A stretch of DNA of 64,000 bases from Paraburkholderia flagellata (GTDB lineage Bacteria; Pseudomonadota; Gammaproteobacteria; Burkholderiales; Burkholderiaceae), in the NCBI RefSeq assembly GCF_021390645.1, contig NZ_JAJEJT010000003.1:496001-560000 (forward strand), in the 5' to 3' direction. The position numbers and the translations under genes were made by a program. The notes under the pieces are model-generated. The model was not told where the DNA came from, made no database searches, and saw only the letters and a list, made by a program, of their open reading frames with translations. Shown here one piece after another: positions 1 through 64,000 of this stretch. The first letter of the stretch is position 1; each line of letters begins with the position of its first letter.

Positions 1-1
1 A

Positions 2-1030
2 AGCTTCCAGTACAGCACGACGGAAGGCTATGCACCGTTGCGCGAATGGATCGCACGGGAACATTCGGACAGCCAGCATCGCGTCTCGCCTTCGAGCGTG
101 CTGGTGACGAGTGGCTCCCAGCAGGCCTTCGACCTGATCGGCAAGGTGCTCCTCGATCCTCATGCCACCGTGCTGGTGGAGCGACCCACGTACCTCGGCG
201 CACTGCAATCGCTGTCGCTTTACGAACCGGAGTTCGTGAGCGTGCCGATGGACGAACACGGCCTCGTGTCCAAAGCGCTCGAATCGATCGGGCCCGAACG
301 CGCGGCGCTGCTGTATCTGCAGCCCAACTTCCAGAACCCCACTGGCGCACGGCTGTCTTTCCAGCGCCGCAGGAGCATCGCGGAGATCGCGCGCCGCACT
401 GGGCTCATCATCATCGAGGACGATCCCTACGCCGCACTCGCATTCGACGGCAGGCAAGTGCCTTCGATTCATTCGATGGCGCCAGATCACGTGATCTACC
501 TCGGCTCGTTCTCGAAGGTGCTCGCGCCGGGATTGCGGGTCGGCTACATGATCGTGCCGCGCGTGCTGGAGCAGAAGTTCGTGCAGGTCAAGCAGGCCGC
601 CGACCTGCACAGCTCGACGCTCTCGCAGCGCATCGTCTACGAGACCGTGCGCGAGGGCTTTCTTGCCTCGCACGTGCTGCGAATCGCGAGTTTATATCGC
701 GAGCAGTGCGAAGCAATGCTTTCTGCTCTAGACCGGCATATGCCCCCGGGCGTGCGCTGGAATGTACCTGAAGGCGGCATGTTCGTCTGGCTTGCGTTGC
801 CGGAAGGTATAGACAGCGAAGCGCTGCTCAAGGACGCGCTTGCCGTCAAGGTGGCATTCGTGCCCGGAGCGCCGTTCTTCGCGCGCGATTCGTTGCACCA
901 CTACATCCGTCTTTCGTTCGCAACCGCTGCGCCCGAGCAGATCGATCTCGGCATCGAGCGGCTTGCGGCACTCATCAACGCGTACTCGCGTGTGCTTACC
1001 CCTTACCTCGCCACGGACCTCCATCGATGA
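2..1030 (+). CDS. PLP-dependent aminotransferase, MocR/LysN-like (5' partial)
   Basis: This is a fold-type I class I/II aminotransferase that would transfer an amino group between an amino acid and a 2-oxo acid through PLP. The frame is open to the left edge, and the first codons read SFQYSTTEGYAPLREWIA, a typical internal N-terminal motif of 2-aminoadipate/MocR-type aminotransferases, so the true start lies outside the window. Visible landmarks are GSQQAFDL, PNFQNPTG, DDPYAAL and the Schiff-base lysine in GSFSKVLAPGLRVGY (Lys codon 515-517). The stop overlaps the next start as ATGA. Substrate is unknown; coupling to a transporter suggests amino acid or 2-oxo acid use. Confidence 0.88.
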   Translation, partial: SFQYSTTEGYAPLREWIAREHSDSQHRVSPSSVLVTSGSQQAFDLIGKVLLDPHATVLVERPTYLGALQSLSLYEPEFVSVPMDEHGLVSKALESIGPERAALLYLQPNFQNPTGARLSFQRRRSIAEIARRTGLIIIEDDPYAALAFDGRQVPSIHSMAPDHVIYLGSFSKVLAPGLRVGYMIVPRVLEQKFVQVKQAADLHSSTLSQRIVYETVREGFLASHVLRIASLYREQCEAMLSALDRHMPPGVRWNVPEGGMFVWLALPEGIDSEALLKDALAVKVAFVPGAPFFARDSLHHYIRLSFATAAPEQIDLGIERLAALINAYSRVLTPYLATDLHR

Positions 1031-1251
1031 AAACCCGACTGACACTGCTGCTGATCGCCACACCAATTGTCGCGGCGTTGTGCGTACCCCTCTATAACCG
1101 GCTGACGCCGACGCTTGGCGGCTGGCCTTTCTTCTACTGGTGGCAGACAGGCTGCGTCCTGGGCGGCGCCCTGCTGACGGGCGCAGCGTACCTGCTGGAC
1201 GCGCCGGCCGTGCGCAAGGCCGGCGCGCGGTCGAACGGGGATGCAGCATGA
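1027..1251 (+). CDS. DUF3311 small membrane protein
   Basis: This 74-residue protein has two predicted membrane helices (about residues 4-22 and 34-58) and a short basic tail. Such DUF3311 proteins are regularly encoded immediately before SSS-family symporters, as here, and are thought to be accessory subunits. The ATG overlaps the upstream stop by 4 bp, and its own stop overlaps the symporter start by 4 bp (ATGA). That points to tight translational coupling and a fixed stoichiometry. The biochemical role of the family is not established. Confidence 0.8.
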   Translation: MKTRLTLLLIATPIVAALCVPLYNRLTPTLGGWPFFYWWQTGCVLGGALLTGAAYLLDAPAVRKAGARSNGDAA

Positions 1252-2771
1252 GGACGACGCCCGTGGTTATCTTCGTGGCGCTATTGGCGCTCGTCAGCGT
1301 GCTTGGCGTGGTCGCGTCGCGATGGCGGCGCGGCGACCTCGGCGCGATTGACGAATGGGGACTTGCGGGGCGGCGCTTCGGCACGCTCATGAGCTGGTTT
1401 CTGATTGGCGGCGATCTATACACGGCCTATACCTTCGTTGCCGTGCCCGCGTTGGTGTTTGCTGCTGGCGCGATGGGCTTCTTCGCAGTTCCATACACCG
1501 TCGTCGCGTTCGCGCTTGGCTTTCTCGTTTTGCCGCGCCTGTGGCGCGTCGCGCGGGAGCACGGCCACGTGACCGTCGCCGACTATATCGAACAGCGCTT
1601 CAACAGCAGACCGCTTGCACTCGCCATTGCATTGACGGGCCTGCTCGCGACCCTGCCCTATATCGCGCTGCAACTGGTGGGCATTCAGGTCACGCTTGGC
1701 GCGCTCGGTTTCCCGACGCATGGCTGGACCGGCGAGTTGCCGCTCTTCGTGGCGTTCGGCGTGCTCGCGGTCTACACGTGGTCGAGCGGCTTGCGCGCAC
1801 CCGCGATGATCGCCATCGTCAAGGATCTGCTGATCTACGCAACGATCATCGGCGCGCTAATCGTTATCCCGCCGCAACTGGGCGGATTCGCTCACCTGTT
1901 CGCCGCGTTGCCGCCTGCGAAGCTGCTGCTGAAAGCGCCGGACGCCACGAGTCTCAACGGGTATTCGTCTTATGCAACGCTTGCGCTCGGATCCGCGCTC
2001 GCGTTGCTGCTGTATCCGCATTCGATGACGGCTACGCTTTCCGCCTCATCTGAGGGCGCAATCCGCCGCAACATGGCACTCTTGCCCGCCTGGTCGTTGC
2101 TGCTTGCCTTTGTTGCGCTGCTCGGCGTGATGGCGCTCGCGGCCGGTGTCGGTTCGATGCCCGAATTCGCAGGGCAGTTCAGACAGTACGGCCCGAACTT
2201 CGCGGTATTCGCGCTCTTTCTGCATTACTTTCCGTCGTGGTTCGTGGGCGTCGCGTTCGCGGCCATCGGTATCGGCGCACTGGTGCCCGCCGCGATCATG
2301 TCGATTGCCGCGGCCAATCTCTTCACGCGCAACGTATGGCGGCCGTTCCTGGCGCACCGCTGCACGGCGGCACGCGAGGCGCGGGTGGCAAAACAGGCAT
2401 CGCTATTCGTCAAGTTTGGCGCGCTGGGTTTCGTGCTGTTCATGCCCGCGCAGTTCGCAATCCAGCTGCAGCTACTCGGTGGCGTATGGATCACGCAGAC
2501 CTTACCCGCCGTCGTCCTGGGCCTCTTCGTACCCGCCGTGCGTGCGCGCAGCCTGATGGCGGGCTGGGTCATCGGGCTCGGAACGGGTACGTGGATGGTC
2601 GCGCAAAGCGGTTTCAGGTCGGCCATTTACACCATTCACCTGGGCGCCCTTGAGATGCCCGTGTATGTCGCTGTGATGGCATTGCTCGCCAACTTCAGCG
2701 TCGTGCTTTTGTCGTCTGCAATCCTCACGAAGTCACAGGAAAAGGGAGTCGAAGGTGACCTTCAAAGTTGA
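1248..2771 (+). CDS. Sodium:solute symporter (SSS) family permease
   Basis: This is a 507-residue polytopic inner-membrane protein of the SSS family (TC 2.A.21), which couples Na+ to uptake of organic solutes. The sequence is a run of about 13 hydrophobic segments with short charged loops such as LPRLWRVAREHGHVTVADYIEQRF, a form typical of the SSS core. The frame is open further upstream, but the ATG at 1248 is preferred because it forms an ATGA overlap with the DUF3311 stop and begins with a hydrophobic first helix. The coding end overlaps the downstream methyltransferase by 17 bp. Substrate is unknown; monocarboxylates or amino acids are plausible from relatives. Confidence 0.85.
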   Translation: MRTTPVVIFVALLALVSVLGVVASRWRRGDLGAIDEWGLAGRRFGTLMSWFLIGGDLYTAYTFVAVPALVFAAGAMGFFAVPYTVVAFALGFLVLPRLWRVAREHGHVTVADYIEQRFNSRPLALAIALTGLLATLPYIALQLVGIQVTLGALGFPTHGWTGELPLFVAFGVLAVYTWSSGLRAPAMIAIVKDLLIYATIIGALIVIPPQLGGFAHLFAALPPAKLLLKAPDATSLNGYSSYATLALGSALALLLYPHSMTATLSASSEGAIRRNMALLPAWSLLLAFVALLGVMALAAGVGSMPEFAGQFRQYGPNFAVFALFLHYFPSWFVGVAFAAIGIGALVPAAIMSIAAANLFTRNVWRPFLAHRCTAAREARVAKQASLFVKFGALGFVLFMPAQFAIQLQLLGGVWITQTLPAVVLGLFVPAVRARSLMAGWVIGLGTGTWMVAQSGFRSAIYTIHLGALEMPVYVAVMALLANFSVVLLSSAILTKSQEKGVEGDLQS

Positions 2772-3444
2772 TATCCCTCGCGACGCGCTCGTGGACGTGG
2801 ACACCGATACCCTGCTGTCGCAACTGGCCTTTCCTTCGGGCGACATCGGCCTCGCGGTCGGCGAGCTGATGGAGCGCGTCAACGCCGCGCTGATCCATGC
2901 GGCATTTGGCAAGCTCGATCTGCGAGTGGACGACCGCATTGTCGAGATCGGTTCCGGCAACGGCGGTCATATCGGAACGGTGCTCTCGCGCGTGCCGGGG
3001 CTCACTTTCGTCGGCCTCGACATTTCGCCGACGATGACCGCCGAGGCGCGCGAGCGCAACGCCCTGTTGCTGGCGCGCGGCCGCGTCGCGTTCACCACTG
3101 CGGACGTGGCACGCATTCCTTACGCGAGTGCCACGTTCGACAAGGCCATCGCGATCAACAGTGTCTACTTCTGGCGGGATTTGCACGCCGGCCTGCGCGA
3201 ACTTCGCCGCGTGCTGCGCGACGACGGCCAGCTGCTGATTGCCACGATGACGCCCGAGACGTCGCTGGCGATGCCGTTCAGCCGGCACGGATTTCGCATC
3301 CACGGGCCGACTACATTTCGCGAAGCCTGCTTCGAAGCCGGATTCAATCACGTGCAGATCGACCGCCATGTCGATCGCACGACAGTAGCTGTCACGCCCG
3401 CTTCGGAGCGGACGTTTTTTCTGGTTCGCGCCACGTGCATGTAG
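2755..3444 (+). CDS. Class I SAM-dependent methyltransferase
   Basis: This 229-residue protein is a methyltransferase of the Rossmann-fold class I type (methyltransf_11-like). Motif I is RIVEIGSGNGG at residues 61-71, followed by the acidic residue of LTFVGLDIS that would bind the ribose of S-adenosylmethionine. A post-motif region, FTTADVARIPYASATFDKAI, matches the usual motif II/III area. The GTG start at 2755 lies inside the 3' end of the symporter gene with GGGAG just upstream, so translation is coupled. The methyl acceptor cannot be inferred; a small molecule is more likely than nucleic acid or protein from the domain type. Confidence 0.8.
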   Translation: MTFKVDIPRDALVDVDTDTLLSQLAFPSGDIGLAVGELMERVNAALIHAAFGKLDLRVDDRIVEIGSGNGGHIGTVLSRVPGLTFVGLDISPTMTAEARERNALLLARGRVAFTTADVARIPYASATFDKAIAINSVYFWRDLHAGLRELRRVLRDDGQLLIATMTPETSLAMPFSRHGFRIHGPTTFREACFEAGFNHVQIDRHVDRTTVAVTPASERTFFLVRATCM

Positions 3445-3468
3445 CGCATCAGGTTTCAGGAGAGTTCG

Positions 3469-4335
3469 ATGTTTCCTCAGGTTCAATCGTTTCACGACGC
3501 AGTGACGGGCACCGTCAGTCATATCGTTTACGCCGGCGCGGGTTCGCCTTGTGCGGTGATCGACCCCGTACTCGACTATGATGCCGTCTCAGGACGCACA
3601 TCGAAGGGCTCGCTCGGTCGCATCGTGGCATTTATCGGCGAGCAGCAATTGAGCGTTGCCTGGATTCTCGAGACGCATGTGCATGCGGACCACCTTTCGG
3701 GCGCCGTCGAACTCCAGTGCAAGACCGGAGGCAAAATTGCAATCGGCGCCCGGATCGCTGACGTGCGCTCGCTGTTCTCTGCAACATTCGATCTCAGCGG
3801 CAGCCACGGCTTCGATCACCTGTTCGCCCCCGATGAAATGTTCGCGATCGGCGCATTGCAGGCGCGCGCCATTCCCACGCCCGGCCACACACCCGCCGAC
3901 TCCGCGTATCTCATAGGCGATGCGCTCTTCGTGGGCGACACTTTGTTCATGCCCGACCTGGGCACGGCGCGCTGCGATTTTCCGGGCGGCGATGCATGCG
4001 TGCTTTACGCTTCGATCAAACAGCTGCTGGCACTACCCGAAACGACCCGCGTTTTCGTCTGTCATGACTATCCGCCTGCGGGGCGCGACGTGCGTGTCTG
4101 CACAACCATTGCCGAGCAGCGGCGCGACAACATTCATGTGCGCGATGGGATCAGCGAAAGTGACTTCGTCGCCATGCGAAGGGCAAGAGATCACACGCTG
4201 AAATTGCCTGCGTTGCTGTTTCCGGCAATGCAGGTGAACCTACGGGGAGGTCGTTTGCCCGAGCGTGAATCCAACGGCCGGCGCTATCTGAAGGTTCCCC
4301 TCGACGAGCGGCTGCTCACTGGGGATGTGTCGTGA
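3469..4335 (+). CDS. MBL-fold metallo-hydrolase (persulfide dioxygenase/glyoxalase II-like)
   Basis: This 288-residue protein belongs to the metallo-beta-lactamase superfamily. The metal motif THVHADH is at residues 69-75, and later metal ligands sit in PGHTPAD, GDTLFMPDLG and CHDYPP. The DxGTARCDFPGGDA pattern is characteristic of the ETHE1/Blh persulfide dioxygenase-like branch, which oxidises glutathione persulfide with one Fe. Hydrolysis of a thioester such as S-lactoylglutathione is the alternative. It follows the methyltransferase by 24 bp with GGAGAG before the ATG, so it likely ends the same transcript. Its link to the transporter and aminotransferase may reflect sulfur amino acid use, which is inference. 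Confidence 0.8.
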   Translation: MFPQVQSFHDAVTGTVSHIVYAGAGSPCAVIDPVLDYDAVSGRTSKGSLGRIVAFIGEQQLSVAWILETHVHADHLSGAVELQCKTGGKIAIGARIADVRSLFSATFDLSGSHGFDHLFAPDEMFAIGALQARAIPTPGHTPADSAYLIGDALFVGDTLFMPDLGTARCDFPGGDACVLYASIKQLLALPETTRVFVCHDYPPAGRDVRVCTTIAEQRRDNIHVRDGISESDFVAMRRARDHTLKLPALLFPAMQVNLRGGRLPERESNGRRYLKVPLDERLLTGDVS

Positions 4336-4427
4336 TCCGGTGGCTTCTATGCCTTGACTTCGGGCCCAGCGACGAAGAGATCGAACTTATGCGCTACCTG
4401 TTGCTCGCCATGGTGGCAGCGTATTGA
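4332..4427 (+). CDS. Possible small coupled ORF, 31 aa
   Basis: A GTG overlaps the stop of the MBL hydrolase as GTGA and opens a 31-codon frame beginning MIRWLLCLDFGPSDEEIEL. The product has a short hydrophobic start and an acidic middle. The 4-bp overlap is the same arrangement used by other genes of this unit, and that is the only reason to list it. No family is recognised, and it may be a chance frame or the remnant of a longer gene. Confidence 0.2.
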   Translation: MIRWLLCLDFGPSDEEIELMRYLLLAMVAAY

Positions 4428-4646
4428 GCACACTTACACGACCGTTAGAGGCGGTTGCCCGAAATGCTCGATAAAAGACCAGTGCACGCCAGCGGTGCCC
4501 CTTTCAGTGGCGCACTCGAAGGCGTGCACCGCCCGATCATGGTGCTCTCGCGCGGGCCAAACGTCGGCTCCCAGGGGCACGTTGCACCACCCGGATTCAC
4601 GGCACCCGCCCGGGTGCGGCCCGCGCGATAATGTGTCACGGCCAAC
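4336..4646. other. Intergenic stretch with no recognised gene
   Basis: Apart from the possible 31-codon frame at its left end, this 310-bp stretch holds only short overlapping open frames on both strands whose translations are rich in Arg, Ser, Cys and Pro. They look like shadows in GC-rich DNA. I see no clear terminator hairpin or promoter. Confidence 0.5.
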
Positions 4647-5042
4647 ATGAGATATGGGATGACAACTACATTCGACGAGGCAACAACGGCGGCTATTACC
4701 GCGTTTGCCCAACTGGACTTCTACACGGCTGTGCAGGCGATGCGCGCCGAGGCCGACTACGACCGCGAACGGGATCAGTGGATCTCGCGCTACATCGACG
4801 AGCACGGCGGCGGCGCTGACGATGCGGCATACGACGCCTTGCACGCACAGGCCGAGGCAACTCTGGAATACGCGCAGTTCGTCGACGCCGTTCGCAGGGA
4901 AATCCTGGAATACTTCGGCGTGGCCGCCAATCAACTCGACTGGGTAGTCCTGCTGCGCAATGACGACAGCGATGAGCTTTGGGAGGAGGTCAACCGGCAG
5001 CGGACCGTGCTGGGAACCGGTGAAGTGCGCGGAGATCTCTGA
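4647..5042 (+). CDS. Hypothetical acidic protein, 131 aa
   Basis: I do not recognise this protein. It is soluble, strongly acidic and apparently helical, with several Asp/Glu-rich stretches (EADYDRERDQW, LRNDDSDELWEEV) and no signal peptide or membrane segment. The composition looks like a real protein, with few Arg/Pro/Ser runs, and no longer competing frame exists on either strand. The start is uncertain: ATG at 4647 or ATG at 4659 (MTTTFDE), neither with a strong ribosome site. It stands alone between the first operon and the LysR gene on the other strand, with which it is convergent. Confidence 0.55.
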   Translation: MRYGMTTTFDEATTAAITAFAQLDFYTAVQAMRAEADYDRERDQWISRYIDEHGGGADDAAYDALHAQAEATLEYAQFVDAVRREILEYFGVAANQLDWVVLLRNDDSDELWEEVNRQRTVLGTGEVRGDL

Positions 5043-5152
5043 TCATCGCTTATCGGTGTATCGCGAAGGTCGACAGTTCGCTTCGAAGCCTGCCAGGCGA
5101 CACGTCGAACTGCCAACATGGAGGTCGATTTGCACGAGAATCTGAGGCGCTC

Positions 5153-6067
5153 CTATGTGTGACGCGAGCAGACCAGCCACTGTACGAAGGTGCGAACTGC
5201 GCTGGACCTCGCATGCTCCGCAAGATGTGCGACGTAGAAACCGTAACCAGGCAACGCAAGCGCATGCACTTTTACGAGCGCGCCGCCCAGCAGTGCCCGC
5301 TCCAGTACGATGTCGCTGCACAGTGCGATTCCCTGGCCAGCGAGTACAGCGTCGATCGCATGGAGTTCTTCCCGAAAGCTCAAATCACGCCTGTTCCGAA
5401 GAGACGTGAATGCCGATACCGGAACACCCGAAGCAGAAAACCAGCGCGGCCAGGAAGGCGCCTCGGGATCTCCGTTCGTCCACTCGTAATGAATCAGAGG
5501 AAATCGAAGCAGATCCATCGCAGCAATCGGGCATGGTTTTTCTGTTCCGAGGAGGCCGGGGCTGGCCACGGGGTAGAACGCATCTCGCGCAATCTCCTTA
5601 CATACCAGACCTCTCGGCGGCAAGTGTGCGTAGCGTATCGCTACGTCCGCTTCGCCGGCCGCCAGGTCGAGCACTGCATCGGTACCGATGATCTGCAGCG
5701 GAATGTCGCGGTGAGACTCGTGCCATAGCGACAGCCGCGGAACCAGCCAGCGACTCGCGAAAGCGTTCGGACTCGTGATCCGCAGCGCAATCGTGCTGCC
5801 CATTCCGGCAACCGTGGAGAGGGCGTCGGCGAATGAATCGAATCCCCTACGCAGGGCCGGATACAGAAGTTGTCCAGCATCGGTGAGTCGAACGGGTCGT
5901 GGCCGCCGCACAAAGAGTGGCCTGCCACACGCTTCTTCCAGCGTGCGGATCTGGTGACTCAGGGCCGTCGGCGTCACGTTGAGTTCATCCGCGGCGTCCT
6001 TGAAACTGCGATGCCGCGCAACCGCCTCGAACGCCTGCAGCGAACGCAGAGGGGGCAACTTTCGCAT
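5153..6067 (-). CDS. LysR-family transcriptional regulator, GcvA-like
   Basis: This 304-residue regulator has the N-terminal LysR winged helix (residues about 5-63) with the opening LPPLRSLQAFEAVARHRSF that marks the GcvA branch. It is followed by an effector-binding domain of the periplasmic-binding-protein type (residues about 90-300, including FASRWLVPRL and the AAGEADVAIRYA turn). It is divergent from the flavoprotein gene at 6201, the usual LysR arrangement, and most likely controls that gene and itself. Two 19-bp inverted repeats lie in the shared intergenic region, the nearer one starting 12 bp from this start codon. The effector is unknown. Confidence 0.9.
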   Translation of the reverse strand: MRKLPPLRSLQAFEAVARHRSFKDAADELNVTPTALSHQIRTLEEACGRPLFVRRPRPVRLTDAGQLLYPALRRGFDSFADALSTVAGMGSTIALRITSPNAFASRWLVPRLSLWHESHRDIPLQIIGTDAVLDLAAGEADVAIRYAHLPPRGLVCKEIARDAFYPVASPGLLGTEKPCPIAAMDLLRFPLIHYEWTNGDPEAPSWPRWFSASGVPVSAFTSLRNRRDLSFREELHAIDAVLAGQGIALCSDIVLERALLGGALVKVHALALPGYGFYVAHLAEHARSSAVRTFVQWLVCSRHT

Positions 6068-6078
6068 GTGTTCAGTCT

Positions 6079-6115
6079 AGATGAAGTTTTCTCATCTGAA
6101 AGCTGAATTCTTTCA
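6079..6115. promoter_or_regulatory. Two abutting 19-bp inverted repeats, candidate LysR operator
   Basis: Between the divergent LysR and flavoprotein genes, AGATGA and TCATCT (6079-6084, 6092-6097) flank a 7-bp spacer. TGAAAG and CTTTCA (6097-6102, 6110-6115) flank another 7-bp spacer. The two palindromes share one base, so the pair covers 37 bp on a regular helical pitch, as expected for a LysR tetramer binding a recognition and an activation site. Confidence 0.5.
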
Positions 6116-6200
6116 TTTTGCTTTGGCGACTGGGAAATGAAACCATCAAGCGATCGATCCTTGAATTTCGGCTTCGCCAAGCGGATGCGAAGGAGGCAAG

Positions 6201-7598
6201 ATGAGCACGCAAACAGAAGCGTTACACGTTTTGAAGGGCGAAATCGACGCTGACTCGCATCAGTTCAGGCAATTACATGAAACGCTTCACGGCACGCTGA
6301 TCATGCCCCGTGATCCGGATTACGACGAGGCGCGCCGGGTGTGGAACGGGACAGTCGACAAGCGGCCAGCAATGATCATCTATTGTGCCGACGCTGACGA
6401 CGTGGTCGCAGCCGTGCGCTTTGCCCGGGCGATTGATTTGCGGGTTGCGGTGCGCAGCGGCGGTCACAACGTAGCGGGCGTTTCAGTCTGCGATGCCGGT
6501 ATTGTCATCGACCTCTCCCGAATGAAACAGATCGACGTCGACACTGAGCGACGCGTTGCGCGCGCGGAGGCTGGCCTCAACCTCGGCGAGTTCGATCGGG
6601 CCACCATGGCCCACGGCCTCGCGACGACAGCAGGCGTGATCAGCGACACGGGCATCGCCGGCCTGACGTTGGGCGGCGGCTTCGGCAAGCTCGGCCGCAA
6701 ATACGGGCTGACTTGCGACAACCTAGTCGCCGTCGAAATGGTGACTGCCGACGGGCAAAAACTGTTGGCGAGCGACAGCAAACATTCCGACCTGTTCTGG
6801 GCCGTCAGGGGCGGTGGAGGCAACTTCGGCATCGCGACGGCTTTTCACTTGCGTCTTCACCCGCTTGATCCGGAGTTGCTTGTCTGCTCTCTGCTGTACC
6901 CGTTCGCGCAAGCGCGCGCGGCACTGCGCTTTTACGATCAGTTTGCGCGCAATGCGCCGGACGAGGTGAGCGCGGACGCTGCATTCGTCGCCAATCCATC
7001 TGGCGAGCGATTCTTCAGCATATCGGCTTTGTATGCCGGCGCCCCCGAGTCCGGTCTACGGGTTCTCGAGCCACTGATGGAGTCAGGCTCTCCCGCCGAC
7101 TGCCGTCTCGAGCGCGTGCCTTATCTCCAGATTCAATCGAACGGCGACGGCGTGTTTCCCCGAGGCCGGAGGTACTACTGGAAGGCGCAGTTCCTGAAAG
7201 CGATCGACGATGGCGCGATCGACGCCGTAATGAGCGCCTACGAGCGCTCGCCTTCGCCGTCATCGCTGCTGGTCTTTCAGCACGTAGGGGGCGCCATTGC
7301 CCGCGTCGCCGGGTCCGCGACCGCGTACCCGCATCGCGACGCCAACTTTGACTGCTTTCCCGTCGCCATCTGGGACGAGGCAGCGGAAGATGCCGTGAAC
7401 GTCCAATGGGCGCGCAGCGTATGGGAAGCGTTAAGGCCGTATTCATCTGGAGGCGTCTATGCAAACAACCTCGGCGATGAAGGCGACGAACGCGTGAAGG
7501 AAGCCTATGGTGCCAATTATTCGCGGCTGGCTTCCATCAAACGCAACTACGATCCGGGCAACTTCTTCCGCATGAATCAGAACATTGCTCCCGCGTGA
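6201..7598 (+). CDS. FAD-binding oxidoreductase, berberine-bridge (BBE) type
   Basis: This 465-residue flavoprotein is of the PCMH/BBE class, oxidising alcohols, amines or sugars with transfer of electrons to O2. The FAD domain carries VAVRSGGHNVAG, in which His89 is the residue that binds the flavin covalently in 6-hydroxy-D-nicotine oxidase relatives. GLTLGGGFGKLGRKYGLTCDN follows. The C-terminal BBE signature is YDPGNFFRMNQNI. AGGAGG sits directly before the ATG at 6201. It is divergent from and probably regulated by the GcvA-like LysR. The substrate is not predictable; such enzymes often act on plant alkaloids, oligosaccharides or aromatic alcohols. Confidence 0.88.
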   Translation: MSTQTEALHVLKGEIDADSHQFRQLHETLHGTLIMPRDPDYDEARRVWNGTVDKRPAMIIYCADADDVVAAVRFARAIDLRVAVRSGGHNVAGVSVCDAGIVIDLSRMKQIDVDTERRVARAEAGLNLGEFDRATMAHGLATTAGVISDTGIAGLTLGGGFGKLGRKYGLTCDNLVAVEMVTADGQKLLASDSKHSDLFWAVRGGGGNFGIATAFHLRLHPLDPELLVCSLLYPFAQARAALRFYDQFARNAPDEVSADAAFVANPSGERFFSISALYAGAPESGLRVLEPLMESGSPADCRLERVPYLQIQSNGDGVFPRGRRYYWKAQFLKAIDDGAIDAVMSAYERSPSPSSLLVFQHVGGAIARVAGSATAYPHRDANFDCFPVAIWDEAAEDAVNVQWARSVWEALRPYSSGGVYANNLGDEGDERVKEAYGANYSRLASIKRNYDPGNFFRMNQNIAPA

Positions 7599-7680
7599 AC
7601 ATATTCACCTGGCGCGCAATATCCGGCACGCAGAGCTTCCGTGCCATCGCTCGCTCGAACAGGTGCAGTTTCCCAACGAT

Positions 7681-7876
7681 CTATGTCCGGGCCTGTCCAG
7701 TCGTCGCCGAGTACAGTTGCACAAACGTGTAACCCAGGAAGTCAAATCCGCCGTCCGACACTTTGCAGATGCGTGTCTTCTCCTCGTTGTCCGTCAGCTT
7801 CAGTTTGCCCATGATCTCGTGCAGCTTCAGCAACGCCTCTTCGGCCTTGCCTCTCTTGCACAGGATCACTGTCGGT
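7681..7876 (-). pseudogene. ltrA: Group II intron reverse transcriptase/maturase fragment
   Basis: On the minus strand a 65-codon stretch reads VILCKRGKAEEALLKLHEIMG, then KLKLTDNEEKTRICKV, DGGFDFLGYTF and YSATTGQAR. This is the segment just after the catalytic YADD box and the start of domain X of group II intron-encoded proteins. The YADD residues themselves, the N-terminal palm, the remaining maturase domain and any intron RNA are missing, and a stop follows TGQART. It is therefore a decayed remnant and not a functional element. Confidence 0.8.
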
Positions 7877-7945
7877 AATGACGGTTCCGTACGATCCCGG
7901 CATTTGGGTCAATCGGACGTCGGCATCGACATGATCGGCACGCCT
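7877..7945. mobile_element. Possible IS21-family terminal-repeat remnant
   Basis: Directly beside the maturase fragment, the minus strand carries GTGCCGATCATGTCGATG, CCGACGTCCGATTGACCC and AAATGCCGGGATCG. This resembles the multiple short repeats (GATGCCGA, TTGACCC) at the ends of IS21-family elements in proteobacteria. No istA/istB coding sequence is present. The match is by eye and from memory of the family, so it is a tentative call that may mark the point at which the maturase gene was interrupted. Confidence 0.35.
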
Positions 7946-8139
7946 CGTTGACATCTCATATTGTTCTGATGGAAGTGCTGCCGTGTCCTCTACTTCAGGA
8001 TTCTGTGCACAGTTGGACGCCCAACAGTTTGGGGTTCGGTCAAATTTATGCTATCAACGTAAAGACCAACAACAAGAATCGATGCCGGTGTTTGCCGTTT
8101 TCAGCCGGGGGAAAGCTGGAATCAATAACGGAGGCACCC

Positions 8140-9111
8140 ATGCACGAGCTCAATGATTTTCTCCTGTCGTTGCATTGCGCAGCCCGAGAGGTTCCCTTTG
8201 AGGACTTCCAGGCGCATGCGCTCGGCCTGCTCAAGCGTGTCGTGCCTTTTGACGCGGCGCGCTGGGGAACCACGCGCCATGATGAACGCGGAGCGGCGTA
8301 CCACTCGCCCTATCTGTACAACGACTCACCCGACACGCTGAAAGACTACGACGCGGTGAGGGAAAATGATGAAGCGGCCACGTGGTGTCTCTCGCATCTC
8401 GACACAGTGACGAACTTTCAGCTGCATGACATGTGCGCCCGCAACCGTGATCCGGGCATGCTCAAATACGTCCGAGAGTATCGTCACATGCACGGGCTGA
8501 TTGTTGCGTGCAGGACGGGCGAGCACGGTCTGTTTCAGGCCATCTCGCTCTACAGCGCGTACCTTGACAAGCCGTTTGATGAATCTCAGCGCAGCATGAT
8601 GCAAATCGTGTTTCCGCATCTGCGGGAGGCACTGAATACGAGCCTCACCTTCCAGATGGAGCGCATTCGCCCGCGTGCCAGTGGGACCTTGTGGCATCTC
8701 GCGATCAGCGACTTTGCGGGAGATTTCCGGTTCGTGGAGCCCGGGTTTCGCGAGCTGTTGCGCCAGGAATGGCCGACGCTCATGCATCACGCCTTGCCGG
8801 CTGTGCTTGTGGGGCTGATCAATCCGCGCGCGCCGGCGCGGTTCCTGGGGCGCGCGATGATTGCATGGATCGATGTGCTGCACGACATGGTCTTTGTGCG
8901 GGCCCGCGCACGCATGCCCGTTGACGGACTTTCGCCCAGAGAGCTCGAAGTGGCGAGGCTCGTGGTCTCCGGTCTGACCTACAAGGACATCGCCAGAACC
9001 CTGGCACTTTCGCCCGCGACGGTTCGCAATCATCTGCAGGCAATCCACGATCGCGTGGGTGTACACAACAACGCAGAACTGACCGAGGAGTTTCGACGCG
9101 CCGGCTTCTAG
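8140..9111 (+). CDS. LuxR-family helix-turn-helix regulator
   Basis: This 323-residue protein ends with a LuxR-type DNA-binding domain (about residues 262-318: LSPRELEVARLVVSGLTYKDIA, then ATVRNHLQAIHDRVGV). The N-terminal 250 residues form a probable sensor domain of GAF/PAS-like size that I cannot assign to a ligand. The frame is open further upstream, but the ATG at 8140 has GGAG at the proper distance and the extra upstream residues look non-coding. The stop shares a palindromic CTAG with the stop of the convergent hydrolase gene. No receiver domain or autoinducer-binding signature is evident, so it is an orphan single-component regulator. Confidence 0.85.
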   Translation: MHELNDFLLSLHCAAREVPFEDFQAHALGLLKRVVPFDAARWGTTRHDERGAAYHSPYLYNDSPDTLKDYDAVRENDEAATWCLSHLDTVTNFQLHDMCARNRDPGMLKYVREYRHMHGLIVACRTGEHGLFQAISLYSAYLDKPFDESQRSMMQIVFPHLREALNTSLTFQMERIRPRASGTLWHLAISDFAGDFRFVEPGFRELLRQEWPTLMHHALPAVLVGLINPRAPARFLGRAMIAWIDVLHDMVFVRARARMPVDGLSPRELEVARLVVSGLTYKDIARTLALSPATVRNHLQAIHDRVGVHNNAELTEEFRRAGF

Positions 9112-9890
9112 TTCCGGTTCCACCAGTGCGCGGCGGCGTCCTCCAAATGGATGAAATGTCCTGCATCGAGTTCGGCGCACTGCGCGCGCGGAAAGTACTG
9201 CATCCAGGTCTTCCGCTCGGTGTCGATGTCGATGAGTGGGTCAAGGCGCCCGAAGACGATCTGCACGGAGGCGGGCTCGGTGGGCAGGGGTGATGAGGGT
9301 TGTTGTGCGGCCCAGAAGTCCTGCACGATGACCTCGAACGCACGCGGGTCCACGACGTTCTGGTGCGCAACCAGATCCAGGTACCACCGGCGACGCGCGT
9401 CCGCTGTGGGGCTCCAGTACAGATCGAAGAAGTTTGCGAAGCTCGTGACCTGCGAGGCGAGCCGTGAAAAGCGCACGTGATCACTGCCTGCCTTGAACTC
9501 CTCGAGCGCGGCGAGCAAAGGCCCGGAGGTGGGGGCGATCTCGAGCAGGCGAGTCCCGAGCCGCACGAACGCGGCGCCGATGTCGTAGACGGGTGCGAGC
9601 AGCCAGAGCTTGCGCACATGCTGCGGCGCGCGCGCGACCAGATGAAGCGCAAGATGCGCCCCGAAGGAATGTGCGATCACATCCGCCGGATGGCCCTGGG
9701 ACTCGGCGAGCATGCGCACTTCGTCTTCGGCCGCTTCAACCAACGCCTCGAAGGGATGTGAGAACAGCACGACCGAACGCGGCTGGTCCCACCAGTGAAT
9801 GGGAAGCGTGTGGCCGTAGAGATCACGCTCGGCGATCGCAGAGAGCCCCGGGCCGCCATGCAGGAACAGGGTGGAAAGGGGTGCTTCCAT
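9108..9890 (-). CDS. Alpha/beta hydrolase
   Basis: This 260-residue alpha/beta hydrolase carries the oxyanion segment LHGGPGLS near the N-terminus. The nucleophile elbow is AHSFGAH (Ser75), a likely acidic residue lies in FGRLDPLIDID, and the catalytic histidine sits in DAGHFIHLED. The HGGPG opening is shared with proline iminopeptidase-like and ester-hydrolysing members. AGGAG precedes the ATG. It is tail-to-tail with the LuxR gene, sharing a 4-bp CTAG that provides both stops. It appears to be a single-gene unit, and the substrate is unknown. Confidence 0.82.
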   Translation of the reverse strand: MEAPLSTLFLHGGPGLSAIAERDLYGHTLPIHWWDQPRSVVLFSHPFEALVEAAEDEVRMLAESQGHPADVIAHSFGAHLALHLVARAPQHVRKLWLLAPVYDIGAAFVRLGTRLLEIAPTSGPLLAALEEFKAGSDHVRFSRLASQVTSFANFFDLYWSPTADARRRWYLDLVAHQNVVDPRAFEVIVQDFWAAQQPSSPLPTEPASVQIVFGRLDPLIDIDTERKTWMQYFPRAQCAELDAGHFIHLEDAAAHWWNRN

Positions 9891-10065
9891 GTTCGCTCCT
9901 GAGGCCTGGGATCGCGGGTTGCATTGCTGCGTAGCGTCATCTTCCTTGGTCAGGCGTTCACGCGCAATGGTGCAGATGCATCATGCGTAGACCGTGCCAC
10001 CCCCACTATCCTCAACGTTCGCGCGCCACCCAGGAGCGCGGGTGGATAACGCTGAGGAGACCAAA

Positions 10066-11325
10066 ATGCCTGAACCTGGACTGCCACAGATCAAGCGCGG
10101 TATCACGTACTCACTCTCTTACCTCGCGGGTGCGGCACTCGTTGCCGCGCTGCTCGCCGCCTGTGGTGGCGGAGGCAGCGGCGGCCCGTCTGGCGCCACG
10201 TCGCAGAGCGCGTCGACCGCCGCCAATGACCCGCCGGACTCATGGGCGAGCGCGCAGGCCCAGGTGTCGAATTTTGGCGGCCCGGCCACCGTGGTCCAGC
10301 CTTCCGTCGTCGCGACCAATTCGGTCTGCAGCACCCAGGGAACCTGCGTGCCGGGGGGAATCCGTCTTGACGAAAACTGCAGTGCCCAGGCGGTGGTCTG
10401 CGGGCCTGCCGGAATCGCAGTGGATGCGAGCGGGAACGTGTACGTCGCGGGCGGCAACACGATCTACCGGTTCACGCCAGCGGGTGCGATGTCGGTATTC
10501 GCGGGCGGCGGGAGCGCGGGGTATGCGGACGGCCAGGGCGCATCGGCCCTCTTCGATGCGCCCCAGGGGATGGCGTTCGACGCGACCGGAAATCTGCTCG
10601 TTGCGGACAGTGGCAACAACGTGATCCGGAAGATCACACCAGGTGGCACTGTCTCGACCGTTGCAGGTTCGTCCGTCGAGGGTAGCGCTGATGGTACGGG
10701 CACGGCGGCGAGCTTTAGTGAGCCGGTTGACGTGGCGGTCGATGCGAGCGGCAACATCTTCGTTGCCGACGGCGGGAACAGCGCCATCCGCAAGATCTCC
10801 ACGGCGGGTGCCGTCACCACGCTCGCTGGCGGGCAGAAGGCGTCGACGTTCACCTGGCCCACCGGCGTCGCGGTAGATCCGTCTGGAAACGTCATCGTGA
10901 TGGACTTCGGCGCCCACAAGGTACTAAAGGTAACGCAGGCCGGCGCGGTTACGACGGTGGCAGGCACCGGTAGCGCGGGCTCGGCAGATGGTGCAGGCAG
11001 CGTGGCGACGTTTGGGTCTACGGGCCCGTACGATCCGCTTCACGCAGCGATCCAGTACGGCCCGGCGGGCATCGTCGTCGACAAGCTCGGCTACATGTTT
11101 GTTGTTGATCGGGGCAACAACGAGATCCGCATGATTACGCCTGCGGGTGTGGTGTCAACGCTCGCCGGTCAGCCGGGTCAAACGTGGGGTACGGCCAACG
11201 GCCCCGGCTCGGCCGCCCTATTCGATACCCCAGCGCATATTGCCATGGATGCCAACGCCAACCTCTATGTCACCGAGGACGGAAACAGTGATGTGCGCAT
11301 GCTCACGCCGGTACAAGCACACTAA
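10066..11325 (+). CDS. NHL-repeat beta-propeller lipoprotein
   Basis: This 419-residue exported protein begins with a lipoprotein signal peptide whose lipobox LLAACGGGG predicts lipidation at the Cys. A Gly/Ser-rich linker follows. The rest is a series of about six NHL-type blades, each of the pattern GVAVDASGN-(I/V)-(F/Y)VAD-GGN-IRKIT-AG-VTTLAG, for example near residues 130, 185, 240, 290 and 375. That count suits one closed six-bladed propeller exposed in the periplasm or at the cell surface. The ATG at 10066 follows TGAGGAGA. Propellers of this type bind proteins or sugars, or act as scaffolds. No enzymatic motif is visible, and it appears monocistronic. Confidence 0.85.
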   Translation: MPEPGLPQIKRGITYSLSYLAGAALVAALLAACGGGGSGGPSGATSQSASTAANDPPDSWASAQAQVSNFGGPATVVQPSVVATNSVCSTQGTCVPGGIRLDENCSAQAVVCGPAGIAVDASGNVYVAGGNTIYRFTPAGAMSVFAGGGSAGYADGQGASALFDAPQGMAFDATGNLLVADSGNNVIRKITPGGTVSTVAGSSVEGSADGTGTAASFSEPVDVAVDASGNIFVADGGNSAIRKISTAGAVTTLAGGQKASTFTWPTGVAVDPSGNVIVMDFGAHKVLKVTQAGAVTTVAGTGSAGSADGAGSVATFGSTGPYDPLHAAIQYGPAGIVVDKLGYMFVVDRGNNEIRMITPAGVVSTLAGQPGQTWGTANGPGSAALFDTPAHIAMDANANLYVTEDGNSDVRMLTPVQAH

Positions 11326-12130
11326 ATGCGGTTCTTAAACGTCCAGCGAAGCTGACTGTTCTTGCGCTCGACTGTTGTGCCCCTGGCCAGCCGAATGCAT
11401 GGTGCCATGCGTGCGCTCGCACACCGACGCGCGCACCACGCGCGCAGGCTTGCTCATGAAATTCGCCTTTAACGCATGCTGGAAATGCCTCCACGCCCAA
11501 TCCTGCCCAACAGCACGCATCGCGGTACCACCAACAGGAGACCAGGATAAACAATGCGGATCATGTCCCCGTGTTGACAGGGAAGGCGCGGTTTCTGGAA
11601 GGGCGAATCGACTGATCGCTCCAACAGTTTCGATGAGTCGCGGACCTGGTATCGTCGCCGGTCCGTTGCCTTCAATATCCTGGTGTCCGATATGTGCGCA
11701 ACTTCTGCCGCTGTGACGTCGGGCGCTGGATGACGGAAACGGGTCGGCATCCGCCGGATGACCCGCTGTTGCCAAAAACGCCCGATTTCCGCTCCGCAGC
11801 GTGTATGGCGAACGTCAACCGCTGAATCCGAATACCCCGTAAAACCTGCTGCATGCCCCTACCGCAGCCTTCTGTTTCTTTGGGCCGCCGCGCCAGCGCC
11901 AGGCTATTCCGGACTGGACAGATCCCTTCACGGGGGGACGCAAACCGGGCCAGTATCTCGCGCAGCGACGCCGGCCGCATGTGCGCTCCCACCCGTCATC
12001 CGTATCGGGGTTAACGCGCGATGGCGCTGAATCGCAAAAGATTGGCACGAAAACACAAAAGTGTCTCGCCAGTTTGGCGTATCGTCCCAAGCACTACTCC
12101 CCCCTCGCTTCACTGCCAGAAGGACACGCC
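11326..12130. other. 805-bp intergenic region, no confirmed gene
   Basis: This stretch has several minus-strand open frames of 90-145 codons (for example 11672-11992, starting MGAHMRPASLREIL) that overlap each other in different frames and match no family I know. Similar short frames are, to my recollection, annotated elsewhere in Burkholderiaceae, so this may be a dispersed non-coding repeat. The right 100 bp must hold the promoter of the BKACE gene. No tRNA or obvious hairpin terminator was seen. Confidence 0.4.
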
Positions 12131-13189
12131 ATGAATTTTCTCGACGGCCACCTCTACACCGAGAACCAGCAACCCCTGATCATCACGGCCGCGCCCTATG
12201 CGCCGTCGTGGGTACCCTCCGACTTTCCGGAAGACATCCCCGTTACGATGGAACAGCAGATCCAGAAGGCGGTGGACTGTTACAACGCAGGCGCGACCGT
12301 GCTGCACTTGCATGTGCGCGAACTCGACGGCAAGGGCAGCAAGCGTCTGTCCAAGTTCAACGAGCTGATCGCGGGCGTGCGTCGCGCGGTGCCGCAGATG
12401 ATCATCCAGGTGGGCGGGTCGATCAGCTTCGCCCCCGAGACCGAAGGCGCCGCGGCCAAGTGGCTGAGCGACGACACGCGTCACATGCTGGCCGAGCTCG
12501 ATCCGAAGCCGGACCAGGTGACGGTCACGGTCAACACCTCGCAGATGAACGTCGTCGAGCACTGGGAGGACGCGGACGTCAAGGGCACGTCCATGGAAGA
12601 CCCCGCGGTCTACCATGCCTACAAGGAGATGACGGTGCCGGCGCAGCCCGGCTGGGTCGAGGAGCATGTTCGCCGCCTGTCGGCCGCCGGCATCCAGAGC
12701 GCGTTCCAGTGCTACAACATCAACAGCTTCGACTCGGTGGAGCGCCTCATCCGCCGCGGCATCTACAAGGGCCCGCTCGTCATGAACTGGGTGGCCATTG
12801 GCGGCGGCATGGACGTCCCCAACATCTACAGCCTCTCGAACTTCGTGCGCGCGGTGCCCGACGGCGCGGTCCTGACGGTCGAGAGCTCGATGCGCAACGT
12901 GCTCCCGGTCAACATGATGGGCATCGCGATGGGCCTGCATGTGCGCTGCGGCATTGAGGACAACCTCTGGAACCAGTCGCGCACGAAGCGCATGAGCACG
13001 GTCGAGCAGATCGAGCAGCTGGTGCGCATGTCGCGTGAATTCGGCCGCGCGGTGGCGACCGCCCAGGAGGCCCGCGAGATCAGCAAGATCGGCGTGTTCT
13101 ACGACACCGTGGAAGAAACGCTCGCGGCTAACGGCTTCGCGCCGAACCGCAATGGCGCCACCCAGGGCTTCCTGCGCAAGGCAGTCTGA
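12131..13189 (+). CDS. BKACE family (DUF849) beta-keto acid cleavage enzyme
   Basis: This 352-residue TIM-barrel protein belongs to the beta-keto acid cleavage enzyme family, typified by 3-keto-5-aminohexanoate cleavage enzyme Kce. The family transfers an acetyl unit of a beta-keto acid to acetyl-CoA, giving acetoacetate and a new CoA ester. The Zn-binding pair is in VLHLHVRELDGKGSKR (His59, His61). Late conserved features are QCYNINSFDSVERLI and MNWVAIGGGMDVPNIY. The ATG at 12131 is preceded by AAGGA; residues encoded further upstream look non-coding. It is monocistronic, and the specific keto acid is unknown. It is longer than the roughly 275-residue Kce. Confidence 0.88.
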   Translation: MNFLDGHLYTENQQPLIITAAPYAPSWVPSDFPEDIPVTMEQQIQKAVDCYNAGATVLHLHVRELDGKGSKRLSKFNELIAGVRRAVPQMIIQVGGSISFAPETEGAAAKWLSDDTRHMLAELDPKPDQVTVTVNTSQMNVVEHWEDADVKGTSMEDPAVYHAYKEMTVPAQPGWVEEHVRRLSAAGIQSAFQCYNINSFDSVERLIRRGIYKGPLVMNWVAIGGGMDVPNIYSLSNFVRAVPDGAVLTVESSMRNVLPVNMMGIAMGLHVRCGIEDNLWNQSRTKRMSTVEQIEQLVRMSREFGRAVATAQEAREISKIGVFYDTVEETLAANGFAPNRNGATQGFLRKAV

Positions 13190-13768
13190 CCCGGCAACAC
13201 GTTAAACATGCTGTCGACGCCGATCGAATCTTCGCCCACAGGGCAATTTTCGGTCGGCATCCGCTGACGACAGAACGTGGTGCCATGGCGCTTGACGACG
13301 CAACGGTTTGCTGCGCCGCAGATCATGTCTTCAAACGATTCAAACGTCAGGTTAATTGATACGCAAATCAAAAGACCAAGCTGACTCAATCGCTTAGGAA
13401 TACCAATAAGAAAAGGGCCTCGGTAGGCGCAACGGTCGCTGTATTGTCTGACAGTAGGCGTGGTCGTTTCTCCCCAATGTTGTGAATACATTGAACGGCG
13501 AATCCGCCGAGGGAATCTACCGTGAACGTCTTGATCCGCAGACGGGCTCTGGCGAGCCCGCGTCCTTTTACGCGTCCCCCGATTAACATCGCTGCGCGAA
13601 TACTCCTGACCGCCCTAGCCTCAGTGGCGCTTTGCATTAACGTGACAAAGCCGTTTTGATGCTTGATCGTCTATGGGATCCCGACTATCGATGAGGATAG
13701 AAATCTGGCACGCATTCGCGAAGGTGGCAGCACGCGTGAACACCCGCACCGCCCCCGTCCGCTAGATC
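13190..13768. other. 579-bp intergenic region, nothing recognised
   Basis: This lies between the 3' ends of convergent genes (BKACE on plus, the VOC-bicupin gene on minus). It is lower in GC than its neighbours in the middle (around 13330-13400). Short open frames on both strands show no family signature. It could hold terminators for both genes or a decayed gene; I can support neither. Confidence 0.4.
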
Positions 13769-14890
13769 TCAATCACCGATCAGGAACTTTTCCGGCAACG
13801 TAATTTCGAGCAACTGGAGATCCTCTGAATAGCGCTCAAATGCATACCGCGTGTTTCCGGGGATAGTTATGCTTGCATCCGGGGCGAGCGTATAACGGTC
13901 GCCCTCCACGACGACATCGAGACTACCCGACAGCACAAAGAAGAAGCACAGTTCGGTGTTGTGCGCCTGTGCCCGACAACTCGCCTCTCCGACTGGCCGT
14001 ACAACGCGAACTCCAGCGACGCCTTGGGTCGCGTGACCAATCTGGGTATCTGACGCCTCAAAGCCGGCAATGCGCCACGGTCCCCACTTCGCTGACTTTG
14101 CCACGTGACGCACGAAACGCTGGCCATCAAAATCCCGGGCCGGATGTGAGGCGGGTGTCGGCAGCACCATTTCGTGGTCGACGACGGTGATGTGCTCAGC
14201 CGGACTGCTGAGTTCGACCACTTCCGCTCCCGCCGAGCTAGCAAGTACGCGATGTCGAATTGTCGGCGGTTGAAGTACGCAGTCTCCGGCATGCATTTCA
14301 AATGGCTCGCCCTGCCCCTCGTAGACAACGCGCACCCAGCCCTTTCTGCAAAAAATCGTCTGGAATCGGACCTTGTGAAAGTGCGTGTAATCGGGTACGG
14401 GTCCCCCATCGAGAATGCGAATGTGCGATGCGATAAATGCACCACCGTGCCTCTCCGGGAGAAGATCGCGATAGCGAAGTCCCGCCCGACCGACATTCCA
14501 GTGCGTATCTTCGTCCAGATGCGATAGCGCGAGCGCCTGACGCGTCTCTGGCTGACGGACAGGCGGATCGGCCGCCTCCAGGCGAATACTCACCCCGTTC
14601 GGTGCAACAAGTTCTCGCGCACCGGACGAAAGCTGATAAGGATCGTCGCACAGCAAACGCAACTCCTTGACGCCGTTGGAGAGGCCTACGCCAAGTCGAA
14701 GGGACAAACCATGTCCGGAGAGCATCGCCGTCGACGGGTTGTCGGCGGGAAAAATAGCGTCAATCCGAAGCCCGAGTGTCCTTGTAAGAAACTCAAGCGT
14801 TGGGCTCAGTTCGTCGCATGCCATAAGCACCTGGCAGCTGCGAATACCGGTAATTGGCTGCCGGATGGAAGAATCGTTAGGCTCGTACAT
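13769..14890 (-). CDS. VOC-like/bicupin fusion protein
   Basis: This 373-residue protein joins three small beta domains. Residues about 14-110 resemble a vicinal-oxygen-chelate (glyoxalase/dioxygenase-like) half: SPTLEFLTRTLGLRIDAIFP, then GVSIRLEA. Residues about 140-245 form a first cupin (DYTHFHKVRFQTIFCRKGWVRV, FEMHAGDCVLQPPTIRHRV). Residues about 280-365 form a second cupin (LCFFFVLSGSLDVVVEG, DASITIPGNTRYAFE). In cupin 1, His residues of THFHKV and IRHRV could bind a metal; cupin 2 lacks most of them. It ends the minus-strand unit that starts at 19983 and lies 87 bp after the threonine aldolase. GGAG precedes the ATG. A role as dioxygenase or isomerase on a pathway intermediate is inference. 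Confidence 0.7.
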   Translation of the reverse strand: MYEPNDSSIRQPITGIRSCQVLMACDELSPTLEFLTRTLGLRIDAIFPADNPSTAMLSGHGLSLRLGVGLSNGVKELRLLCDDPYQLSSGARELVAPNGVSIRLEAADPPVRQPETRQALALSHLDEDTHWNVGRAGLRYRDLLPERHGGAFIASHIRILDGGPVPDYTHFHKVRFQTIFCRKGWVRVVYEGQGEPFEMHAGDCVLQPPTIRHRVLASSAGAEVVELSSPAEHITVVDHEMVLPTPASHPARDFDGQRFVRHVAKSAKWGPWRIAGFEASDTQIGHATQGVAGVRVVRPVGEASCRAQAHNTELCFFFVLSGSLDVVVEGDRYTLAPDASITIPGNTRYAFERYSEDLQLLEITLPEKFLIGD

Positions 14891-14977
14891 GACAACGCTC
14901 CGGAAAAGTGGCTACGTCGATGTTCGCTCATCGACTCCGCGGGTATTTAAAATGAAGCTCAGTAGAGCAGATCAGAA

Positions 14978-15982
14978 TCAGCGCGTGAAATATTGCTTTA
15001 CGGCGCTAACGAACGTGTCAATGTCAGCGCGTGAAACATCCAGGTGCGTGACGAAACGGGACCCATACAACACTTGTGTGAGGATGCCACGTTCCTGCAG
15101 CCACGCTTCGAGCGGCGCACAATGCTGTTGCGGGAACTGCGCGAACACCATATTGGTGGCCTGCGACAGGACCTTCACCTGATCGATTTGCGCGAGCCCC
15201 GCAGCGAGATGCGTCGCATTGCCGTGATCTTCGGCAAGGCGTTCGAAGTTATGATCGAGCGCGTAGAGACATGCTGCCGCCAGTACGCCCGACTGCCGCA
15301 TTCCGCCGCCCAACACCTTGCGCCAGCGTCGCGCCGCCTCGATCACCGCCTTGCTGCCGACCAGCACCGACCCCACAGGGGCGCCGAGTCCCTTTGAAAA
15401 GCACATCGACACCGAGTCAAACGGCGCACACAACGCCTCGAGAGTTTGTTTCGAGGCGACGGCCGCATTACATACACGTGCCCCGTCGAGATGCGTCGAC
15501 AGCCCGCGTTCACGCGCGAGTTGCGTGGCTTCGGCGACATAACCGGCAGGCAGTACCTTGCCGCCGGTCGTGTTTTCCAGCGCGAGCAGCCGCGTGCGCG
15601 CGTAATGGATGTCGACCGGCTTGATGGCGGCGGCGATCTTGTCGAGAGGCAGGGAGCCATCCACTGCATTTTCGATTGGCTGCGGCTGGATGCTCCCCAG
15701 CACGGCCGCCCCCCCACCCTCGTCCCTGTACGCGTGCGCCGTCTGGCCAACGATGTACTCATCGCCGCGCCCGCAATACGCCATCAGCGCGGCAAGGTTG
15801 CTCTGCGTGCCGCTCGGGAGGAATAGTCCCGCCTCCTTGCCCGCGCGCTCGGCGACGCTCGCCTGCAGACGCAGCACGGTTGGGTCGTCGCCCCAGACAT
15901 CGTCGCCAACTTGTGCGGCTGCCATGGCGGCGAGCATACCCGTACCCGGACGAGTCACGGTATCACTACGCAGGTCAATCAT
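14978..15982 (-). CDS. ltaE: Low-specificity L-threonine aldolase family enzyme
   Basis: This 334-residue PLP enzyme of the threonine aldolase family cleaves beta-hydroxy-alpha-amino acids to glycine and an aldehyde. Signatures are MIDLRSDTVTRP at the start, HLDGARV (Asp166, PLP ring nitrogen) and CFSKGLGAPVGS (Lys197, Schiff base). The frame extends 7 codons further to a TTG, but the ATG at 15982 has GAGGT at the proper distance and begins with the family's conserved N-terminus. It sits 25 bp after a DUF2817 gene in the same unit. Its context with amidohydrolase-like proteins suggests a hydroxylated amino acid is released and then cleaved, which is inference. Confidence 0.9.
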   Translation of the reverse strand: MIDLRSDTVTRPGTGMLAAMAAAQVGDDVWGDDPTVLRLQASVAERAGKEAGLFLPSGTQSNLAALMAYCGRGDEYIVGQTAHAYRDEGGGAAVLGSIQPQPIENAVDGSLPLDKIAAAIKPVDIHYARTRLLALENTTGGKVLPAGYVAEATQLARERGLSTHLDGARVCNAAVASKQTLEALCAPFDSVSMCFSKGLGAPVGSVLVGSKAVIEAARRWRKVLGGGMRQSGVLAAACLYALDHNFERLAEDHGNATHLAAGLAQIDQVKVLSQATNMVFAQFPQQHCAPLEAWLQERGILTQVLYGSRFVTHLDVSRADIDTFVSAVKQYFTR

Positions 15983-16007
15983 GTGTTCTACCTCTGGTTG
16001 CAATCAG

Positions 16008-17105
16008 CTATTCGTCGGCCAGACCCGAAAGCGCCTGCAGCATTGCTGCACGCGTCTGGCCCCAGACCATCCCTTTCCAGACGTCGTTATCGCAATAGAA
16101 TGCATCCTTGAGTTGTTGACGAATGAACTGTCTCTGACTCTCATCGGACTCAGGGTGCCTCAGCAGCCACTGCGACGCGCGTAGGCGGAACATGACTTCC
16201 GCTTCCGGCCACGTGCCAAATTCAAGCCCGATGAGCGCGGCCACCGCGCCCGGACATTCATCGTAAATGCTCGTCACGACCAGCCCGGACACCTCGGCCG
16301 TGTCTTCCTGATTCTCAAATGGCGAAAATACCAATGCCCCCCACCAGGCCCGAGCCAGTTTCAGGTCATCCGGTCGCCTGCGTCCACCGTACAGCTTGTC
16401 ACCGTGTCCGAATGGCCCGAGACCGGTGTGTATGTCGATCCAGCCGATGTGCGACGCGTCGGCTGTAAATTTGCGCAAAATCCTTCGTACAGTCGTGTTG
16501 TTCCAGGTCGGTGTCTGTCCTCCATACAGGAGTCCGTTTGGCACACTGTATTGGCCTGTCACCAGCGCTTGTGTCGCTACTGCCTGGCCAAGTTCGGCGA
16601 CGCGCGAATCAAGCGCCAGTTGAGCCTCACGGCTGGGCGGCCAGGTGTCCGGGAACACGAGCGCGTCCAATTGCACGTACTTCGCGTTCTGCGGCAACGC
16701 CGCATCGAAGTTGATGTGATTCCGGTTCAGGTCAACATTGTCCTGATTGGTCCGCTGCAGATGGGAGAAACCGTAAGGGTTGATTGCATGAATCATCAGC
16801 AAGCCGATATCGGAGCGCGCTACGCGTGCCATCAAATCCGCGTCATGCAAAGCCGCCATCTGGCATCCGGAGCCGCAAAAACCCTCCGGACCGTGCGTGC
16901 CTGAACTCACGATCAGGATGCGACTCGCATCCATTCGACCGAAGTAAGCGACATCGATTGCGAGTTCTTCGCCGACCGCTCCCTTATAGTCTGGAAGCAC
17001 GAAGGTTTCCAGATGAGCGTTCTGCTGATCTGCCGCTTTCAGAAATTTACGGCGTGCCTCGCCATAGGTTCCGGAAAAATGGCGAGTTACGTTGCTTGTA
17101 TCCAT
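16008..17105 (-). CDS. DUF2817 (M14-like) zinc hydrolase, copy 1
   Basis: This 365-residue DUF2817 protein is probably a zinc carboxypeptidase/aspartoacylase-like hydrolase. A zinc pair of the HxxE type is in SSGTHGPEGFCGSG (His71, Glu74), and the third ligand is likely His226 of GWIDIHTGLGPFG. HAINPYGFSHLQRTNQDNVDLNRN carries the conserved NP-G and DLNRN motifs of the M14 fold. The frame is open for 45 more codons upstream, but the ATG at 17105 aligns with copy 2, so it is the preferred start. Copy 2 lies at 18901-19983, on the far side of the MHS transporter. The amide or peptide substrate is unknown. Confidence 0.82.
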   Translation of the reverse strand: MDTSNVTRHFSGTYGEARRKFLKAADQQNAHLETFVLPDYKGAVGEELAIDVAYFGRMDASRILIVSSGTHGPEGFCGSGCQMAALHDADLMARVARSDIGLLMIHAINPYGFSHLQRTNQDNVDLNRNHINFDAALPQNAKYVQLDALVFPDTWPPSREAQLALDSRVAELGQAVATQALVTGQYSVPNGLLYGGQTPTWNNTTVRRILRKFTADASHIGWIDIHTGLGPFGHGDKLYGGRRRPDDLKLARAWWGALVFSPFENQEDTAEVSGLVVTSIYDECPGAVAALIGLEFGTWPEAEVMFRLRASQWLLRHPESDESQRQFIRQQLKDAFYCDNDVWKGMVWGQTRAAMLQALSGLADE

Positions 17106-17271
17106 GATTTTTTTCGTAGCGCCAACATTAGGCAACGCAAAAGTTAGTCGTGCTGTCAAGCAGTTAAGGTTCCGAATGAGGACACCGCAGCAATAACCGT
17201 GTTTGCAATAGTCTTGCGTCGCGCCTGGCACCGAACGCAACGATCAGTTCTTGATACCAGTGTCGATTGAA

Positions 17272-18585
17272 CTAGAGGTCTGCGTGTTGCAACGTCCGTT
17301 CCTGGGCGGTTTCCGTGCGCCGCCCGGCCATGGCAACCGCCGCTATCGTGACTGCGATTGCAGCCAACACGTACCAGCATGGCGCCATCTCCGCTTTCAG
17401 CGTGTGAACGAGTGTCGCGACGATCACCGGCGAAAAACCGCCAAACAGGGTGGCTGCGAGGTTGTATCCCAGCGAGATTCCGAAGCTTCGCTGCTGCGGC
17501 GGAAAGGTCTCCGACATCAGTCGCGGCAATCCACCCATGTAAATCGCCACCGCCACTGCCATGACAGCCTGGCAAACCAGCAATGCGCCGACTGTACGCT
17601 GCGTGACGAGGAAGTTAAATGCCGGAACGATTGCCGCTGCGGCAAGTACAAGTCCGAAGTTCATCACGCGGCGTGAACCGATGCGATCCGACAGCGCACC
17701 TGCCACAGGAATGACCACCAGGTTTGCCACACCCACGATCGCCGCTACGACATATGCCATGCTGGCTGGCATACCAAATTGCTTAATCGCAAAGGTTGGC
17801 ATGTACAGCATCATGATGTAAGCAGAGGCCGACCCTGCGGCGACAAGACCGGCGCAAATCAGGGCGCCGCTGATCACCCCCCCGGCGTTGGACGTGAGCG
17901 GTGCGACCTCTGTTTTCATTGCGACCGAGCGCGTAAATTCCTCGGTCTCGGATATCGACGCCCGCATCCACAGACCGATCGGACCGATCAGCAGCCCAAG
18001 AAAGAACGGAATCCGCCACGCCCACGCCTGAATCTGATCCGGGGTGAAGGCAACGCTGATGAGCCAAACTGCAGCGGCAGAACAAGTCGCCGAGAATCCC
18101 TGACCAGCGAATTGCCAGGCACCGAAATAGCCGCGGCGCGATGGGTCTTGTTCCACCAGAAACGTTATTGAACTACCGAATTCGCCTCCAGCTGAAAATC
18201 CTTGAATAAATCGGGCGGCGACGACAAGAATTGGAGCCAGCAAGCCGATTGAATTGTACGACGGCGTCACTGCGATGATCAGCGTGCCGACGAGCATCAT
18301 GCTGATCGTCAACGTCATCGCCGGCTTTCGCCCGGCCCGGTCGGCATATCTCCCGATCACGATCGCCCCGACCGGCCGAATGAAGAATGGCACACCAAAG
18401 CTCGCGAGAGCGAGCATCAGCGAAGAGAAACCGTTCCCCGTCGGAAAAAATACTTTTGCAATGGTCAATGCAAAAAAGCCGTAGGTAGCGAAGTCGAACC
18501 ACTCCAGTGCATTGCCAATCGATGCAAGGAATATGCTGCGCACGACACTAGCCTGCTTACCGCGGTGGTTGTCATTTTGTGTCAT
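17272..18585 (-). CDS. MFS transporter, metabolite:H+ symporter (MHS) family, copy 1
   Basis: This 437-residue inner-membrane transporter has 12 predicted helices and MHS hallmarks: IGNALEWFDFATYGFFA in helix 1, GRYADRAGRKPAM as the loop 2-3 signature, and RFIQGFSAGGEFGSS before helix 5. MHS members (KgtP, ProP, citrate and shikimate carriers) import organic acids, betaines or amino acids with protons. It lies between two DUF2817 genes on the same strand and probably carries their substrate or product. A close paralogue is at 21912 on the other strand, with long identical stretches such as ASIGNALEWFDFATYGFFA. Confidence 0.9.
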   Translation of the reverse strand: MTQNDNHRGKQASVVRSIFLASIGNALEWFDFATYGFFALTIAKVFFPTGNGFSSLMLALASFGVPFFIRPVGAIVIGRYADRAGRKPAMTLTISMMLVGTLIIAVTPSYNSIGLLAPILVVAARFIQGFSAGGEFGSSITFLVEQDPSRRGYFGAWQFAGQGFSATCSAAAVWLISVAFTPDQIQAWAWRIPFFLGLLIGPIGLWMRASISETEEFTRSVAMKTEVAPLTSNAGGVISGALICAGLVAAGSASAYIMMLYMPTFAIKQFGMPASMAYVVAAIVGVANLVVIPVAGALSDRIGSRRVMNFGLVLAAAAIVPAFNFLVTQRTVGALLVCQAVMAVAVAIYMGGLPRLMSETFPPQQRSFGISLGYNLAATLFGGFSPVIVATLVHTLKAEMAPCWYVLAAIAVTIAAVAMAGRRTETAQERTLQHADL

Positions 18586-18900
18586 AGCCTGTCTCTGCTC
18601 TGAAAGTATTCAGTCGCGCGATTTCGCTGCTTTCGACGAAACGACTGCAGCGTCTTTTGGATCAATGCTCCGACTGACGATTGCTTGCGCCGATACCTAT
18701 AGTTTTCCAAATACGACGATGAAGTACGCGACGTTGTGTGGAACCTGGCCTCGGCGACTCGACCGCAGCGGAACCGCGTGGTTTAGCGGCACAAGCCTCT
18801 CGTGCAAGTCGGGAGGGATGAGACGTGCCTCAGCGATTCGGGAACTGATACGTACAATGGGCTCGTCGACCTTCGCGTCTTACCGGTCCAGTGGCGGCCG
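18586..18900. other. 315-bp gap inside the DUF2817/MHS unit
   Basis: This separates DUF2817 copy 2 from the MHS gene on the minus strand. It may hold an internal promoter for the MHS gene. A stop-to-stop open stretch of about 61 codons on the minus strand (about 18698-18883) has protein-like composition but no start codon and no recognised family, so I do not call it a gene. Confidence 0.4.
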
Positions 18901-19983
18901 TTATTGCCGTGTAAGACCGGAGACAGCCTGCAAGGCAATTACACGTATCTGTCCGTAGACGGCGCCCTTCCACTCATCAGTGTCCGGATAAAATGCATCC
19001 TTCATGGCCTGCTTGATTTGAGCATTCTGTTCTGCCCCGCACTCCGGGTGCTTGTGAAGCCAATGGTCGCCTCGAAGAGCTGAGAACACACGACCCTCTT
19101 CGTAGGTGCCATATTCGATGCCCAGTGTGGTCTTCTCCACGTGAGACGGCAGGTCGTACACCGAAAACAAAGCGGAACCGCTTGTTTCTGTCGACACGCA
19201 TCCCGGTTCGTACATCCACCTGACGTCCGCGCCCCACCAGCTGTGGGCACGCTGCAATTCATCTTTCGACTTGCTAAGGAAGATCTTTTCCGCGTGCCCG
19301 AACGGACCCAGCCCTGTGTGGATATCTACCAGGGCAACGCGCCTGTAGGCCGAGGCGTGCTCCAGAAAAATCGAGCGAAGTTCCCGCGTGCTCCAGGATA
19401 CCGAATTTCCGCCGAAAAACATGCCGTCGGCAACACGATACTGACCCGCCGCTGCGATCGCCCGAACGGCCCTTTCTCCGTGCTTCGAAGCGTATGCCTC
19501 CAAGGCCTCCTCTGCCTCCGGTGTGGGCGGCCACGAGTGTGGCAACAGAAGCCGTTCGACCTCCTCGTAGGCCGGGTTTAATTCCCTCGCCGCCGCATGA
19601 TCTACTGCATTTCGGTTCAGATCGACATTATCTTCGTTGACCCGCCGCAGATGCGCAAAGCCAAATGGGTTGACGGCATGAACAAGAAGCAGAGCGCATT
19701 TCTTTTCCGCGAGAACTCCGAAGAGCTCGTCATCGTTCAACATCCCGACCTGGCACCCCGATCCACAGAACCCCTCCGGGCCGTGCACACCGGACGTTAC
19801 GACAAACATTGACTCCGCGCCTTTTGGTGCGTAGATCGCCGTGTCCATCGTCAGCGCTTCGCCCTCGGGGCCGAGGCGGTCCGGCAACCGCGCGGAAACG
19901 ATGCGCATTCCGCGCGCACGCGCAGCATCAAGAAATTTGGCACGAGCCTCTACATACGATCTGGAAAAGTTTTGAACTACCAC
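18901..19983 (-). CDS. DUF2817 (M14-like) zinc hydrolase, copy 2
   Basis: This 360-residue paralogue of the protein encoded at 16008-17105 shares the putative zinc motif TSGVHGPEGFCGSGCQ (His67, Glu70), AVNPFGFAHLRRVNEDNVDLNRN, and VDIHTGLGPFGHAEK, which holds the third ligand. The GTG start at 19983 follows GGAGG at a 7-base spacing. It is the first gene of the probable unit DUF2817, MHS, DUF2817, threonine aldolase, VOC-bicupin. A 19-bp inverted repeat and the decamer GCAGAATACA lie about 80-120 bp upstream and are likely regulatory. Two divergent copies around a transporter suggest two related substrates or successive hydrolyses. Confidence 0.82.
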   Translation of the reverse strand: MVVQNFSRSYVEARAKFLDAARARGMRIVSARLPDRLGPEGEALTMDTAIYAPKGAESMFVVTSGVHGPEGFCGSGCQVGMLNDDELFGVLAEKKCALLLVHAVNPFGFAHLRRVNEDNVDLNRNAVDHAAARELNPAYEEVERLLLPHSWPPTPEAEEALEAYASKHGERAVRAIAAAGQYRVADGMFFGGNSVSWSTRELRSIFLEHASAYRRVALVDIHTGLGPFGHAEKIFLSKSKDELQRAHSWWGADVRWMYEPGCVSTETSGSALFSVYDLPSHVEKTTLGIEYGTYEEGRVFSALRGDHWLHKHPECGAEQNAQIKQAMKDAFYPDTDEWKGAVYGQIRVIALQAVSGLTRQ

Positions 19984-20060
19984 GCTAGAACCTCCGGTTG
20001 ATCTTGCATCTCATGCGTCGCCGCTCGCGCACCATTTTCTGTGGTTTGCGATATTTGAAA

Positions 20061-20091
20061 GCAGAATACAGTTTGATATGTCAACTATCAA
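20061..20091. promoter_or_regulatory. Candidate operator upstream of DUF2817 copy 2
   Basis: The decamer GCAGAATACA (20061-20070) is followed by TTGATA and TATCAA (20073-20078, 20086-20091), a perfect 6-bp inverted repeat with a 7-bp spacer. The decamer recurs exactly at 23306-23315 before the GntR gene. It lies in the region where promoters of the minus-strand DUF2817 unit would sit. Confidence 0.45.
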
Positions 20092-20212
20092 GCTATCCAA
20101 TTACAGGGTATACGAGAGACTCTTGGACAGGCACCGTCTAAACCCTCTTATTCGCGGACTTTACGGCCAAAATTCGCTGTTTCGCTGGGCGTTAACCCCA
20201 ACGGTCAAGAGA

Positions 20213-20240
20213 TTGACTCTGCGCCAAGAAGGTCTATAAA
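20213..20240 (+). promoter_or_regulatory. Sigma-70-like promoter for the porin gene
   Basis: TTGACT at 20213-20218 and TATAAA at 20235-20240 are separated by 16 bp, a near-consensus sigma-70 pair in an otherwise GC-rich region. It points at the porin start at 20476 and implies an untranslated leader of roughly 230 nt. I see no riboswitch fold in that leader. Confidence 0.5.
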
Positions 20241-20475
20241 GTGTATTCAGTTGTATGAAGTCGTGGATATAAACGCTGTTCGAAAAAAGCATCAATCTGG
20301 CCGATCGATGACGTACTGCAGGGCAATTCCGGAAAGTACCAATGGTTTGGCAATCCAAGTCTTGCCATGGTTGGAGCTTTTTGTGCACAAGCCGCGCACG
20401 AGACAGTCTCCGGGGTCGCTCCAGATTCGCGCAGAAACGCCGGGTTGCAGTTCAGTGCTCAGGAGACGATTTGAC

Positions 20476-21582
20476 ATGCAGAAAAAGGTAATCGCGGGGA
20501 CGATTCTGACCACCTTGTTCACCAGCGGCGCACACGCCCAAAGCAGTGTGACGCTGTATGGCATCGTGGACGCAGCCGTTGCTTACACAAGTAACATTGG
20601 GGGTCACAGCGCCGTTCAGTTGCTGCCTGGCGGGATGTCTTCTGACAGGTGGGGTCTGCTTGGCAAGGAGGATCTCGGAGGCGGAAACCACGCAGTTTTC
20701 AAACTCGAGAACGGCTTCAGCGTCACAAATGGCGCGCTCGGCCAGGGTGGCCGAATGTTCGGCCGCAATGCATACGTTGGCCTCGCAAACGACCAGTGGG
20801 GCACCCTGACAGCTGGTCGCCAGTACACCCCATTTCAGGATTTCATGCCCTACGTGATGGGCGCGCGATTCATGACCGGGTACACCCTTCGCCCGTACGA
20901 CAACGACGGCCTGAACAACACGTTTCGTGCGAACAATTCCGTCAAGTATCTTTCGCCGAAAATTGCGGGACTTTCGGCCGAGGCCTTGTACGGGTTTTCT
21001 AACGCCCCGGGGCAATTTGCCAACAATCGCATGTGGAGTGTGGGCGCGGATTACACCCGTGGGCCGTTGCAACTCGATGCTGGCTACATCTACATGAACC
21101 ATCCGGGCTCCGGCACGGCTGGGACCGCAGCGTCGGATAGCTATTACGGAGCCCTTCCGACGATCGCGGCCGGTGGAGTCCAGAGACAGGAGGTATATGG
21201 CGGTGGCGCCGCGTACACCGTCGGGTCGTTTGTTGCCACAGCGATGTACACACACTCGAAATTCGACGCGCTGACGGGCGGATCACTGACCTTCTCGAAC
21301 GTTGATGTGGGGCTCAACTATAAGCCCACACCAGCGACCTCTCTGACCGCCGGGTACATATACACGAACCAGCGCAGCACTGTCGCGGCAGGCGCCAATA
21401 CGCACTACAACCAGCTAGCCGGAGTCGCGGATTATTACCTTTCGAAAACGACGGACCTTTACGCGAGCGTGACGTACCAGAAGGCCGCCGGCCATTCACA
21501 TGCATTCATCAACGGCATTCAGGGAGCGTCGACCTCGAATAACCAGACGATCGTGCTGACCGGCATCCGGAAAATGTTCTGA
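20476..21582 (+). CDS. Outer-membrane porin, Porin_4 family
   Basis: This 368-residue trimeric general porin has an N-terminal signal peptide (MQKKVIAGTILTTLFTSGAHA) that would be cut before QSSVTLYG, the standard mature start of Burkholderiales porins. A 16-strand barrel of alternating residues follows, with a terminal Phe (GIRKMF) that serves BAM-dependent assembly. The ATG at 20476 has AGGAG at the proper spacing; the frame upstream is not coding. It would admit small hydrophilic solutes. Adjacent DUF2817 and MHS genes suggest it serves the same uptake route. Two further paralogues are in the window. Confidence 0.92.
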   Translation: MQKKVIAGTILTTLFTSGAHAQSSVTLYGIVDAAVAYTSNIGGHSAVQLLPGGMSSDRWGLLGKEDLGGGNHAVFKLENGFSVTNGALGQGGRMFGRNAYVGLANDQWGTLTAGRQYTPFQDFMPYVMGARFMTGYTLRPYDNDGLNNTFRANNSVKYLSPKIAGLSAEALYGFSNAPGQFANNRMWSVGADYTRGPLQLDAGYIYMNHPGSGTAGTAASDSYYGALPTIAAGGVQRQEVYGGGAAYTVGSFVATAMYTHSKFDALTGGSLTFSNVDVGLNYKPTPATSLTAGYIYTNQRSTVAAGANTHYNQLAGVADYYLSKTTDLYASVTYQKAAGHSHAFINGIQGASTSNNQTIVLTGIRKMF

Positions 21583-21602
21583 CAATCCGGGGATGGCAAA
21601 AA

Positions 21603-21652
21603 GTGCGAGGCGGGGTTCTTTGGTCCCGCCGACGAGGATTCAAGCCTCGCAC
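21603..21652. terminator. Nested inverted repeats after the porin gene
   Basis: An outer stem GTGCGAGG/CCTCGCAC (21603-21610, 21645-21652) encloses an inner stem GGCGGG/CCCGCC (21609-21614, 21625-21630), 20 bp after the porin stop. A strong hairpin could end transcription or protect the 3' end. There is no T-run, so it is not a textbook intrinsic terminator. Confidence 0.4.
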
Positions 21653-21691
21653 GCCGATTTGTACATCGAGTTTTCAGGTTGCCTCCTTCTG

Positions 21692-21838
21692 ATGAGCTCT
21701 ACTACCCAAACGGACAACAGCGGCTGGCTGCCCTACCATTTCATTGGTGTCCTTCCCGATCAGGAAAACCCGATGCGCGAAGCCCCTGAAAAGTTCGCGC
21801 ACAGTTGGTGTGCGCCTGACGTATCGCGCCGGGAGTGA
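21692..21838 (+). pseudogene. N-terminal fragment of a kynureninase-like class V enzyme
   Basis: A 48-codon frame reads DNSGWLPYHFIGVLPDQEN and then EKFAHSWCAPDVSRRE. It aligns without gaps to residues 8-48 of the class V enzyme encoded at 32812-33951 (DRSGWLLYHSVGMFPGQED, DTFASSWCRPDLKRWD). It stops where the full-length protein continues, and I find no continuation in other frames before the MHS gene at 21912. There is no convincing ribosome site. It is a truncated relict of a second copy. Confidence 0.75.
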
Positions 21839-21911
21839 CTGCAACCGGATCGGCGTGACCGGTTCATTCAGTTGCGCTCACCACTTTTTTGCACCGTGAC
21901 CACTCGCAACC

Positions 21912-23213
21912 ATGAGCAATTCCCCAAGACTGGCTACGCAAGGCGCTACGCGCGGCATATTCGTTGCCTCGATCGGCAACGCACTGGAATGGTTTGACTT
22001 CGCCACATACGGTTTCTTCGCCGCCACAATCGCGAAAGTGTTCTTTCCCATCGGGAACGAGTTTACCTCGCTGATGTTGACGCTCGCCAGCTTTGGCGTA
22101 CCGTTCTTCATGCGTCCAGTCGGTGCGATCGTTATCGGGCGGCTTGCCGATCGCGCCGGGCGCAAACCCGCGATGACATTGACCGTCGCGCTGATGCTGC
22201 TCGGTACCTTGATTATCGCGGCAACGCCGTCGTATCAGTCTATCGGGCTGGTAGCACCCATTCTCATCTTCATTGCTCGGCTTATTCAAGGCTTTTCGGC
22301 GGGTGGCGAGTTCGGGAGTGCAACAACTTTTCTCGCCGAGCAGAATCCTCAGAGACGCGGCTTCTTTGGGTCGTGGCAGTTCGCAAGCCAGGGTATTTCG
22401 CAGGCGATGTCTGCCAGCGCAATCTGGCTTATCACGGCGCGTTTTAGTCCGGCGGACATCCAGATATGGGCATGGCGGATTCCCTTCTTCTTCGGCCTTT
22501 TGATCGGGCCCGTCGGCCTGTGGATGCGACTGTCCATCAGCGAGACAGAGGAATTCGTGCGGGAAGTTGCAGCGAAGCGCGAAATTCACGTTGCAGGTAA
22601 GTCAAGCCTGTTGCACGGAATACTCACGTGCTCCGGTCTCATGATTGGCATGACTGCATCCAGCTACGTGATGGTTCTCTTTCTGCCCACGTTTGCCATC
22701 AAGCAGCTCAACATGCCCTCCGCAGTTGCCTTCGCTTCAGCGACCTTGATTGGGTTGTGCACCCTTGTCGTTACGCCACTCTCTGGAGCGCTCTCTGACC
22801 GGATCGGTGCCCGTCGCGTCATATACCTCGGCATGGTGCCCGCCGCGCTGGTGATCGTCCCGCTTTTCAGCCTGCTGGTTACTTATCGCAGCCTCGGCGC
22901 GCTTATCGCGTGCCAGATGACCATCGCGGTCCTGATGGCGGTAAGCGCAGGTGGCCTTGCGAGCCTGATGGCGGACCTCTTTCCCACCCGCAATCGAACA
23001 CTCGGCATCTCAGTCGGCTACAACCTCGCCGTGACGATTTTTGGTGGCCTGTCCCCGATGATCATCTCAGCGGTCGTCCACGTCTCCAAGGCCGAGATGG
23101 CGCCGTGCTGGTACGTTCTGATAGCGATTCTGGTCACGATCGGGACCTTGACGCTATCCCGGCGAGACCTTGTCTCAGCCGGACAGCAGCCGTTTCAACC
23201 AGCGGACGTGTAA
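21912..23213 (+). CDS. MFS transporter, MHS family, copy 2
   Basis: This 433-residue, 12-helix proton symporter is closely related to the product of 17272-18585. They share ASIGNALEWFDFATYGFFA, ASFGVPFF-RPVGAIVIGR-ADRAGRKPAMT, QGFSAGGEFGS and AEMAPCWYVL. The MHS hallmark loop GRLADRAGRKP is intact. It probably moves an organic acid or amino acid derivative. It follows the class V fragment and precedes the GntR gene by about 160 bp. The ATG at 21912 has only a weak ribosome site. Confidence 0.88.
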   Translation: MSNSPRLATQGATRGIFVASIGNALEWFDFATYGFFAATIAKVFFPIGNEFTSLMLTLASFGVPFFMRPVGAIVIGRLADRAGRKPAMTLTVALMLLGTLIIAATPSYQSIGLVAPILIFIARLIQGFSAGGEFGSATTFLAEQNPQRRGFFGSWQFASQGISQAMSASAIWLITARFSPADIQIWAWRIPFFFGLLIGPVGLWMRLSISETEEFVREVAAKREIHVAGKSSLLHGILTCSGLMIGMTASSYVMVLFLPTFAIKQLNMPSAVAFASATLIGLCTLVVTPLSGALSDRIGARRVIYLGMVPAALVIVPLFSLLVTYRSLGALIACQMTIAVLMAVSAGGLASLMADLFPTRNRTLGISVGYNLAVTIFGGLSPMIISAVVHVSKAEMAPCWYVLIAILVTIGTLTLSRRDLVSAGQQPFQPADV

Positions 23214-23305
23214 CCGCCTGTACTGGCGGTTCCGGACGGCGACCTGTTCCTCCCGCAACGGACGCCCACCGCAGACTGCTCACCACGGTGTCCCGGCGGA
23301 CAACT

Positions 23306-23329
23306 GCAGAATACATATACAATGTCTGC
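23306..23329. promoter_or_regulatory. Candidate GntR operator
   Basis: GCAGA (23306-23310) and TCTGC (23325-23329) form an inverted repeat centred on TATA, 44 bp before the GntR start. The left part GCAGAATACA is identical to 20061-20070 near the DUF2817 unit, and TGTC follows at nearly the same distance in both. Autoregulation plus control of the other promoter is the simplest reading. Confidence 0.45.
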
Positions 23330-23372
23330 GTATTTATTGAAATCAGAAAGCGGTTAATCGGAGTGAACGTTG

Positions 23373-24065
23373 ATGGCGGACGGCAGTCAGCAGGAAACGA
23401 ATGCACCTCGACGCAGAGTGCTCAAACAGGTCACTCTCGTCGACACGATCTACGAGAAGGTGCGTGAGAGGTTGAGACGCGGGGAAGTGGCCCCGAATGA
23501 GCGTCTGCTCGACTATCAGATCGCAGACGAATTCGGTTGCACGCGAATGCCCGTCCGCGAGGCTCTTCTGCGTCTCGTCAAGGATGGTCAGCTGGTAGGC
23601 ACAACACGTGGTTTCGTGATTCCGCGACTGTCCGACAAGGACGTCCGCGAAATTTACGAGGTGCGCCGCCTCCTGGAGCCAGCTGCAGCTGCCAGCACGG
23701 CCACAGCGTTGTCGGAAGACCAGCTCGCCGCGCTTTCTCGCATCTACAAGAAGGCTGTCCGCGCCTGTGAAACTCGCGACGCGGGGGCAATGGTGGAAGC
23801 CAGCGCTGAATTCCGGGACATCTGGCTGGGCGCGGTTGAGAATGAGCGGCTAAGGACGGCAATCATCCAGTTTGCCGAGCATCCGCAGCGGATCCGTCTG
23901 GCGACCCTGCAAGACAACGACGCGCGAGAGATCTTTGTCGAAGGCCTCAGGACTCTTCTGGATGGATTTCTCACCCGTGATCGCAAACAGATCCGCGCAA
24001 GCTTGCAGAAGATATTGCTCGCGGCCGAGCAGCATTATTTTGCGCTGTCCGAGAGCGAGGATTGA
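23373..24065 (+). CDS. GntR-family regulator with FCD domain, copy 1
   Basis: This 230-residue FadR-type GntR regulator has a winged helix at about residues 18-80 (VTLVDTIYEKVRERLRRGEV, QIADEFGCTRMPVREALLRL) and an all-helical FCD effector domain at about 85-215. FCD ligands are usually carboxylic acids bound to a metal. The ATG at 23373 is chosen over the TTG one codon earlier because GGAG is 9 bases upstream. A paralogue at 37515 shares more than half its residues, including IADEFGCTRMPVR and GTTRGFV. It probably controls the DUF2817/MHS/porin genes. Confidence 0.88.
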   Translation: MADGSQQETNAPRRRVLKQVTLVDTIYEKVRERLRRGEVAPNERLLDYQIADEFGCTRMPVREALLRLVKDGQLVGTTRGFVIPRLSDKDVREIYEVRRLLEPAAAASTATALSEDQLAALSRIYKKAVRACETRDAGAMVEASAEFRDIWLGAVENERLRTAIIQFAEHPQRIRLATLQDNDAREIFVEGLRTLLDGFLTRDRKQIRASLQKILLAAEQHYFALSESED

Positions 24066-24173
24066 GACTTCCAGGCGAACAAGCCGCAAGCCCTAAGCGG
24101 CACGCCTTCAGTTGATCAGACGTTTGACGCCCTGCTGCCCGACTGGAGGTGACGGTACCAGCGCGGGGCGCAT

Positions 24174-24431
24174 CTACTGCGAATCAGCCGGCGGGCGAGC
24201 ACGGCGTTGCTCCACAATTGCCGCAGCCTGGAGCACATCATCCGGGTAGTTGTTGTTCAGGCCAGCAGGTTGCAGTCCTGCGGCACGCCATGTCGCTAAC
24301 TCAGCCTTTACGTCGGCGCGCGTTTTTGATACTGACGAAACCGAAGAAGTTAAAGTCGTCTGAGCATCGGAGGAGGCAATCAAAGTCACCCCGATCAACA
24401 GTCCAAGTGCCATGCAAATTAACGTCTTCAT
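24174..24431 (-). CDS. DUF4148 secreted small protein, copy 1
   Basis: This 85-residue protein has an N-terminal signal peptide (MKTLICMALGLLIGVTLIASSDAQ) followed by a DUF4148 region (TRADVKAELATWRAAGLQPAG, ending in YPDDVLQAAAIVEQRR). DUF4148 proteins are small periplasmic proteins abundant in Burkholderiales and have no known function. AAGGGG precedes the ATG. It stands alone on the minus strand, convergent with the GntR gene. A second copy is divergent from it at 25054. Confidence 0.8.
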   Translation of the reverse strand: MKTLICMALGLLIGVTLIASSDAQTTLTSSVSSVSKTRADVKAELATWRAAGLQPAGLNNNYPDDVLQAAAIVEQRRARPPADSQ

Positions 24432-24556
24432 TTCACACCCCTTAACGTGACCTTCCCCCCAATTCTAGGCGGGAGTAGAAAAATATCCAGGGTGTATTGC
24501 ACGTGCCTCACGGCCCATGGGAACACGAGGCTCGCGATATAGGTCAAATACTGCAA

Positions 24557-24748
24557 TCAGAAGTCGGAATATCCCATCCTCGCCGCCCATTCACGCGATA
24601 TTCTGATAACGCGTGAGTCATTCGATTTCAGGTACATTGGAAATCTGAATTCCGGATTCACGGTATTTTCCGAATCGTCTGGCTGATATTTTATCCGCGC
24701 TTGATGTAGTGCCAACTGCCGGTGCACTGAGTTCCAGGTAAGTGACAT
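24557..24748 (-). CDS. Possible small hypothetical protein, 63 aa
   Basis: An open frame starting MSLTWNSVHRQLALHQARIK and ending VIRISREWAARMGYSDF has a balanced protein-like composition and lies in DNA less GC-rich than the surroundings. No family is recognised, and no good ribosome site precedes the ATG. The frame extends upstream to 24829. It may be a small acquired gene, a fragment, or chance. Confidence 0.25.
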   Translation of the reverse strand: MSLTWNSVHRQLALHQARIKYQPDDSENTVNPEFRFPMYLKSNDSRVIRISREWAARMGYSDF

Positions 24749-25053
24749 GTTTGCCTGAGAAATGAACGACGTCACGACTGCGGCATGACGCTCACTCCTT
24801 GCGTTCTTGCCCGGACAGACCTTCGACACCCCGCGCGATCACCTTCTTCGTGTGGCACTCGTCGGGCGACAGCGATCGCTGCCAGCCAATTAGCTCGAGA
24901 ACTGGCACAGCCGTCCACCTCGAGCTCAGAAATGAGCGACGCAGCAGCATGATGAGGCTCGCCGTCAGGTGAAACGCCCGGCGCAATACCCCTGGCCAGT
25001 CGCTGCGTACCGACTAGAATGTGACTGTGCCACCCCTTTTCGGAGGACACGTC
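24749..25053. other. Intergenic region between the DUF4148 genes
   Basis: This holds the upstream region of the plus-strand DUF4148 gene. Minus-strand open frames in it (for example 24772-25413) run antisense through the downstream DUF4148 coding region and show no family features. Confidence 0.4.
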
Positions 25054-25308
25054 ATGAAGATCGAAACCCGGTGGATGCTGGGTGTACTGCTTGGCACGGC
25101 GGGCGCTTTTTCCGCGAATGCACAAACATCCCCACTGTCGCAATCTCAGCCGGCACCCCTGGCTCGCGCCGACGTCCGGTCTGACCTTATCGCCTGGCGC
25201 GCCGCAGGATTTAAACCGCCCATCAATTTCGAGCACTACCCCGCCAACGCGCAGGAAGCGGGACGAATCGTGGCGGAACGGCGAGCGAATTCGCCTGGTC
25301 AGCAGTAG
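25054..25308 (+). CDS. DUF4148 secreted small protein, copy 2
   Basis: This 84-residue protein has a signal peptide (MKIETRWMLGVLLGTAGAFSANAQ) and a DUF4148 core (LARADVRSDLIAWRAAGFKPPI, ending in YPANAQEAGRIVAERRA). It resembles the protein encoded at 24174-24431 in length and in the R-ADV-L-WRAAG and YP motifs. The ATG at 25054 is preferred to an upstream GTG because GGAGG lies 7 bases before it and the signal peptide starts there. Function is unknown; the family is often induced under stress or in membranes. Confidence 0.8.
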   Translation: MKIETRWMLGVLLGTAGAFSANAQTSPLSQSQPAPLARADVRSDLIAWRAAGFKPPINFEHYPANAQEAGRIVAERRANSPGQQ

Positions 25309-25434
25309 CGGGAACAAACAGAGGCTCCGCGAGATAGCCGCCAAGGATCGTCGCCCGCAACACCCGTCCTTCGTGATGCGACGCCATCGTGCCCCGACGG
25401 CGTCGCAAACCACACAAATTCTTCCCCGTGGCGT

Positions 25435-26217
25435 TCAACGGCCAGGTGCCAGCGCAATTACGCGAAGGGGACTCCCGGATCCGCCTTGTATCTTCAAAGG
25501 TGCGGCCAGAATCATCGCGCCGGTTGGCGGCAATTCGTCGAGATTTTTCAGGCACTGCAGCCCGTAACGATTGGCGCCGTGCATCAGCGTATGGCATGGG
25601 TATGGAACCGGCCAGGCATAAGACTGGCCAGCGTCCGTGTTGATTGTTTCAACGCCAAAGCCGTGCACGTTCCGCTCGTGAATTAGCCACTCCACCGCCT
25701 CTTGCGTCGGCCCCGGTGTATGCGCGCCATCCTCCCGGAAGTTCACGAACTCGGCAGGATCCGTGCGTTTGGACCAGTCGGTGCGGAACAACACCCATGC
25801 AGACGCAGGTATCTTGCCGTGCTGCGACTCCCAGCGTTCCATGAACGCCTTCGTGAGCAGCCAGTCGGGGTTAGCCGCCACTTCCGTGCTGGCGTCAATC
25901 ACGACTGCCGGCGCAATGAAATTCTTCACGTCAATCGTATCGACCGAATTGTCTGCGTGATCCTTGCCGGTAACCCAATGAACCGGAGCATCAAAGTGCG
26001 TTCCGGTATGTTCGCCGCAAGAGAAGTTGTTCCAGTACCAGCCTGGGCCCTTCTCGTCGTACCGACTGATCTGTTCCATTTTGAACGACCATACTTGCCC
26101 AAATTCAGGCGGCAACTGTAAGGCAGGGAAATCGGGCGAAAGCGTATGCGTCAGATCGACCGTACGAATCCCGCCGAGGGTAAGTTCGCGGGTGAGTTGA
26201 TTGAGAATCGTCGTCAT
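25435..26217 (-). CDS. Cyclase family protein (kynurenine formamidase-like)
   Basis: This 260-residue metal-dependent hydrolase of the cyclase/KynB family carries the motif HTGTHFDAPVHW, in which His70, His74, Asp76 and His80 form the metal site. The family includes bacterial arylformamidase, which hydrolyses N-formylkynurenine, as well as isatin hydrolase and other lactone or amide hydrolases. At 260 residues it is longer than KynB (about 210), so isatin- or lactone-type activity is equally possible. AGGT precedes the ATG. It is divergent from a MarR regulator with a palindrome between them. It is not inside the aminotransferase/IOR unit but lies nearby. Confidence 0.82.
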   Translation of the reverse strand: MTTILNQLTRELTLGGIRTVDLTHTLSPDFPALQLPPEFGQVWSFKMEQISRYDEKGPGWYWNNFSCGEHTGTHFDAPVHWVTGKDHADNSVDTIDVKNFIAPAVVIDASTEVAANPDWLLTKAFMERWESQHGKIPASAWVLFRTDWSKRTDPAEFVNFREDGAHTPGPTQEAVEWLIHERNVHGFGVETINTDAGQSYAWPVPYPCHTLMHGANRYGLQCLKNLDELPPTGAMILAAPLKIQGGSGSPLRVIALAPGR

Positions 26218-26319
26218 ATTACCTGTCGTCTCCGTGAATTGTGGACAACCGTCGTTGGCTTCGGCAAAGCCGCCGGAGTTTGCGTGTTGCTGATGCAGCT
26301 AACAAAAATATCGTAGTGC

Positions 26320-26336
26320 TAAGTCTAAAGGACTTA
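26320..26336. promoter_or_regulatory. Candidate MarR operator
   Basis: TAAGTC (26320-26325) and GACTTA (26331-26336) form a perfect inverted repeat with a 5-bp spacer in the intergenic region between the cyclase and MarR genes, about 100 bp before the cyclase start. Size and position fit a MarR dimer site controlling both promoters. Confidence 0.5.
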
Positions 26337-26483
26337 TTCGCTGGCATTCAGCACATTTTCCAGGGCGCTGAATCCGATGCAGAATGGTAGCTCACCCGAC
26401 TGGGTCGCATCGGGTAGTGCGCATTTGTTAACGCTTGTCATCCGCGATCCGTGTTGGCATTCGTATAGGTTACTTTCCGTGCT

Positions 26484-26987
26484 ATGGTTGCCGTTCCTTC
26501 TTCATCTCAGGCCACTTCAGCTGTGCATACGAAACGTTCGACCGAGTCCCAGCCACGAGCTTTTGTTGAGGACTACACGCCAGCGCTTCTCGCGCAGGTT
26601 AGTCAACTCATATCCGGCGAATTTCACGCCATTGTGCAGGCCAACGGGTTCGAGATTTCCGACTGGCGGGTTCTGTCCACCCTTTCCGACGGCAAGCCCA
26701 TCAGCATCGGCCGCCTTGCGCAGGTCTCGGTCACCAAACAACCCACTGTCACGCGGCTGCTGGACCGCCTGGAGGCGCAGGACTACGTCGAGCGCCTGCC
26801 GCACGAGACCGACCGGCGCGTAACGCTCGTTCGCATCACGCCGCAAGGGCAGCATCTCGTCTCGGCCTTGATCGAACAGGCCAAGGCACATGAGGAGCAT
26901 GTGCTCGCGCCTCTCGGCAAGCAGAGAGCCGAGGACCTGAGAGCAACCCTGCGGCTTTTGATCGACTTGCATCGTACGGAAGTGTGA
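26484..26987 (+). CDS. MarR-family transcriptional regulator
   Basis: This 167-residue regulator has the MarR winged helix (about residues 55-130): ISDWRVLSTLSDGKPISIGRLAQ, VTKQPTVTRLLDRLEAQDYVERL and the wing ETDRRVTLVRITPQG. The flanking helices form the dimer interface. The first 25 residues are Ser/Thr-rich and likely disordered. It is divergent from the cyclase-family hydrolase, which is the obvious target. MarR ligands are commonly phenolic or aromatic acids, which would fit an aromatic substrate for the hydrolase; this is inference. Confidence 0.88.
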   Translation: MVAVPSSSQATSAVHTKRSTESQPRAFVEDYTPALLAQVSQLISGEFHAIVQANGFEISDWRVLSTLSDGKPISIGRLAQVSVTKQPTVTRLLDRLEAQDYVERLPHETDRRVTLVRITPQGQHLVSALIEQAKAHEEHVLAPLGKQRAEDLRATLRLLIDLHRTEV

Positions 26988-27038
26988 GCGCCAGGCTGAT
27001 CCATCAAGCGCTGCCCAGTATTCTCTGCACCGCAAGCG

Positions 27039-27476
27039 TCAAACAGGCACAATTGCGCTGGATCCTTCGCATTCGATCGCTGCACGCAGGTCCTCCGGAA
27101 TATCAACCGACTGATGCGTGTCGAGCGAAGTCGTCACGATGACCTGGGTCGCCGCCATCCGGACGTCGCCGTCTACACCGGCGCACTGCCACGCAAGCGT
27201 AAGCGAACGCTCCCCGATCCGCACCACTTCGAGCGAGAGCCACACCTGATCGCCCATGCGGCTGACCGCCTTGTAATCGACTTCCAGATGCACGGTCGGC
27301 AAGCCGATCCTGCGCTGGCCGACCACACCGTGATACCCCAACGGTAACAACTCGTCGATCCATGTTTCGATCAGGTCGTTGAAAAGCACGAAGTATTGCG
27401 GGTAGAAGACGATGCCTGCAGGATCGCACTCGGAAAAGTGAATCTTGTGCCGACGTCTGAATGGAACGTTGCTCAT
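27039..27476 (-). CDS. Hot-dog acyl-CoA thioesterase (4-HBT type)
   Basis: This 145-residue hot-dog-fold protein has the 4-hydroxybenzoyl-CoA thioesterase signature SECDPAGIVFYPQYF, in which Asp18 is the catalytic residue position. It would hydrolyse an acyl- or aryl-CoA to the free acid. It is the last gene of the minus-strand unit, 49 bp after the IOR beta-type gene. The IOR would produce an aryl- or acyl-CoA, so this enzyme is well placed to release the acid (for example indole-acetate or phenylacetate) and recycle CoA. The ribosome site is weak. Confidence 0.85.
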   Translation of the reverse strand: MSNVPFRRRHKIHFSECDPAGIVFYPQYFVLFNDLIETWIDELLPLGYHGVVGQRRIGLPTVHLEVDYKAVSRMGDQVWLSLEVVRIGERSLTLAWQCAGVDGDVRMAATQVIVTTSLDTHQSVDIPEDLRAAIECEGSSAIVPV

Positions 27477-27525
27477 ATTGCATGCCTGAATGGTGTTTCG
27501 CTGGACTGAAATGTCTGCGCCTCGC

Positions 27526-29031
27526 TCAGACCAAGGCGAGCCGCGCGAGCGCCGCCTGAAGCTTTTTCCCGTGCTCGTCAGCTAGTGCTGCCTCGCGCAG
27601 TTCACGCAACGTGGCGGGCGCCAGCAACGCGCCGGCACGGACCACGGCGGCCATGACCTTTTCATAGTTGGCGAGGCCGCGTGCGTGCGTGTCGCCGTAG
27701 CCCTTGACGAGCCGCTGACACTGCGCCACCTCGACAGCGAGCGCCGGGTTGCGCTGTGCCGTGTCGCGCACCTGCCCGAGCCAGTGTTCGATGCGAGCGT
27801 CTTCCATCTGGTAGCGCAGTGTGGCGCGTCGCCAGCGGCGCATGTGCGATACCGCGTAAAGCATCAGGTATCCGCGCAGCGAACTGGTGGTCACGATCCG
27901 GCCCGAGCGCGTGACACGGCGCACGAAGCGATGCACCCAGTGCGGGCGCATCAGCCAGCGACCGATCGAGGCAGGCAGCGTCTCGCAGATTTCCTCGAGA
28001 CGCGGATGCATGAACTCATTGATTGCCATGAGTTGATCCGCTTGCGCGCGCACTTCACTGCGTACCCGCTCGAAGCGTGAGCCACGCGTCTTGAGGTCGG
28101 CCACGCGAATCGTGTCTTCATACGACATCCACAGCGCCAGATGGCGCGCCGTCTCGCGCACGAGTGTGACGTCCTGCTGCTTGAGAGCGCGCTGCATCTC
28201 GGCGAGGCGATCGAGAAAGAGTCCTGCGTAGTCGGGATCCTGGTAATCGATCAACCGGCGTACGCCCTCGATCGCGAGTTGTTGCACCCCGGCGGGGAAC
28301 TGGGTACGAACGCGTTCGATGAGCGCCGCCACCTCTGCGTTGCGCGGTTTCGCTTCGACGTCGGCTGCCGCGGATTCTTCGGTATCGCTTGCAGGGCGTC
28401 CGCTATCGTTGGCCTTCATGAACGCAACGCCGAACGCGCTCAGGCTTGGCTTCACGCCAACGCCGCCACGCACGATGGTCGCCTCGAACTGCTCACGGCT
28501 GAACGGCAGCACGCCCGTGCCTGCCAGTGCGCCGAACAGCACCGCGCTGATCACACTGCCGGAGGCTTCAGCCGCGCGAGCCATATCGAAGCGAACGAAG
28601 CGCTTCGCCGCCTTGCTGGCATGCGCGATCAACGCATCGTTATTCACCAGGCCGTCGCCCATTGCTGTCTTCTCAGCAATCGAATAGACGCGGTGCGTGG
28701 AAGCCACGAGCGTAGTGCGCTCGGGCGTCACGAGACCTCGCTGCACCGCGCGTCCGGCTTCCATCAGTTCGGAGGCGAGAACGACGTCGACGTCGCCCGG
28801 CAGTGGCATCAGCGCAAGCACCGGCGTGCGGCCGGCGCGCTGCGCGGTTTCCCGCGGAAACAGTTCGACGTAATAGATGGTAGCGCCGGTGCGTTGCGCC
28901 ACCCCCGGCACAGAGGTGGTCTGCGCGTAGTAGCCGTTGTGCTCGCCGAGATCGACGATCCAGTCGGCGAGCACGCCACCGCCCTCGCCGCCCATGGCAA
29001 GAATGGCGATCTTGATCGGTTGGGCTTTCAT
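27526..29031 (-). CDS. iorB: Indolepyruvate oxidoreductase beta-type subunit with DUF6537 extension
   Basis: This 501-residue protein has an N-terminal pyruvate/ketoisovalerate oxidoreductase gamma domain (about 1-200: ILAMGGEGGGVLADWIVDLGE, TTSVPGVAQRTGATIYYVE, DVDVVLASELMEAGRAVQRG). A helical C-terminal extension (about 240-501) matches the DUF6537 region seen in long Proteobacterial IOR subunits. It should form a complex with the product of 29049-31235, 17 bp upstream, to convert aryl-2-oxo acids to aryl-acyl-CoA with reduced ferredoxin. Classical archaeal IorB is only about 200 residues, so the extension is the notable part. Confidence 0.85.
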   Translation of the reverse strand: MKAQPIKIAILAMGGEGGGVLADWIVDLGEHNGYYAQTTSVPGVAQRTGATIYYVELFPRETAQRAGRTPVLALMPLPGDVDVVLASELMEAGRAVQRGLVTPERTTLVASTHRVYSIAEKTAMGDGLVNNDALIAHASKAAKRFVRFDMARAAEASGSVISAVLFGALAGTGVLPFSREQFEATIVRGGVGVKPSLSAFGVAFMKANDSGRPASDTEESAAADVEAKPRNAEVAALIERVRTQFPAGVQQLAIEGVRRLIDYQDPDYAGLFLDRLAEMQRALKQQDVTLVRETARHLALWMSYEDTIRVADLKTRGSRFERVRSEVRAQADQLMAINEFMHPRLEEICETLPASIGRWLMRPHWVHRFVRRVTRSGRIVTTSSLRGYLMLYAVSHMRRWRRATLRYQMEDARIEHWLGQVRDTAQRNPALAVEVAQCQRLVKGYGDTHARGLANYEKVMAAVVRAGALLAPATLRELREAALADEHGKKLQAALARLALV

Positions 29032-29048
29032 GATTTAACTCTTACTCA

Positions 29049-31235
29049 TCAAAAGGTAAAGCGCGCACGACGCGCGGCGTCGCGTCGCTGCAGCCAGCCG
29101 ATCAAGCGTTCGCGCATACGCTGGCGCAACCGGTCCATGCGGGTCGGGTTGCTGACGATCTGCGCGCGATAGAACGACGGGCACAGCACGGCTGCATGGG
29201 ACACTTCCCCGCACAGCCCGCAGCCCACACAGCTATCGAGCACCGTCGCCACAGGATCGGTGCGCAGCGGATCGGGATTCGGCTTAACCGACAGCGATGG
29301 ACAACCCGAAAGCCGGATACACGAGTGGTCGCCCGTGCAGGTATCGGAGTCGACGCCAAAACGCTCACGCACCACGCGCTCGCCAGCGGCTATGGCTGCG
29401 CGCGCCTTCGGTTTTTCACGGCGCTGCTTGTTAAGCATGCACTCGCTTTGCGCGATGAGCACCTTCGGGCCTTTCTCGCCCGTGGTCAATGCCTCTCTCA
29501 AGCTCGCCATCATCGACTTCAGATCGTACGTACGACGAATCGTACGCACCCACTTCACCCCGACGCCTCGCACGGCACGCTCGATCTCGTGACCCGTGCT
29601 GCGCGTCGGATTGAGAGCCGTCGACGAGAGAATGTCCTGGCCGCCCGTTGCGGACGTATAGCTGTTGTCGACAATAACGGTCAGATTGTCGCTCTTGTTG
29701 AAGACGGAGTTTGCGATCCCGCTCGTCAAACCGTTGTGCCAGAACCCACCATCGCCCATCACCGAGATCGCTCGCTTGGCCGCAGGCGCGTTCAGTGCCG
29801 AAGCGCTGGCGCCGCCGAGACCGTAGCCCATAGTCGTGCTGCCAAGATTGAACGGTGGCAGGATGGAAAACAGATGGCAGCCGATATCGGCACTCACATG
29901 GTGCGGCCCGAGTTCGCGCTCGACCAGCTTCATCGCCGTGAAAATCGGCCGCTCCGGGCAACCTGTACAGAACCCGGGAGGCCGGGCATGCACATTCTCG
30001 TCGAGCGGGGAAACCTGGTCGGCGGCGGGAGCTGCCCCATCCGTACCAGGCGCGGAATCAACCGCTGCCGCCACGAGCGGAATCACCTTGCGCGGCTCGG
30101 GTGCAAGCACGCCATAGCGCTCGAAAAACGTACGTAGTCCTTTCAACACGGTGGCCGTGTTGTACTCGCCGGCAAGCGGCAACATGTCCTTGCCATGCAG
30201 CATCACAGCGCAATCCGTCTGGCGAAGAATCGCGCCGGCGTTTTGCTCGACAAAGTTCGGCTGCCCTTCTTCGATCACGAGCACAGCGCGCTTGCCCGCG
30301 CAAAACCGCTGCCACTCGGAGTCGATGAGCGGATAGGCGACGTTCATGACATAAAGCGGGACCTTCGATTCGCCATATACGTCTGCGAGATCCAGACGTT
30401 CCAGCGCGCGCAGCACCGTGTTGTAGCTGCCGCCCTGCACGGCGATCCCGATGTCGGCATCGTCAGCAGAGAAAAACTCGTTGAGCTGCCGTTCTTCGAT
30501 GAACTTCACGGCTGCCGGCCAGCGATGCCTGATCTTTTCCTGCTCATGCAGAAAGCTTGCGGGCGGCAGCACGATGCGGTTGACATCGCGCTCAGGCCTT
30601 TCGAGTGCGTCCTTGATCGAGAAAGTCGAGACCCGATTATCCGAGGCGACGAACTGCCCATGCACGTGACACGCACGGATCCGCAGTTGCAGCATGACGG
30701 GCGTGTTGCTCGCTTCGGACAAGTCGAAGCCGTCTTTCACGGCCTGAACGATGCATGGCAGGTTCGGGCGCGGATCCAGCAGCCAGATCTGCGACTTCAT
30801 CGCAAATGCGTGGCTGCGCTCCTGCATGATCGACGAGCCTTCGCCGTAATCTTCGCCGACGATGATGAGCGCGCCGCCCTTCACGCCGCCCGATGCGAGG
30901 TTCGCAAGCGCGTCCGACGCGACATTCGTGCCGACCGTCGCCTTGAACGTAACCGCGCCGCGCAGCGGATAGTTCACCGAAGCAGCCAGGGACGCGGCGG
31001 CTGTCGCTTCGCTCGCGCTGTTTTCGAAGCGGATACCGTGATCGCTCAGGATATCCTGAGCGTCGGCCAGCACATCCATCAAATGCGATATCGGCGCGCC
31101 CTGATAGCCGGCGACATACGCCACGCCGGACTCGAGCAGCGCCTTGGTCACGGCGAGAATCCCCTCGCCGCTGAATACCTCGCCAGCCTGAAGGCGCAGC
31201 TTCTTCACTTCCTCTACGAATGACCGCTCGGCCAT
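29049..31235 (-). CDS. iorA: Indolepyruvate ferredoxin oxidoreductase alpha-type subunit (ThDP)
   Basis: This 728-residue ThDP enzyme subunit starts with the POR N-terminal domain (FSGEGILAVTKALLESGVAYV, GYQGAPISHLMDVL). It continues with the ThDP-binding motif VMGDGGFWHNGLTSGIANSV and VIVDNSYTSATGGQ, and ends with a ferredoxin-like region (CTGDHSCIRLSGCP and CVGCGLCGEVSHAAVLCP). It oxidatively decarboxylates 2-oxo acids such as indolepyruvate or phenylpyruvate with CoA. AAGGA precedes the ATG. The first iron-sulfur motif departs from the plain CxxCxxC form, so one cluster may be altered. It is in the operon with an aminotransferase and a permease. Confidence 0.9.
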   Translation of the reverse strand: MAERSFVEEVKKLRLQAGEVFSGEGILAVTKALLESGVAYVAGYQGAPISHLMDVLADAQDILSDHGIRFENSASEATAAASLAASVNYPLRGAVTFKATVGTNVASDALANLASGGVKGGALIIVGEDYGEGSSIMQERSHAFAMKSQIWLLDPRPNLPCIVQAVKDGFDLSEASNTPVMLQLRIRACHVHGQFVASDNRVSTFSIKDALERPERDVNRIVLPPASFLHEQEKIRHRWPAAVKFIEERQLNEFFSADDADIGIAVQGGSYNTVLRALERLDLADVYGESKVPLYVMNVAYPLIDSEWQRFCAGKRAVLVIEEGQPNFVEQNAGAILRQTDCAVMLHGKDMLPLAGEYNTATVLKGLRTFFERYGVLAPEPRKVIPLVAAAVDSAPGTDGAAPAADQVSPLDENVHARPPGFCTGCPERPIFTAMKLVERELGPHHVSADIGCHLFSILPPFNLGSTTMGYGLGGASASALNAPAAKRAISVMGDGGFWHNGLTSGIANSVFNKSDNLTVIVDNSYTSATGGQDILSSTALNPTRSTGHEIERAVRGVGVKWVRTIRRTYDLKSMMASLREALTTGEKGPKVLIAQSECMLNKQRREKPKARAAIAAGERVVRERFGVDSDTCTGDHSCIRLSGCPSLSVKPNPDPLRTDPVATVLDSCVGCGLCGEVSHAAVLCPSFYRAQIVSNPTRMDRLRQRMRERLIGWLQRRDAARRARFTF

Positions 31236-31370
31236 GGTGTTCCTTGTTGGTGATCCGGTCTGGCATGGCCGCAGGAAGCCATGCGCTCGAATACGCGCTA
31301 CACGGGAAGCGCCCGATCGCGTGCCCTTCCCGTGGGCCGCGCTCGTTGCACGACCCAGCGGTCCAGATGA

Positions 31371-32774
31371 TCAGGCACTGGCGGCGTTGCCGACCACGGA
31401 CTGCGCCAACCGCTTGCGGTAGACGAAGTACACGATGGAAACGGCGACCAGCCACGGCACCCCGACGATCCAGGAGATATTCCAGAATTCGGTATCCAGA
31501 CCCATCGTCACCAGAATCGCACTCAGCAACGCGATCCCCGTGATTTGCGCGATCGGGAACAGCGGCATGCGCACCGGCAGCTTGCGGCCTTGCCATGCGC
31601 GACGGAAGCGCAGATGCGTAACCAGGATCACGATCCACACGAAGATGCCGCCGAACAAGGCAATACCGAACAGGTAGTTGTAAGCGAGCGGGCTGAAGAA
31701 CGACACGCCTGCTGCCGCCAGAATGCCTGCGCCCGAGATCAGCGTGGCAACGAGCGGCGTGCCATTCTCGGTCAGCGAACCGAGCCAGCGCGGTGCATAG
31801 CCGCCGCGCGCGAGCGAGAACAACGTGCGCGAGGAGAGGTAGATGTTGGTGTTCATGCTCGAGAGCGCAGCCGTGATCACCACGAAGTTCATCAGCCCCG
31901 CGGCGTGCGCAATGCCTGCGTGCGCGAAGAGCTTCACGAAGGGGCTTTGCTGCACCACCTTCGCACCGGCTTCGGTCCACGGGAGGTACGCGACCATGAT
32001 GCCGAGCGCGAGAATATAGAAAAGCGTGAGGCGCAGAACCATCGAGCGGAGTGCGTTCGGAATGGCACGCGACGGATCTTTTGCTTCGCCGGAGGTCACG
32101 GCCACGATTTCCACGCCATAGAACGAGAAGATCGCCATCAGCACGCCCATCCACACGCCGCTGAAGCCGTGCGGCATGAACCCGCCGGGCAAGCCGGTGA
32201 GGTTGTGCAGGCCAACGCCCGGCGTCCCCGTTCCGAGGCCGAATACGTGCGCGAGGCCGACCACGATGAAGCCGAGGATCGCCACCACCTTGATCAACGC
32301 GAACCAGTACTCGAACGAACCGAAGTTGGTCACCGACCGGCAGTTGATGTAGACGAGTGCAATGCCGAACGCAATGGACCACAGCCACACAGGAATGCCC
32401 GGGAACCAGAAGCCCATATAAACGCCAACGGCAATCGCTTCACCGCCGACCGCAACCACCTCGATGATCCAGTACGTGTAACGCACGACGAAGCCGGCCC
32501 AGCGGCTCAGGTACATCTCGGCGTAAGTGCCGAACGAACCTGCGGTCGGATGCGCGACTGCCATCTCTGCCAGGCTGAACACCATGATCACGGCGATCAG
32601 CGCTGCGATCGCGTAGCTGATCAGCACGCCGGGGCCGGCGTAGCCGATCGCAATGCCACTCCCCATGAACAAGCCCGTGCCAATTGCGCCACCAATGCCG
32701 ATCATCGCGATCTGCCGCTGCGTCAAGGCCTTGTGCAAGCCTTTTTCACGCGCGGTAATGTTTGTCTCTTCCAT
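31371..32774 (-). CDS. APC-family amino acid permease
   Basis: This 467-residue, 12-helix permease of the amino acid-polyamine-organocation superfamily (AAT branch) has the signature IGIGGAIGTGLFMGSG in helix 1 and FSLAEMAVAHPTAGSFGTYAE in helices 2-3. Members import aromatic amino acids, proline, GABA and others with protons. The frame is open for 27 codons upstream, but ATG at 32774 gives the usual cytoplasmic N-terminus (MEETNITAREKGLHKALTQRQ) before helix 1. It follows the class V enzyme by 37 bp and precedes IorA by 135 bp, so it probably supplies the amino acid for this pathway. Confidence 0.9.
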   Translation of the reverse strand: MEETNITAREKGLHKALTQRQIAMIGIGGAIGTGLFMGSGIAIGYAGPGVLISYAIAALIAVIMVFSLAEMAVAHPTAGSFGTYAEMYLSRWAGFVVRYTYWIIEVVAVGGEAIAVGVYMGFWFPGIPVWLWSIAFGIALVYINCRSVTNFGSFEYWFALIKVVAILGFIVVGLAHVFGLGTGTPGVGLHNLTGLPGGFMPHGFSGVWMGVLMAIFSFYGVEIVAVTSGEAKDPSRAIPNALRSMVLRLTLFYILALGIMVAYLPWTEAGAKVVQQSPFVKLFAHAGIAHAAGLMNFVVITAALSSMNTNIYLSSRTLFSLARGGYAPRWLGSLTENGTPLVATLISGAGILAAAGVSFFSPLAYNYLFGIALFGGIFVWIVILVTHLRFRRAWQGRKLPVRMPLFPIAQITGIALLSAILVTMGLDTEFWNISWIVGVPWLVAVSIVYFVYRKRLAQSVVGNAASA

Positions 32775-32811
32775 ATCGTCATTTCCTGGATAGTTGTTTT
32801 TCCGAAGCGGA

Positions 32812-33951
32812 TCAGGCTTCCGGGAGCAACGCAGACAAGGTGTCGAGCACGTCATGACTGGTCAGCATGCCCGGCGACATGCGCACCGTGCTGCCCCGTG
32901 TATCCACGAGAACGCCCTGCTTCGCCAGAGTGACCTCCAGTTCTTGCGGATCGACGTATGCCGGCAGTTCTGCCATCACGCTGCCGCCGCGCTGCGCATC
33001 CTCGCGCGGCGATCGCACGCGGTATCCCTTTGCGTCGGCGAGCGCAATCAACTGGCGCGACAGCGCGAGATTGTGCTCACGCATGCCGGCCGCCGCAGGC
33101 GAGAGTCGCCACGCGAGTCCTGGGCTCGACGCGACGAACGGCAAGAACGATGGCGTGCCGCCGTCGAAACGCCGCGCATCCGGGGCCAGTGCAAAGCGCG
33201 AGAGGTCCCAGTTGAAGGGATCGGGCTGGCTGAACCAGCCTTGGACGAGCGGCTTCATCTCGCCGTCGATCAGCTTCGGGTCCAGATACGCGAGCCCGGT
33301 ACCCGGCGCGCCGCACAACCATTTGAGCGTCGTGGTCGCGACAAAATCGACAGCTGGCTGCGTGACGTCGAAATCGAGAATGCCTGCGCCCTGCGTGATG
33401 TCGACCGCAATCAGGCTGCCTTGCGCGCGGCCGTGCCTGGCGAGGCGCGCAACATCCGCTCGCTTCGAAGAGGTCGACGTAACCCAGGTGACGATCGCCA
33501 GCGCCACGTCTTCCTGCCAATGGGCGATGAATTCGTCGTCGGTCACATAGGCGGCGCCCGGCGCGAGCGGCACCGTATCGAGCGTGAAGCCGAGCACGGG
33601 TTCGAGCCCGCGCAACATGTAGTGCAGGCTCGGGAAGCAATCCCCGGCGATCAGCACGCGACGGCCGGCCAGACGCCCGCGACCGAGCGCGCCGACAAAA
33701 CGCGCGAACGCATCCGTGACGTTCTCAGAGGCGAAGACGGCATGGGCCGGAGCGTTGACCAACGTGGCCCATTGATCGAGCACCTGACGGCGCGCTTCGA
33801 GACCGTAGTCCCATCGTTTGAGGTCGGGGCGGCACCAGCTGGACGCAAAGGTGTCGAGCGCGGCGCGAACGGCGTCCTCCTGCCCCGGAAACATACCGAC
33901 CGAGTGGTAAAGCAGCCACCCAGAGCGATCGGAATCGGCGAGATGAGTCAT
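32812..33951 (-). CDS. Class V PLP-dependent enzyme, kynureninase-like
   Basis: This 379-residue fold-type I PLP enzyme of the class V aminotransferase group has the PLP lysine in VATTTLKWLCGAPG (Lys210) and the ring-nitrogen aspartate in IAVDITQGAG (Asp184). Kynureninase shows the same spacing, and that enzyme releases alanine from a beta-aryl amino acid; NifS/desulfurase-type chemistry is an alternative. It is encoded between a porin and the APC permease. AAGGAA precedes the ATG. A truncated N-terminal copy of the gene is at 21692-21838. Kynureninase function is not proven: no other dedicated kynurenine gene lies in the operon. Confidence 0.8.
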   Translation of the reverse strand: MTHLADSDRSGWLLYHSVGMFPGQEDAVRAALDTFASSWCRPDLKRWDYGLEARRQVLDQWATLVNAPAHAVFASENVTDAFARFVGALGRGRLAGRRVLIAGDCFPSLHYMLRGLEPVLGFTLDTVPLAPGAAYVTDDEFIAHWQEDVALAIVTWVTSTSSKRADVARLARHGRAQGSLIAVDITQGAGILDFDVTQPAVDFVATTTLKWLCGAPGTGLAYLDPKLIDGEMKPLVQGWFSQPDPFNWDLSRFALAPDARRFDGGTPSFLPFVASSPGLAWRLSPAAAGMREHNLALSRQLIALADAKGYRVRSPREDAQRGGSVMAELPAYVDPQELEVTLAKQGVLVDTRGSTVRMSPGMLTSHDVLDTLSALLPEA

Positions 33952-33987
33952 ATATTGGGTTCCTTTCAGTGTGACCGGGTTTGCGCG

Positions 33988-35058
33988 TCAGAACATGTGG
34001 CGCATGCCCACAGCGACGCCGGTCTGGTTGTTCTTGCCCGGCAGTTCGGTATATGCACCGCCCGAGACGTGGTTGTAGTCGACGGTACCGTAGACCTGCG
34101 TGGCCTTCGACAGCGAATACTCGGCAAGCAGCACGCCTGTATAACGCTCGCCGTTGTTGCCGGCGAAACCGTTGAGGTTGTGCATGTCGTCGTAGTAGAA
34201 CGCGCCCGTGAGCGCCAGCGCCGGCGTGGCCTGATAAGTCGCGCCCGTATAGAGCGTCATGTCGCGACGCTGGTTGGCGGAAAACGAGCCGGTTGCAACT
34301 GTGCGGCTCGGATCGTTGAGCGACTCGTCGACCGTCCCAGTGCCGTCTTGCCCACCCAGATACCCGGCGAACAACGTGGCCGGGCCGGCCGAATACTTCG
34401 CGCCGAGACCCCACATGCGCTGGATGTTGTTGCTGAGGTCGCGCGTTTCCTGATATGTACCGCCAAAGCTCGCCGGACCGAGGTCGTATGACGCGCGCAC
34501 ACTCCAGGACGAGTTCTTGCTCAGGCTGCCGGGTTGCTGGCCGAACCCGTAGGTCGCGCCGAGATGCAGGCCGCCGAACTGCCCCGCATAGGTCGCGGCG
34601 CTGTCGATACGGCCGACCGTCATGAAGAAGGGCCATGAGTTCGCGGTGTAGTTACCGACAGTCAAGGGATCGAAGTCGCCGAAGAAGTTGAATGCCTCCG
34701 TTCCCTGGCGGCCGAGCGTGAAGGTGCCGAGATTGCTGGACAAACCTACGTATGCATAGCGGCCGAAGAGCCGTCCCCCCTGATTGAGCTTGCCGGTTTG
34801 CGGATCGAAGCCGCTTTCGAGGCGGAACACTGCCTTTACCCCGCCACCCAAATCTTCGTCTCCCTTCAAACCCCAGCGGCTATTGGTGATCGCACCGTTG
34901 GTCAACTGCACCTGGTTGTCGTTTGCCGCATCCGAGTTATTCGTGAAGCGAATGCTCTGGTCCACGATGCCATACAGCGTAACGGAGCTTTGCGCGAAGG
35001 CAGTGCCCGTCAATCCGATCCCAAGGGTGGCTATCGCGGCGTGGAGTTTGCGTTGCAT
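33988..35058 (-). CDS. Outer-membrane porin, Porin_4 family
   Basis: This 356-residue porin has a signal peptide (MQRKLHAAIATLGIGLTGTAFA) cut before QSSVTLYGIVDQSIRF, and a barrel ending in GMRHMF with the terminal Phe. It lies 36 bp before the kynureninase-like gene and 91 bp after the aminotransferase gene on the same strand. A dedicated outer-membrane entry route appears built into the amino acid catabolic unit. The sequence differs clearly from the porins at 20476 and 50808 outside the conserved N-terminus, so these are not recent duplicates. Confidence 0.92.
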   Translation of the reverse strand: MQRKLHAAIATLGIGLTGTAFAQSSVTLYGIVDQSIRFTNNSDAANDNQVQLTNGAITNSRWGLKGDEDLGGGVKAVFRLESGFDPQTGKLNQGGRLFGRYAYVGLSSNLGTFTLGRQGTEAFNFFGDFDPLTVGNYTANSWPFFMTVGRIDSAATYAGQFGGLHLGATYGFGQQPGSLSKNSSWSVRASYDLGPASFGGTYQETRDLSNNIQRMWGLGAKYSAGPATLFAGYLGGQDGTGTVDESLNDPSRTVATGSFSANQRRDMTLYTGATYQATPALALTGAFYYDDMHNLNGFAGNNGERYTGVLLAEYSLSKATQVYGTVDYNHVSGGAYTELPGKNNQTGVAVGMRHMF

Positions 35059-35149
35059 GATTGGAGCTGTCTCTCTTCTTTGGGTGGAAAACTGCCCGGC
35101 GGCGATCGCCGAACGTCAATACGGCAAAGCTCCGGCGGCGCAGGCTGGT

Positions 35150-36319
35150 CTAGTGCCGGTCACGCAACAGTGGACTGAGTCGATCCAGGGCTTCGATCAG
35201 GCTGGCGTCGCTGCGCGCGTAGCACAGGCGGATCTGGTGCGCCGACTCCCGCCCGAACGCGATGCCCGGCGCAAGCCCTACGCCGGCTTCGTGCACGGCG
35301 CGCCGACAAAACTCGAGCGTGTCGGTGACACCATCGATACTGAACATGAGATAGAACGAAGCACTGGCGGGCACCACGTGCAGACCTTCGAAAGCGTGCA
35401 GACGATCGAGCGCGATCTGCCGGCCGCCGCGGCAGCGCGAGACGAACGCCTCGACGACTGCCTCGCCCTCGTTGAGTGCCGCTGCGGCCCCTGCCTGCAG
35501 AAACGCCTGGCCGCCGCTAGTGTTGAACTGGACCAGTTTCTCGAAGGTATCGAGCATCGAGCGCGGGTACACGAGCCAGCCCATGCGCCAGCCGGTCATG
35601 AGCCACGCTTTGGAAAAGCTGTTGATCACAAAAACCGGGTCTTCGGGCGAGGCAATTTCCAGCAGCGACGGCGCATAAGGGCGGTCATAGACAATGCGCT
35701 GGTACACCTCATCGGCAAGGATCGCGATACCGCGCGAACGCGCGAATTCGAGCAGTTGCCGCTGCTGGTCGCGTTCCATCATCCAGCCCGTCGGGTTGCC
35801 CGGTGAGGCGTAGTAGATTGCCTTCGTGCGTGTGTCGCAAGCGTCGATCAGCCGCTGCAGGTCTAGATGCCATCCATCATCGCTGTAGTCGAGCGGCACG
35901 CTACGAACATCGCCGCCGGCAATCGTGACGGCGCGCAGAATATTGGGCCACGACGGCGTCACGCACACGACGTTGTCGCCCGGCTCGACGATCGCTTGCG
36001 CGACAAGCATGACTGCATTCATGCCGCCGCACGTGACGGCGATTCGCTCGTCTTCGACGTGTATTCCGCACAACCGGTTGTAGTACGCGCGAATCGCGTC
36101 TCGCAGTTCAAGAATGCCGCGATTAGGCGAATAGAAGGTCTTTCCGGCTGCCAGCGCGCGGCTGGCCGCGTCACAAAACGCCTGCGGCGTCGGCAGGTCA
36201 CTCTCGCCCGCCCATAAACCTATGACGTCACCTCGGCCGATTCCCAAACGCCAGACGTCGATGATGGGCGAATCCGGCATCTCTGCGATCGTTCGTCTCG
36301 TGATATTCATCGCATCCAT
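35150..36319 (-). CDS. Class I/II PLP aminotransferase
   Basis: This is a fold-type I aminotransferase of about 389 residues. Motifs are YSPNRGILELRDAIRAYY, the YYASPGNPTGWMM substrate loop, DEVYQRIVYDRP, and the Schiff-base lysine in INSFSKAWLMTGWRMGW near residue 230. It resembles aspartate/aromatic aminotransferases, which would turn an imported amino acid into the 2-oxo acid used by the IOR. The frame is open to 36367, inside the upstream aldolase gene; ATG at 36319 (MDAMNIT) or 36310 (MNITRRT) is more likely. The gap to the aldolase stop is 11 bp, so the two are co-transcribed. Confidence 0.87.
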   Translation of the reverse strand: MDAMNITRRTIAEMPDSPIIDVWRLGIGRGDVIGLWAGESDLPTPQAFCDAASRALAAGKTFYSPNRGILELRDAIRAYYNRLCGIHVEDERIAVTCGGMNAVMLVAQAIVEPGDNVVCVTPSWPNILRAVTIAGGDVRSVPLDYSDDGWHLDLQRLIDACDTRTKAIYYASPGNPTGWMMERDQQRQLLEFARSRGIAILADEVYQRIVYDRPYAPSLLEIASPEDPVFVINSFSKAWLMTGWRMGWLVYPRSMLDTFEKLVQFNTSGGQAFLQAGAAAALNEGEAVVEAFVSRCRGGRQIALDRLHAFEGLHVVPASASFYLMFSIDGVTDTLEFCRRAVHEAGVGLAPGIAFGRESAHQIRLCYARSDASLIEALDRLSPLLRDRH

Positions 36320-36330
36320 TTGAGGTCTGA

Positions 36331-37095
36331 TCAAAATGAAAGGCTTCGGTCGTGCAACGAACGGCACGCTTCTTCTCGCGTCGCAAGGAAACCTTCCTTG
36401 ACCACGTCAATGTCATTGGCGCACACGACTATCCGGTATCCGCTCTCGACCGCCTGATGTACTGCACGTGCGTTGCCAGTGAAGATGCCGCACGGCAAAC
36501 CATTTGCCGTGGCGGCACGCAGCACGCGCTCGCAGTCGCGGCTGATTACCTGGCTATCGCTGGTGCCGCGCGAAAAGGCAAGATCGCCAGTACCGATGAA
36601 CAGATAATCGACGCCCTCAATTGCGGCGATGTCTTCAACGTTTTCGACTCCCTCGGCCGTTTCGATCATCAGTCCAATGGCCACCTCGCGATCGGCGGCT
36701 CGCATCGCTTCGAGACCCGCCAGCAACGGCCGCACGCCGCCGGCAGAACGCCTTCCCATTGGCGGGTAACGGCCCGCGAGCACGGCCCTGCGCGCGTCGT
36801 CCGCGGTTTCAACGAGCGGCACCAGCACTGAAGCGGCGCCTGCGTCGAGCGCCTGCGCGATGGCGCTGTTCGAATTCTCCGCGCAGCGGGCAATCACCGG
36901 GAGCCGCGCACCAACAGCGCCAATTGCCGATTCAAGCGTGCCGCGTTCCCACAAGCCGTGCTGGAGATCGAGAACGAGGGCGCCAGGTTTCGCACGTGCG
37001 GCGAACTCCATCACCGGTACGCTCCCAAGCGCCAGCCAGATCAAATGAAGGGGCGCATCACAGGTCAGGAGCGGCTTCAGCGAGCGAAAGAGCAT
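36331..37095 (-). CDS. HpcH/HpaI-family aldolase
   Basis: This 254-residue class II pyruvate aldolase-like protein of the HpcH/HpaI/GarL family cleaves 4-hydroxy-2-oxo acids to pyruvate plus an aldehyde. Visible residues are the catalytic His in LVLDLQHGLWE, Arg in LPVIARCAENS, and the metal ligands Glu of LMIETAEGVENVED and Asp of FIGTGDLAF. ATG at 37095 is chosen because GGAGGAGG precedes it; the longer frame begins in the promoter region. It is the first gene of the eight-gene unit and is divergent from the GntR gene. Paired with an aminotransferase, it may cleave the oxo acid of a hydroxylated amino acid. Confidence 0.87.
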   Translation of the reverse strand: MLFRSLKPLLTCDAPLHLIWLALGSVPVMEFAARAKPGALVLDLQHGLWERGTLESAIGAVGARLPVIARCAENSNSAIAQALDAGAASVLVPLVETADDARRAVLAGRYPPMGRRSAGGVRPLLAGLEAMRAADREVAIGLMIETAEGVENVEDIAAIEGVDYLFIGTGDLAFSRGTSDSQVISRDCERVLRAATANGLPCGIFTGNARAVHQAVESGYRIVVCANDIDVVKEGFLATREEACRSLHDRSLSF

Positions 37096-37151
37096 TGATT
37101 TACGCCTCCTCCAGGGTTTTCCGCCACGTTGCGATTGTTCATACAATACAT

Positions 37152-37167
37152 AAACTGGATTCAGTTT
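37152..37167. promoter_or_regulatory. GntR operator candidate 1
   Basis: AAACTGGATTCAGTTT is a palindrome with 6-bp arms (AAACTG/CAGTTT) around GATT, 57 bp upstream of the aldolase start. Fourteen of its bases (with one flanking T) recur inverted at 37488-37501. Size and symmetry suit a FadR-type GntR dimer. Confidence 0.55.
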
Positions 37168-37487
37168 CTTGCGTGGAAAGAACATTACTGTGGATATATT
37201 TTGATGTCAACGAACTACACCCCGGCAATTCTGCCGACTCGTGGCAGAGCCTTGATCTACAACGGACTCGGGTTTTACCGGGCTGGGTTTTCACTGATGC
37301 AAAACGTCGCAATAACGGGGAAAACCGCTGGAAATCGCTCACAACACGTTGCCTCAACAACCATGATGAACCGGGTCCGGAGAAAGCCTTTCGAAACCCA
37401 TGTCGAAGCGCGGATTGAGGGCTGCCAGGCCTGCTCTCCTGCTGTCTTGACAATTCAGACCAGCGCAGCTGAGAATGAAAAAGAATT

Positions 37488-37501
37488 CTGAATCCAGTTT
37501 A
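37488..37501. promoter_or_regulatory. GntR operator candidate 2
   Basis: CTGAATCCAGTTTA is the exact reverse complement of TAAACTGGATTCAG at 37151-37164. It lies 13 bp upstream of the GntR start codon, where bound protein would block translation initiation or early transcription, as in autorepression. Confidence 0.55.
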
Positions 37502-37514
37502 CGAAACGGCCATC

Positions 37515-38210
37515 ATGACGACACTGGTTGAAAAGATTGCAAAAGCGCCCACCAGAACTGCGCTCAAACAGACGACGCTGACTGAGACGATCTACCAGGA
37601 GGTCCGCGCCCGACTGCAGCGCGGAGATATTGGGACGACCGAGCGCATTCTCGACTATGAAATTGCCGACGAATTCGGCTGCACGCGCATGCCCGTTCGC
37701 CAGGCGCTTGTCCGACTGGTCAACGAGGGATACCTGGTCGGCACAACGCGCGGCTTTGTCATGCCCAGACTCACGAACGACGACGTTCATGAGATTTTTG
37801 AAGTCCGCAGACTGCTCGAACCGAGCGCGGCTGCTGGCGCAACGACAGCGCTAACGGACGAACAGCACGCCGCGTTGAAGCGTGCCTACCAGAAAGCCGT
37901 GCGAGCTTGCGAAAAGCAGGACCGCGCTGCGATGATTACCGCCAACGTGGAATTTCGCGATGTTTGGCTCTCGGCCGTACAGAACCGTCGGCTGCAGGAC
38001 ACGATCAGACGTTTTGCGGAACACGCGCAACAAGTCAGATCGCTCACGCTGACCGACGCGTCAACCCAGAAGATCGCATTGGCCGGACTGCATGACTTGC
38101 TGGAAAGCTTCCTCGCGCGCGATTCGAAGCGTGCAAGAACCATCATGCTCGAATTCATTCTCAACGCTGAGCAGCGCTATTTCGTCCTGGTGGACGGCCA
38201 GGACCAGTGA
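37515..38210 (+). CDS. GntR-family regulator with FCD domain, copy 2
   Basis: This 231-residue FadR-type regulator has a winged helix at about residues 18-80 (TTLTETIYQEVRARLQRGDIG, EIADEFGCTRMPVRQALVRL) and a helical FCD domain at about 85-215. It is a clear paralogue of the protein encoded at 23373-24065. It is divergent from the eight-gene aldolase/IOR unit and has a matching 14-bp motif in each promoter, so it most likely represses that unit and itself. The effector is probably an amino- or oxo-acid intermediate. The FCD ligand cannot be read from the sequence. Confidence 0.9.
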   Translation: MTTLVEKIAKAPTRTALKQTTLTETIYQEVRARLQRGDIGTTERILDYEIADEFGCTRMPVRQALVRLVNEGYLVGTTRGFVMPRLTNDDVHEIFEVRRLLEPSAAAGATTALTDEQHAALKRAYQKAVRACEKQDRAAMITANVEFRDVWLSAVQNRRLQDTIRRFAEHAQQVRSLTLTDASTQKIALAGLHDLLESFLARDSKRARTIMLEFILNAEQRYFVLVDGQDQ

Positions 38211-38333
38211 TCAGAATAAGGCGCGCATCCACTTTATCCGGCCGCATTCCCACCGCGATGGGGGCCGTCCGTCCGCGTGGCCTCTTTATGACAGGACAAC
38301 TAAAGATGGAGCGCTCATTGGCGAACTTAAGCT

Positions 38334-38954
38334 ATGAATAAGGCGATCCTGGAACAAGGAACCTGGTGGCGAACGGGATTCGAAACAGCTTTCGTGATAC
38401 TCGGCTCGGCCGTTATCGCCCTGAACTACTACGTGTTGCTGCAGCCGAACCAGATTCTGCCTCCCGGTCTCGGCGGTCTGCTGGCGTTCGCGTCGCGTCA
38501 ATTTGCCCTTCCATTCGACATTGTCTATTTCGCGGTCAATATCCCTCTGTTTCTGGTTGGATTCCGCGTAGTCGGCTTACGTTTCCTGATGCTGAGCCTG
38601 GCAGGAACCCTGGCCATGTCAGTTTTTCTCAAGCTGTTCAGCGCGGTGCCGGGCATTCATGGGCTCGTGCTCGGAACCTTGGTCGGCGGCTTGTTGAACG
38701 GGGCCGCCATCGCCGTCATTCTGATGTGCCGGGGATCCACTGGCGGAATGGATATCGTCTGCGTGGTGCTATCTCGTAGGTACCCACGTTTTAGCATTGG
38801 CCAGTTTTCATTTCTCTTGAACACGTCTGTGATCCTGATTTCCGGGGCATTTCTTGGCTGGGCAAGTATGCTGGCCACCCTGATCGCGATCTTCCTCGCA
38901 GGCAAGGGGGTCGATTGGGTGATGGCTATGGGAAGGCCGCTGGCAGCCCGGTGA
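38334..38954 (+). CDS. YitT-family membrane protein
   Basis: This 206-residue integral membrane protein has about five or six hydrophobic segments and the YitT/DUF161 core (ALNYYVLLQPNQILPPGLGGLL, ILMCRGSTGGMDIVCVVLSRRY). YitT proteins are widespread, probably transporters, without established substrates. The C-terminal DUF2179 regulatory domain of many Gram-positive homologues is absent, so this is the short form. It follows the GntR gene by 123 bp on the same strand. The ATG at 38334 lacks an obvious ribosome site. Its relation to the adjacent catabolic unit is unclear. Confidence 0.85.
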   Translation: MNKAILEQGTWWRTGFETAFVILGSAVIALNYYVLLQPNQILPPGLGGLLAFASRQFALPFDIVYFAVNIPLFLVGFRVVGLRFLMLSLAGTLAMSVFLKLFSAVPGIHGLVLGTLVGGLLNGAAIAVILMCRGSTGGMDIVCVVLSRRYPRFSIGQFSFLLNTSVILISGAFLGWASMLATLIAIFLAGKGVDWVMAMGRPLAAR

Positions 38955-39604
38955 AAAAGCTGCGACCACGTGTGTCCAGCTTCGATTCCGTGAATGCTTC
39001 GCCTGCCCTCACACGCAACGCAAGGTTAGCGGGCACGCCACGGCAACCAGGACCAACCGCTCGTGCTTCACTCGTCATTCCGGATGCCCGGCAGCACATC
39101 GTGTGAACCGTTTTCAGTCAGAACAACGCGCTTCTTGCCGCGCCTGAAGGCTCGCAGGCAGATCGGTCATTTATGCCCGCGCTGATTTGATTGTGGACGA
39201 TCCCACGCTCGCCGCTCGACCGACAGGATTGCTCAGAAATCTGAAATCCGGTCTACCGACCTCCGAACGAGTGCGGAGGGTCGATGGACCAAACCGCTCC
39301 CGCGGCGGACCGACGCTCCTTCGTCCGAGTGTTTGCTGAACGCAGTAGGCACCCCACTCACCGAATCTCGAGGTTGCCAGAATGAGTCGACCTGTTCGCC
39401 CGCCCGGCACTGCGACATAGCAGATCGACTGGTTGCGCATCGGCGAGCCTGCTGGGCTGCATCTCGACACCGCTTTGATCGGTGTAGAGGACACATAAAG
39501 CGACGCCCCGCTCGAAAAAAATAGACGCCGTGCGGCGCGATCCGCGCGCGGCACGACGAGCGATGCTTCAACTGGCCTGACCTGCGCCATCTGCGCAACG
39601 TGCC
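38955..39604. other. 650-bp intergenic region, nothing confirmed
   Basis: This lies between the YitT gene and the 3' end of the CMD-family gene (convergent). A minus-strand open frame at 39171-39728 overlaps the CMD gene and is rich in Arg, Ser and Pro. A plus-strand stretch at about 39175-39340 also lacks any family match. I call no gene here. Confidence 0.4.
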
Positions 39605-40144
39605 TTAGGCCGGCAGCTTCGGTGCGGCAGGAAAATCGACCGGCACGCGGGTCACGCCATGGAGATAGTTGGTCACGACCTTGTCGCCAATCGCGACGAT
39701 CACGTCCACGAGGTTTTCGTTCGTCCACCCGGCGGCGAGGAACGCATCGACATGTGCCTGATCGGCATGACCACGGCGCACCGCAATGTCTTCCACGAGA
39801 ATCGCGAGCGCGTCCAGTTTCGGATCGAAGCTCGCGCGAGCGCCGCGAATCTCCAGAATCTGCTCATCCGAGAAGCCGTTCTTTTTGCCGATCATGGTGT
39901 GGGCGGCCAGACAGTATTCGCATTCGTTCACCTGGCTCACGACCAGGTTGACGACCTCCCGCGCCTTGCCCGTGATGCTGCTCTTCGCGTTCTGGAAGGT
40001 CAGATAGCTGCCAAGCGCATGCTCGGAATACGCGAACGTCGCATAGAGGTTCGGCACGACGCCGAGACCCGCCTTGAGCTTGTCGAAGATGGCCTGATTG
40101 GCGGGCGAGACGGTTTCGCGGGTGGGGACGTTGAACGTGCTCAT
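39605..40144 (-). CDS. Carboxymuconolactone decarboxylase/AhpD-family protein
   Basis: This 179-residue helical protein belongs to the CMD/AhpD family. It carries the redox motif ECEYCLAAHTMIGKKNGFS, in which Cys75, Cys78 and His82 match the CxxC-x3-H site of alkylhydroperoxidase AhpD. It likely reduces peroxides or acts as a disulfide reductase. The frame is open far upstream, but ATG at 40144 has AGGAG at the right distance and starts the conserved domain. It is divergent from the OYE/SDR/peroxiredoxin-like unit across about 290 bp, which fits joint control in an electrophile or oxidative stress response. Confidence 0.88.
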   Translation of the reverse strand: MSTFNVPTRETVSPANQAIFDKLKAGLGVVPNLYATFAYSEHALGSYLTFQNAKSSITGKAREVVNLVVSQVNECEYCLAAHTMIGKKNGFSDEQILEIRGARASFDPKLDALAILVEDIAVRRGHADQAHVDAFLAAGWTNENLVDVIVAIGDKVVTNYLHGVTRVPVDFPAAPKLPA

Positions 40145-40431
40145 TGAGTTTTCTCCTGATGGTAAGGGTGACGTGTCGACGATGCGTCGTTGACCGAAGT
40201 GGCGCTGTTTTGCGTTTGCGCTGCGGCGCCGCGGTGTGGATGAAATTTGGCGCAAGCGCTTCCAATCCGGTAGGCAGGCGCCGCACATATCAGCGATTCC
40301 TGGCGGGCATGACGGCGCGACCGAACACCCATGCCCTGGAGGAATGACTGCTATCGCCGCCGCCTGCCTTCCTGCCCGATGCGGTTGCCGCGAACATGGC
40401 GTCACCCCATTCCCTGAAGCAGGAGCGCCAA

Positions 40432-41580
40432 ATGAAGCTGTTCAGCCAAACCCGCGTCGGATCGCTCGCCCTCAAGCATCGCGTCGTACTCGCGCCGCTC
40501 ACGCGCATGAGAACCGAGCCCGGCAATGTGCCCGGTGATCTGATGGTCGAGTACTACGCCCAGCGGGCGTCCGAGGGCGGCCTGCTCATTACGGACGCAA
40601 CGGCGGTTACGCCACTCGGCATCGCGTACGTCGACGCACCGGGCATGTGGACGCGCGAACAGGTTGCCGGCTGGAAGCGCGTGGTGGAGGCCGTGCACGC
40701 GAAAGGCAGCCCGATCTTCGTCCAGCTGTGGCACGCGGGCCGCCAGGCGCATGCGGCCAACACGGGCGGCTTCACGCCGGTTGCACCCTCCGCGCTGCGC
40801 TCGCTCGAGCACGCTGCGATTCGCGACGGACAAGGCCAGATCGTCGAAGCCGAACTGCCGGTGCCGCGCGAACTCGCAACCGATGAAGTCGCCGCGATCG
40901 TCGAGCAGTTTCGCCAGAGCGCGGTACTCGCGAAGGAAGCGGGCTTCGACGGCGTCGAACTGCATGCCGCCAACGGTTACCTCTTCGAACAATTCCTGCT
41001 CGACGGCTCGAACCGTCGCACCGATGCGTATGGCGGATCGCTCGAAAACCGCGCGAAGTTTCTGTTCGATACGCTCGATGCAGTTGTCGGCGTCTGGGGC
41101 CCGGGCCGCGTCGCCGTGCGGCTTTCGCCGAGTGGCACCTACGGCACCATGTCGGATAGCGACCCGCACGCCACCTTCGGCTACGTCGCCGCGCGCCTGA
41201 ACGGCTACGCGCTTGCCTACGTGCACGTAATCGAGCCGCGCATCCGCGGCATTGACGAACGCGAGGCCGACGAGTCGGATGTCTCGTCGAAGGACATCCG
41301 CCGCTTTTACAAGGGCACGCTCGTGGCGGCCGGCGGCTTTACGCGCGACAGTGCTGAGCAGATTGTGCTCGACGGTCATGCCGACCTCGTCGCCTTCGGG
41401 CGGATGTTCCTCGCCAACCCGGACCTGCCCGAGCGCCTGCGCACGGGCATGCCGCTCAATCGCCATGACCGCTCGACGTTTTATGGCGGCGACGCTCGCG
41501 GCTATATCGACTATCCATTCGCGACGAGCCAGGTTTCGATGCGTCAGGCCGCCGAAGCCGCAACGGGAGAGCCGGCATGA
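40432..41580 (+). CDS. nemA: Old yellow enzyme-type alkene reductase
   Basis: This 382-residue FMN-dependent ene-reductase of the OYE family reduces activated C=C bonds, quinones or nitro compounds with NAD(P)H. Signatures are FVQLWHAGRQAH, the active-site pair in GVELHAANGYLFEQFL (His...Asn), SNRRTDAYGGSLENR and LVAFGRMFLANPDLPERL. ATG at 40432 has AGGAG 7 bases upstream; 12 further codons upstream are not needed. The stop overlaps the next gene as ATGA. The cluster with CMD and peroxiredoxin-like genes suggests detoxification of reactive electrophiles. The symbol is given at family level. Confidence 0.88.
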   Translation: MKLFSQTRVGSLALKHRVVLAPLTRMRTEPGNVPGDLMVEYYAQRASEGGLLITDATAVTPLGIAYVDAPGMWTREQVAGWKRVVEAVHAKGSPIFVQLWHAGRQAHAANTGGFTPVAPSALRSLEHAAIRDGQGQIVEAELPVPRELATDEVAAIVEQFRQSAVLAKEAGFDGVELHAANGYLFEQFLLDGSNRRTDAYGGSLENRAKFLFDTLDAVVGVWGPGRVAVRLSPSGTYGTMSDSDPHATFGYVAARLNGYALAYVHVIEPRIRGIDEREADESDVSSKDIRRFYKGTLVAAGGFTRDSAEQIVLDGHADLVAFGRMFLANPDLPERLRTGMPLNRHDRSTFYGGDARGYIDYPFATSQVSMRQAAEAATGEPA

Positions 41581-42293
41581 AAACCCGTACGTTTCTCGTG
41601 ACCGGCGCGACCAAAGGCATAGGGCTCGCGCTTTCGCGCCGGCTAACGGGGGCCGGTCATCACGTCGTGGGCCTCGCCCGCCACCGCGAGGACTTTCCCG
41701 GCAAGCTCGTGACGGTCGACCTGGCCGACCGCACGGCCACGGAAGACGTGCTCCGCGAGTTGTCCAGCGCTCACGCCTTCGACGGCCTCGTGAATAACGT
41801 CGGCCTCGTACGCCCGCAGGCAATCGGCGAAATCCGGCTGGACGATCTGGACAGCGTGCTCGCCGTCAACCTCCATCCCGCGCTGCAAGCCATGCAGGCC
41901 ATCCTGCCGGGCATGCGTTCACGCGGCTGGGGGCGGGTCGTGAACGTCGCGAGCCTCACCGTGCTCGGCGCAATCGAGAGAACCGCCTATGCCGCCGCCA
42001 AGGCTGCGCTCGTGAGTTTCGCGCGCTCATGGGCGCTCGAACTCGCCGCGACCGGCATCACGGTGAACGCCGTGGCGCCGGGCCCTACGGAAACCGAACT
42101 CTTTCGCGCCAACAACCCGCCGGGAAGTACGGGCGAACAGCGCTATCTCTCGGGCGTGCCGATGCAGCGCTTCGGCACGCCGGACGAAATCGCCGCCGCC
42201 ATCGCGTTCCTGCTTTCCGGGGACGCAGGATTCATCACCGGCCAGACGCTCTTTGTCGACGGCGGCGCATCCATCGGCCGGGCGTCGATGTAA
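41577..42293 (+). CDS. SDR-family oxidoreductase
   Basis: This 238-residue classical short-chain dehydrogenase/reductase has the cofactor motif VTGATKGIGLALSRR at the N-terminus, the structural NNVG motif (normally NNAG), and the catalytic Ser, Tyr, Lys of VASLTVLGAIERTAYAAAK. It would reduce or oxidise a carbonyl/alcohol with NAD(P)H. It overlaps the OYE stop by 4 bp and precedes the peroxiredoxin-like gene by about 93 bp. An OYE-SDR pair could reduce an enone to a saturated alcohol in two steps, which is inference. Confidence 0.88.
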   Translation: MKTRTFLVTGATKGIGLALSRRLTGAGHHVVGLARHREDFPGKLVTVDLADRTATEDVLRELSSAHAFDGLVNNVGLVRPQAIGEIRLDDLDSVLAVNLHPALQAMQAILPGMRSRGWGRVVNVASLTVLGAIERTAYAAAKAALVSFARSWALELAATGITVNAVAPGPTETELFRANNPPGSTGEQRYLSGVPMQRFGTPDEIAAAIAFLLSGDAGFITGQTLFVDGGASIGRASM

Positions 42294-42386
42294 TCCGTTG
42301 CTGCCGAAACGCCCCCACGCGTTGAGTCGCGTGGAGGGCCGCACTTCACCCCTCGTCCCATGTTCAACCGTTCATTGGAGGTCATC

Positions 42387-43058
42387 ATGTCGCTTCAGGA
42401 CAAACTCGACGCATTCAAAGCAGACTTCAAGGCCGGCAAGGCGCCTTATTTCGCCCCGCCGGAAATCCATCCGATCATGGAGCGCGCAACAGCCGAGCTC
42501 ATCGCGAGCGGCCAGGCCAGCCGCGCCGTGAAAGCGGGCGACCCCGCCCCAACCTTCCGCCTCAAAGATCAGGACGGACAGGAGGTCACGTCGACGGATC
42601 TGTTGAACCAGGGTCCGCTGGTCGTGACGTTCTATCGCGGCGTGTGGTGTCCCTACTGCAATCTGGAATTGCAGGCGCTCAACGAAGCGCTGCCCGAGTT
42701 GCAGCGCCTTGGCGCCAGCGTGGTGGCAATTTCACCGCAGTCCGCCGTCAACAGCCGCAAATCGGTGCGCGTAAACGGACTGAATTTCCCAGTGCTCAAC
42801 GACACGCACAATGAAACCGCCGGCGCATTCGGCCTGCGCTTCGCACTGCCCGACTATCTCGTCGATCTGTACAAGGCACTCAAGAACGATCTACCCGCCT
42901 TCAACGGCGACCCGAGCTGGACACTGCCGATGCCGGCGCGCTACGTGATCGGCATTGACGGAATCGTTGCGTACTCCGAAGTCAATCCCGACTATACGCA
43001 CCGTCCCGACCCTTCCGAAATGATCCCGGTGCTCCAAAAGCTCATGCAGACGCACTGA
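42387..43058 (+). CDS. Peroxiredoxin-like (AhpC/TSA) protein
   Basis: This 223-residue thioredoxin-fold protein has the redox site FYRGVWCPYCNLELQAL with Cys88 and Cys91. That CxxC arrangement is found in the peroxiredoxin-like family 2 and not in standard 2-Cys peroxiredoxins. Preceding residues form a 50-residue helical extension. It likely reduces peroxides or disulfides in the cytoplasm. The ATG at 42387 follows GGAG. It is the last gene of the OYE/SDR unit and convergent with a LysR gene; an 8-bp stem lies between them. Confidence 0.85.
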   Translation: MSLQDKLDAFKADFKAGKAPYFAPPEIHPIMERATAELIASGQASRAVKAGDPAPTFRLKDQDGQEVTSTDLLNQGPLVVTFYRGVWCPYCNLELQALNEALPELQRLGASVVAISPQSAVNSRKSVRVNGLNFPVLNDTHNETAGAFGLRFALPDYLVDLYKALKNDLPAFNGDPSWTLPMPARYVIGIDGIVAYSEVNPDYTHRPDPSEMIPVLQKLMQTH

Positions 43059-43074
43059 ACCGCTCGCGCCTCGC

Positions 43075-43101
43075 GCCGCGCCGCCGCGGGACCGGCGCGG
43101 C
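43075..43101. terminator. GC-rich hairpin between convergent genes
   Basis: GCCGCGCC (43075-43082) and GGCGCGGC (43094-43101) form a perfect 8-bp stem with an 11-nt loop, 17 bp after the peroxiredoxin-like stop and 42 bp before the end of the convergent LysR gene. It could act as a bidirectional terminator, although no T-run follows. Confidence 0.45.
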
Positions 43102-43142
43102 TCGCCCCATTACCGGAAAGCGCGGCGAAGTCTTGCGAAGCG

Positions 43143-44036
43143 TCATGGCGGCGCTTCGGCCAGCACACTTTCGACAAAGGCCACGAAGGCCCTGGCTCTT
43201 GAGGTAACGAGCCGGCCCGCGGGGAACACCGCCCACAGGTCCACCGCTGGCAATTGCCAATCAGTCAGCACGGCACGCACGCGGCCGTCGGCCAGCTCAG
43301 GCGAGAACATCCATTGCGACGCAATGGCAAGCCCCATGTGCCCGAGCACCGCAGTGCGGATACCTTCCGCGGCACTAACGCGCACGCGGCCCGACACTAC
43401 CACGGCCGTTTCGGCGCCGTTCTGGCTGAACGACCAGGACTCACCTCCACCACGCTGCGAATACACGATGGCCTGATGGCGGCTCAGGTCGGCAGGCGTG
43501 GCGGGCACACCGGCCTCCTCGAAATACTCAGGTGTGCCTACCACGAGCCGCGGGCTGCGGCTGATGCGCCGCGCGGTCATGCCTGAATCGTCGAGGCTAC
43601 CCATGCGCAGCGACACATCCATGCCCTCCTCCAGCAGATCGATGTTGCGGTCGTCCAGCACGATATCGATCTCGAGTTGCGGATGCTGGTCGAGAAAGCG
43701 CTTGAGCGCCGGCATGACGTGCAGGCGCGCGAACGTCGGCGCCGCCGAAACGCGCAGCCGCCCGGACACGCTCTCCGAAGACTGCTTCGCGGCGTTCTCG
43801 GCCTCGTCCGCCTCCTCGATGGCGACCCGTGCGTGCTCGTAGAAGCGCTGGCCGGCATCGGTCGTATTGAGGCCACGCGTAGAACGCAGCAGCAAGCGCG
43901 TGCCCAGCCGTTCCTCGAGCTGAGCGACCGACTTGGAGACGGCGGGCTGCCCCACGTTCAGGCGCCTCGCAGCGGCGGAAAAGGAGCCAGACTCGACGAC
44001 GGCGACGAACGTCTCCATGGCTGTCATACGATCCAT
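43143..44036 (-). CDS. LysR-family transcriptional regulator
   Basis: This 297-residue LysR regulator has the winged helix at residues 3-62 (AMETFVAVVESGSFSAAARRL, QPAVSKSVAQLEERLGTRLL) and a PBP-like effector domain at about 90-295. It belongs to the AaeR/CrgA-like group that often senses electrophiles, aromatics or xenobiotics. It is encoded convergently with the OYE-SDR-peroxiredoxin-like unit. Its own upstream region faces an empty 490-bp stretch, so the target is not obvious from geometry; the OYE unit is the best guess. Confidence 0.9.
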   Translation of the reverse strand: MDRMTAMETFVAVVESGSFSAAARRLNVGQPAVSKSVAQLEERLGTRLLLRSTRGLNTTDAGQRFYEHARVAIEEADEAENAAKQSSESVSGRLRVSAAPTFARLHVMPALKRFLDQHPQLEIDIVLDDRNIDLLEEGMDVSLRMGSLDDSGMTARRISRSPRLVVGTPEYFEEAGVPATPADLSRHQAIVYSQRGGGESWSFSQNGAETAVVVSGRVRVSAAEGIRTAVLGHMGLAIASQWMFSPELADGRVRAVLTDWQLPAVDLWAVFPAGRLVTSRARAFVAFVESVLAEAPP

Positions 44037-44529
44037 CGCTAATCCTCTTTTTGCATGATTCGAATCGAGCCTCGAGGGTACGCGAAAGCAGCGATACGGT
44101 GTTCGGCTGCGTCAGGATTCAGGCGGCGCTCTCCCCAGGATAAATCGCAACGGCCGTTTGTAGTGGAAACACCGAAGGCGCGCCGTCCCCACACCACCGC
44201 AACCACACCGGCCTTGGCGACCTCGGGCAGAGCTAACAGAAACCATGCGAAGTTCGGAAGCGAGGAAGCGGATCGAGCGTCAGGAACGCACCGATAGACG
44301 GTGCGAGCCATGCGACCAGAGTGGACGCCATGACTAGCTCAAGCTGCTCGCGGACATAGCGCCTGTCATCGGCAAACGGGCCCCGAAGCCACACGCTGGC
44401 GGCGCAAATGCGTGGCCCATGACCGAAGCGGGCCGGCTACGGCGGTCCGCCTGGGGCGGAAGTCGGCCCGCAACGGACGGTCACCCACACGCAAAGCGCC
44501 CGTTCAGCCAGGCTCTGCCGGACGCTTTG
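44037..44529. other. 493-bp intergenic region, nothing confirmed
   Basis: This lies between the start of the LysR gene and the 3' end of the LysE-type gene. A minus-strand stretch around 44240-44400 reads in a protein-like way (for example RRYVREQLELVMASTLVAWL) but has stops on both sides, no start and no recognised family. It may be a decayed gene, which I cannot confirm. Confidence 0.4.
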
Positions 44530-45147
44530 TTAACGAAATGCCTGCCGGATTCCCAGCGCAATCATGAGACCTCCGCATGTGAGGTCGATCCATGCCTTCG
44601 CGCGACGATACGCCGTCGCAATCGCCGCGTGCGATAGAACGAGCGCGACTGCTCCGTACCAGCACGTCGCTGATGCACCGACAGTAGCAAGCATCGAGAA
44701 GAACGTCGCCATGGAAACGTGGGTGGGCACGGCTGAGGAAAACACCGCCGCATAAAAGGCAATGGACTTCGGGTTCGCGATATTTGTCGCGATACCTTGC
44801 AGGAAGGCGGCACGAAACAGAGGCGCCTTCGTTGGGTGACGTGCTCCTGAGGGGGTTGCCCGTGCCGACATAACGAGCCGCAGCCCGAACCAGACCAGAT
44901 AGGCCGCGCCAGCAAGCCTGACGCCGACAGCGAGCCACGGGAAAATGGCGAACACCATCCCGATACCAAGGATGGCGCAAGTCGCCCAGAACAGATTCAC
45001 CGTCACGATTCCGGCGACAAGCGAGAGCGCATCGGAGCGTCTGCCGGCTACCGCCTTGTGAGTGATTGCGACGAAGTTCGGCCCGGGTATGACGACACCT
45101 GCCGCATAGACAGAAAAGACTGTCGCAATAGCAGACCAATCAACCAT
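44530..45147 (-). CDS. LysE/RhtB-family amino acid exporter
   Basis: This 205-residue inner-membrane protein has six predicted helices. It carries the family's IPGPNFVAITHKAVAGRRSDAL motif near the N-terminus and IANPKSIAFYAAVFSS in the middle. Members export lysine, threonine, homoserine lactone or cysteine derivatives. The frame is open 24 codons further upstream, but ATG at 45147 has GAGG nearby and starts directly before helix 1. It is a single gene with no neighbouring regulator on the opposite strand. Confidence 0.88.
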   Translation of the reverse strand: MVDWSAIATVFSVYAAGVVIPGPNFVAITHKAVAGRRSDALSLVAGIVTVNLFWATCAILGIGMVFAIFPWLAVGVRLAGAAYLVWFGLRLVMSARATPSGARHPTKAPLFRAAFLQGIATNIANPKSIAFYAAVFSSAVPTHVSMATFFSMLATVGASATCWYGAVALVLSHAAIATAYRRAKAWIDLTCGGLMIALGIRQAFR

Positions 45148-45262
45148 TTGTAGCCTCAGTGAATTGTGGTTGTACAAAACGTGGAGTTGCTTCATCGACA
45201 GTATTCTGAAGCAATTCACGACTGACCGCTGTTGGCCGAGAGCACCAGTTCAATGAAGGTTC

Positions 45263-45301
45263 TGCGAAGCTGCCGTTGAAGTCTTCAACGGCAGCTTCGC
45301 A
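45263..45301. repeat. 39-bp perfect palindrome
   Basis: The arms TGCGAAGCTGCCGTTGAAG (45263-45281) and its exact reverse complement (45283-45301) flank a single central T. It sits between the LysE-type gene and the 3' end of the F420-reductase-like gene, both on the minus strand. As RNA it would fold into a very stable hairpin, but no T-run follows on either strand. Confidence 0.75.
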
Positions 45302-45410
45302 CAGTCTGCCATGAGGGGGTCATTCCTGCACCTTGCCGTTCGGACGTTAAGGCGTCGGTCGTGTCGGGCAATCGGCCATTCGACTCCGCGAAATGTCCCG
45401 AAACAGCTGT

Positions 45411-46010
45411 TCACGAGTCAAACTTGATCAAGTCCTTGAAGATCAGTTGTCCCCAGTTATTTTCGCGCGCGTGCACAAGCAGTCCACCGTCCGAAAGCCC
45501 GCCAAGTTTGATCGGCGAGAAACCGAGATTTTCCGCAAGCGTACCAATCTCCGCTGCGGCGCCGTCATCGTCGCTCGCCAGGAACACGACTCTCCTGCCA
45601 CCATGTACGGCCGGGTCCTGGCCGAGGACAGCAGCAACCAAATGATTGAAGCCTTTCACCAGCCTGGCTCCGGTGAATGCGTTCGCGACGAAAGCTGAGG
45701 ACGGAAGGCCGTCCAGTTCGTCAAGCGGGGCGAACGTGTTCATCACGTCGATGATCGTCTTTCCCTTCCAGCTGGGCAGCGCCTTCGCAACCTCCGGGTG
45801 CGACTCGAAACGGACAGCCAAAAAGATGGTGTCCGCCTTGACGGCTTCCGCCAGGGTTTTGGGAATGATTCCGGGTCCGATCGCGGCCACATCGGATGCA
45901 AAGCTCGACGGGTCGCGCGTGGTTGCAATGGATACTTCGATACCGCTGCGGGCAAACGCCTCGGCAAGCGCGTGGCCGATCTTGCCGAAGCCGATGATTG
46001 CATAGCTCAT
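45411..46010 (-). CDS. NADPH-dependent F420-reductase-like oxidoreductase
   Basis: This 199-residue Rossmann protein of the Npd/F420-reductase type (also DUF2000-like NADP oxidoreductase with coenzyme F420 domain) begins MSYAIIGFGKIGHALAEAF, the dinucleotide-binding glycine motif. IATTRDPSSFAS follows, with residues for the NADP phosphate. The organism group is not known for F420, so an NADP-dependent reductase role is more probable. AAGGAG precedes the ATG. It is the third gene of a minus-strand unit after two SDR genes that starts at 47604, facing a LysR gene. Confidence 0.83.
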   Translation of the reverse strand: MSYAIIGFGKIGHALAEAFARSGIEVSIATTRDPSSFASDVAAIGPGIIPKTLAEAVKADTIFLAVRFESHPEVAKALPSWKGKTIIDVMNTFAPLDELDGLPSSAFVANAFTGARLVKGFNHLVAAVLGQDPAVHGGRRVVFLASDDDGAAAEIGTLAENLGFSPIKLGGLSDGGLLVHARENNWGQLIFKDLIKFDS

Positions 46011-46037
46011 ATATTCTCCTTCGGTTTGTCGGCGCGC

Positions 46038-46805
46038 TCAGAGCTTGTAGCCGCCGCTCGCCTCAATCGTCTGGCCGGTTACCCAGTGGCCTTCGTCGGA
46101 GGCCAGGAACGCCACGACGGCAGCGATTTCTGAAGGTTCGCCGAAGCGCCCCAGCGCGATTCCGGCCTCGACTGCCTTCACGAGTTCGGGATTCTCTCTG
46201 AAGGCCGCGTTCGCGTCCGTTCGCGTGTAGCCCGGCGCTACAGCGTTCGCAGTAATTCCGCGCGGCCCCAGATCGGACGCGAGCGCATGGGTCAGGTTGT
46301 TGATGGCCGCTTTGGCCATCGAGTAGACGGGCGCAGCTGTCACGGGCTTCGTGGCGGCAGCGGAAGAGATGTTGATGATGCGTCCATCATCGGCAAGACG
46401 CTCCAGAGCAGCCTGAACGATGAAGAAGGGCGCACGGGCGTATACCGCCATCAGGGTGTCCCAACTCTCGGGCGTCGCGTCCTTGAAGCCAACCCAGCCG
46501 GAATTTCCAGCGTTGTTGACCAGAATGTCGAGAGCTTTGCTTCCGTTGCGCCTGGTGAACTCATCGTCGAGTTTCTCGAACAGGGCCGGGACGGTCGTCG
46601 GGTCAACGAGATTAGCGTGGATCGCGAACGCAGTGCCTCCAGCTTTCTCGATGGCCGCGACCGCCTCGTCTGCGCCAGATCTGCTGGCGTTGTAGGTCAG
46701 CGCGACCATCGCACCATCCTTTGCAAGACGTTCAGCGATGGCGCGGCCAATGCCCCGCGATGCCCCGGTAACGAGAGCAGTTTTTCCCTTGAGAGATTGT
46801 CCCAT
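46038..46805 (-). CDS. SDR-family oxidoreductase
   Basis: This 255-residue classical SDR has the cofactor motif LVTGASRGIGRAIAERL, the structural NNAG motif in ILVNNAGNSGW, and active-site residues in INISSAAATKPVTAAPVYSMAK (Ser, Tyr, Lys). ATG at 46805 follows GGAGG; the longer frame overlaps the upstream gene only by chance. It is 27 bp before the F420-reductase-like gene and 64 bp after another SDR gene. Three stand-alone NADP-type oxidoreductases in a row with a LysR regulator suggest carbonyl detoxification or a secondary pathway. Confidence 0.88.
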   Translation of the reverse strand: MGQSLKGKTALVTGASRGIGRAIAERLAKDGAMVALTYNASRSGADEAVAAIEKAGGTAFAIHANLVDPTTVPALFEKLDDEFTRRNGSKALDILVNNAGNSGWVGFKDATPESWDTLMAVYARAPFFIVQAALERLADDGRIINISSAAATKPVTAAPVYSMAKAAINNLTHALASDLGPRGITANAVAPGYTRTDANAAFRENPELVKAVEAGIALGRFGEPSEIAAVVAFLASDEGHWVTGQTIEASGGYKL

Positions 46806-46869
46806 TTCATTTTCCTCCGTAGATGTGCGCACGACCGGATCACTGGAGTGTCCGGCCGGGCGTGGTGCA

Positions 46870-47604
46870 TCAGAGTTGCGCCAGGCCACCGTCGGCGGCG
46901 ACCTCGCTGGCTGTCATGAAGCTGCTGTCGGACGACGCGAGAAAGGCGGCCACCGCCCCGATCTCCGCCGGATCAGCCATGCGCTGGAGCGGAGTCATCG
47001 AGGCGAAGACCTTCTGGCCCTCTTCGCCCAGCGCTTCCTTCGCGAGTTCGGTCGCCGTCGCCCCGGGCGACAGCACGTTGACCCGGATGCCGGTGCCCTT
47101 CAGATCCTCCGCCCAGGTCCGCGCGAGGTTGCGCACTGCCGCCTTGCTCGCGCTGTAGGCGCTGAACGCCGGAGCGCCCGTGGTGCCGGCGCTCGATCCG
47201 GTCAGGATGATTGAACCGCCCTGGCCCATCAGCGGCAGCGCCTTCTGGACCGTGAAAATCGTACCTTTCACATTGGTGTCGAAGGTTTCGTCAATGTGCC
47301 CGGCAGTGATCTTGCCGAGCGGAAGCGGGCTTCCCGTGCCAGCATTGGCGAAGACGATGTCGAGCGTTCCGCGCTCGGCCTTTACCACCGCGTAGAGCCG
47401 GTCGAGGTCGGCCGGATCGGAGACCGACCCCTTTACCGCGCGGGCATTGGGCCCGAGGTCGGCCACAGCGGCGTCGAGCGCTTCCTGCCGGCGGCCAAAG
47501 ATGAAGACGAAGGCGCCCTCCTCGATGAAGCGCTTTGCAGCGGCGCGGCCGATGCCGGTAGCGCCGCCGGTGATCACAGCGGTCTTTCCATTCAGTCTGG
47601 TCAT
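46870..47604 (-). CDS. SDR-family oxidoreductase
   Basis: This 244-residue classical SDR begins MTRLNGKTAVITGGATGIGRAAAKRF with the glycine-rich cofactor motif. The active site is in ILTGSSAGTTGAPAFSAYSASK (Ser, Tyr, Lys) and is complete. ATG at 47604 is favoured over 47613 because AAGGA is 8 bases upstream. It is the first gene of the minus-strand SDR/SDR/F420-reductase-like unit and is divergent from the LysR gene at 47709 across 104 bp, so that regulator most likely controls it. Its relation to 3-oxoacyl-ACP reductase-like enzymes is general, and its substrate is unknown. Confidence 0.88.
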   Translation of the reverse strand: MTRLNGKTAVITGGATGIGRAAAKRFIEEGAFVFIFGRRQEALDAAVADLGPNARAVKGSVSDPADLDRLYAVVKAERGTLDIVFANAGTGSPLPLGKITAGHIDETFDTNVKGTIFTVQKALPLMGQGGSIILTGSSAGTTGAPAFSAYSASKAAVRNLARTWAEDLKGTGIRVNVLSPGATATELAKEALGEEGQKVFASMTPLQRMADPAEIGAVAAFLASSDSSFMTASEVAADGGLAQL

Positions 47605-47673
47605 GTCATGCATCCTTCGAGAGAAACGACAAACACCATTCTGGAGCGCTTGATTCATGAAGCCAATTGACTA

Positions 47674-47704
47674 AATATCTATAACTACGATCTACTTTTT
47701 AGAT
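47674..47704. promoter_or_regulatory. AT-rich divergent LysR/SDR promoter with inverted repeat
   Basis: The short gap between the divergent SDR and LysR genes is AT-rich. TATCTA around 47674 is repeated inverted as TAGATA at 47699-47704, immediately before the LysR start. This is a candidate LysR binding region, called from position and symmetry only. Confidence 0.35.
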
Positions 47705-47708
47705 AGCC

Positions 47709-48650
47709 ATGCTCGACAACGTCACCATCAATCAACTGCGGGCCTTCGTCGCCGTGTGTGACCAGGGAAGCTTTTCCGGGGCTGCACGGGAGCTGAAGCG
47801 TGCCCAGTCGGCGATCAGTCACGCGATCAACGCGCTCGAGAGCGCCTTTGATGTGGTGCTGTTCGAGCGCAACACCCGCAAAGCGACGCTGACGGCCGCT
47901 GGTCGCAGCCTCCTGCCTGATGCTCGCGGTGTGATCTCGCGCACCGAGGAAATGAAGATGCGCGCGGTTGCCATTGCTGAAGCCGGGGTCCCACAGGTCT
48001 CGGTTGCCGTGGATACCTACTTTCCGCGTGCGCACCTGATCGAATGCCTGCGCACACTGCAGGCGGACTTTCCAACGGTTGCAATCAATCTGCGCATGAC
48101 GACGATGCAGGACGGCGAGCGTTTGGTTCTCGAAGGCACGTGCGCGTTGGCGGTGACGATCACGGACGTGCCGGAGCTGAGCCCCGGCACCATAGAAAGG
48201 CAGCATCTATGTGACACGCAAATGGTGACCGTCTGTGCGCCATCGCATCCGCTGGCCGCAATCGCGGGGCCAATTCCACGGGAGGAATTTGGCCGGCATA
48301 TCCAGCTCGTCGTAACCGACAATCAGCCCGATGCGGAGAAGACACAACAGGGGGTCGCCAGTGAACGCCAGTGGCGCGTGAATGACCTCGGCGCGAAGCA
48401 CGATCTGCTCAGGGGAAGCTTGTGCTGGGGGCACATGCCGCATCATATGGTTGCGGAAGACCTTGTGAATGGAACACTTGTCGAACTCCGGCGGCGCGCA
48501 TGGCATATGCGCCCTCTCACGTTCATGATCTCGCAGCGGCGCGGGTACTCGTTTGCAGAATGTGAGGCACGGCTGGTCGAACTCCTTGGCAATCACCATT
48601 CCTCCTCTAAAGGTGGGCAGACCAAGGCCAGCGTAAAACGCGGTCGCTGA
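47709..48650 (+). CDS. LysR-family transcriptional regulator
   Basis: This 313-residue LysR regulator has its winged helix at residues 5-65 (VTINQLRAFVAVCDQGSFSGA, SAISHAINALESAFDVVLFE) and an effector domain at about 92-295. The LysR arm VPQVSVAVDTYFPRAHLIECL is typical. The ATG sits in an AT-rich divergent promoter with the SDR gene at 47604, which is the likely target. Its 3' end overlaps the region of an antisense hydrolase remnant, so the last 20 residues (HHSSSKGGQTKASVKRGR) may be a degraded or run-on tail. Confidence 0.88.
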   Translation: MLDNVTINQLRAFVAVCDQGSFSGAARELKRAQSAISHAINALESAFDVVLFERNTRKATLTAAGRSLLPDARGVISRTEEMKMRAVAIAEAGVPQVSVAVDTYFPRAHLIECLRTLQADFPTVAINLRMTTMQDGERLVLEGTCALAVTITDVPELSPGTIERQHLCDTQMVTVCAPSHPLAAIAGPIPREEFGRHIQLVVTDNQPDAEKTQQGVASERQWRVNDLGAKHDLLRGSLCWGHMPHHMVAEDLVNGTLVELRRRAWHMRPLTFMISQRRGYSFAECEARLVELLGNHHSSSKGGQTKASVKRGR

Positions 48651-48689
48651 TGCGTTTGCTCGGAGACGCTGCGATCCAGACCATGACGT

Positions 48690-48862
48690 GGGCACGACCA
48701 CGTCTCGAGCGGCGAGACTTTCATTTCCTTCCGTTCACTCTCACTCCAAAGCACGAGTACGGGACAGGCGAGCTTCCGGCCCGCAGCGAAATCGCTCGCG
48801 TCGTGCTCGAGATCCTCAGACGTCGCGGCGCGATAATCCTCACCCACGATGCTCTGGTCGAC
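48690..48862 (-). pseudogene. Alpha/beta hydrolase (haloacetate dehalogenase-like) remnant
   Basis: On the minus strand, VGEDYRAATSEDLEHDASDF and AAGRKLACPVLVLWSESE match the region before the acidic residue of fluoroacetate/haloacetate dehalogenase-type hydrolases (EDYRA, DLEHD, CPVLVLWG). The nucleophile and the catalytic His-containing C-terminus are not found in frame. The fragment lies antisense to the end of the LysR gene and just downstream of the DLH gene. It is a relict. Confidence 0.6.
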
Positions 48863-48968
48863 ACGCCTACGCGCGCCTCGCCGCCATCGGGGCGAAGCCG
48901 GCTCGCGGCCGAACCCGACACCTATATCGATGCCGCGCTGGCGAAGATTGCGGGAAGACTCGAAGTGC

Positions 48969-49703
48969 TTACAGCGTTCGCTTGAATAACGCCAACAGCT
49001 CGGTCCACCCGCGCTCGGCCGCCTTCTGGTTGTACACCGGAAAATCAGGCTTCATCCAACCATGCGCTGCGCCCTCGTACCTCTCAGCGCGATATCGCAC
49101 GCCTGCATTTCGCAAAGACGCTTCAAAGCGCTCCGCCATGTCTGCGGGATAGTGCGCGTCGTTGTCCGCTGCCGCAATGTACAACTCTGCCTCGAGCCCC
49201 GCGACGAATCGATGAGGACTGCTTGGCGCATCGGTCGCAAGATTGCCACCGTGAAAACTGGCAACGCCCGCGAATCGATCGGGATACGCGGCCGCGGAGG
49301 TAATCGCCATCCCACCGCCCATGCAGAATCCGACAGCGCCGTAACGATCGCCTTTTATGTCCGCTCTGCTATCGAGATACGCGATGAGGGCCTCCGTATC
49401 CTCAGCGGCTTTGTCGTTCCCCGTAGTTGCCATCAAGGGACCTAGAATAGCCATCACGTCGCCCCGGAAAACCTCTGCAGGCACAAGAGGCCCATACGGT
49501 CCAAATCGATAGAACAGATCGGGGAGCAGGACCACGAAGCCTGAATCCGCCAGCCGCCCTGCCATCGCCAAAACCGCCGGACGTATCCCGCCTGCGTCCA
49601 TGTAAAAAATCACGCCCGGCCACCGACCTGAGCCCGCCGGGCTGAATACGTGGGTTTCACAGTCGCCATCGTTGGTGCGGACAGTCACTTTCTCGTAAGG
49701 CAT
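48969..49703 (-). CDS. Dienelactone hydrolase-family protein
   Basis: This 244-residue alpha/beta hydrolase of the DLH family has Cys127 as the nucleophile in GAVGFCMGGGMAI, a possible acid in IAAADNDAHYPADM, and the His of YEGAAHGWMKPDF, so the Cys-Asp-His triad is intact. DLH enzymes open enol-lactones formed in aromatic catabolism. It is the last gene of the long minus-strand unit, 33 bp after the XdhC gene, and could open a lactone produced from the hydroxylated substrate. The alternative is a general ester hydrolase. Confidence 0.87.
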   Translation of the reverse strand: MPYEKVTVRTNDGDCETHVFSPAGSGRWPGVIFYMDAGGIRPAVLAMAGRLADSGFVVLLPDLFYRFGPYGPLVPAEVFRGDVMAILGPLMATTGNDKAAEDTEALIAYLDSRADIKGDRYGAVGFCMGGGMAITSAAAYPDRFAGVASFHGGNLATDAPSSPHRFVAGLEAELYIAAADNDAHYPADMAERFEASLRNAGVRYRAERYEGAAHGWMKPDFPVYNQKAAERGWTELLALFKRTL

Positions 49704-49736
49704 CGCGACAAACTCTCAATAGAAGGTACGGAACCA

Positions 49737-50759
49737 TTAAACGCATGCATTGATCGCGGGAGTATTCGCAACTTCTCTCGCCGCCTTCGCACACTCAACC
49801 CGGAGGGTCGCCGGTAGCAACACACTATTCTTCGCCGCTGTCACTTCCGCAAGGATCGATATCGCGATTTCGGGGGGTGTGCGGCTGCCGATATAGATCC
49901 CGGCCGGACCGCGTAAGCGCGCAAGCTGTGCGTCGTTTAGATCGAACTCTTTGAGCCGTTCCCGTCGCGCGGCATTGTTGCGTCGCGAACCGAGCGCACC
50001 GACGTAGAACGCCGGTGTCTTCAGCGCTTCCATTAGCGCGAGGTCGTCGAGCTTTGGATCGTGCGTGAGTGTAATCATCGCACTGCGTTCGTCGAGTTTC
50101 ATATCCAGAACCGTATCGTCGGGCATCGTACGGGTGAGCCTCGTGCCGGGAACGTCCCAGGTGTGCATGTACTCCTCGCGCGGATCGCACACTGTCACCT
50201 GATAATCGAGCCCTGTCGCGATCTGGCACAAGTAACGCGATAGCTGTCCCGCGCCAATTACCAGCATACGGTAGCGCGGACCGTGAATCGTCGTCAGGTG
50301 TGTTTCGTTGAAGTACACACCGTCAGTCGTACTCGCTGGCCCAAGTGTCGCTGCACCCGTCACCATGTCCAACGTGCGCGCCACCAGCTCGCCCCGACCG
50401 AGCGCTTCGTACACGGCATGAATACCGCTTTGCGGCGTAATCGGCTCGAGCACGAGTTGCATCGTGCCTCCGCATGGCAGCCCGAAACGACGCGCCTCCT
50501 CGGCGCTAATGCCGTATTCGACCACTTCGGGTGCCGTTTGCGTGACGCCGTATCGACGCACCCGGTCGATGAGGTCATCTTCGATGCAACCGCCCGAAAT
50601 GGAGCCCACCACATGACCATCGTCACGCAGAACGAGCATCGCGCCCTCCGGGCGCGGCGATGAGCCCCAGGTCTTCACCACGGTCACGAGCAGCATGCGG
50701 TCGCCCGCATCGAGCCAGCGCATCGCAGCTTCCAGAACCTCAAAATCGACACTGTTCAT
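49737..50759 (-). CDS. XdhC/CoxI-family molybdenum cofactor protein
   Basis: This 340-residue protein is of the XdhC/CoxI family, which binds sulfurated molybdenum cofactor and loads it into xanthine-oxidase-family enzymes. The N-terminal domain has VVKTWGSSPRPEGAMLVLRD and SISGGCIEDDL. The C-terminal Rossmann domain has VIGAGQLSRYLCQIA and FYVGALGSRRNNAARRERL. ATG at 50759 is preferred to the GTG six bases earlier because of the AAAGG spacing. Its presence in the same unit as the fused Mo hydroxylase at 56941-59886 strongly implies it serves that enzyme. Confidence 0.9.
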   Translation of the reverse strand: MNSVDFEVLEAAMRWLDAGDRMLLVTVVKTWGSSPRPEGAMLVLRDDGHVVGSISGGCIEDDLIDRVRRYGVTQTAPEVVEYGISAEEARRFGLPCGGTMQLVLEPITPQSGIHAVYEALGRGELVARTLDMVTGAATLGPASTTDGVYFNETHLTTIHGPRYRMLVIGAGQLSRYLCQIATGLDYQVTVCDPREEYMHTWDVPGTRLTRTMPDDTVLDMKLDERSAMITLTHDPKLDDLALMEALKTPAFYVGALGSRRNNAARRERLKEFDLNDAQLARLRGPAGIYIGSRTPPEIAISILAEVTAAKNSVLLPATLRVECAKAAREVANTPAINACV

Positions 50760-50807
50760 ACTCACCTTTCCTTCGATACGTGGTCAAGCGATTTCACGCG
50801 GGCGGCG

Positions 50808-51953
50808 TCAGAACGTATGGCGGATGCCGATCATCGCAGCGGTGCTTGAGGTGCCCTCAGGAACCGGCGCAGCATAGGCGATCGTCTGGCTCATCTTGCC
50901 GCGGTTATTGACATGGCCAACCTGTACGTAGGCGACGGTAGTCTTGGAGAAGTTGTATTCGGCACCCACTGCGAACAAATCCGACTGACTGGACGAAACG
51001 TTGCGGTCCTTCAGATAGTAGAAGCCCGAAGTGACCTTTAAGGCCGGACTAAATTTGTAGCCGATCCCCCCTGAAATCATCTCGAAGTCGTCGTGACTGC
51101 TGTTCGCCGGGTTCTTGCCAATGCTGTACGACGTCGACACGGAAAGATCGTGAAACGTGTACATCGCGCCCAGATAGTAGAAGCGGTTGTTGTTCTGGCC
51201 CGTGGAAGGCACCGTGATGATCGCGCCGGTAGCTGTCGTTATGAACGGATTGGTATCGTGGCCGTTGTAGTAAGCGGCCGAGAGGTTCAGGCCGTAGTTC
51301 GAATACCTAAGGACTGCCGACTCGCGCGTGCCGCCCTGGAACTGGCCAGCGACGCCACCCGGCGCATACTCGAGCCCAAGCGACAGACCATGAAATTTCG
51401 GCGATTGGTACACAATTGCGTTGGAGTCGTACAAGGCACCGATAGGACCGTTCGTGCTGGTGCCCTGCCAACCTGCAGCCTGATTCATGCCGAGCCATGC
51501 AGTGAGGATGCTGCCGAAGAATTGCGCACCACGTACGTCGGTATCGGCCATCGCGAATATCATCGGCACGAACTGACGGCCCGCGTCGATCGAGCCGAAA
51601 GGACCCGAGATGCCCAACGTCGCTTGCTGGTTGAAGATGGCGGCGGAGCCCGGCGTGTCGGACAGCCCGAGCTTTCCGTTTGTGCTGCTGAATGCTCCCT
51701 GTAGCCTGAAGTTGACCCTGTAACCGCCTCCGACATCTTCGGCACCCTTGATACCCCAGAAGCTTGTGAAAATCCCTGCGTCCTTGAGTTCGTAAGCATG
51801 CCCGAGATTCACTTTCGACTGGAAGTTCAGCGCATTCGCGCTTTGATACAGCAATCCGGTATCGATGGCGCCATAGAGCGTAACCGACGATTGCGCGTGT
51901 GCCGCGATCGCCCACCCAACGAGCGCCGAGGCGACGATCATCTTCAAATTCAT
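50808..51953 (-). CDS. Outer-membrane porin, Porin_4 family
   Basis: This 381-residue porin has a signal peptide (MNLKMIVASALVGWAIAAHA) cut before QSSVTLYGAIDTGLLYQ, and a 16-strand barrel ending in GIRHTF with the terminal Phe. It is encoded between the MFS transporter and XdhC genes on the same strand, so it probably provides the outer-membrane entry for the substrate of the molybdenum hydroxylase pathway. It differs in sequence from the other two porins of the window, which also sit in catabolic units. Confidence 0.92.
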   Translation of the reverse strand: MNLKMIVASALVGWAIAAHAQSSVTLYGAIDTGLLYQSANALNFQSKVNLGHAYELKDAGIFTSFWGIKGAEDVGGGYRVNFRLQGAFSSTNGKLGLSDTPGSAAIFNQQATLGISGPFGSIDAGRQFVPMIFAMADTDVRGAQFFGSILTAWLGMNQAAGWQGTSTNGPIGALYDSNAIVYQSPKFHGLSLGLEYAPGGVAGQFQGGTRESAVLRYSNYGLNLSAAYYNGHDTNPFITTATGAIITVPSTGQNNNRFYYLGAMYTFHDLSVSTSYSIGKNPANSSHDDFEMISGGIGYKFSPALKVTSGFYYLKDRNVSSSQSDLFAVGAEYNFSKTTVAYVQVGHVNNRGKMSQTIAYAAPVPEGTSSTAAMIGIRHTF

Positions 51954-52043
51954 GACGTCTCCAATATTGTATTTATGTGCCGAACGGGTCCGGCGTAGTC
52001 ACTTCAAAAGTTGCGGTGCGAGCAGATCGACGATCATGTGCAT

Positions 52044-53390
52044 TCATGTATCGATATCCACGAAGCTTCTTGTGTTGCGCGCTTCGAACGTACGTGTTGT
52101 TCGTTCGCCAGTTTCCGGGCCAAAGACAATGGCGATCAGCCCCACTGCAAATACGGAAGCGATACCGATTCCGACCGCACGAAATCCCAGATTTATCGAA
52201 GCAGAGGACACTAGCAAAGGTCCAAGTGCGGTAAATAGACGTGCCGCATTCCACGTGAATCCCTGCCCCGTGGCGCGAACATGGAGCGGAAAGAGTTCGG
52301 TCAGGTACAGCGCGACGATCCCGAATCCTCCCATTGCGAAAAAGCCGAATCCAAGCATGGCGAGATAGAACGTCATCAGGGTCTTCGCAACACCGAAAAG
52401 TGCAACGACCGCAATCCAGGCGCCAGCACAAAACACGGCATAGACCGCCCGTCTGGAAATACGAGGCACCAGACTGACCACAAGCAGTGTCGAAGCGTAT
52501 CCAAGTACCGCGCCGACGTTGGTCGACATGAAAGCGATGCCCGTTTGCCTGGTGAATTCTGCGTTGCCGGCATGGGGGAAAAACTCTCTCAGCAAAGTGG
52601 GAAAGAGAATCGACGCGCCCCAGCTACCGATCATCATTGCCGAAGAAATGAGCGTCCCTACAACGGTTCGACGAAGCAACGGACGGCCAAATATCTCGGA
52701 TATCGAGCCCATTCTGGGCCCTGCGTGACGAATTACGGCCGCATGTGACTGCTCCCAACGAGCCGATTCTGGTGTGATGAGCCGCAGGCCAAGGCTCGCA
52801 ACTGCCGGTGCCGCTCCGACACCAAGCATCCAACGCCATCCCGCACCTGAAAGAAAGATCGCAAGCGCGGAGGCAGCGACTAGCCCGACTACATTGGCAA
52901 CCTGCATCACCTGGACCGCCTTTGCCCTGTGCTTTTCCGGCCAGGTCTCCACAACCAGCGCGGCGCCCGCAGCCCACTCCCCCCCGATGCCGAAGCCCGC
53001 CAGCATCTGAAACAAAAGAAGTTGGTGCCAGTTGTGCGAGAAGGCACCGGCCGCCGTAAATACCGAGTAAATCAGCATCGTGCCGAGCATCACTCGCGCC
53101 CGCCCAAACCGGTCGGCCGCGATGCCAAACAGAATGCCGCCGATCCCCCAACAAAACAGTTTCGCGCCGACAATGAGCCCCCCGATCTGCATCACGCTGC
53201 CCTGTGACGCCCCAAGCAGGTCATGAAGGGCCGGCACCATGATCATGGTGAAAAGGTAGAGATCCATCGCATCGAACATCCAACCCACAAACGCCGACCC
53301 GAGCACTATCCAGGCTGCCTTTCCTACGGCCGAAGCACCGACATTGCTCCCGCCTTCTGTCGACTCAAACGGAGTCGAGTTCGTCTTCAT
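52044..53390 (-). CDS. MFS transporter, aromatic acid/organic acid type
   Basis: This 448-residue, 12-helix inner-membrane transporter has the helix 1 motif FVGWMFDAMDLYLFTMIM of the AAHS/SHS-like branch. The loop 2-3 signature is IAADRFGRARVMLG and GFGIGGEWAAGAALVVE lies in helix 4-5. The Asp pair of helix 1 is typical of proton-coupled aromatic acid importers such as PcaK and BenK. AAGGAG precedes the ATG. It lies 70 bp after CoxG and 90 bp before the porin gene in the molybdenum hydroxylase unit. An organic or (hetero)aromatic acid substrate is the best inference. Confidence 0.88.
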   Translation of the reverse strand: MKTNSTPFESTEGGSNVGASAVGKAAWIVLGSAFVGWMFDAMDLYLFTMIMVPALHDLLGASQGSVMQIGGLIVGAKLFCWGIGGILFGIAADRFGRARVMLGTMLIYSVFTAAGAFSHNWHQLLLFQMLAGFGIGGEWAAGAALVVETWPEKHRAKAVQVMQVANVVGLVAASALAIFLSGAGWRWMLGVGAAPAVASLGLRLITPESARWEQSHAAVIRHAGPRMGSISEIFGRPLLRRTVVGTLISSAMMIGSWGASILFPTLLREFFPHAGNAEFTRQTGIAFMSTNVGAVLGYASTLLVVSLVPRISRRAVYAVFCAGAWIAVVALFGVAKTLMTFYLAMLGFGFFAMGGFGIVALYLTELFPLHVRATGQGFTWNAARLFTALGPLLVSSASINLGFRAVGIGIASVFAVGLIAIVFGPETGERTTRTFEARNTRSFVDIDT

Positions 53391-53460
53391 CGGTCCATCT
53401 CCTTCTTTGCACTGCTAACAATTTAATAAGCATTTGCAGACGCTTTGACGCTATCGAGGG

Positions 53461-54120
53461 CTATGAGGAATGCAGCCTGACGAACCACTGCCTGCATTTC
53501 GAGGTCAGCGTTCTCCACAATATTCCGAGCACGGAGATCTCGTTCGTTGAGTCCGCAGCTTTGTCGCGACGGCGTTTCACCACCAAGGGGTGCCCTTCTC
53601 CAGGGGATTCTGAAGCGGACGAATCTGCGTCGACTCGATACGCCTCAGTCGCTGCAGCCGGATGATCTGCGAGTTTCCCCTGCAAATTAGCCGCGAATTG
53701 ACGCACCATCTGTTCCGCTACGGCATTTATGATGCCGACCCCGCGTCCATACTGCGCGACCTGCCCTGCCATCTGTACAGCGGTGCGAACGTCGACCTGT
53801 GTGCCGCCGGCGTCGCTGAGTCGAGCAAGAGAAAACGTGGTCTCCGTCGTGGCCGATCCGCGGTTCCTCGTTTCCTGCCATGTGGCTTTGACGGTCGCCG
53901 TATACCCGTCTGTTGACGATGCACTCAAAGTGACCGTGCCGGCGAATTCCATCGCAATTGGACCCAGCTTGACGCGAATCCGCCCTTTATACGAATCTTC
54001 ACCAAGGGTATCGGTGAGCGTCGCACCCGGAAAGCAGGATACGACCAACGGCACATCGAGTAATGCCTTCCAGGCGTTCTCGATAGTCGAGTCGACCGAA
54101 AAGTGATTTACGATTTCCAT
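53461..54120 (-). CDS. CoxG/SRPBCC-family protein
   Basis: This 219-residue protein is a START-like SRPBCC fold of the CoxG type (carbon monoxide dehydrogenase subunit G family). The core is residues 1-150: MEIVNHFSVDSTIENAWKAL, DVPLVVSCFPGATL, YKGRIRVKLGPIAMEFAGTV. A variable C-terminal tail of about 60 residues follows. CoxG-like proteins recruit or mature Mo hydroxylases, often at the membrane; some also act as cofactor carriers. The start overlaps the upstream fusion gene by 13 bp. The C-terminal tail resembles no known membrane anchor, although a basic cluster (VVKRRRDKAAD) is present. Confidence 0.85.
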   Translation of the reverse strand: MEIVNHFSVDSTIENAWKALLDVPLVVSCFPGATLTDTLGEDSYKGRIRVKLGPIAMEFAGTVTLSASSTDGYTATVKATWQETRNRGSATTETTFSLARLSDAGGTQVDVRTAVQMAGQVAQYGRGVGIINAVAEQMVRQFAANLQGKLADHPAAATEAYRVDADSSASESPGEGHPLVVKRRRDKAADSTNEISVLGILWRTLTSKCRQWFVRLHSS

Positions 54121-55673
54121 ACTTCTCCTCCCTCTTCCGTGTATTTTTCAAACAGGTCGAGTAGAACCTCGGCGTACGCATCCGGCGTATCCACACATGC
54201 GAGATGTGCGGCAGCGCTCAGCGTTCGTTCCGCCGCGCCGCGGATTCCTTGCGTCAACTTCGCGGATACGGCTCTCGGCACGCTCCTGTCGAGTTCGGCG
54301 TTCAGCACAAGCGTTGGAACATCGATCTCGCGCAAGAAACCAGAAACGTCATCCGTGGCGATGGCGTGCGATATTTCCAGGTATTCCTTTGAAGACATGG
54401 CCGCTATCTGCTGGGTAAGTCTTTCCCGCTTCGGGTACGCCGTGTCCCTGTGCAGTGTCTGCTCCACGTACATGCGCGCAAACAGATGCATCGGCAGCTT
54501 TTTCAACATCCCGTCGATCGCGGCCAGCCGCTTTTCCACTGCCGGTCCCGAAACGCCCGTGTAAGCGCTCGACAAGACCATGACCGCAACGCGTTGACCC
54601 AATTTTGCGGCAACGCGTACCGCAGTCAGTCCTCCCATTGAAATGCCCACCAGGCCGAAAGCATCGAGACCGATGGCTTCCGCCACGGCGACGACATCGT
54701 TGGCGACTGCGTCCGCATTCCACGGACTTCGCTTCGTCGAGTCGCCGTGACCTCGGGCATCTATCGCGACGACCCTATATTTCGCGGTCAATGCGGGCAA
54801 AATGTCGTCCCACAGCGCGCTTGACGTACCGAGACTGTGCAGCAAGATAACCGCAGGCCCGTTGCCAACGTCGACATAGGCGATCCGTTCGCGGTCGACG
54901 GTCAGAAACCGCTTGACGTGGGAGGAAGCGAACGGCGCTGTCACCTCGAGGCGCGCCGCAATGGAATCCGCCAGCGTATCGGCGGCGAGCGTGGCGAGGT
55001 CCGGCGAACGCAGACCAGGCGATTCGCGCAGAAACGTTTTAACGCCACGTAGCGCCTGAGGAGCCCGGCTGTTCATGAAGGCGACGAAATCGTCGAGTGC
55101 TCTGTCCAGTTCCCAGGGAGCGACAACTTCGCCGACAATCCCAAGTTCGAGTGCGGCTGTCGCGTCGACAGGCCGGCCCGTAAGAACGAGGCGCGAAATC
55201 GCCTTGATATGGACACGCTCGATGAGCGCGGACATCAGCAGTGCGGGAGCAAACTGTTTCTCGAGTTCATTGGCCTCGAACCGGCTACGCGTGTCGGCGA
55301 CGGCATAGTCGCTCGCCACAACGATTGCGCAGCCCATACCCGAAGCGAGCCCTTTGACGAAGCAGGCGACCGGTACCGCACTCGAACGGATGGCCTCGTA
55401 GAGGGCGAGAATTGGCGCCGCCCCTCGTTCCTTGATTGCGGGGCGTGGATCTTCCGTTGGCAAAGGCGCCGGCAATGGCGATGCGGCGCGCCCTGCGCAG
55501 AAATTCTCGCCCGCTCCGGATAGCACGATCGCCACGGTGCTCTCGGGAGGGTCGCTGATCACCTGAGTCAGCGCCCGGATCATAGCGTCATCCAACTCGT
55601 TCCTGCCATCAGCACTGTTCAAAGCGATATGAAATACATTGCCCGTCATCTTCAGCAGAAGATTTTCATGCAT
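54108..55673 (-). CDS. Crotonase-alpha/beta hydrolase fusion protein
   Basis: This 521-residue protein joins two enzymes. Residues 1-250 are an enoyl-CoA hydratase/isomerase (crotonase): FHIALNSADGRNELDDAM, the oxyanion segments GENFCAGRAA and KGLASGMGCAIVVASDYAVAD, and ALELGIVGEVV. Residues about 255-521 are an alpha/beta hydrolase of the PcaD/3-oxoadipate enol-lactonase type: LLHSLGTSSALWDDIL, IDARGHGDS, nucleophile elbow GISMGGLT with Ser345, Asp of NAELDRSVP and His of AAAHLACVD. GGAG precedes the ATG. Two consecutive steps, CoA-ester hydration/isomerisation and then lactone or thioester hydrolysis, would be linked on one chain. Confidence 0.87.
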   Translation of the reverse strand: MHENLLLKMTGNVFHIALNSADGRNELDDAMIRALTQVISDPPESTVAIVLSGAGENFCAGRAASPLPAPLPTEDPRPAIKERGAAPILALYEAIRSSAVPVACFVKGLASGMGCAIVVASDYAVADTRSRFEANELEKQFAPALLMSALIERVHIKAISRLVLTGRPVDATAALELGIVGEVVAPWELDRALDDFVAFMNSRAPQALRGVKTFLRESPGLRSPDLATLAADTLADSIAARLEVTAPFASSHVKRFLTVDRERIAYVDVGNGPAVILLHSLGTSSALWDDILPALTAKYRVVAIDARGHGDSTKRSPWNADAVANDVVAVAEAIGLDAFGLVGISMGGLTAVRVAAKLGQRVAVMVLSSAYTGVSGPAVEKRLAAIDGMLKKLPMHLFARMYVEQTLHRDTAYPKRERLTQQIAAMSSKEYLEISHAIATDDVSGFLREIDVPTLVLNAELDRSVPRAVSAKLTQGIRGAAERTLSAAAHLACVDTPDAYAEVLLDLFEKYTEEGGEVWKS

Positions 55674-55687
55674 TCCGATCTCCTGGT

Positions 55688-56935
55688 TTATCGCGACTTC
55701 ACGCCGGGTGATGGCATGCCCGGTACGAACTGCCGAACGACGCCCTGGTTCTGGAGTGTCCTCAGTTCATCAGCATCAAGGCCGACGTACTCGCCAAGCA
55801 CGACGTTGGTGTGTTCCCCAAGATGAGGTGGGTAGCTCGCATCGGCATACCCCTGAACATCAAACTTGATTGGATTGCCGGGCACGCGCACATGCGATCC
55901 CGCTCGACTACGAAGCTCGGCGAGCATGTCTCGATGCACGACCTGAGGGGCATTCAGTGCTTGATCAACTGTCTTGACCAGAGCGGCCGGAATCGACGCT
56001 GAATTCAGCAAATCGAGCCAACGCTGCGCCGGTTCGTCACGGAAGCGCGTCTCCAGTATTTCCCATAGCGCCACCTTGTTCGCGAGCCGTTCAGCCGGCC
56101 CCTTGAATCGCGGATCGAGCACCAGATGGGGCAACCCGACCGCCTTGCACAGGTCCGCCCACATGCGTTCCGTGTTGGCGGTCACGACCAGTGAAACGCC
56201 GTCGCCACATTCGAACGAGCGATAGGTCGGTATCGAATCGTGACCTCGTCCCTGCTGTTCCGGCACTTCGCCCGACAGCAGATAATAGGCACCTTGATAA
56301 CAAAGCATCGCGATCTGCGCATCGAGCATCGACACATCGACGAACCGCCCTTCGCCTGAGGTTTGGCGCTGGACCAGCGCGGCCAGGATGCCCATCACGC
56401 CGTACATGCCGGCCGCCAGGTCGCCGATTGGAATGCCAGCGCGAACGGGCGCCCTGCCAGGCTCGCCGGTCAGACTCATGCCACCCGACATCGCCTGCAC
56501 GATCATGTCGTAAGCGGGTAGGTCCCTGTCCGGGCCGGTCTGTCCGAACCCGCTGATGCTGCAGTAGACGAGCCTTGGATTGCGCGCGCGAAGCTCCGCC
56601 TGACCGAGTCCGAGCCGCTCCATGACACCCGGGCGATTGTTTTCTACGAGGACATCAGATTGCGCCGCCAACTCCCGAACGAGTTCGACGCCCTTCTCCG
56701 TCTTGAGGTCAATCACGACACTCTTCTTGTTGCGATTGACTGCGAGATAGTAGGCGCTATCCCCCTCTACGAAATGGGGAGGCACACCGCGTGAGAGTTC
56801 GCCCCCCGGCGGCTCGATCTTGATGATCTCAGCACCGAGGTCGCCGAGGATTTGTGTACCGAAAGGGCCCGAGAGGAACTGCGTGAGGTCCAGAACCCTC
56901 ACACCGCTCAGCGGACCAGTGTTACCAGAGTCCAT
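55688..56935 (-). CDS. CaiB/BaiF-family CoA-transferase
   Basis: This 415-residue family III CoA-transferase moves CoA between carboxylic acids via an enzyme-aspartyl anhydride. Signatures are VRVLDLTQFLSGPFGTQILGDLGAEIIKIEPPGGE at the N-terminus, NRNKKSVVIDLKTEKG, the glycine-rich ISGFGQTGPDRDLPAYDMIVQAMSG, and VDVSMLDAQIAML holding the catalytic Asp. It would activate the imported acid. It lies 5 bp after the Mo hydroxylase gene and 14 bp before the fusion gene, so co-transcription is nearly certain. The activation route thus needs a CoA donor and not ATP. Confidence 0.9.
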   Translation of the reverse strand: MDSGNTGPLSGVRVLDLTQFLSGPFGTQILGDLGAEIIKIEPPGGELSRGVPPHFVEGDSAYYLAVNRNKKSVVIDLKTEKGVELVRELAAQSDVLVENNRPGVMERLGLGQAELRARNPRLVYCSISGFGQTGPDRDLPAYDMIVQAMSGGMSLTGEPGRAPVRAGIPIGDLAAGMYGVMGILAALVQRQTSGEGRFVDVSMLDAQIAMLCYQGAYYLLSGEVPEQQGRGHDSIPTYRSFECGDGVSLVVTANTERMWADLCKAVGLPHLVLDPRFKGPAERLANKVALWEILETRFRDEPAQRWLDLLNSASIPAALVKTVDQALNAPQVVHRDMLAELRSRAGSHVRVPGNPIKFDVQGYADASYPPHLGEHTNVVLGEYVGLDADELRTLQNQGVVRQFVPGMPSPGVKSR

Positions 56936-56940
56936 ATTCG

Positions 56941-59886
56941 TTATCCAACAAGTTCTTCGTTCGAGATGTGCCGTGCGTCGACGTCGCTGTATGCGCCAGC
57001 GGCATGCAGACGATCAAAGATCATTTCAGGAAGCACGGGTGATTCGTCAAAATGAATTGACCAACGGCTCAGCGCATCCTCAATGGCACTGACGATCGCT
57101 GCGGATGCAGGAATCGTCCCGCCCTCTCCGGCCCCTTTGACACCAAGAGGATTGTTCGGCGAAGGGGAAACAAGATGCGCCATCGCGATGCGAGATGGCA
57201 TGTCGAGTGCGGTAGGCAGCAGAAACTCGGCGAAATTCGTCGCAAGCGGCTGGGCATTCTCATCGTAGCCGTGGCGCTCGAGCAGCGTATTTCCGATCCC
57301 ATGGGAAATGGCGCCAATCACTTGACCCTCGACGAGCATCGGATTGATCACGGTCCCGCAATCGTGTGCAACGCCATAGCGCAAGACCTTTACATAGCCA
57401 GTCCCGATATCCACCTCGACTTCCGCGAATGCCGTTCCGTTGGCGTAGACGCTCGCTTTCGGGGAAAAATAATGCGTGACGGTCATGCCCGCATCCAGCC
57501 CGTCAGGTAGCGTGAACCCAGCTATTCCATAAGAGATTCGAGCGATTTGGCCAAGCGGCAACGCCCTTTCCGGCTGGCCTCGCACGCATACCGCGCCACG
57601 TGCGATCTCGATCTGATCCGGTGGAACACGAAGAGCGTTCGCGGCGAGCGCCCTGATTTTTCCAGCGAGCTTGCCGCATGCGATGTGAACGGCATTTCCA
57701 GCGTTGACGGTGATCCGGCTCGCGAATGTCCCGATGCCCATTGCGAGCTTGCCCGTATCGCCGACGACTACCGTTATGGCATCCATCTCGACGCCGAGCT
57801 GATCGGCAGCGATCTGGGCAAAGATGGTTTTCATTCCTTGCCCTTGCGCGCCGGCGCCGCCGACGTCCAGGTGTATGCGTCCGTCGTTTTGCAACGTGAC
57901 TTCCGCCCCTTCATATGGGCCGAGGCCGCAACCCTCGACATAGTTGGCAAAGCCAATCCCGAGATACCGTTGCTGCGCGTGCGCGTCCTCCTGACGGGCA
58001 CGAAATGCGTCCAGACCGGCAAGCTCGACGGCCTCTTCCTGGGTCTTCGGATAGTCGCCGGAGTCATACACCATCGGGGAACCGTCGCGGAATATCAGGC
58101 CAGTTTTGTACGGCAGTTGGTCCGGCTGCACGAAATTTCGGCGTCGAATTTCCAGACGGGCGAGGCCGAGCTGGTCGGCTGCCGCGTCGAGCATCCGCTC
58201 CATCGCGAATACCGCTTTGGGCCGCCCCGCGCCGCGCACCGGCGTGGTGGGGACCATGTTCGTGGAAGCCACCTTCAACTTCACGTCGAATGCCGGTATG
58301 ACGTACGGGCCTAGCGACGAGGTCACCGCGATGATCGGCACGACGATGCCCCACGGCACGTACGCACCGTTATCGTGGACCACGGAGCCGCGCACACCGA
58401 GGATCTTTCCGTCCTTGTCAAGCGCCATCTCCAGATCCCACAACTGGTCGCGCTCCTGAGTAATGCACAGGAAGTGCTCACGCCGATCTTCGGTCCACTT
58501 GACCGGCACACCCAGCTTGAGCGCCGCCGAAGCCACGACAAACTCTTCCGGATACGCGATACCCTTCGGACCGAAAGCCCCCCCGACATCCGGCATGATG
58601 ACCCGGATCTTCGCTTCGTCGTAGCCGAGCGCCTGCGCGAGAAGACGTCTCTCGAGATGCGGTGCCTGGCCTGAATTCCAGACGGTCAGATCACCGGTAC
58701 CGCGATCGAGCCGCGCAAGCGTCGCGCGGCACTCCATCGGATGCGCAGTTCCGCGATGATGGAATATCTCGCGCTTGACCACATGCGCTGCGCGCGCGAA
58801 GGCCGAGTCGACTTCGCCGAAAGCAAACGGCATGTTGAGGAGGAGGTTTGTCGGAACGTCGCTGTGAGCCCGTGGCGCATCCGGTTCGAATATCGTCCGG
58901 ATGTTGCTGGCGACGGGCAGAACTTCGTACTCGATCTGCACCAGGTTAGCGGCGTCCTCGGCGATGTACCGGCTTTCTGCAATGACGACGGCGACCGCCT
59001 CGCCGACGTAGCACACTTCCTCCGCGGCCAACGGCGACCACATGCGCGGCTCGTCCAGCATCTGAGTCGGTGCCAGGACCGGCAATGGCCGCCGGTGGGC
59101 TTCATCCAGGTCAGCATATGTCCAGACATGCTGTACCCCCGGGACAGCCTTTGCTGCTTCCGTATCGACGTGCTTGATGCGGGCGTGCGCGTGCGACGAT
59201 CGCACGAAACAGCAATGCAATGTTCCGGGGAGGTGGATATCGTCGACGAACTGCCCCTCGCCCTTGAGCAGCGCGGGGTCTTCGGTTCGCTTGACGGGTC
59301 TGCCGACATACCGTGCACCAACGGTCGGAGCCGCGTCGGGCTCGCTGTTTTTTGAGTGTGAGTCGACCAGTCCGAAAACGGGATCGGGTTCGCCGCGCAT
59401 TCGGGCGGCCGCGAGCAACGCCGCTTCGACAATGGCCTGATAGCCAGTACAGCGGCAGATATTCCCGCTGACCGCATCGCGAACTTCGGCCTCGGACGGG
59501 TTGGGGTTGGCTCGCAGAAACTCGGTTAGCGTGGTCAGCATGCCTGGGGTGCAGTATCCGCACTGCAATGCATGGCGATCCTGAAAGGCCTGCTGCAGGA
59601 CACCGAGCGAGCCGTCGGCATTCGCCAGCCCCTCTACAGTTGTGACCTGCCTCCCGTCGACCTGACCACAAAGCTGCAGGCAGGAACGCATGGAACGTCC
59701 ATCCACCAGTACCGTGCATGCCCCGCAAACGCCATGCTCACAGCCATAATGCGTGCCTGTCTTGCCAAGCTGGTGACGAAGAAAATCGCCGAGCGTCACT
59801 CTGGGGTCAATGTCGCAGTTCAGCGCCTGGCCGTTCAGTTCGAAGGCAATCTTTGTTGGTTCGACGAATTCGATTCTCTGATTCAT
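56941..59886 (-). CDS. Fused [2Fe-2S]-molybdopterin hydroxylase (xanthine oxidase family)
   Basis: This 981-residue protein fuses the small and large subunits of a xanthine oxidase-family hydroxylase. Residues 1-165 are the ferredoxin-like domain with YGCEHGVCGACTVLVDGRSM and QCGYCTPGM...GNICRCTGYQ, binding two [2Fe-2S] clusters. Residues about 185-981 are the Mo domain with VIMPDVGGAFGPKG, VRGAGRPKAVFAMERMLD and the catalytic Glu of GVKGAGEGGTIPAS. The CoxL-specific Cys loop is absent (RGAGRP instead), so it is not a form I CO dehydrogenase. It likely hydroxylates a CoA ester or heterocycle with water as oxygen source. GAGGG precedes the ATG. Confidence 0.92.
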   Translation of the reverse strand: MNQRIEFVEPTKIAFELNGQALNCDIDPRVTLGDFLRHQLGKTGTHYGCEHGVCGACTVLVDGRSMRSCLQLCGQVDGRQVTTVEGLANADGSLGVLQQAFQDRHALQCGYCTPGMLTTLTEFLRANPNPSEAEVRDAVSGNICRCTGYQAIVEAALLAAARMRGEPDPVFGLVDSHSKNSEPDAAPTVGARYVGRPVKRTEDPALLKGEGQFVDDIHLPGTLHCCFVRSSHAHARIKHVDTEAAKAVPGVQHVWTYADLDEAHRRPLPVLAPTQMLDEPRMWSPLAAEEVCYVGEAVAVVIAESRYIAEDAANLVQIEYEVLPVASNIRTIFEPDAPRAHSDVPTNLLLNMPFAFGEVDSAFARAAHVVKREIFHHRGTAHPMECRATLARLDRGTGDLTVWNSGQAPHLERRLLAQALGYDEAKIRVIMPDVGGAFGPKGIAYPEEFVVASAALKLGVPVKWTEDRREHFLCITQERDQLWDLEMALDKDGKILGVRGSVVHDNGAYVPWGIVVPIIAVTSSLGPYVIPAFDVKLKVASTNMVPTTPVRGAGRPKAVFAMERMLDAAADQLGLARLEIRRRNFVQPDQLPYKTGLIFRDGSPMVYDSGDYPKTQEEAVELAGLDAFRARQEDAHAQQRYLGIGFANYVEGCGLGPYEGAEVTLQNDGRIHLDVGGAGAQGQGMKTIFAQIAADQLGVEMDAITVVVGDTGKLAMGIGTFASRITVNAGNAVHIACGKLAGKIRALAANALRVPPDQIEIARGAVCVRGQPERALPLGQIARISYGIAGFTLPDGLDAGMTVTHYFSPKASVYANGTAFAEVEVDIGTGYVKVLRYGVAHDCGTVINPMLVEGQVIGAISHGIGNTLLERHGYDENAQPLATNFAEFLLPTALDMPSRIAMAHLVSPSPNNPLGVKGAGEGGTIPASAAIVSAIEDALSRWSIHFDESPVLPEMIFDRLHAAGAYSDVDARHISNEELVG

Positions 59887-59893
59887 GCTGCCC

Positions 59894-60760
59894 TCAGCTT
59901 GCGTTCAATGCGCGGGCGAACGCGCGCACCAGCGCACGCTCGGTCACCGTGCACGCGAGACGTTTCCGGTATGCAGCACTAGCACTCGTGTCGCTAAGTG
60001 CATCAATCCAGCTTGCTCGGCTGGCGGCTGTCTTTGCCAGATCGGCGCTGGGCTGCTGTCCCTCCAGGACGTCGGCAAACTGGAGACGACATGGTTTGCC
60101 ACCCATCCCACACAGCACCGCGTCGGCATGCGTGATCGCGTGATTGACGTCGACCGAAACCATGACCGCGGCGCCGACGATCGCGAAGTCCCCATGTCTG
60201 CGTGCGAATTCCTCGAACGCGTATCCGTGCGGCTCATTCCAGATACGAAGGCGAATCTGCGTCACCATTTCGTCCGGCTCGATCGAGGTAGTCATGAAGC
60301 CGAGGGCGAATTCATCGAACGGGATGCGCCGCTCTCCCCGCGGTCCCACGGCGACGATGGTCGCATTGAAGATTTCGGCCAGAGCGGGCTGCTCCGAGGC
60401 CGGATCGAGGTTGCAGACGCTGCCGACAAACGTACCCCGATTTCGCGTCTGAATGTGACCGACCAATCGATACGCCTCGACCATCAGCGGCGCGTATTGA
60501 TGAATCAAAGGAGATTGCTCGAGATCCCGCTGACGAACCAACGCGCCGACACAGACCTCGTCGTCTTCCAACGTTATCTGATTGAGACCAGGTATCGCGT
60601 TCACATCGACCACGTGATCCACATACGCGTAGCGCATGGCCAGCATCGGCATCAGCGTCTGTCCGCCAGCGACGATGCGTGCGTTGTCCAGCGTGGCAAG
60701 TAGCTCAACGGCACGCGCGACGCTTTCTGGACGGTGCCAGGTAAAGGGTGCTGATTTCAT
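59894..60760 (-). CDS. FAD-binding medium subunit of molybdenum hydroxylase (CoxM-like)
   Basis: This 288-residue protein has the FAD_binding_5 and CO_deh_flav_C domains. The FAD motifs are VAGGQTLMPMLAMR (residues about 30-44) and QTRNRGTFVGSVCNLDPASEQPAL, the counterpart of the usual TxGGSxxHxDPAxE loop. The missing second Gly and the Asn in place of His are notable deviations. It completes the Mo-Fe-FAD electron chain with the fused protein encoded 7 bp downstream. Co-occurrence with the thiolase/DUF35 genes (3 bp gap) shows it lies inside one operon. Confidence 0.88.
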   Translation of the reverse strand: MKSAPFTWHRPESVARAVELLATLDNARIVAGGQTLMPMLAMRYAYVDHVVDVNAIPGLNQITLEDDEVCVGALVRQRDLEQSPLIHQYAPLMVEAYRLVGHIQTRNRGTFVGSVCNLDPASEQPALAEIFNATIVAVGPRGERRIPFDEFALGFMTTSIEPDEMVTQIRLRIWNEPHGYAFEEFARRHGDFAIVGAAVMVSVDVNHAITHADAVLCGMGGKPCRLQFADVLEGQQPSADLAKTAASRASWIDALSDTSASAAYRKRLACTVTERALVRAFARALNAS

Positions 60761-60763
60761 TTC

Positions 60764-61933
60764 TCATCTTCCAAGAATGTGTATCGCACACGCGCCGTGA
60801 TCGAAGCCATAGGTGCCTCCACCGGTGATGTGCGCCAGCCCGATTCGGGGACCGCCCGGCTTGTCTCGCGCGACCTGTCGCGCGCCGCAGCGACCCTGCA
60901 ACTGACGTGTTATTTCGACGATCTGCGCGATCCCTGACGCTCCGAGCGGATGGCCCCTGCAGAGCAGACCGCCGGACGGGTTGAACGGAATCCGTCCGGT
61001 AAGCGACGTTTCGCCGTCTCTGATCAAACGCGCCCCGTCTCCGTGCGCTGCAAATCCAAGTGCTTCGTAGTACAGCAGTTCGGCGATGGTGAAAGCATCG
61101 TGGCATTCGACGAGATCGATGTCGGAAGGACCGAGACCGCAAGACTCGTAAGTTTCGTTCGCACAACGCACTGTCACCTCGGGCGTCGTCATGTCGCGCG
61201 CGCCCTGCATGTAACGCCCCGATGTCAGATGGGACGCGAGAATCTTCACCGCCCCTGGCTTTGCCTCAGGGAGGTTGGAGGCGGCAAGGACCACCGCCGA
61301 AGCACCATCGCCAAGCGGACAGCACTGATGCAACGTCAGCGGCGATGCCACCGTGCGGCAGCCGAGCACTTCGTCGACCGAGGTTGTGCTGCGAATCTGT
61401 GCGTAGGGGTTGAGCGCGCCATTCGCCCTGGCCTTGACGGCTATGAGCGCGAGATCACGAGGCGACAAATCGAATTCATGCATGTATCGTTGTGCGCGCA
61501 TCGCGTACAGAGCGGGCATTGTCAATCCGTTCGCCGCCTCGACATCCTCATCGCCCAGGTCAAGTGGCCCGCCTCCGAGACGAGTCAATTGCTCTACCCC
61601 AACCACGACTGCACAATCCACCGCGCCTGCGGCAATCGCAAGATAGGCGTGCCGAAACGCGCTAGCCGATGACGAGCATGCGTTCTCGAAATTTGCCGCT
61701 TCGATACCGGTCAGGCCCGTCTCCCGTGCAATACGTTGGGCGGCCAGCGGACCGCCGGATACCGTTCCACAGTAAAGCGCACCGATGCGTCGACGATCGA
61801 TTCCGGCTTCATCCAGCGCTTCGATGACCGCCGGTGCGGCGAGTTGGGAGAGACTCACTTCCGGGAAACGTCCAAAACGGATCATGCCCGTTCCAACGAC
61901 GTTCACACTCCGAAGACCGTTCGTCATGCTCAT
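60764..61933 (-). CDS. Thiolase-family protein (SCP-x/BbsB-like)
   Basis: This 389-residue thiolase-superfamily protein has the nucleophilic Cys in NFENACSSSASAFRHAYLAI (about residue 88), and His/Cys sites in VECHDAFTIAELLYYEALGF and GGLLCRGHPLGASGIAQ. It belongs to the acetyl-CoA acetyltransferase/SCP-x-like branch. That branch works with a DUF35 partner, as in BbsAB benzoylsuccinyl-CoA thiolase and the Ltp2 retro-aldolases of steroid degradation. Its start overlaps the DUF35 stop as ATGA. It probably cleaves the carbon chain at the end of the pathway. Whether thiolysis or retro-aldol chemistry occurs cannot be said. Confidence 0.87.
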   Translation of the reverse strand: MSMTNGLRSVNVVGTGMIRFGRFPEVSLSQLAAPAVIEALDEAGIDRRRIGALYCGTVSGGPLAAQRIARETGLTGIEAANFENACSSSASAFRHAYLAIAAGAVDCAVVVGVEQLTRLGGGPLDLGDEDVEAANGLTMPALYAMRAQRYMHEFDLSPRDLALIAVKARANGALNPYAQIRSTTSVDEVLGCRTVASPLTLHQCCPLGDGASAVVLAASNLPEAKPGAVKILASHLTSGRYMQGARDMTTPEVTVRCANETYESCGLGPSDIDLVECHDAFTIAELLYYEALGFAAHGDGARLIRDGETSLTGRIPFNPSGGLLCRGHPLGASGIAQIVEITRQLQGRCGARQVARDKPGGPRIGLAHITGGGTYGFDHGACAIHILGR

Positions 61934-62352
61934 GAATTGGCCTGCCCGGAAATCTCGCCGGGTGCAGTAAAGAAGTAAATGAAGCGACTCGCTTGTTGAT
62001 TTGCCGGCTCCACTCGCAATTCGAGCTGCTGCCCTGGCTGGACAACGCCAGCCGCCATTTCAATGCGCCCGAAAACCCGCAGGCCATCACTCAGGTCCAC
62101 GTACCCGACGGTGTAGGGCGTGTCGACGCCCTTTGGCCCCATATGCACGACGCTGTAGCAGTAGAGCGTGCCGATCGCCGGCAACGGCGCCGCAATGAAG
62201 CCACGACCGCCGCATTGCGGGCACACGGTGAGCACGGGATAGATCGGCGCTTCGCAGTCGGCGCACTTCGCCCCGAGCAAGGACCAGCCATCCCGCCCTC
62301 TTACAACTGAGGCTGTGCCTAAGTGTCTGAAACCGTTCACGTTGACTCTCAT
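61930..62352 (-). CDS. DUF35 OB-fold/zinc-ribbon protein
   Basis: This 140-residue protein has an N-terminal rubredoxin-like zinc ribbon with Cys30, Cys33, Cys44 and Cys47 (AKCADCEAPI, TVCPQCGGRG). An OB-fold acyl-CoA-binding domain follows (YSVVHMGPKGVDTPYTVGYV, LRVFGRIE). DUF35 proteins form complexes with thiolase-like enzymes, so the coupled downstream gene is the expected partner. It is the first gene of the minus-strand unit. The ribosome site AGGA lies directly against the ATG, which is unusual; GTG at 62340 is an alternative start. Confidence 0.87.
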   Translation of the reverse strand: MRVNVNGFRHLGTASVVRGRDGWSLLGAKCADCEAPIYPVLTVCPQCGGRGFIAAPLPAIGTLYCYSVVHMGPKGVDTPYTVGYVDLSDGLRVFGRIEMAAGVVQPGQQLELRVEPANQQASRFIYFFTAPGEISGQANS

Positions 62353-62369
62353 TCCTGTACGAAATCTAT

Positions 62370-62394
62370 GGTGTAGTGTGTATTACACTATACC
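62370..62394. promoter_or_regulatory. TetR operator candidate
   Basis: GGTGTAGTGT (62370-62379) and ACACTATACC (62385-62394) form an inverted repeat with 9 of 10 matched positions around a 5-bp spacer. It sits 18 bp upstream of the DUF35 start and about 220 bp before the TetR start, over the likely minus-strand -10 region (TATAGT). Confidence 0.6.
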
Positions 62395-62492
62395 TTTCGC
62401 TGACGACGAGAAAGGTAGGGAAAACCCCTGCGCCCTGGCGAATTTTGCCAACGCCGGGCAGAATGCCTTGCAGACCGAACCTCAGCAGGCGG

Positions 62493-62510
62493 CCCGGGAC
62501 TCGACCCGGG
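62493..62510. repeat. CCCGGG hairpin in the TetR leader
   Basis: Two CCCGGG copies (62493-62498, 62505-62510), each self-complementary, are separated by 6 bp, about 100 bp before the TetR start. They could form a hairpin in the leader. No function is assigned. Confidence 0.4.
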
Positions 62511-62612
62511 AAATGCATCGGATGTTGCATGCCCGTCCGGGTGACACACGGATACGCTGCCTCGATACAAGCTGTAAATCGTAGAACCGCAGGACAGTTT
62601 TGGAGCTGATAA

Positions 62613-63290
62613 GTGGAAATGGCGAAGGCAGGAAGGAAGAAGCCCCTCTCGAGGACAGAGAACCGCTCGACGGACGGCGTAGAGGGGTATCAGCAGCGCG
62701 TCAGCAGGGAAAAGCGCAAGCTGATACTCGAGGTCGCAATCACAACGTTTCTGCAAAGCGGATACGACGCGGCCACGATGGATTCCATCGGCGATCGCGC
62801 GGCAGTGTCATATGCGACTCTGTACAAACATTTTCCCAGCAAGGAAACCCTGTTCGTTGAAGCGGTGGACCATCTGATCCATGAGCTATTTTCACGCTGG
62901 AAGGACCACCCCGTGCCCCCAGAGGTCGAACCGGGCCTACGCGAAATTGGCCGCGCATACTGCGAGCTCGTTTCGGATACTCGATTGATTGCCACAATGC
63001 GCCTGATCATTGGCGAAGTGCGAACTTTTCCCGACATGGGCTCCCGCTTTCAACTTGCAAAGCATCTATTCAGCGATATTACGGATGCCTGGTTGCAAAA
63101 GCGGATTGACGAAGGAAAGCTGCGTATTGCCGCCGTGCCACTTGCGCGCGCAGAGTTTATTGGCATGCTGGGTGAAACCCTGTTCTATCCTCGCTTGACG
63201 CAAATTGATTACGCCATATCTGATGAGCAGGCGGAAAAGATCGTCGAGAGCGCGGTTTCCACTTTTCTAGGGCGATACCGAGTGCAATGA
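62613..63290 (+). CDS. TetR/AcrR-family transcriptional regulator
   Basis: This 225-residue TetR-family protein has a DNA-binding helix-turn-helix at about residues 35-80 (KRKLILEVAITTFLQSGYDAA, MDSIGDRAAVSYATLYKHF) and a helical ligand-binding C-terminus. The first 30 residues are basic and Ser/Thr-rich. The start is taken as GTG at 62613, 7 bases after GGAG; ATG at 62619 is possible. It is divergent from the DUF35/thiolase/Mo hydroxylase unit, and the 25-bp palindrome at 62370-62394 fits a TetR operator. TetR ligands in acyl-CoA pathways are often CoA esters, which is inference for this one. Confidence 0.9.
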   Translation: MEMAKAGRKKPLSRTENRSTDGVEGYQQRVSREKRKLILEVAITTFLQSGYDAATMDSIGDRAAVSYATLYKHFPSKETLFVEAVDHLIHELFSRWKDHPVPPEVEPGLREIGRAYCELVSDTRLIATMRLIIGEVRTFPDMGSRFQLAKHLFSDITDAWLQKRIDEGKLRIAAVPLARAEFIGMLGETLFYPRLTQIDYAISDEQAEKIVESAVSTFLGRYRVQ

Positions 63291-63450
63291 GTCGCTGGGC
63301 GGTTATCGGAATGTATTCCCAAAGGCGGCTTACGCTGGAGGGCGCTGAACGCATACGGTCGGACACGAAGAGCCGTTCGCGGGAACTGCGGGTTCGCCAT
63401 CTAAAGCGCCCTGGATTGGACGTCAGTGACCAGCTTTCCTCGTTCCTGTG

Positions 63451-64000
63451 CTACGCAAATAACGCCAGATGACGCGCCTCCGTTTCGTCGTCTGCCGGAA
63501 CCAGACACCTCATCCGCAGATCCTGAGCCGCCACACTTCGAGGTGCGCCAACCGTGGTGATCATCACAAAATAATTCAGAACCGCCCCGTCCTTGACAAA
63601 TCCTATTGGAGCCATCGGTAAATTGGACGTCGAATCCGCTACGCGCTGCGCTTTCCACTCGGGTCGCACGTCAGGATAGGCTAATACGGCGTCAAGAAGC
63701 TGCTGCATCTGCCTGTCAGCACCATGTCCGGTGGCTTCCCGATACACACGCTGGATCAGGTGTTGCGCAACCCTCTCCCAGTCGATTACATGGGGTTGCA
63801 TGCCATTCGGCGCTAACATCAGGTGCAAGATATTGCGGGGTTCCGTACACGCCTGCACGTCAAAAAATCGATCAAACACCTGATTCGCCATCAGCACATT
63901 CCAGTATCGATCCATAATGACGGCCGGAAATGGCTCCTGCTGACGCAGCATGCGCCTGAGCACATTCGGTGATAAGGCGAACCTCACACGCCGAATCGTT
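63451..64000 (-). CDS. XRE-type regulator with MmyB-like ligand domain (5' partial)
   Basis: The visible 183 codons are the C-terminal MmyB-like ligand-binding region found in XRE helix-turn-helix regulators: LRRMLRQQEPFPAVIMDRYW, NVLMANQVFDRFF, NILHLMLAPNGMQPHVIDWE and YPDVRPEW. The frame runs open to the right edge, so the N-terminal HTH lies outside the window and GTG at 63987 is not the start. These regulators usually control an adjacent oxidoreductase or SDR gene. It is convergent with the TetR gene, with 160 bp between stops. Confidence 0.8.
   Translation of the reverse strand, partial: TIRRVRFALSPNVLRRMLRQQEPFPAVIMDRYWNVLMANQVFDRFFDVQACTEPRNILHLMLAPNGMQPHVIDWERVAQHLIQRVYREATGHGADRQMQQLLDAVLAYPDVRPEWKAQRVADSTSNLPMAPIGFVKDGAVLNYFVMITTVGAPRSVAAQDLRMRCLVPADDETEARHLALFA

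Follow-up and report, generated by a model that had tools for sequence, protein, structure and literature searches.

Gene content and conservation of the operon

The window analysed here is a 64,000-nt stretch of DNA from the soil bacterium Paraburkholderia flagellata. On its minus strand, at 48969-62352, lie eleven ORFs, all present and facing a divergent TetR-family gene (Table 1), which bears out the layout given in the initial annotation. Pfam likewise backs each of the family names given there, above the gathering score. Many of the junctions had been described as 3-14 bp gaps or overlaps; this holds for six of the ten (-13 to +14 bp) but not for the other four (33-90 bp). From DUF35 to DLH, they measure -4, 3, 7, 5, 14, -13, 70, 90, 42, and 33 bp, the first being a 4-bp overlap of the DUF35 and thiolase genes.

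Table 1. Features of the operon and its regulator, with the evidence for each.
Feature	Position	Strand	Evidence
TetR-family regulator, AefR-like C-terminal domain, divergent	62613..63290	+	Pfam TetR_N, TetR_C_7; adjoins operon in L009-L012
Candidate TetR operator, 25-bp inverted repeat	62370..62394	.	10-bp arms, 1 mismatch, 5-bp spacer; 17 bp before DUF35 start
DUF35 (Zn-ribbon/OB-fold) thiolase partner	61930..62352	-	Pfam PF12172/PF01796 (zf-ChsH2 + OB_ChsH2_C)
BbsB-like thiolase	60764..61933	-	PDB 7pxp_C (BbsB) best, E 2e-81; tree
FAD subunit, Mo hydroxylase	59894..60760	-	Pfam PF00941, PF03450 (FAD_binding_5/CO_deh_flav_C)
Fused [2Fe-2S]-Mo hydroxylase catalytic subunit, 981 aa	56941..59886	-	Pfam Fer2+Fer2_2+MoCoBD
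CaiB/BaiF (family III) CoA-transferase	55688..56935	-	Pfam PF02515 (CoA_transf_3)
Crotonase/enol-lactonase-like fusion, 521 aa (proposed isomerase + lactonase)	54108..55673	-	Pfam ECH_1 + Abhydrolase_1
CoxG (SRPBCC) protein	53461..54120	-	Pfam PF06240
MFS transporter, aromatic-acid/H+ symporter-like	52044..53390	-	Pfam MFS_1; best NCBIfam TIGR00895, below cut-off
Outer-membrane porin	50808..51953	-	Pfam PF13609; present in L009-L012
XdhC-family Mo-enzyme maturation factor, last gene of conserved module	49737..50765	-	Pfam PF13478/PF02625
DLH-family hydrolase, 33 bp past XdhC, outside conserved module	48969..49703	-	Pfam PF01738

The candidate operator has a perfect core, TAGTGT-N5-ACACTA, at 62374-62390. 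With up to one mismatch, its pattern occurs once in the window against 0.01 expected, the pattern having been derived from the site itself. Among the close relatives, the core is identical in L009-L011, and L012 has one arm mismatch and a different spacer. A second repeat of the same arm length (62391-62417) is not conserved in the relatives, and scans for sigma-70 promoters and terminators gave matches not above those in shuffled sequence.

Conservation was assessed by comparing 12 window proteins with 18 loci using tblastn. The initial annotation had suggested a search for the same gene order in other genomes, and the order from TetR to XdhC is indeed preserved in all four close relatives (L009-L012). 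DLH has no match in any of these four loci (~21.5 kb each), so we regard it as a local neighbour outside the conserved module and reject it as a core second lactonase. The earlier view of two lactonase-type hydrolases in the pathway therefore reduces to one.

The cassette occurs in 4 of 58 genus genomes (own genome counted) and has apparently moved horizontally. Its left flank is present in 26 genus genomes including the own one, and five cassette-free genomes among them were compared. A phylum-wide search for the thiolase returned the own genome alone (1/398). In each protein search about 8000 candidates were scored, and matches are those listed; the best 12 of 79 loci were annotated, and four of ten genomes of one Burkholderiales genus were examined. 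A link to nodule symbiosis, considered with P. nodosa, P. guartelaensis, and H160 (which we take to be nodule isolates), was dropped: nifH above cut-off is absent from the window genome.

The thiolase and the enzymes that precede it

The thiolase's nearest solved relative is BbsB (277 bits, the next PDB entry 201), with whole-protein identity of 40% compared to 36% for each of two other thiolases. In a 29-row tree, BbsB falls on the family's side, split from two acetyl/acetoacetyl-CoA thiolases (100/100). Eighteen family-conserved positions, including R146, R169, and R246, are common to BbsB alone (26 minus 8 at which the PDB strings end), versus seven common to the other two alone. The score against the benzoylsuccinyl-CoA thiolase model NF053628 is 292.5 bits, below its cut-off of 750, and JGI names among the listed orthologues are in several cases BbsB and in others acetyl-CoA acetyltransferase. 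For the DUF35 protein, BbsA (7pxp_A, 47.5 bits) and 6esq_E (46.0 bits) are hardly separated among DUF35 chains. A thiolase with an adjoining DUF35 subunit, as in BbsAB, is what the gene overlap, families, and nearest solved relative present.

Plasmid loci encoding thiolases of 44-49% identity were also inspected (6 opened from 41 records, 25 of them listed, plus CP063167). DUF35 is adjacent in 6/6, SDR and enoyl-CoA hydratase genes come next in 5/6, and a CoA-transferase lies within the gene run in 4/6, making the set close to bbs. The substrate of BbsB has the form R-CO-CH(CH2COOH)-COSCoA, which is also what C5 hydroxylation and hydrolysis of 3-furoyl-CoA would be expected to yield. A thiolase nearest to BbsB points away from 2-furoate and toward a ring acid that opens to a 2-acylsuccinyl-CoA.

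The Mo hydroxylase belongs to the xanthine-oxidase family (Pfam, PDB relatives), its catalytic subunit having 6-hydroxypseudooxynicotine dehydrogenase (482 bits), quinoline 2-oxidoreductase (463), and CO dehydrogenase CoxL (449) as best PDB relatives. Scores fall below the cut-offs of the aerobic CO dehydrogenase models NF040766 (800.6 bits, cut-off 950) and TIGR02416 (499.4, cut-off 991). The CoA-transferase matches Pfam PF02515 across its full length (residues 9-376, 440.5 bits), placing it in family III. Its top NCBIfam model is of the succinate-glutarate type (320 bits, cut-off 750), and the best models also include the mesaconate type, all below cut-off.

In the fusion protein, the hydrolase half has PcaD (3-oxoadipate enol-lactonase) as its best PDB relative (77.6 bits), has PcaD-type models as its highest-scoring NCBIfam hits (142.5 bits against TIGR02427, below the cut-off of 255.85), and matches 3kxp, alpha-(N-acetylaminomethylene)succinate hydrolase, more weakly (44.5 bits). 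Of the two glutamates found in hydratases, the crotonase half has only the second: residue 116, the first Glu position, is Ala, and residue 136 is Glu. The first position is Ala or Gly in 20/20 window-type rows (13 of 28 fusions plus 7 unfused) and Glu in 5/5 hydratases of the SDR loci, and the second Glu is present in all 25 rows. Isomerases also lack this glutamate, so isomerisation is likelier than hydration and a plain hydratase is disfavoured. Of the hydration and lactone opening first ascribed to the fusion and DLH, the PcaD-like half supports the opening, but the missing glutamate argues against the hydration.

Related loci with exchanged or missing parts

In a Xenophilus locus (L013), an NtaA/DmoA-type FMN monooxygenase and an FMN reductase occupy the place of the Mo genes, while DUF35, thiolase, CaiB, fusion, MFS, and TetR are retained. 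This swap suggests a single exchangeable oxidation step. The locus has no match to FAD, FeS-Mo, CoxG, or XdhC alike, which fits CoxG and XdhC being Mo-enzyme helpers, as we take them to be.

The Variovorax paradoxus VAI-C megaplasmid carries a cluster (CP063167, about 1.149-1.169 Mb) whose record names no pathway. Like the operon, it has CoxG, DUF35, thiolase (62%), FAD, FeS, Mo (52%), CaiB (57%), and crotonase/hydrolase (34% each) genes. Unlike the operon, its crotonase and hydrolase are unfused, as are FeS and Mo, and it additionally has a GMC oxidoreductase, an aldehyde dehydrogenase, ABC uptake, and IclR genes. The GMC oxidoreductase and aldehyde dehydrogenase would fit an alcohol precursor.

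Eight Mo modules that are more distantly related (L168, L169, and six loci from Rhodospirillales) contain no tblastn match to thiolase or DUF35, and CaiB is matched in only two of the eight, so elsewhere the front end does without this end. L168 and L169 keep the crotonase, have no CaiB match, and carry PcaD-like, UbiD-type, and UbiX-type genes plus an aldehyde dehydrogenase, that of L169 scoring above a succinate-semialdehyde dehydrogenase cut-off. L168 also encodes a PcaC-like protein and an NCS2 (nucleobase-type) transporter; its UbiD, PcaC-like, and PcaD-like proteins are each under their own family cut-off, and its UbiD is nearest to 6h6v/6h6x, presumably the furandicarboxylate decarboxylase HmfF. 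The Neorhizobium locus L092 combines a related pair of Mo and crotonase genes with UbiD and a monooxygenase whose closest model, 3-hydroxybenzoate 6-monooxygenase, stays below cut-off; such neighbours would be in keeping with a benzenoid or nitrogen-containing substrate. Elsewhere, a CitE-like lyase lies near L014, and L020 has caprolactamase-like genes (below cut-off).

Proposed pathway and alternatives

The gene families fit the steps first proposed for a TetR-facing catabolic operon: CoA-transfer activation, Mo hydroxylation, lactone-type opening, and thiolytic cleavage. We infer the reactions, their order, and the substrate from what is observed, i.e., gene content, conservation, family placement, the glutamate pattern, and the operator-like repeat. 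On this basis, the operon probably encodes a CoA-linked ring-acid pathway with a final BbsAB-type thiolysis. At class level, our tentative preference, plausible but short of probable, is a horizontally moved TetR-controlled cassette for a furan-3-carboxylate-type acid.

The substrate would be a five-membered oxygen-heteroaromatic acid with its carboxyl at position 3 (3-furoate or a 2-substituted 3-furoate), taken up through the porin and MFS transporter. CaiB would transfer CoA from succinyl-CoA to the ring acid, and the Mo/FeS/FAD hydroxylase would add a water-derived oxygen at C5 to give a butenolide tautomer. The fusion's crotonase half could then move the ring double bond to form an enol-lactone, which its lactonase half would open to R-CO-CH(CH2COOH)-CO-SCoA (2-formyl- or 2-acylsuccinyl-CoA). 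Cleavage by the BbsB-like thiolase and DUF35 would produce formyl-CoA (or R-CO-CoA) and succinyl-CoA, the latter being reusable as CoA donor. We know of no precedent for thiolysis yielding formyl-CoA (R = H), and 3-furoate itself is a rather doubtful choice of substrate. Other points that weigh against this reading are the BbsB, PcaD, and succinate-glutarate CoA-transferase scores below cut-off, the small margin of BbsB over the other thiolases in identity and of BbsA over 6esq_E, the distant Mo modules without thiolase and DUF35 matches, the L168 proteins under their family cut-offs, the NCS2 transporter of L168, and the neighbourhood in L092.

More speculatively, the operon may represent a novel CoA-dependent route for 3-substituted furans, in which the fusion turns 5-hydroxy-3-furoyl-CoA into 2-formyl(acyl)succinyl-CoA, a BbsAB-kind thiolase ends the pathway, and Mo and flavin ring oxidation are interchangeable. 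The literature searched, mostly open-access, contained no published cluster with the operon's combination of gene families, in line with the initial annotation not recognising it, and no furan-3-carboxylate catabolic route. Terpenoids of plants and fungi commonly contain furan-3-yl groups. Production of methyl 3-furoate by wood-rot fungi is reported (PMC9769625). The reading supplies a named intermediate, a named last step, and a testable role for BbsB-like thiolases beyond toluene degradation.

Known pathways share parts of this scheme. The bbs pathway of anaerobic toluene degradation is alike in the BbsB-type thiolase, adjoining DUF35, CaiB-type CoA-transferase, and, if our scheme holds, succinyl-CoA as both product and donor. 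However, the operon module lacks the acyl-CoA dehydrogenase, two-Glu hydratase, and SDR, having instead a ring hydroxylase and the crotonase/lactonase fusion, and its thiolase is under the BbsB model cut-off. The beta-ketoadipate pathway uses muconolactone isomerase and then enol-lactonase; the operon would similarly isomerise a butenolide before a PcaD-fold opening of the enol-lactone, but with a crotonase-fold isomerase fused to the lactonase and a CoA ester as putative substrate.

The same module could act on a carboxylate of pyrrole or of another N-heteroaromatic ring; hydroxylation, opening of the lactam, and loss of ammonia would then lead to the same acylsuccinyl-CoA. The Mo subunit's two nearest PDB relatives, the 3kxp match, the L168 NCS2 transporter, and the L020 caprolactamase-like genes favour this. 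We nevertheless consider it unlikely, since the hydrolase half's best relatives are enol-lactonases, with PcaD outscoring 3kxp, and none of the eleven genes has a Pfam amidase or deaminase family.

Also improbable is a reversed order, with the free ring acid hydroxylated and opened before CaiB activates the resulting 2-acylsuccinate. BbsEF activates benzylsuccinate, offering an analogy, and the CoA-transferase's succinate-glutarate and mesaconate models (below cut-off), the presence of a CoA-transferase in several BbsB-like thiolase loci, and the Mo modules without CaiB or thiolase matches are consistent with it. Against it, the lactonase is fused to a domain of the crotonase fold, which speaks for a CoA thioester as its substrate, and 2-acylsuccinates in free form, being beta-keto acids, readily decarboxylate.

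With a furan-2-acetate-type substrate, hydroxylation would give the CoA ester of 3-oxoadipate enol-lactone, the very lactone of the hydrolase half's nearest relative, and thiolysis to acetyl-CoA and succinyl-CoA would directly follow opening to 3-oxoadipyl-CoA. This is quite unlikely, because the thiolase is BbsB-like (the beta-ketoadipyl-CoA thiolase 6pca matches far more weakly, E 1.7e-5 vs 2e-81) and we know of no natural source of 2-furylacetate.

The likeness to 2-furoate catabolism noted initially could also mean a variant Hmf pathway with a CoA-transferase replacing the synthetase, which we judge very unlikely. Compared with hmfABCDE, the operon is alike in its Mo hydroxylase, XdhC-type helper, and the predicted heteroaromatic CoA thioester and lactone, and furoate catabolism likewise involves CoA activation and a Mo hydroxylase (PMC6678421, PMC6604932). 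It differs in having CaiB rather than an acyl-CoA synthetase (an AMP-binding Pfam domain is found in 0/11 genes, so the cluster has no HmfD-type synthetase), FeS fused to the Mo subunit, the lactonase-like fusion, a terminal thiolase, and another expected product. 2-Furoyl-CoA leads to 2-oxoglutaroyl-CoA and then hydrolysis, with no thiolase step (PMC6604932). Furoyl-CoA dehydrogenase is absent from the names among the 120 Mo-relative matches listed, many nameless, and no canonical hmf cluster was recognisable by eye, without an HmfA reference, in four Mo paralogue regions of the own genome.

Finally, there is a very slight chance that the operon serves in detoxification or acts on another cyclic acid, be it benzenoid, alicyclic, pyranoid, or with a larger fused ring: no tool fixes the substrate, L092 joins related genes to a hydroxybenzoate-monooxygenase-like gene, and a CitE-like lyase lies near L014, but the succinate-semialdehyde-type dehydrogenase of L169 and the 6h6v/6h6x-like UbiD of L168 point elsewhere.

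Gene content, distribution and control region

The operon is real and well conserved, and it combines known enzyme families in a new way. ORF and Pfam checks confirmed all eleven genes listed in the initial annotation and the divergent TetR gene, each carrying its named family, in a genome of 9.0 Mb and six contigs. Many junctions had been described as short (3-14 bp) or overlapping, which holds for the first six counted from DUF35 (-4, 3, 7, 5, 14 and -13 bp) and not for the last four, which run to DLH (70, 90, 42 and 33 bp). Gene order is conserved: TetR, DUF35, thiolase, FAD, FeS-Mo, CaiB, fusion, CoxG, MFS, porin and XdhC are collinear in all four close relatives (L009-L012: P. nodosa CNPSo 1341, P. 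nodosa DSM 21604, P. guartelaensis and Burkholderia sp. H160); in H160 a BON-domain gene separates porin from XdhC. DLH had been counted among the eleven genes but lies outside this conserved module, as none of these four loci contains a DLH match.

The module is rare among the genomes searched. With the window's own genome included in every count, 2 of 59 relatives and 2 of 399 genomes from the order hold the fusion, and 4 of 58 genus genomes hold the thiolase (E <= 1e-120). Among the matches listed, the most similar fusion proteins with a named source come from Paraburkholderia and Burkholderia sp. H160. Of the 58 genus genomes, 26 (the window's own among them) match the left flank at about 45.3-48.7 kb, and in 5/5 cassette-free genomes compared, similarity ends abruptly at 48,669-48,703, where the cassette region begins. 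No right edge of the insertion was found, five 14-kb stretches giving no further match over 150 bp. Nucleotide similarity to L009, L011 and L012 breaks at the TetR end and near the XdhC end. The operon is apparently mobile.

The DUF35-TetR intergenic region contains a 25-bp inverted repeat, 17 bp upstream of the DUF35 start, whose TAGTGT-N5-ACACTA core is perfect. This core is identical in L009-L011, while L012 has one arm mismatch and a different spacer. The pattern, which was picked from the site itself, has a single match in the window, where 0.01 would be expected. A second repeat of the same arm length is unconserved in the alignment. Within 62353-62612 of the window, a GGGTTTTCCC-ACCT block upstream of the operator-like repeat is nearly invariant in five aligned Paraburkholderia/Burkholderia sequences and is a possible promoter or activator site.

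Coordinates of features in the window and in loci of other genomes
Feature	Sequence	Position
SDR-SDR-LysR region (left flank)	window	45350-48700
25-bp inverted repeat	window	62370-62394
Second inverted repeat	window	62391-62417
FMN monooxygenase and FMN reductase	L013	6739-8731
Mo/crotonase/PcaD-like module	L168	4702-16443
Mo/crotonase/PcaD-like module	L169	3981-14226
UbiD, Mo subunit, one-Glu crotonase and monooxygenase-like gene	L092	5988-11932

The thiolase and a putative route

The nearest solved structure to the thiolase is the benzoylsuccinyl-CoA thiolase BbsB (E 2e-81, 277 bits; the next reaches 4.2e-58, 201 bits). For the DUF35 protein, the top DUF35 chain is the BbsB partner BbsA at 47.5 bits, with 6esq_E close at 46.0; two designed pentatricopeptide repeats rank higher and look spurious. 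Among the thiolase orthologues listed, several bear the JGI name BbsB, and others are called acetyl-CoA acetyltransferase. A tree of 29 rows places BbsB, on a long branch, with the window thiolase family and splits it from two acetyl/acetoacetyl-CoA thiolases at 100/100. The window thiolase shares 40% identity with BbsB and 36% with each of these two. Family-conserved positions common to BbsB alone number 26, or 18 after subtracting eight that fall at the ends of typed PDB strings, and seven are common to the other two thiolases and absent from BbsB. Across 41 rows, R146 and R246 never vary, and R169 hardly does. The window thiolase falls below the cut-off of the BbsB model, so it is best called a relative of BbsB and not BbsB itself.

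These families suggest a specific, testable pathway for a putative substrate. A ring acid would receive CoA from succinyl-CoA, and the ring acyl-CoA would be hydroxylated (adding H2O, losing 2[H]) to a 5-hydroxy form. After a tautomer shift, addition of H2O would give a 2-acylsuccinyl-CoA, which the thiolase step would cleave with CoA to an acyl-CoA and succinyl-CoA. The substrate shape of BbsB suits a 3-furoyl ring. It does not suit a 2-furoyl ring, because the product of the latter, according to PMC6604932, is 2-oxoglutaroyl-CoA. Titles and abstracts from literature searches, a coverage mostly outside subscription journals, contained no description of such a cluster, of 3-furoate catabolism or of formylsuccinyl-CoA as a metabolite, and the passages with furan-3 terms in the papers so found do not describe it either.

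Ring oxidation and ring opening

In the PDB, the Mo subunit comes closest to two hydroxylases of N-heterocycles (482 and 463 bits), with CoxL close behind (449). The Xenophilus sp. L33 locus (L013) retains DUF35 (49%), thiolase (77%), CaiB (73%), fusion (54%), MFS (61%) and TetR (52%), and its 21.5 kb searched contain no match to FAD, FeS-Mo, CoxG, XdhC or porin. Between thiolase and CaiB, an NtaA/DmoA-family FMN monooxygenase (471 bits; curated cut-off 280) and an FMN reductase take the place of the FAD/FeS-Mo genes. A Burkholderiales MAG (L015) with a similarly distant fusion (50%) keeps FAD, FeS-Mo and CoxG. This fits a single oxygenation step that either of two unrelated enzymes may perform.

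For the hydrolase half of the fusion, the closest relative is PcaD, the 3-oxoadipate enol-lactonase. S345 (in GISMGG), D462 and H490 are invariant across 28 rows and presumably form the hydrolase triad expected of the family. Hydration had been proposed for the fusion, which the active site of its crotonase half makes less likely: at window residue 116, the site of the first catalytic Glu, 20/20 rows (13 fusions and 7 unfused relatives) have Ala or Gly, and all five hydratases from loci with an SDR have Glu. All 25 crotonase/hydratase rows retain the second Glu (136). One-Glu crotonases are typically isomerases. SDR loci could therefore make the keto group by hydration then oxidation, whereas the window cluster, with no SDR in its module, could obtain it from the opened ring.

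Related loci with other pathway ends

In Variovorax paradoxus VAI-C these enzymes occur unfused, alongside a GMC oxidoreductase and an aldehyde dehydrogenase. On another VAI-C plasmid (CP063168.1) there is a further Mo cluster of simpler make-up (hydrolase, FAD, FeS, Mo, SRPBCC, TetR). Two genomes from the window's taxonomic family, L168 and L169, have Mo subunits 68% identical to that of VAI-C. Both place CoxG, FAD, FeS, Mo, crotonase and PcaD-like hydrolase beside UbiD-/UbiX-type genes and an aldehyde dehydrogenase, and the 20 kb fetched of each contain no match to CaiB, thiolase or DUF35. In L168, UbiX exceeds its cut-off, UbiD scores 216 against a family cut-off of 245 (nearest 6h6x/6h6v, which we take to be the furandicarboxylate decarboxylase HmfF), a 138-aa PcaC-like protein is under its cut-off, and XdhC is also present. 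UbiD, UbiX and PcaC of L169 were assigned by eye; its dehydrogenase passes the succinate-semialdehyde dehydrogenase subfamily cut-off (722 vs 646) and fails the stricter equivalog (785 vs 828). We infer that a five-membered lactone opened without CoA may lead to succinate semialdehyde, directly or via formylsuccinate decarboxylation.

Other loci argue against one uniform pathway. Six Rhodospirillales loci with an unfused front end lack matches to thiolase and DUF35, and CaiB is matched in two of them. A Neorhizobium petrolearium plasmid (L092) brings together UbiD, a related Mo subunit, a one-Glu crotonase and a 3-hydroxybenzoate-6-monooxygenase-like gene that is under its model cut-off. The Rhodospirillales MAGs without a thiolase or DUF35 match (L014 and L016-L020) carry unfused Mo, crotonase and hydrolase relatives; below model cut-offs, caprolactamase-like hydantoinase genes adjoin in L020 and a CitE-like lyase occurs in L014.

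Of 41 plasmid records, six loci whose thiolases are 44-49% identical were inspected. DUF35 adjoins the thiolase in all six, SDR and enoyl-CoA hydratase lie downstream in five (the exception being M. branderi), a CoA-transferase is within the gene run in four (Variovorax SRS16, C. necator N-1, Novosphingobium and M. branderi) and PrpF is nearby in two. These loci are close to the bbs set; the stretches shown carry no gene annotated as an acyl-CoA dehydrogenase. All four annotated genomes of one Burkholderiales genus have DUF35, thiolase (60%) and CaiB (55-56%), with no match to FAD, FeS-Mo, CoxG or fusion in the fetched stretches; an MmgE/PrpD gene was confirmed in one of them. BbsB-like thiolase/DUF35 pairs occur with a CoA-transferase in L165, L170, L173 and L135, the first three having SDR and hydratase and three of the four having PrpF or PrpD genes; these pairs perhaps serve the breakdown of substituted itaconates or aconitates.
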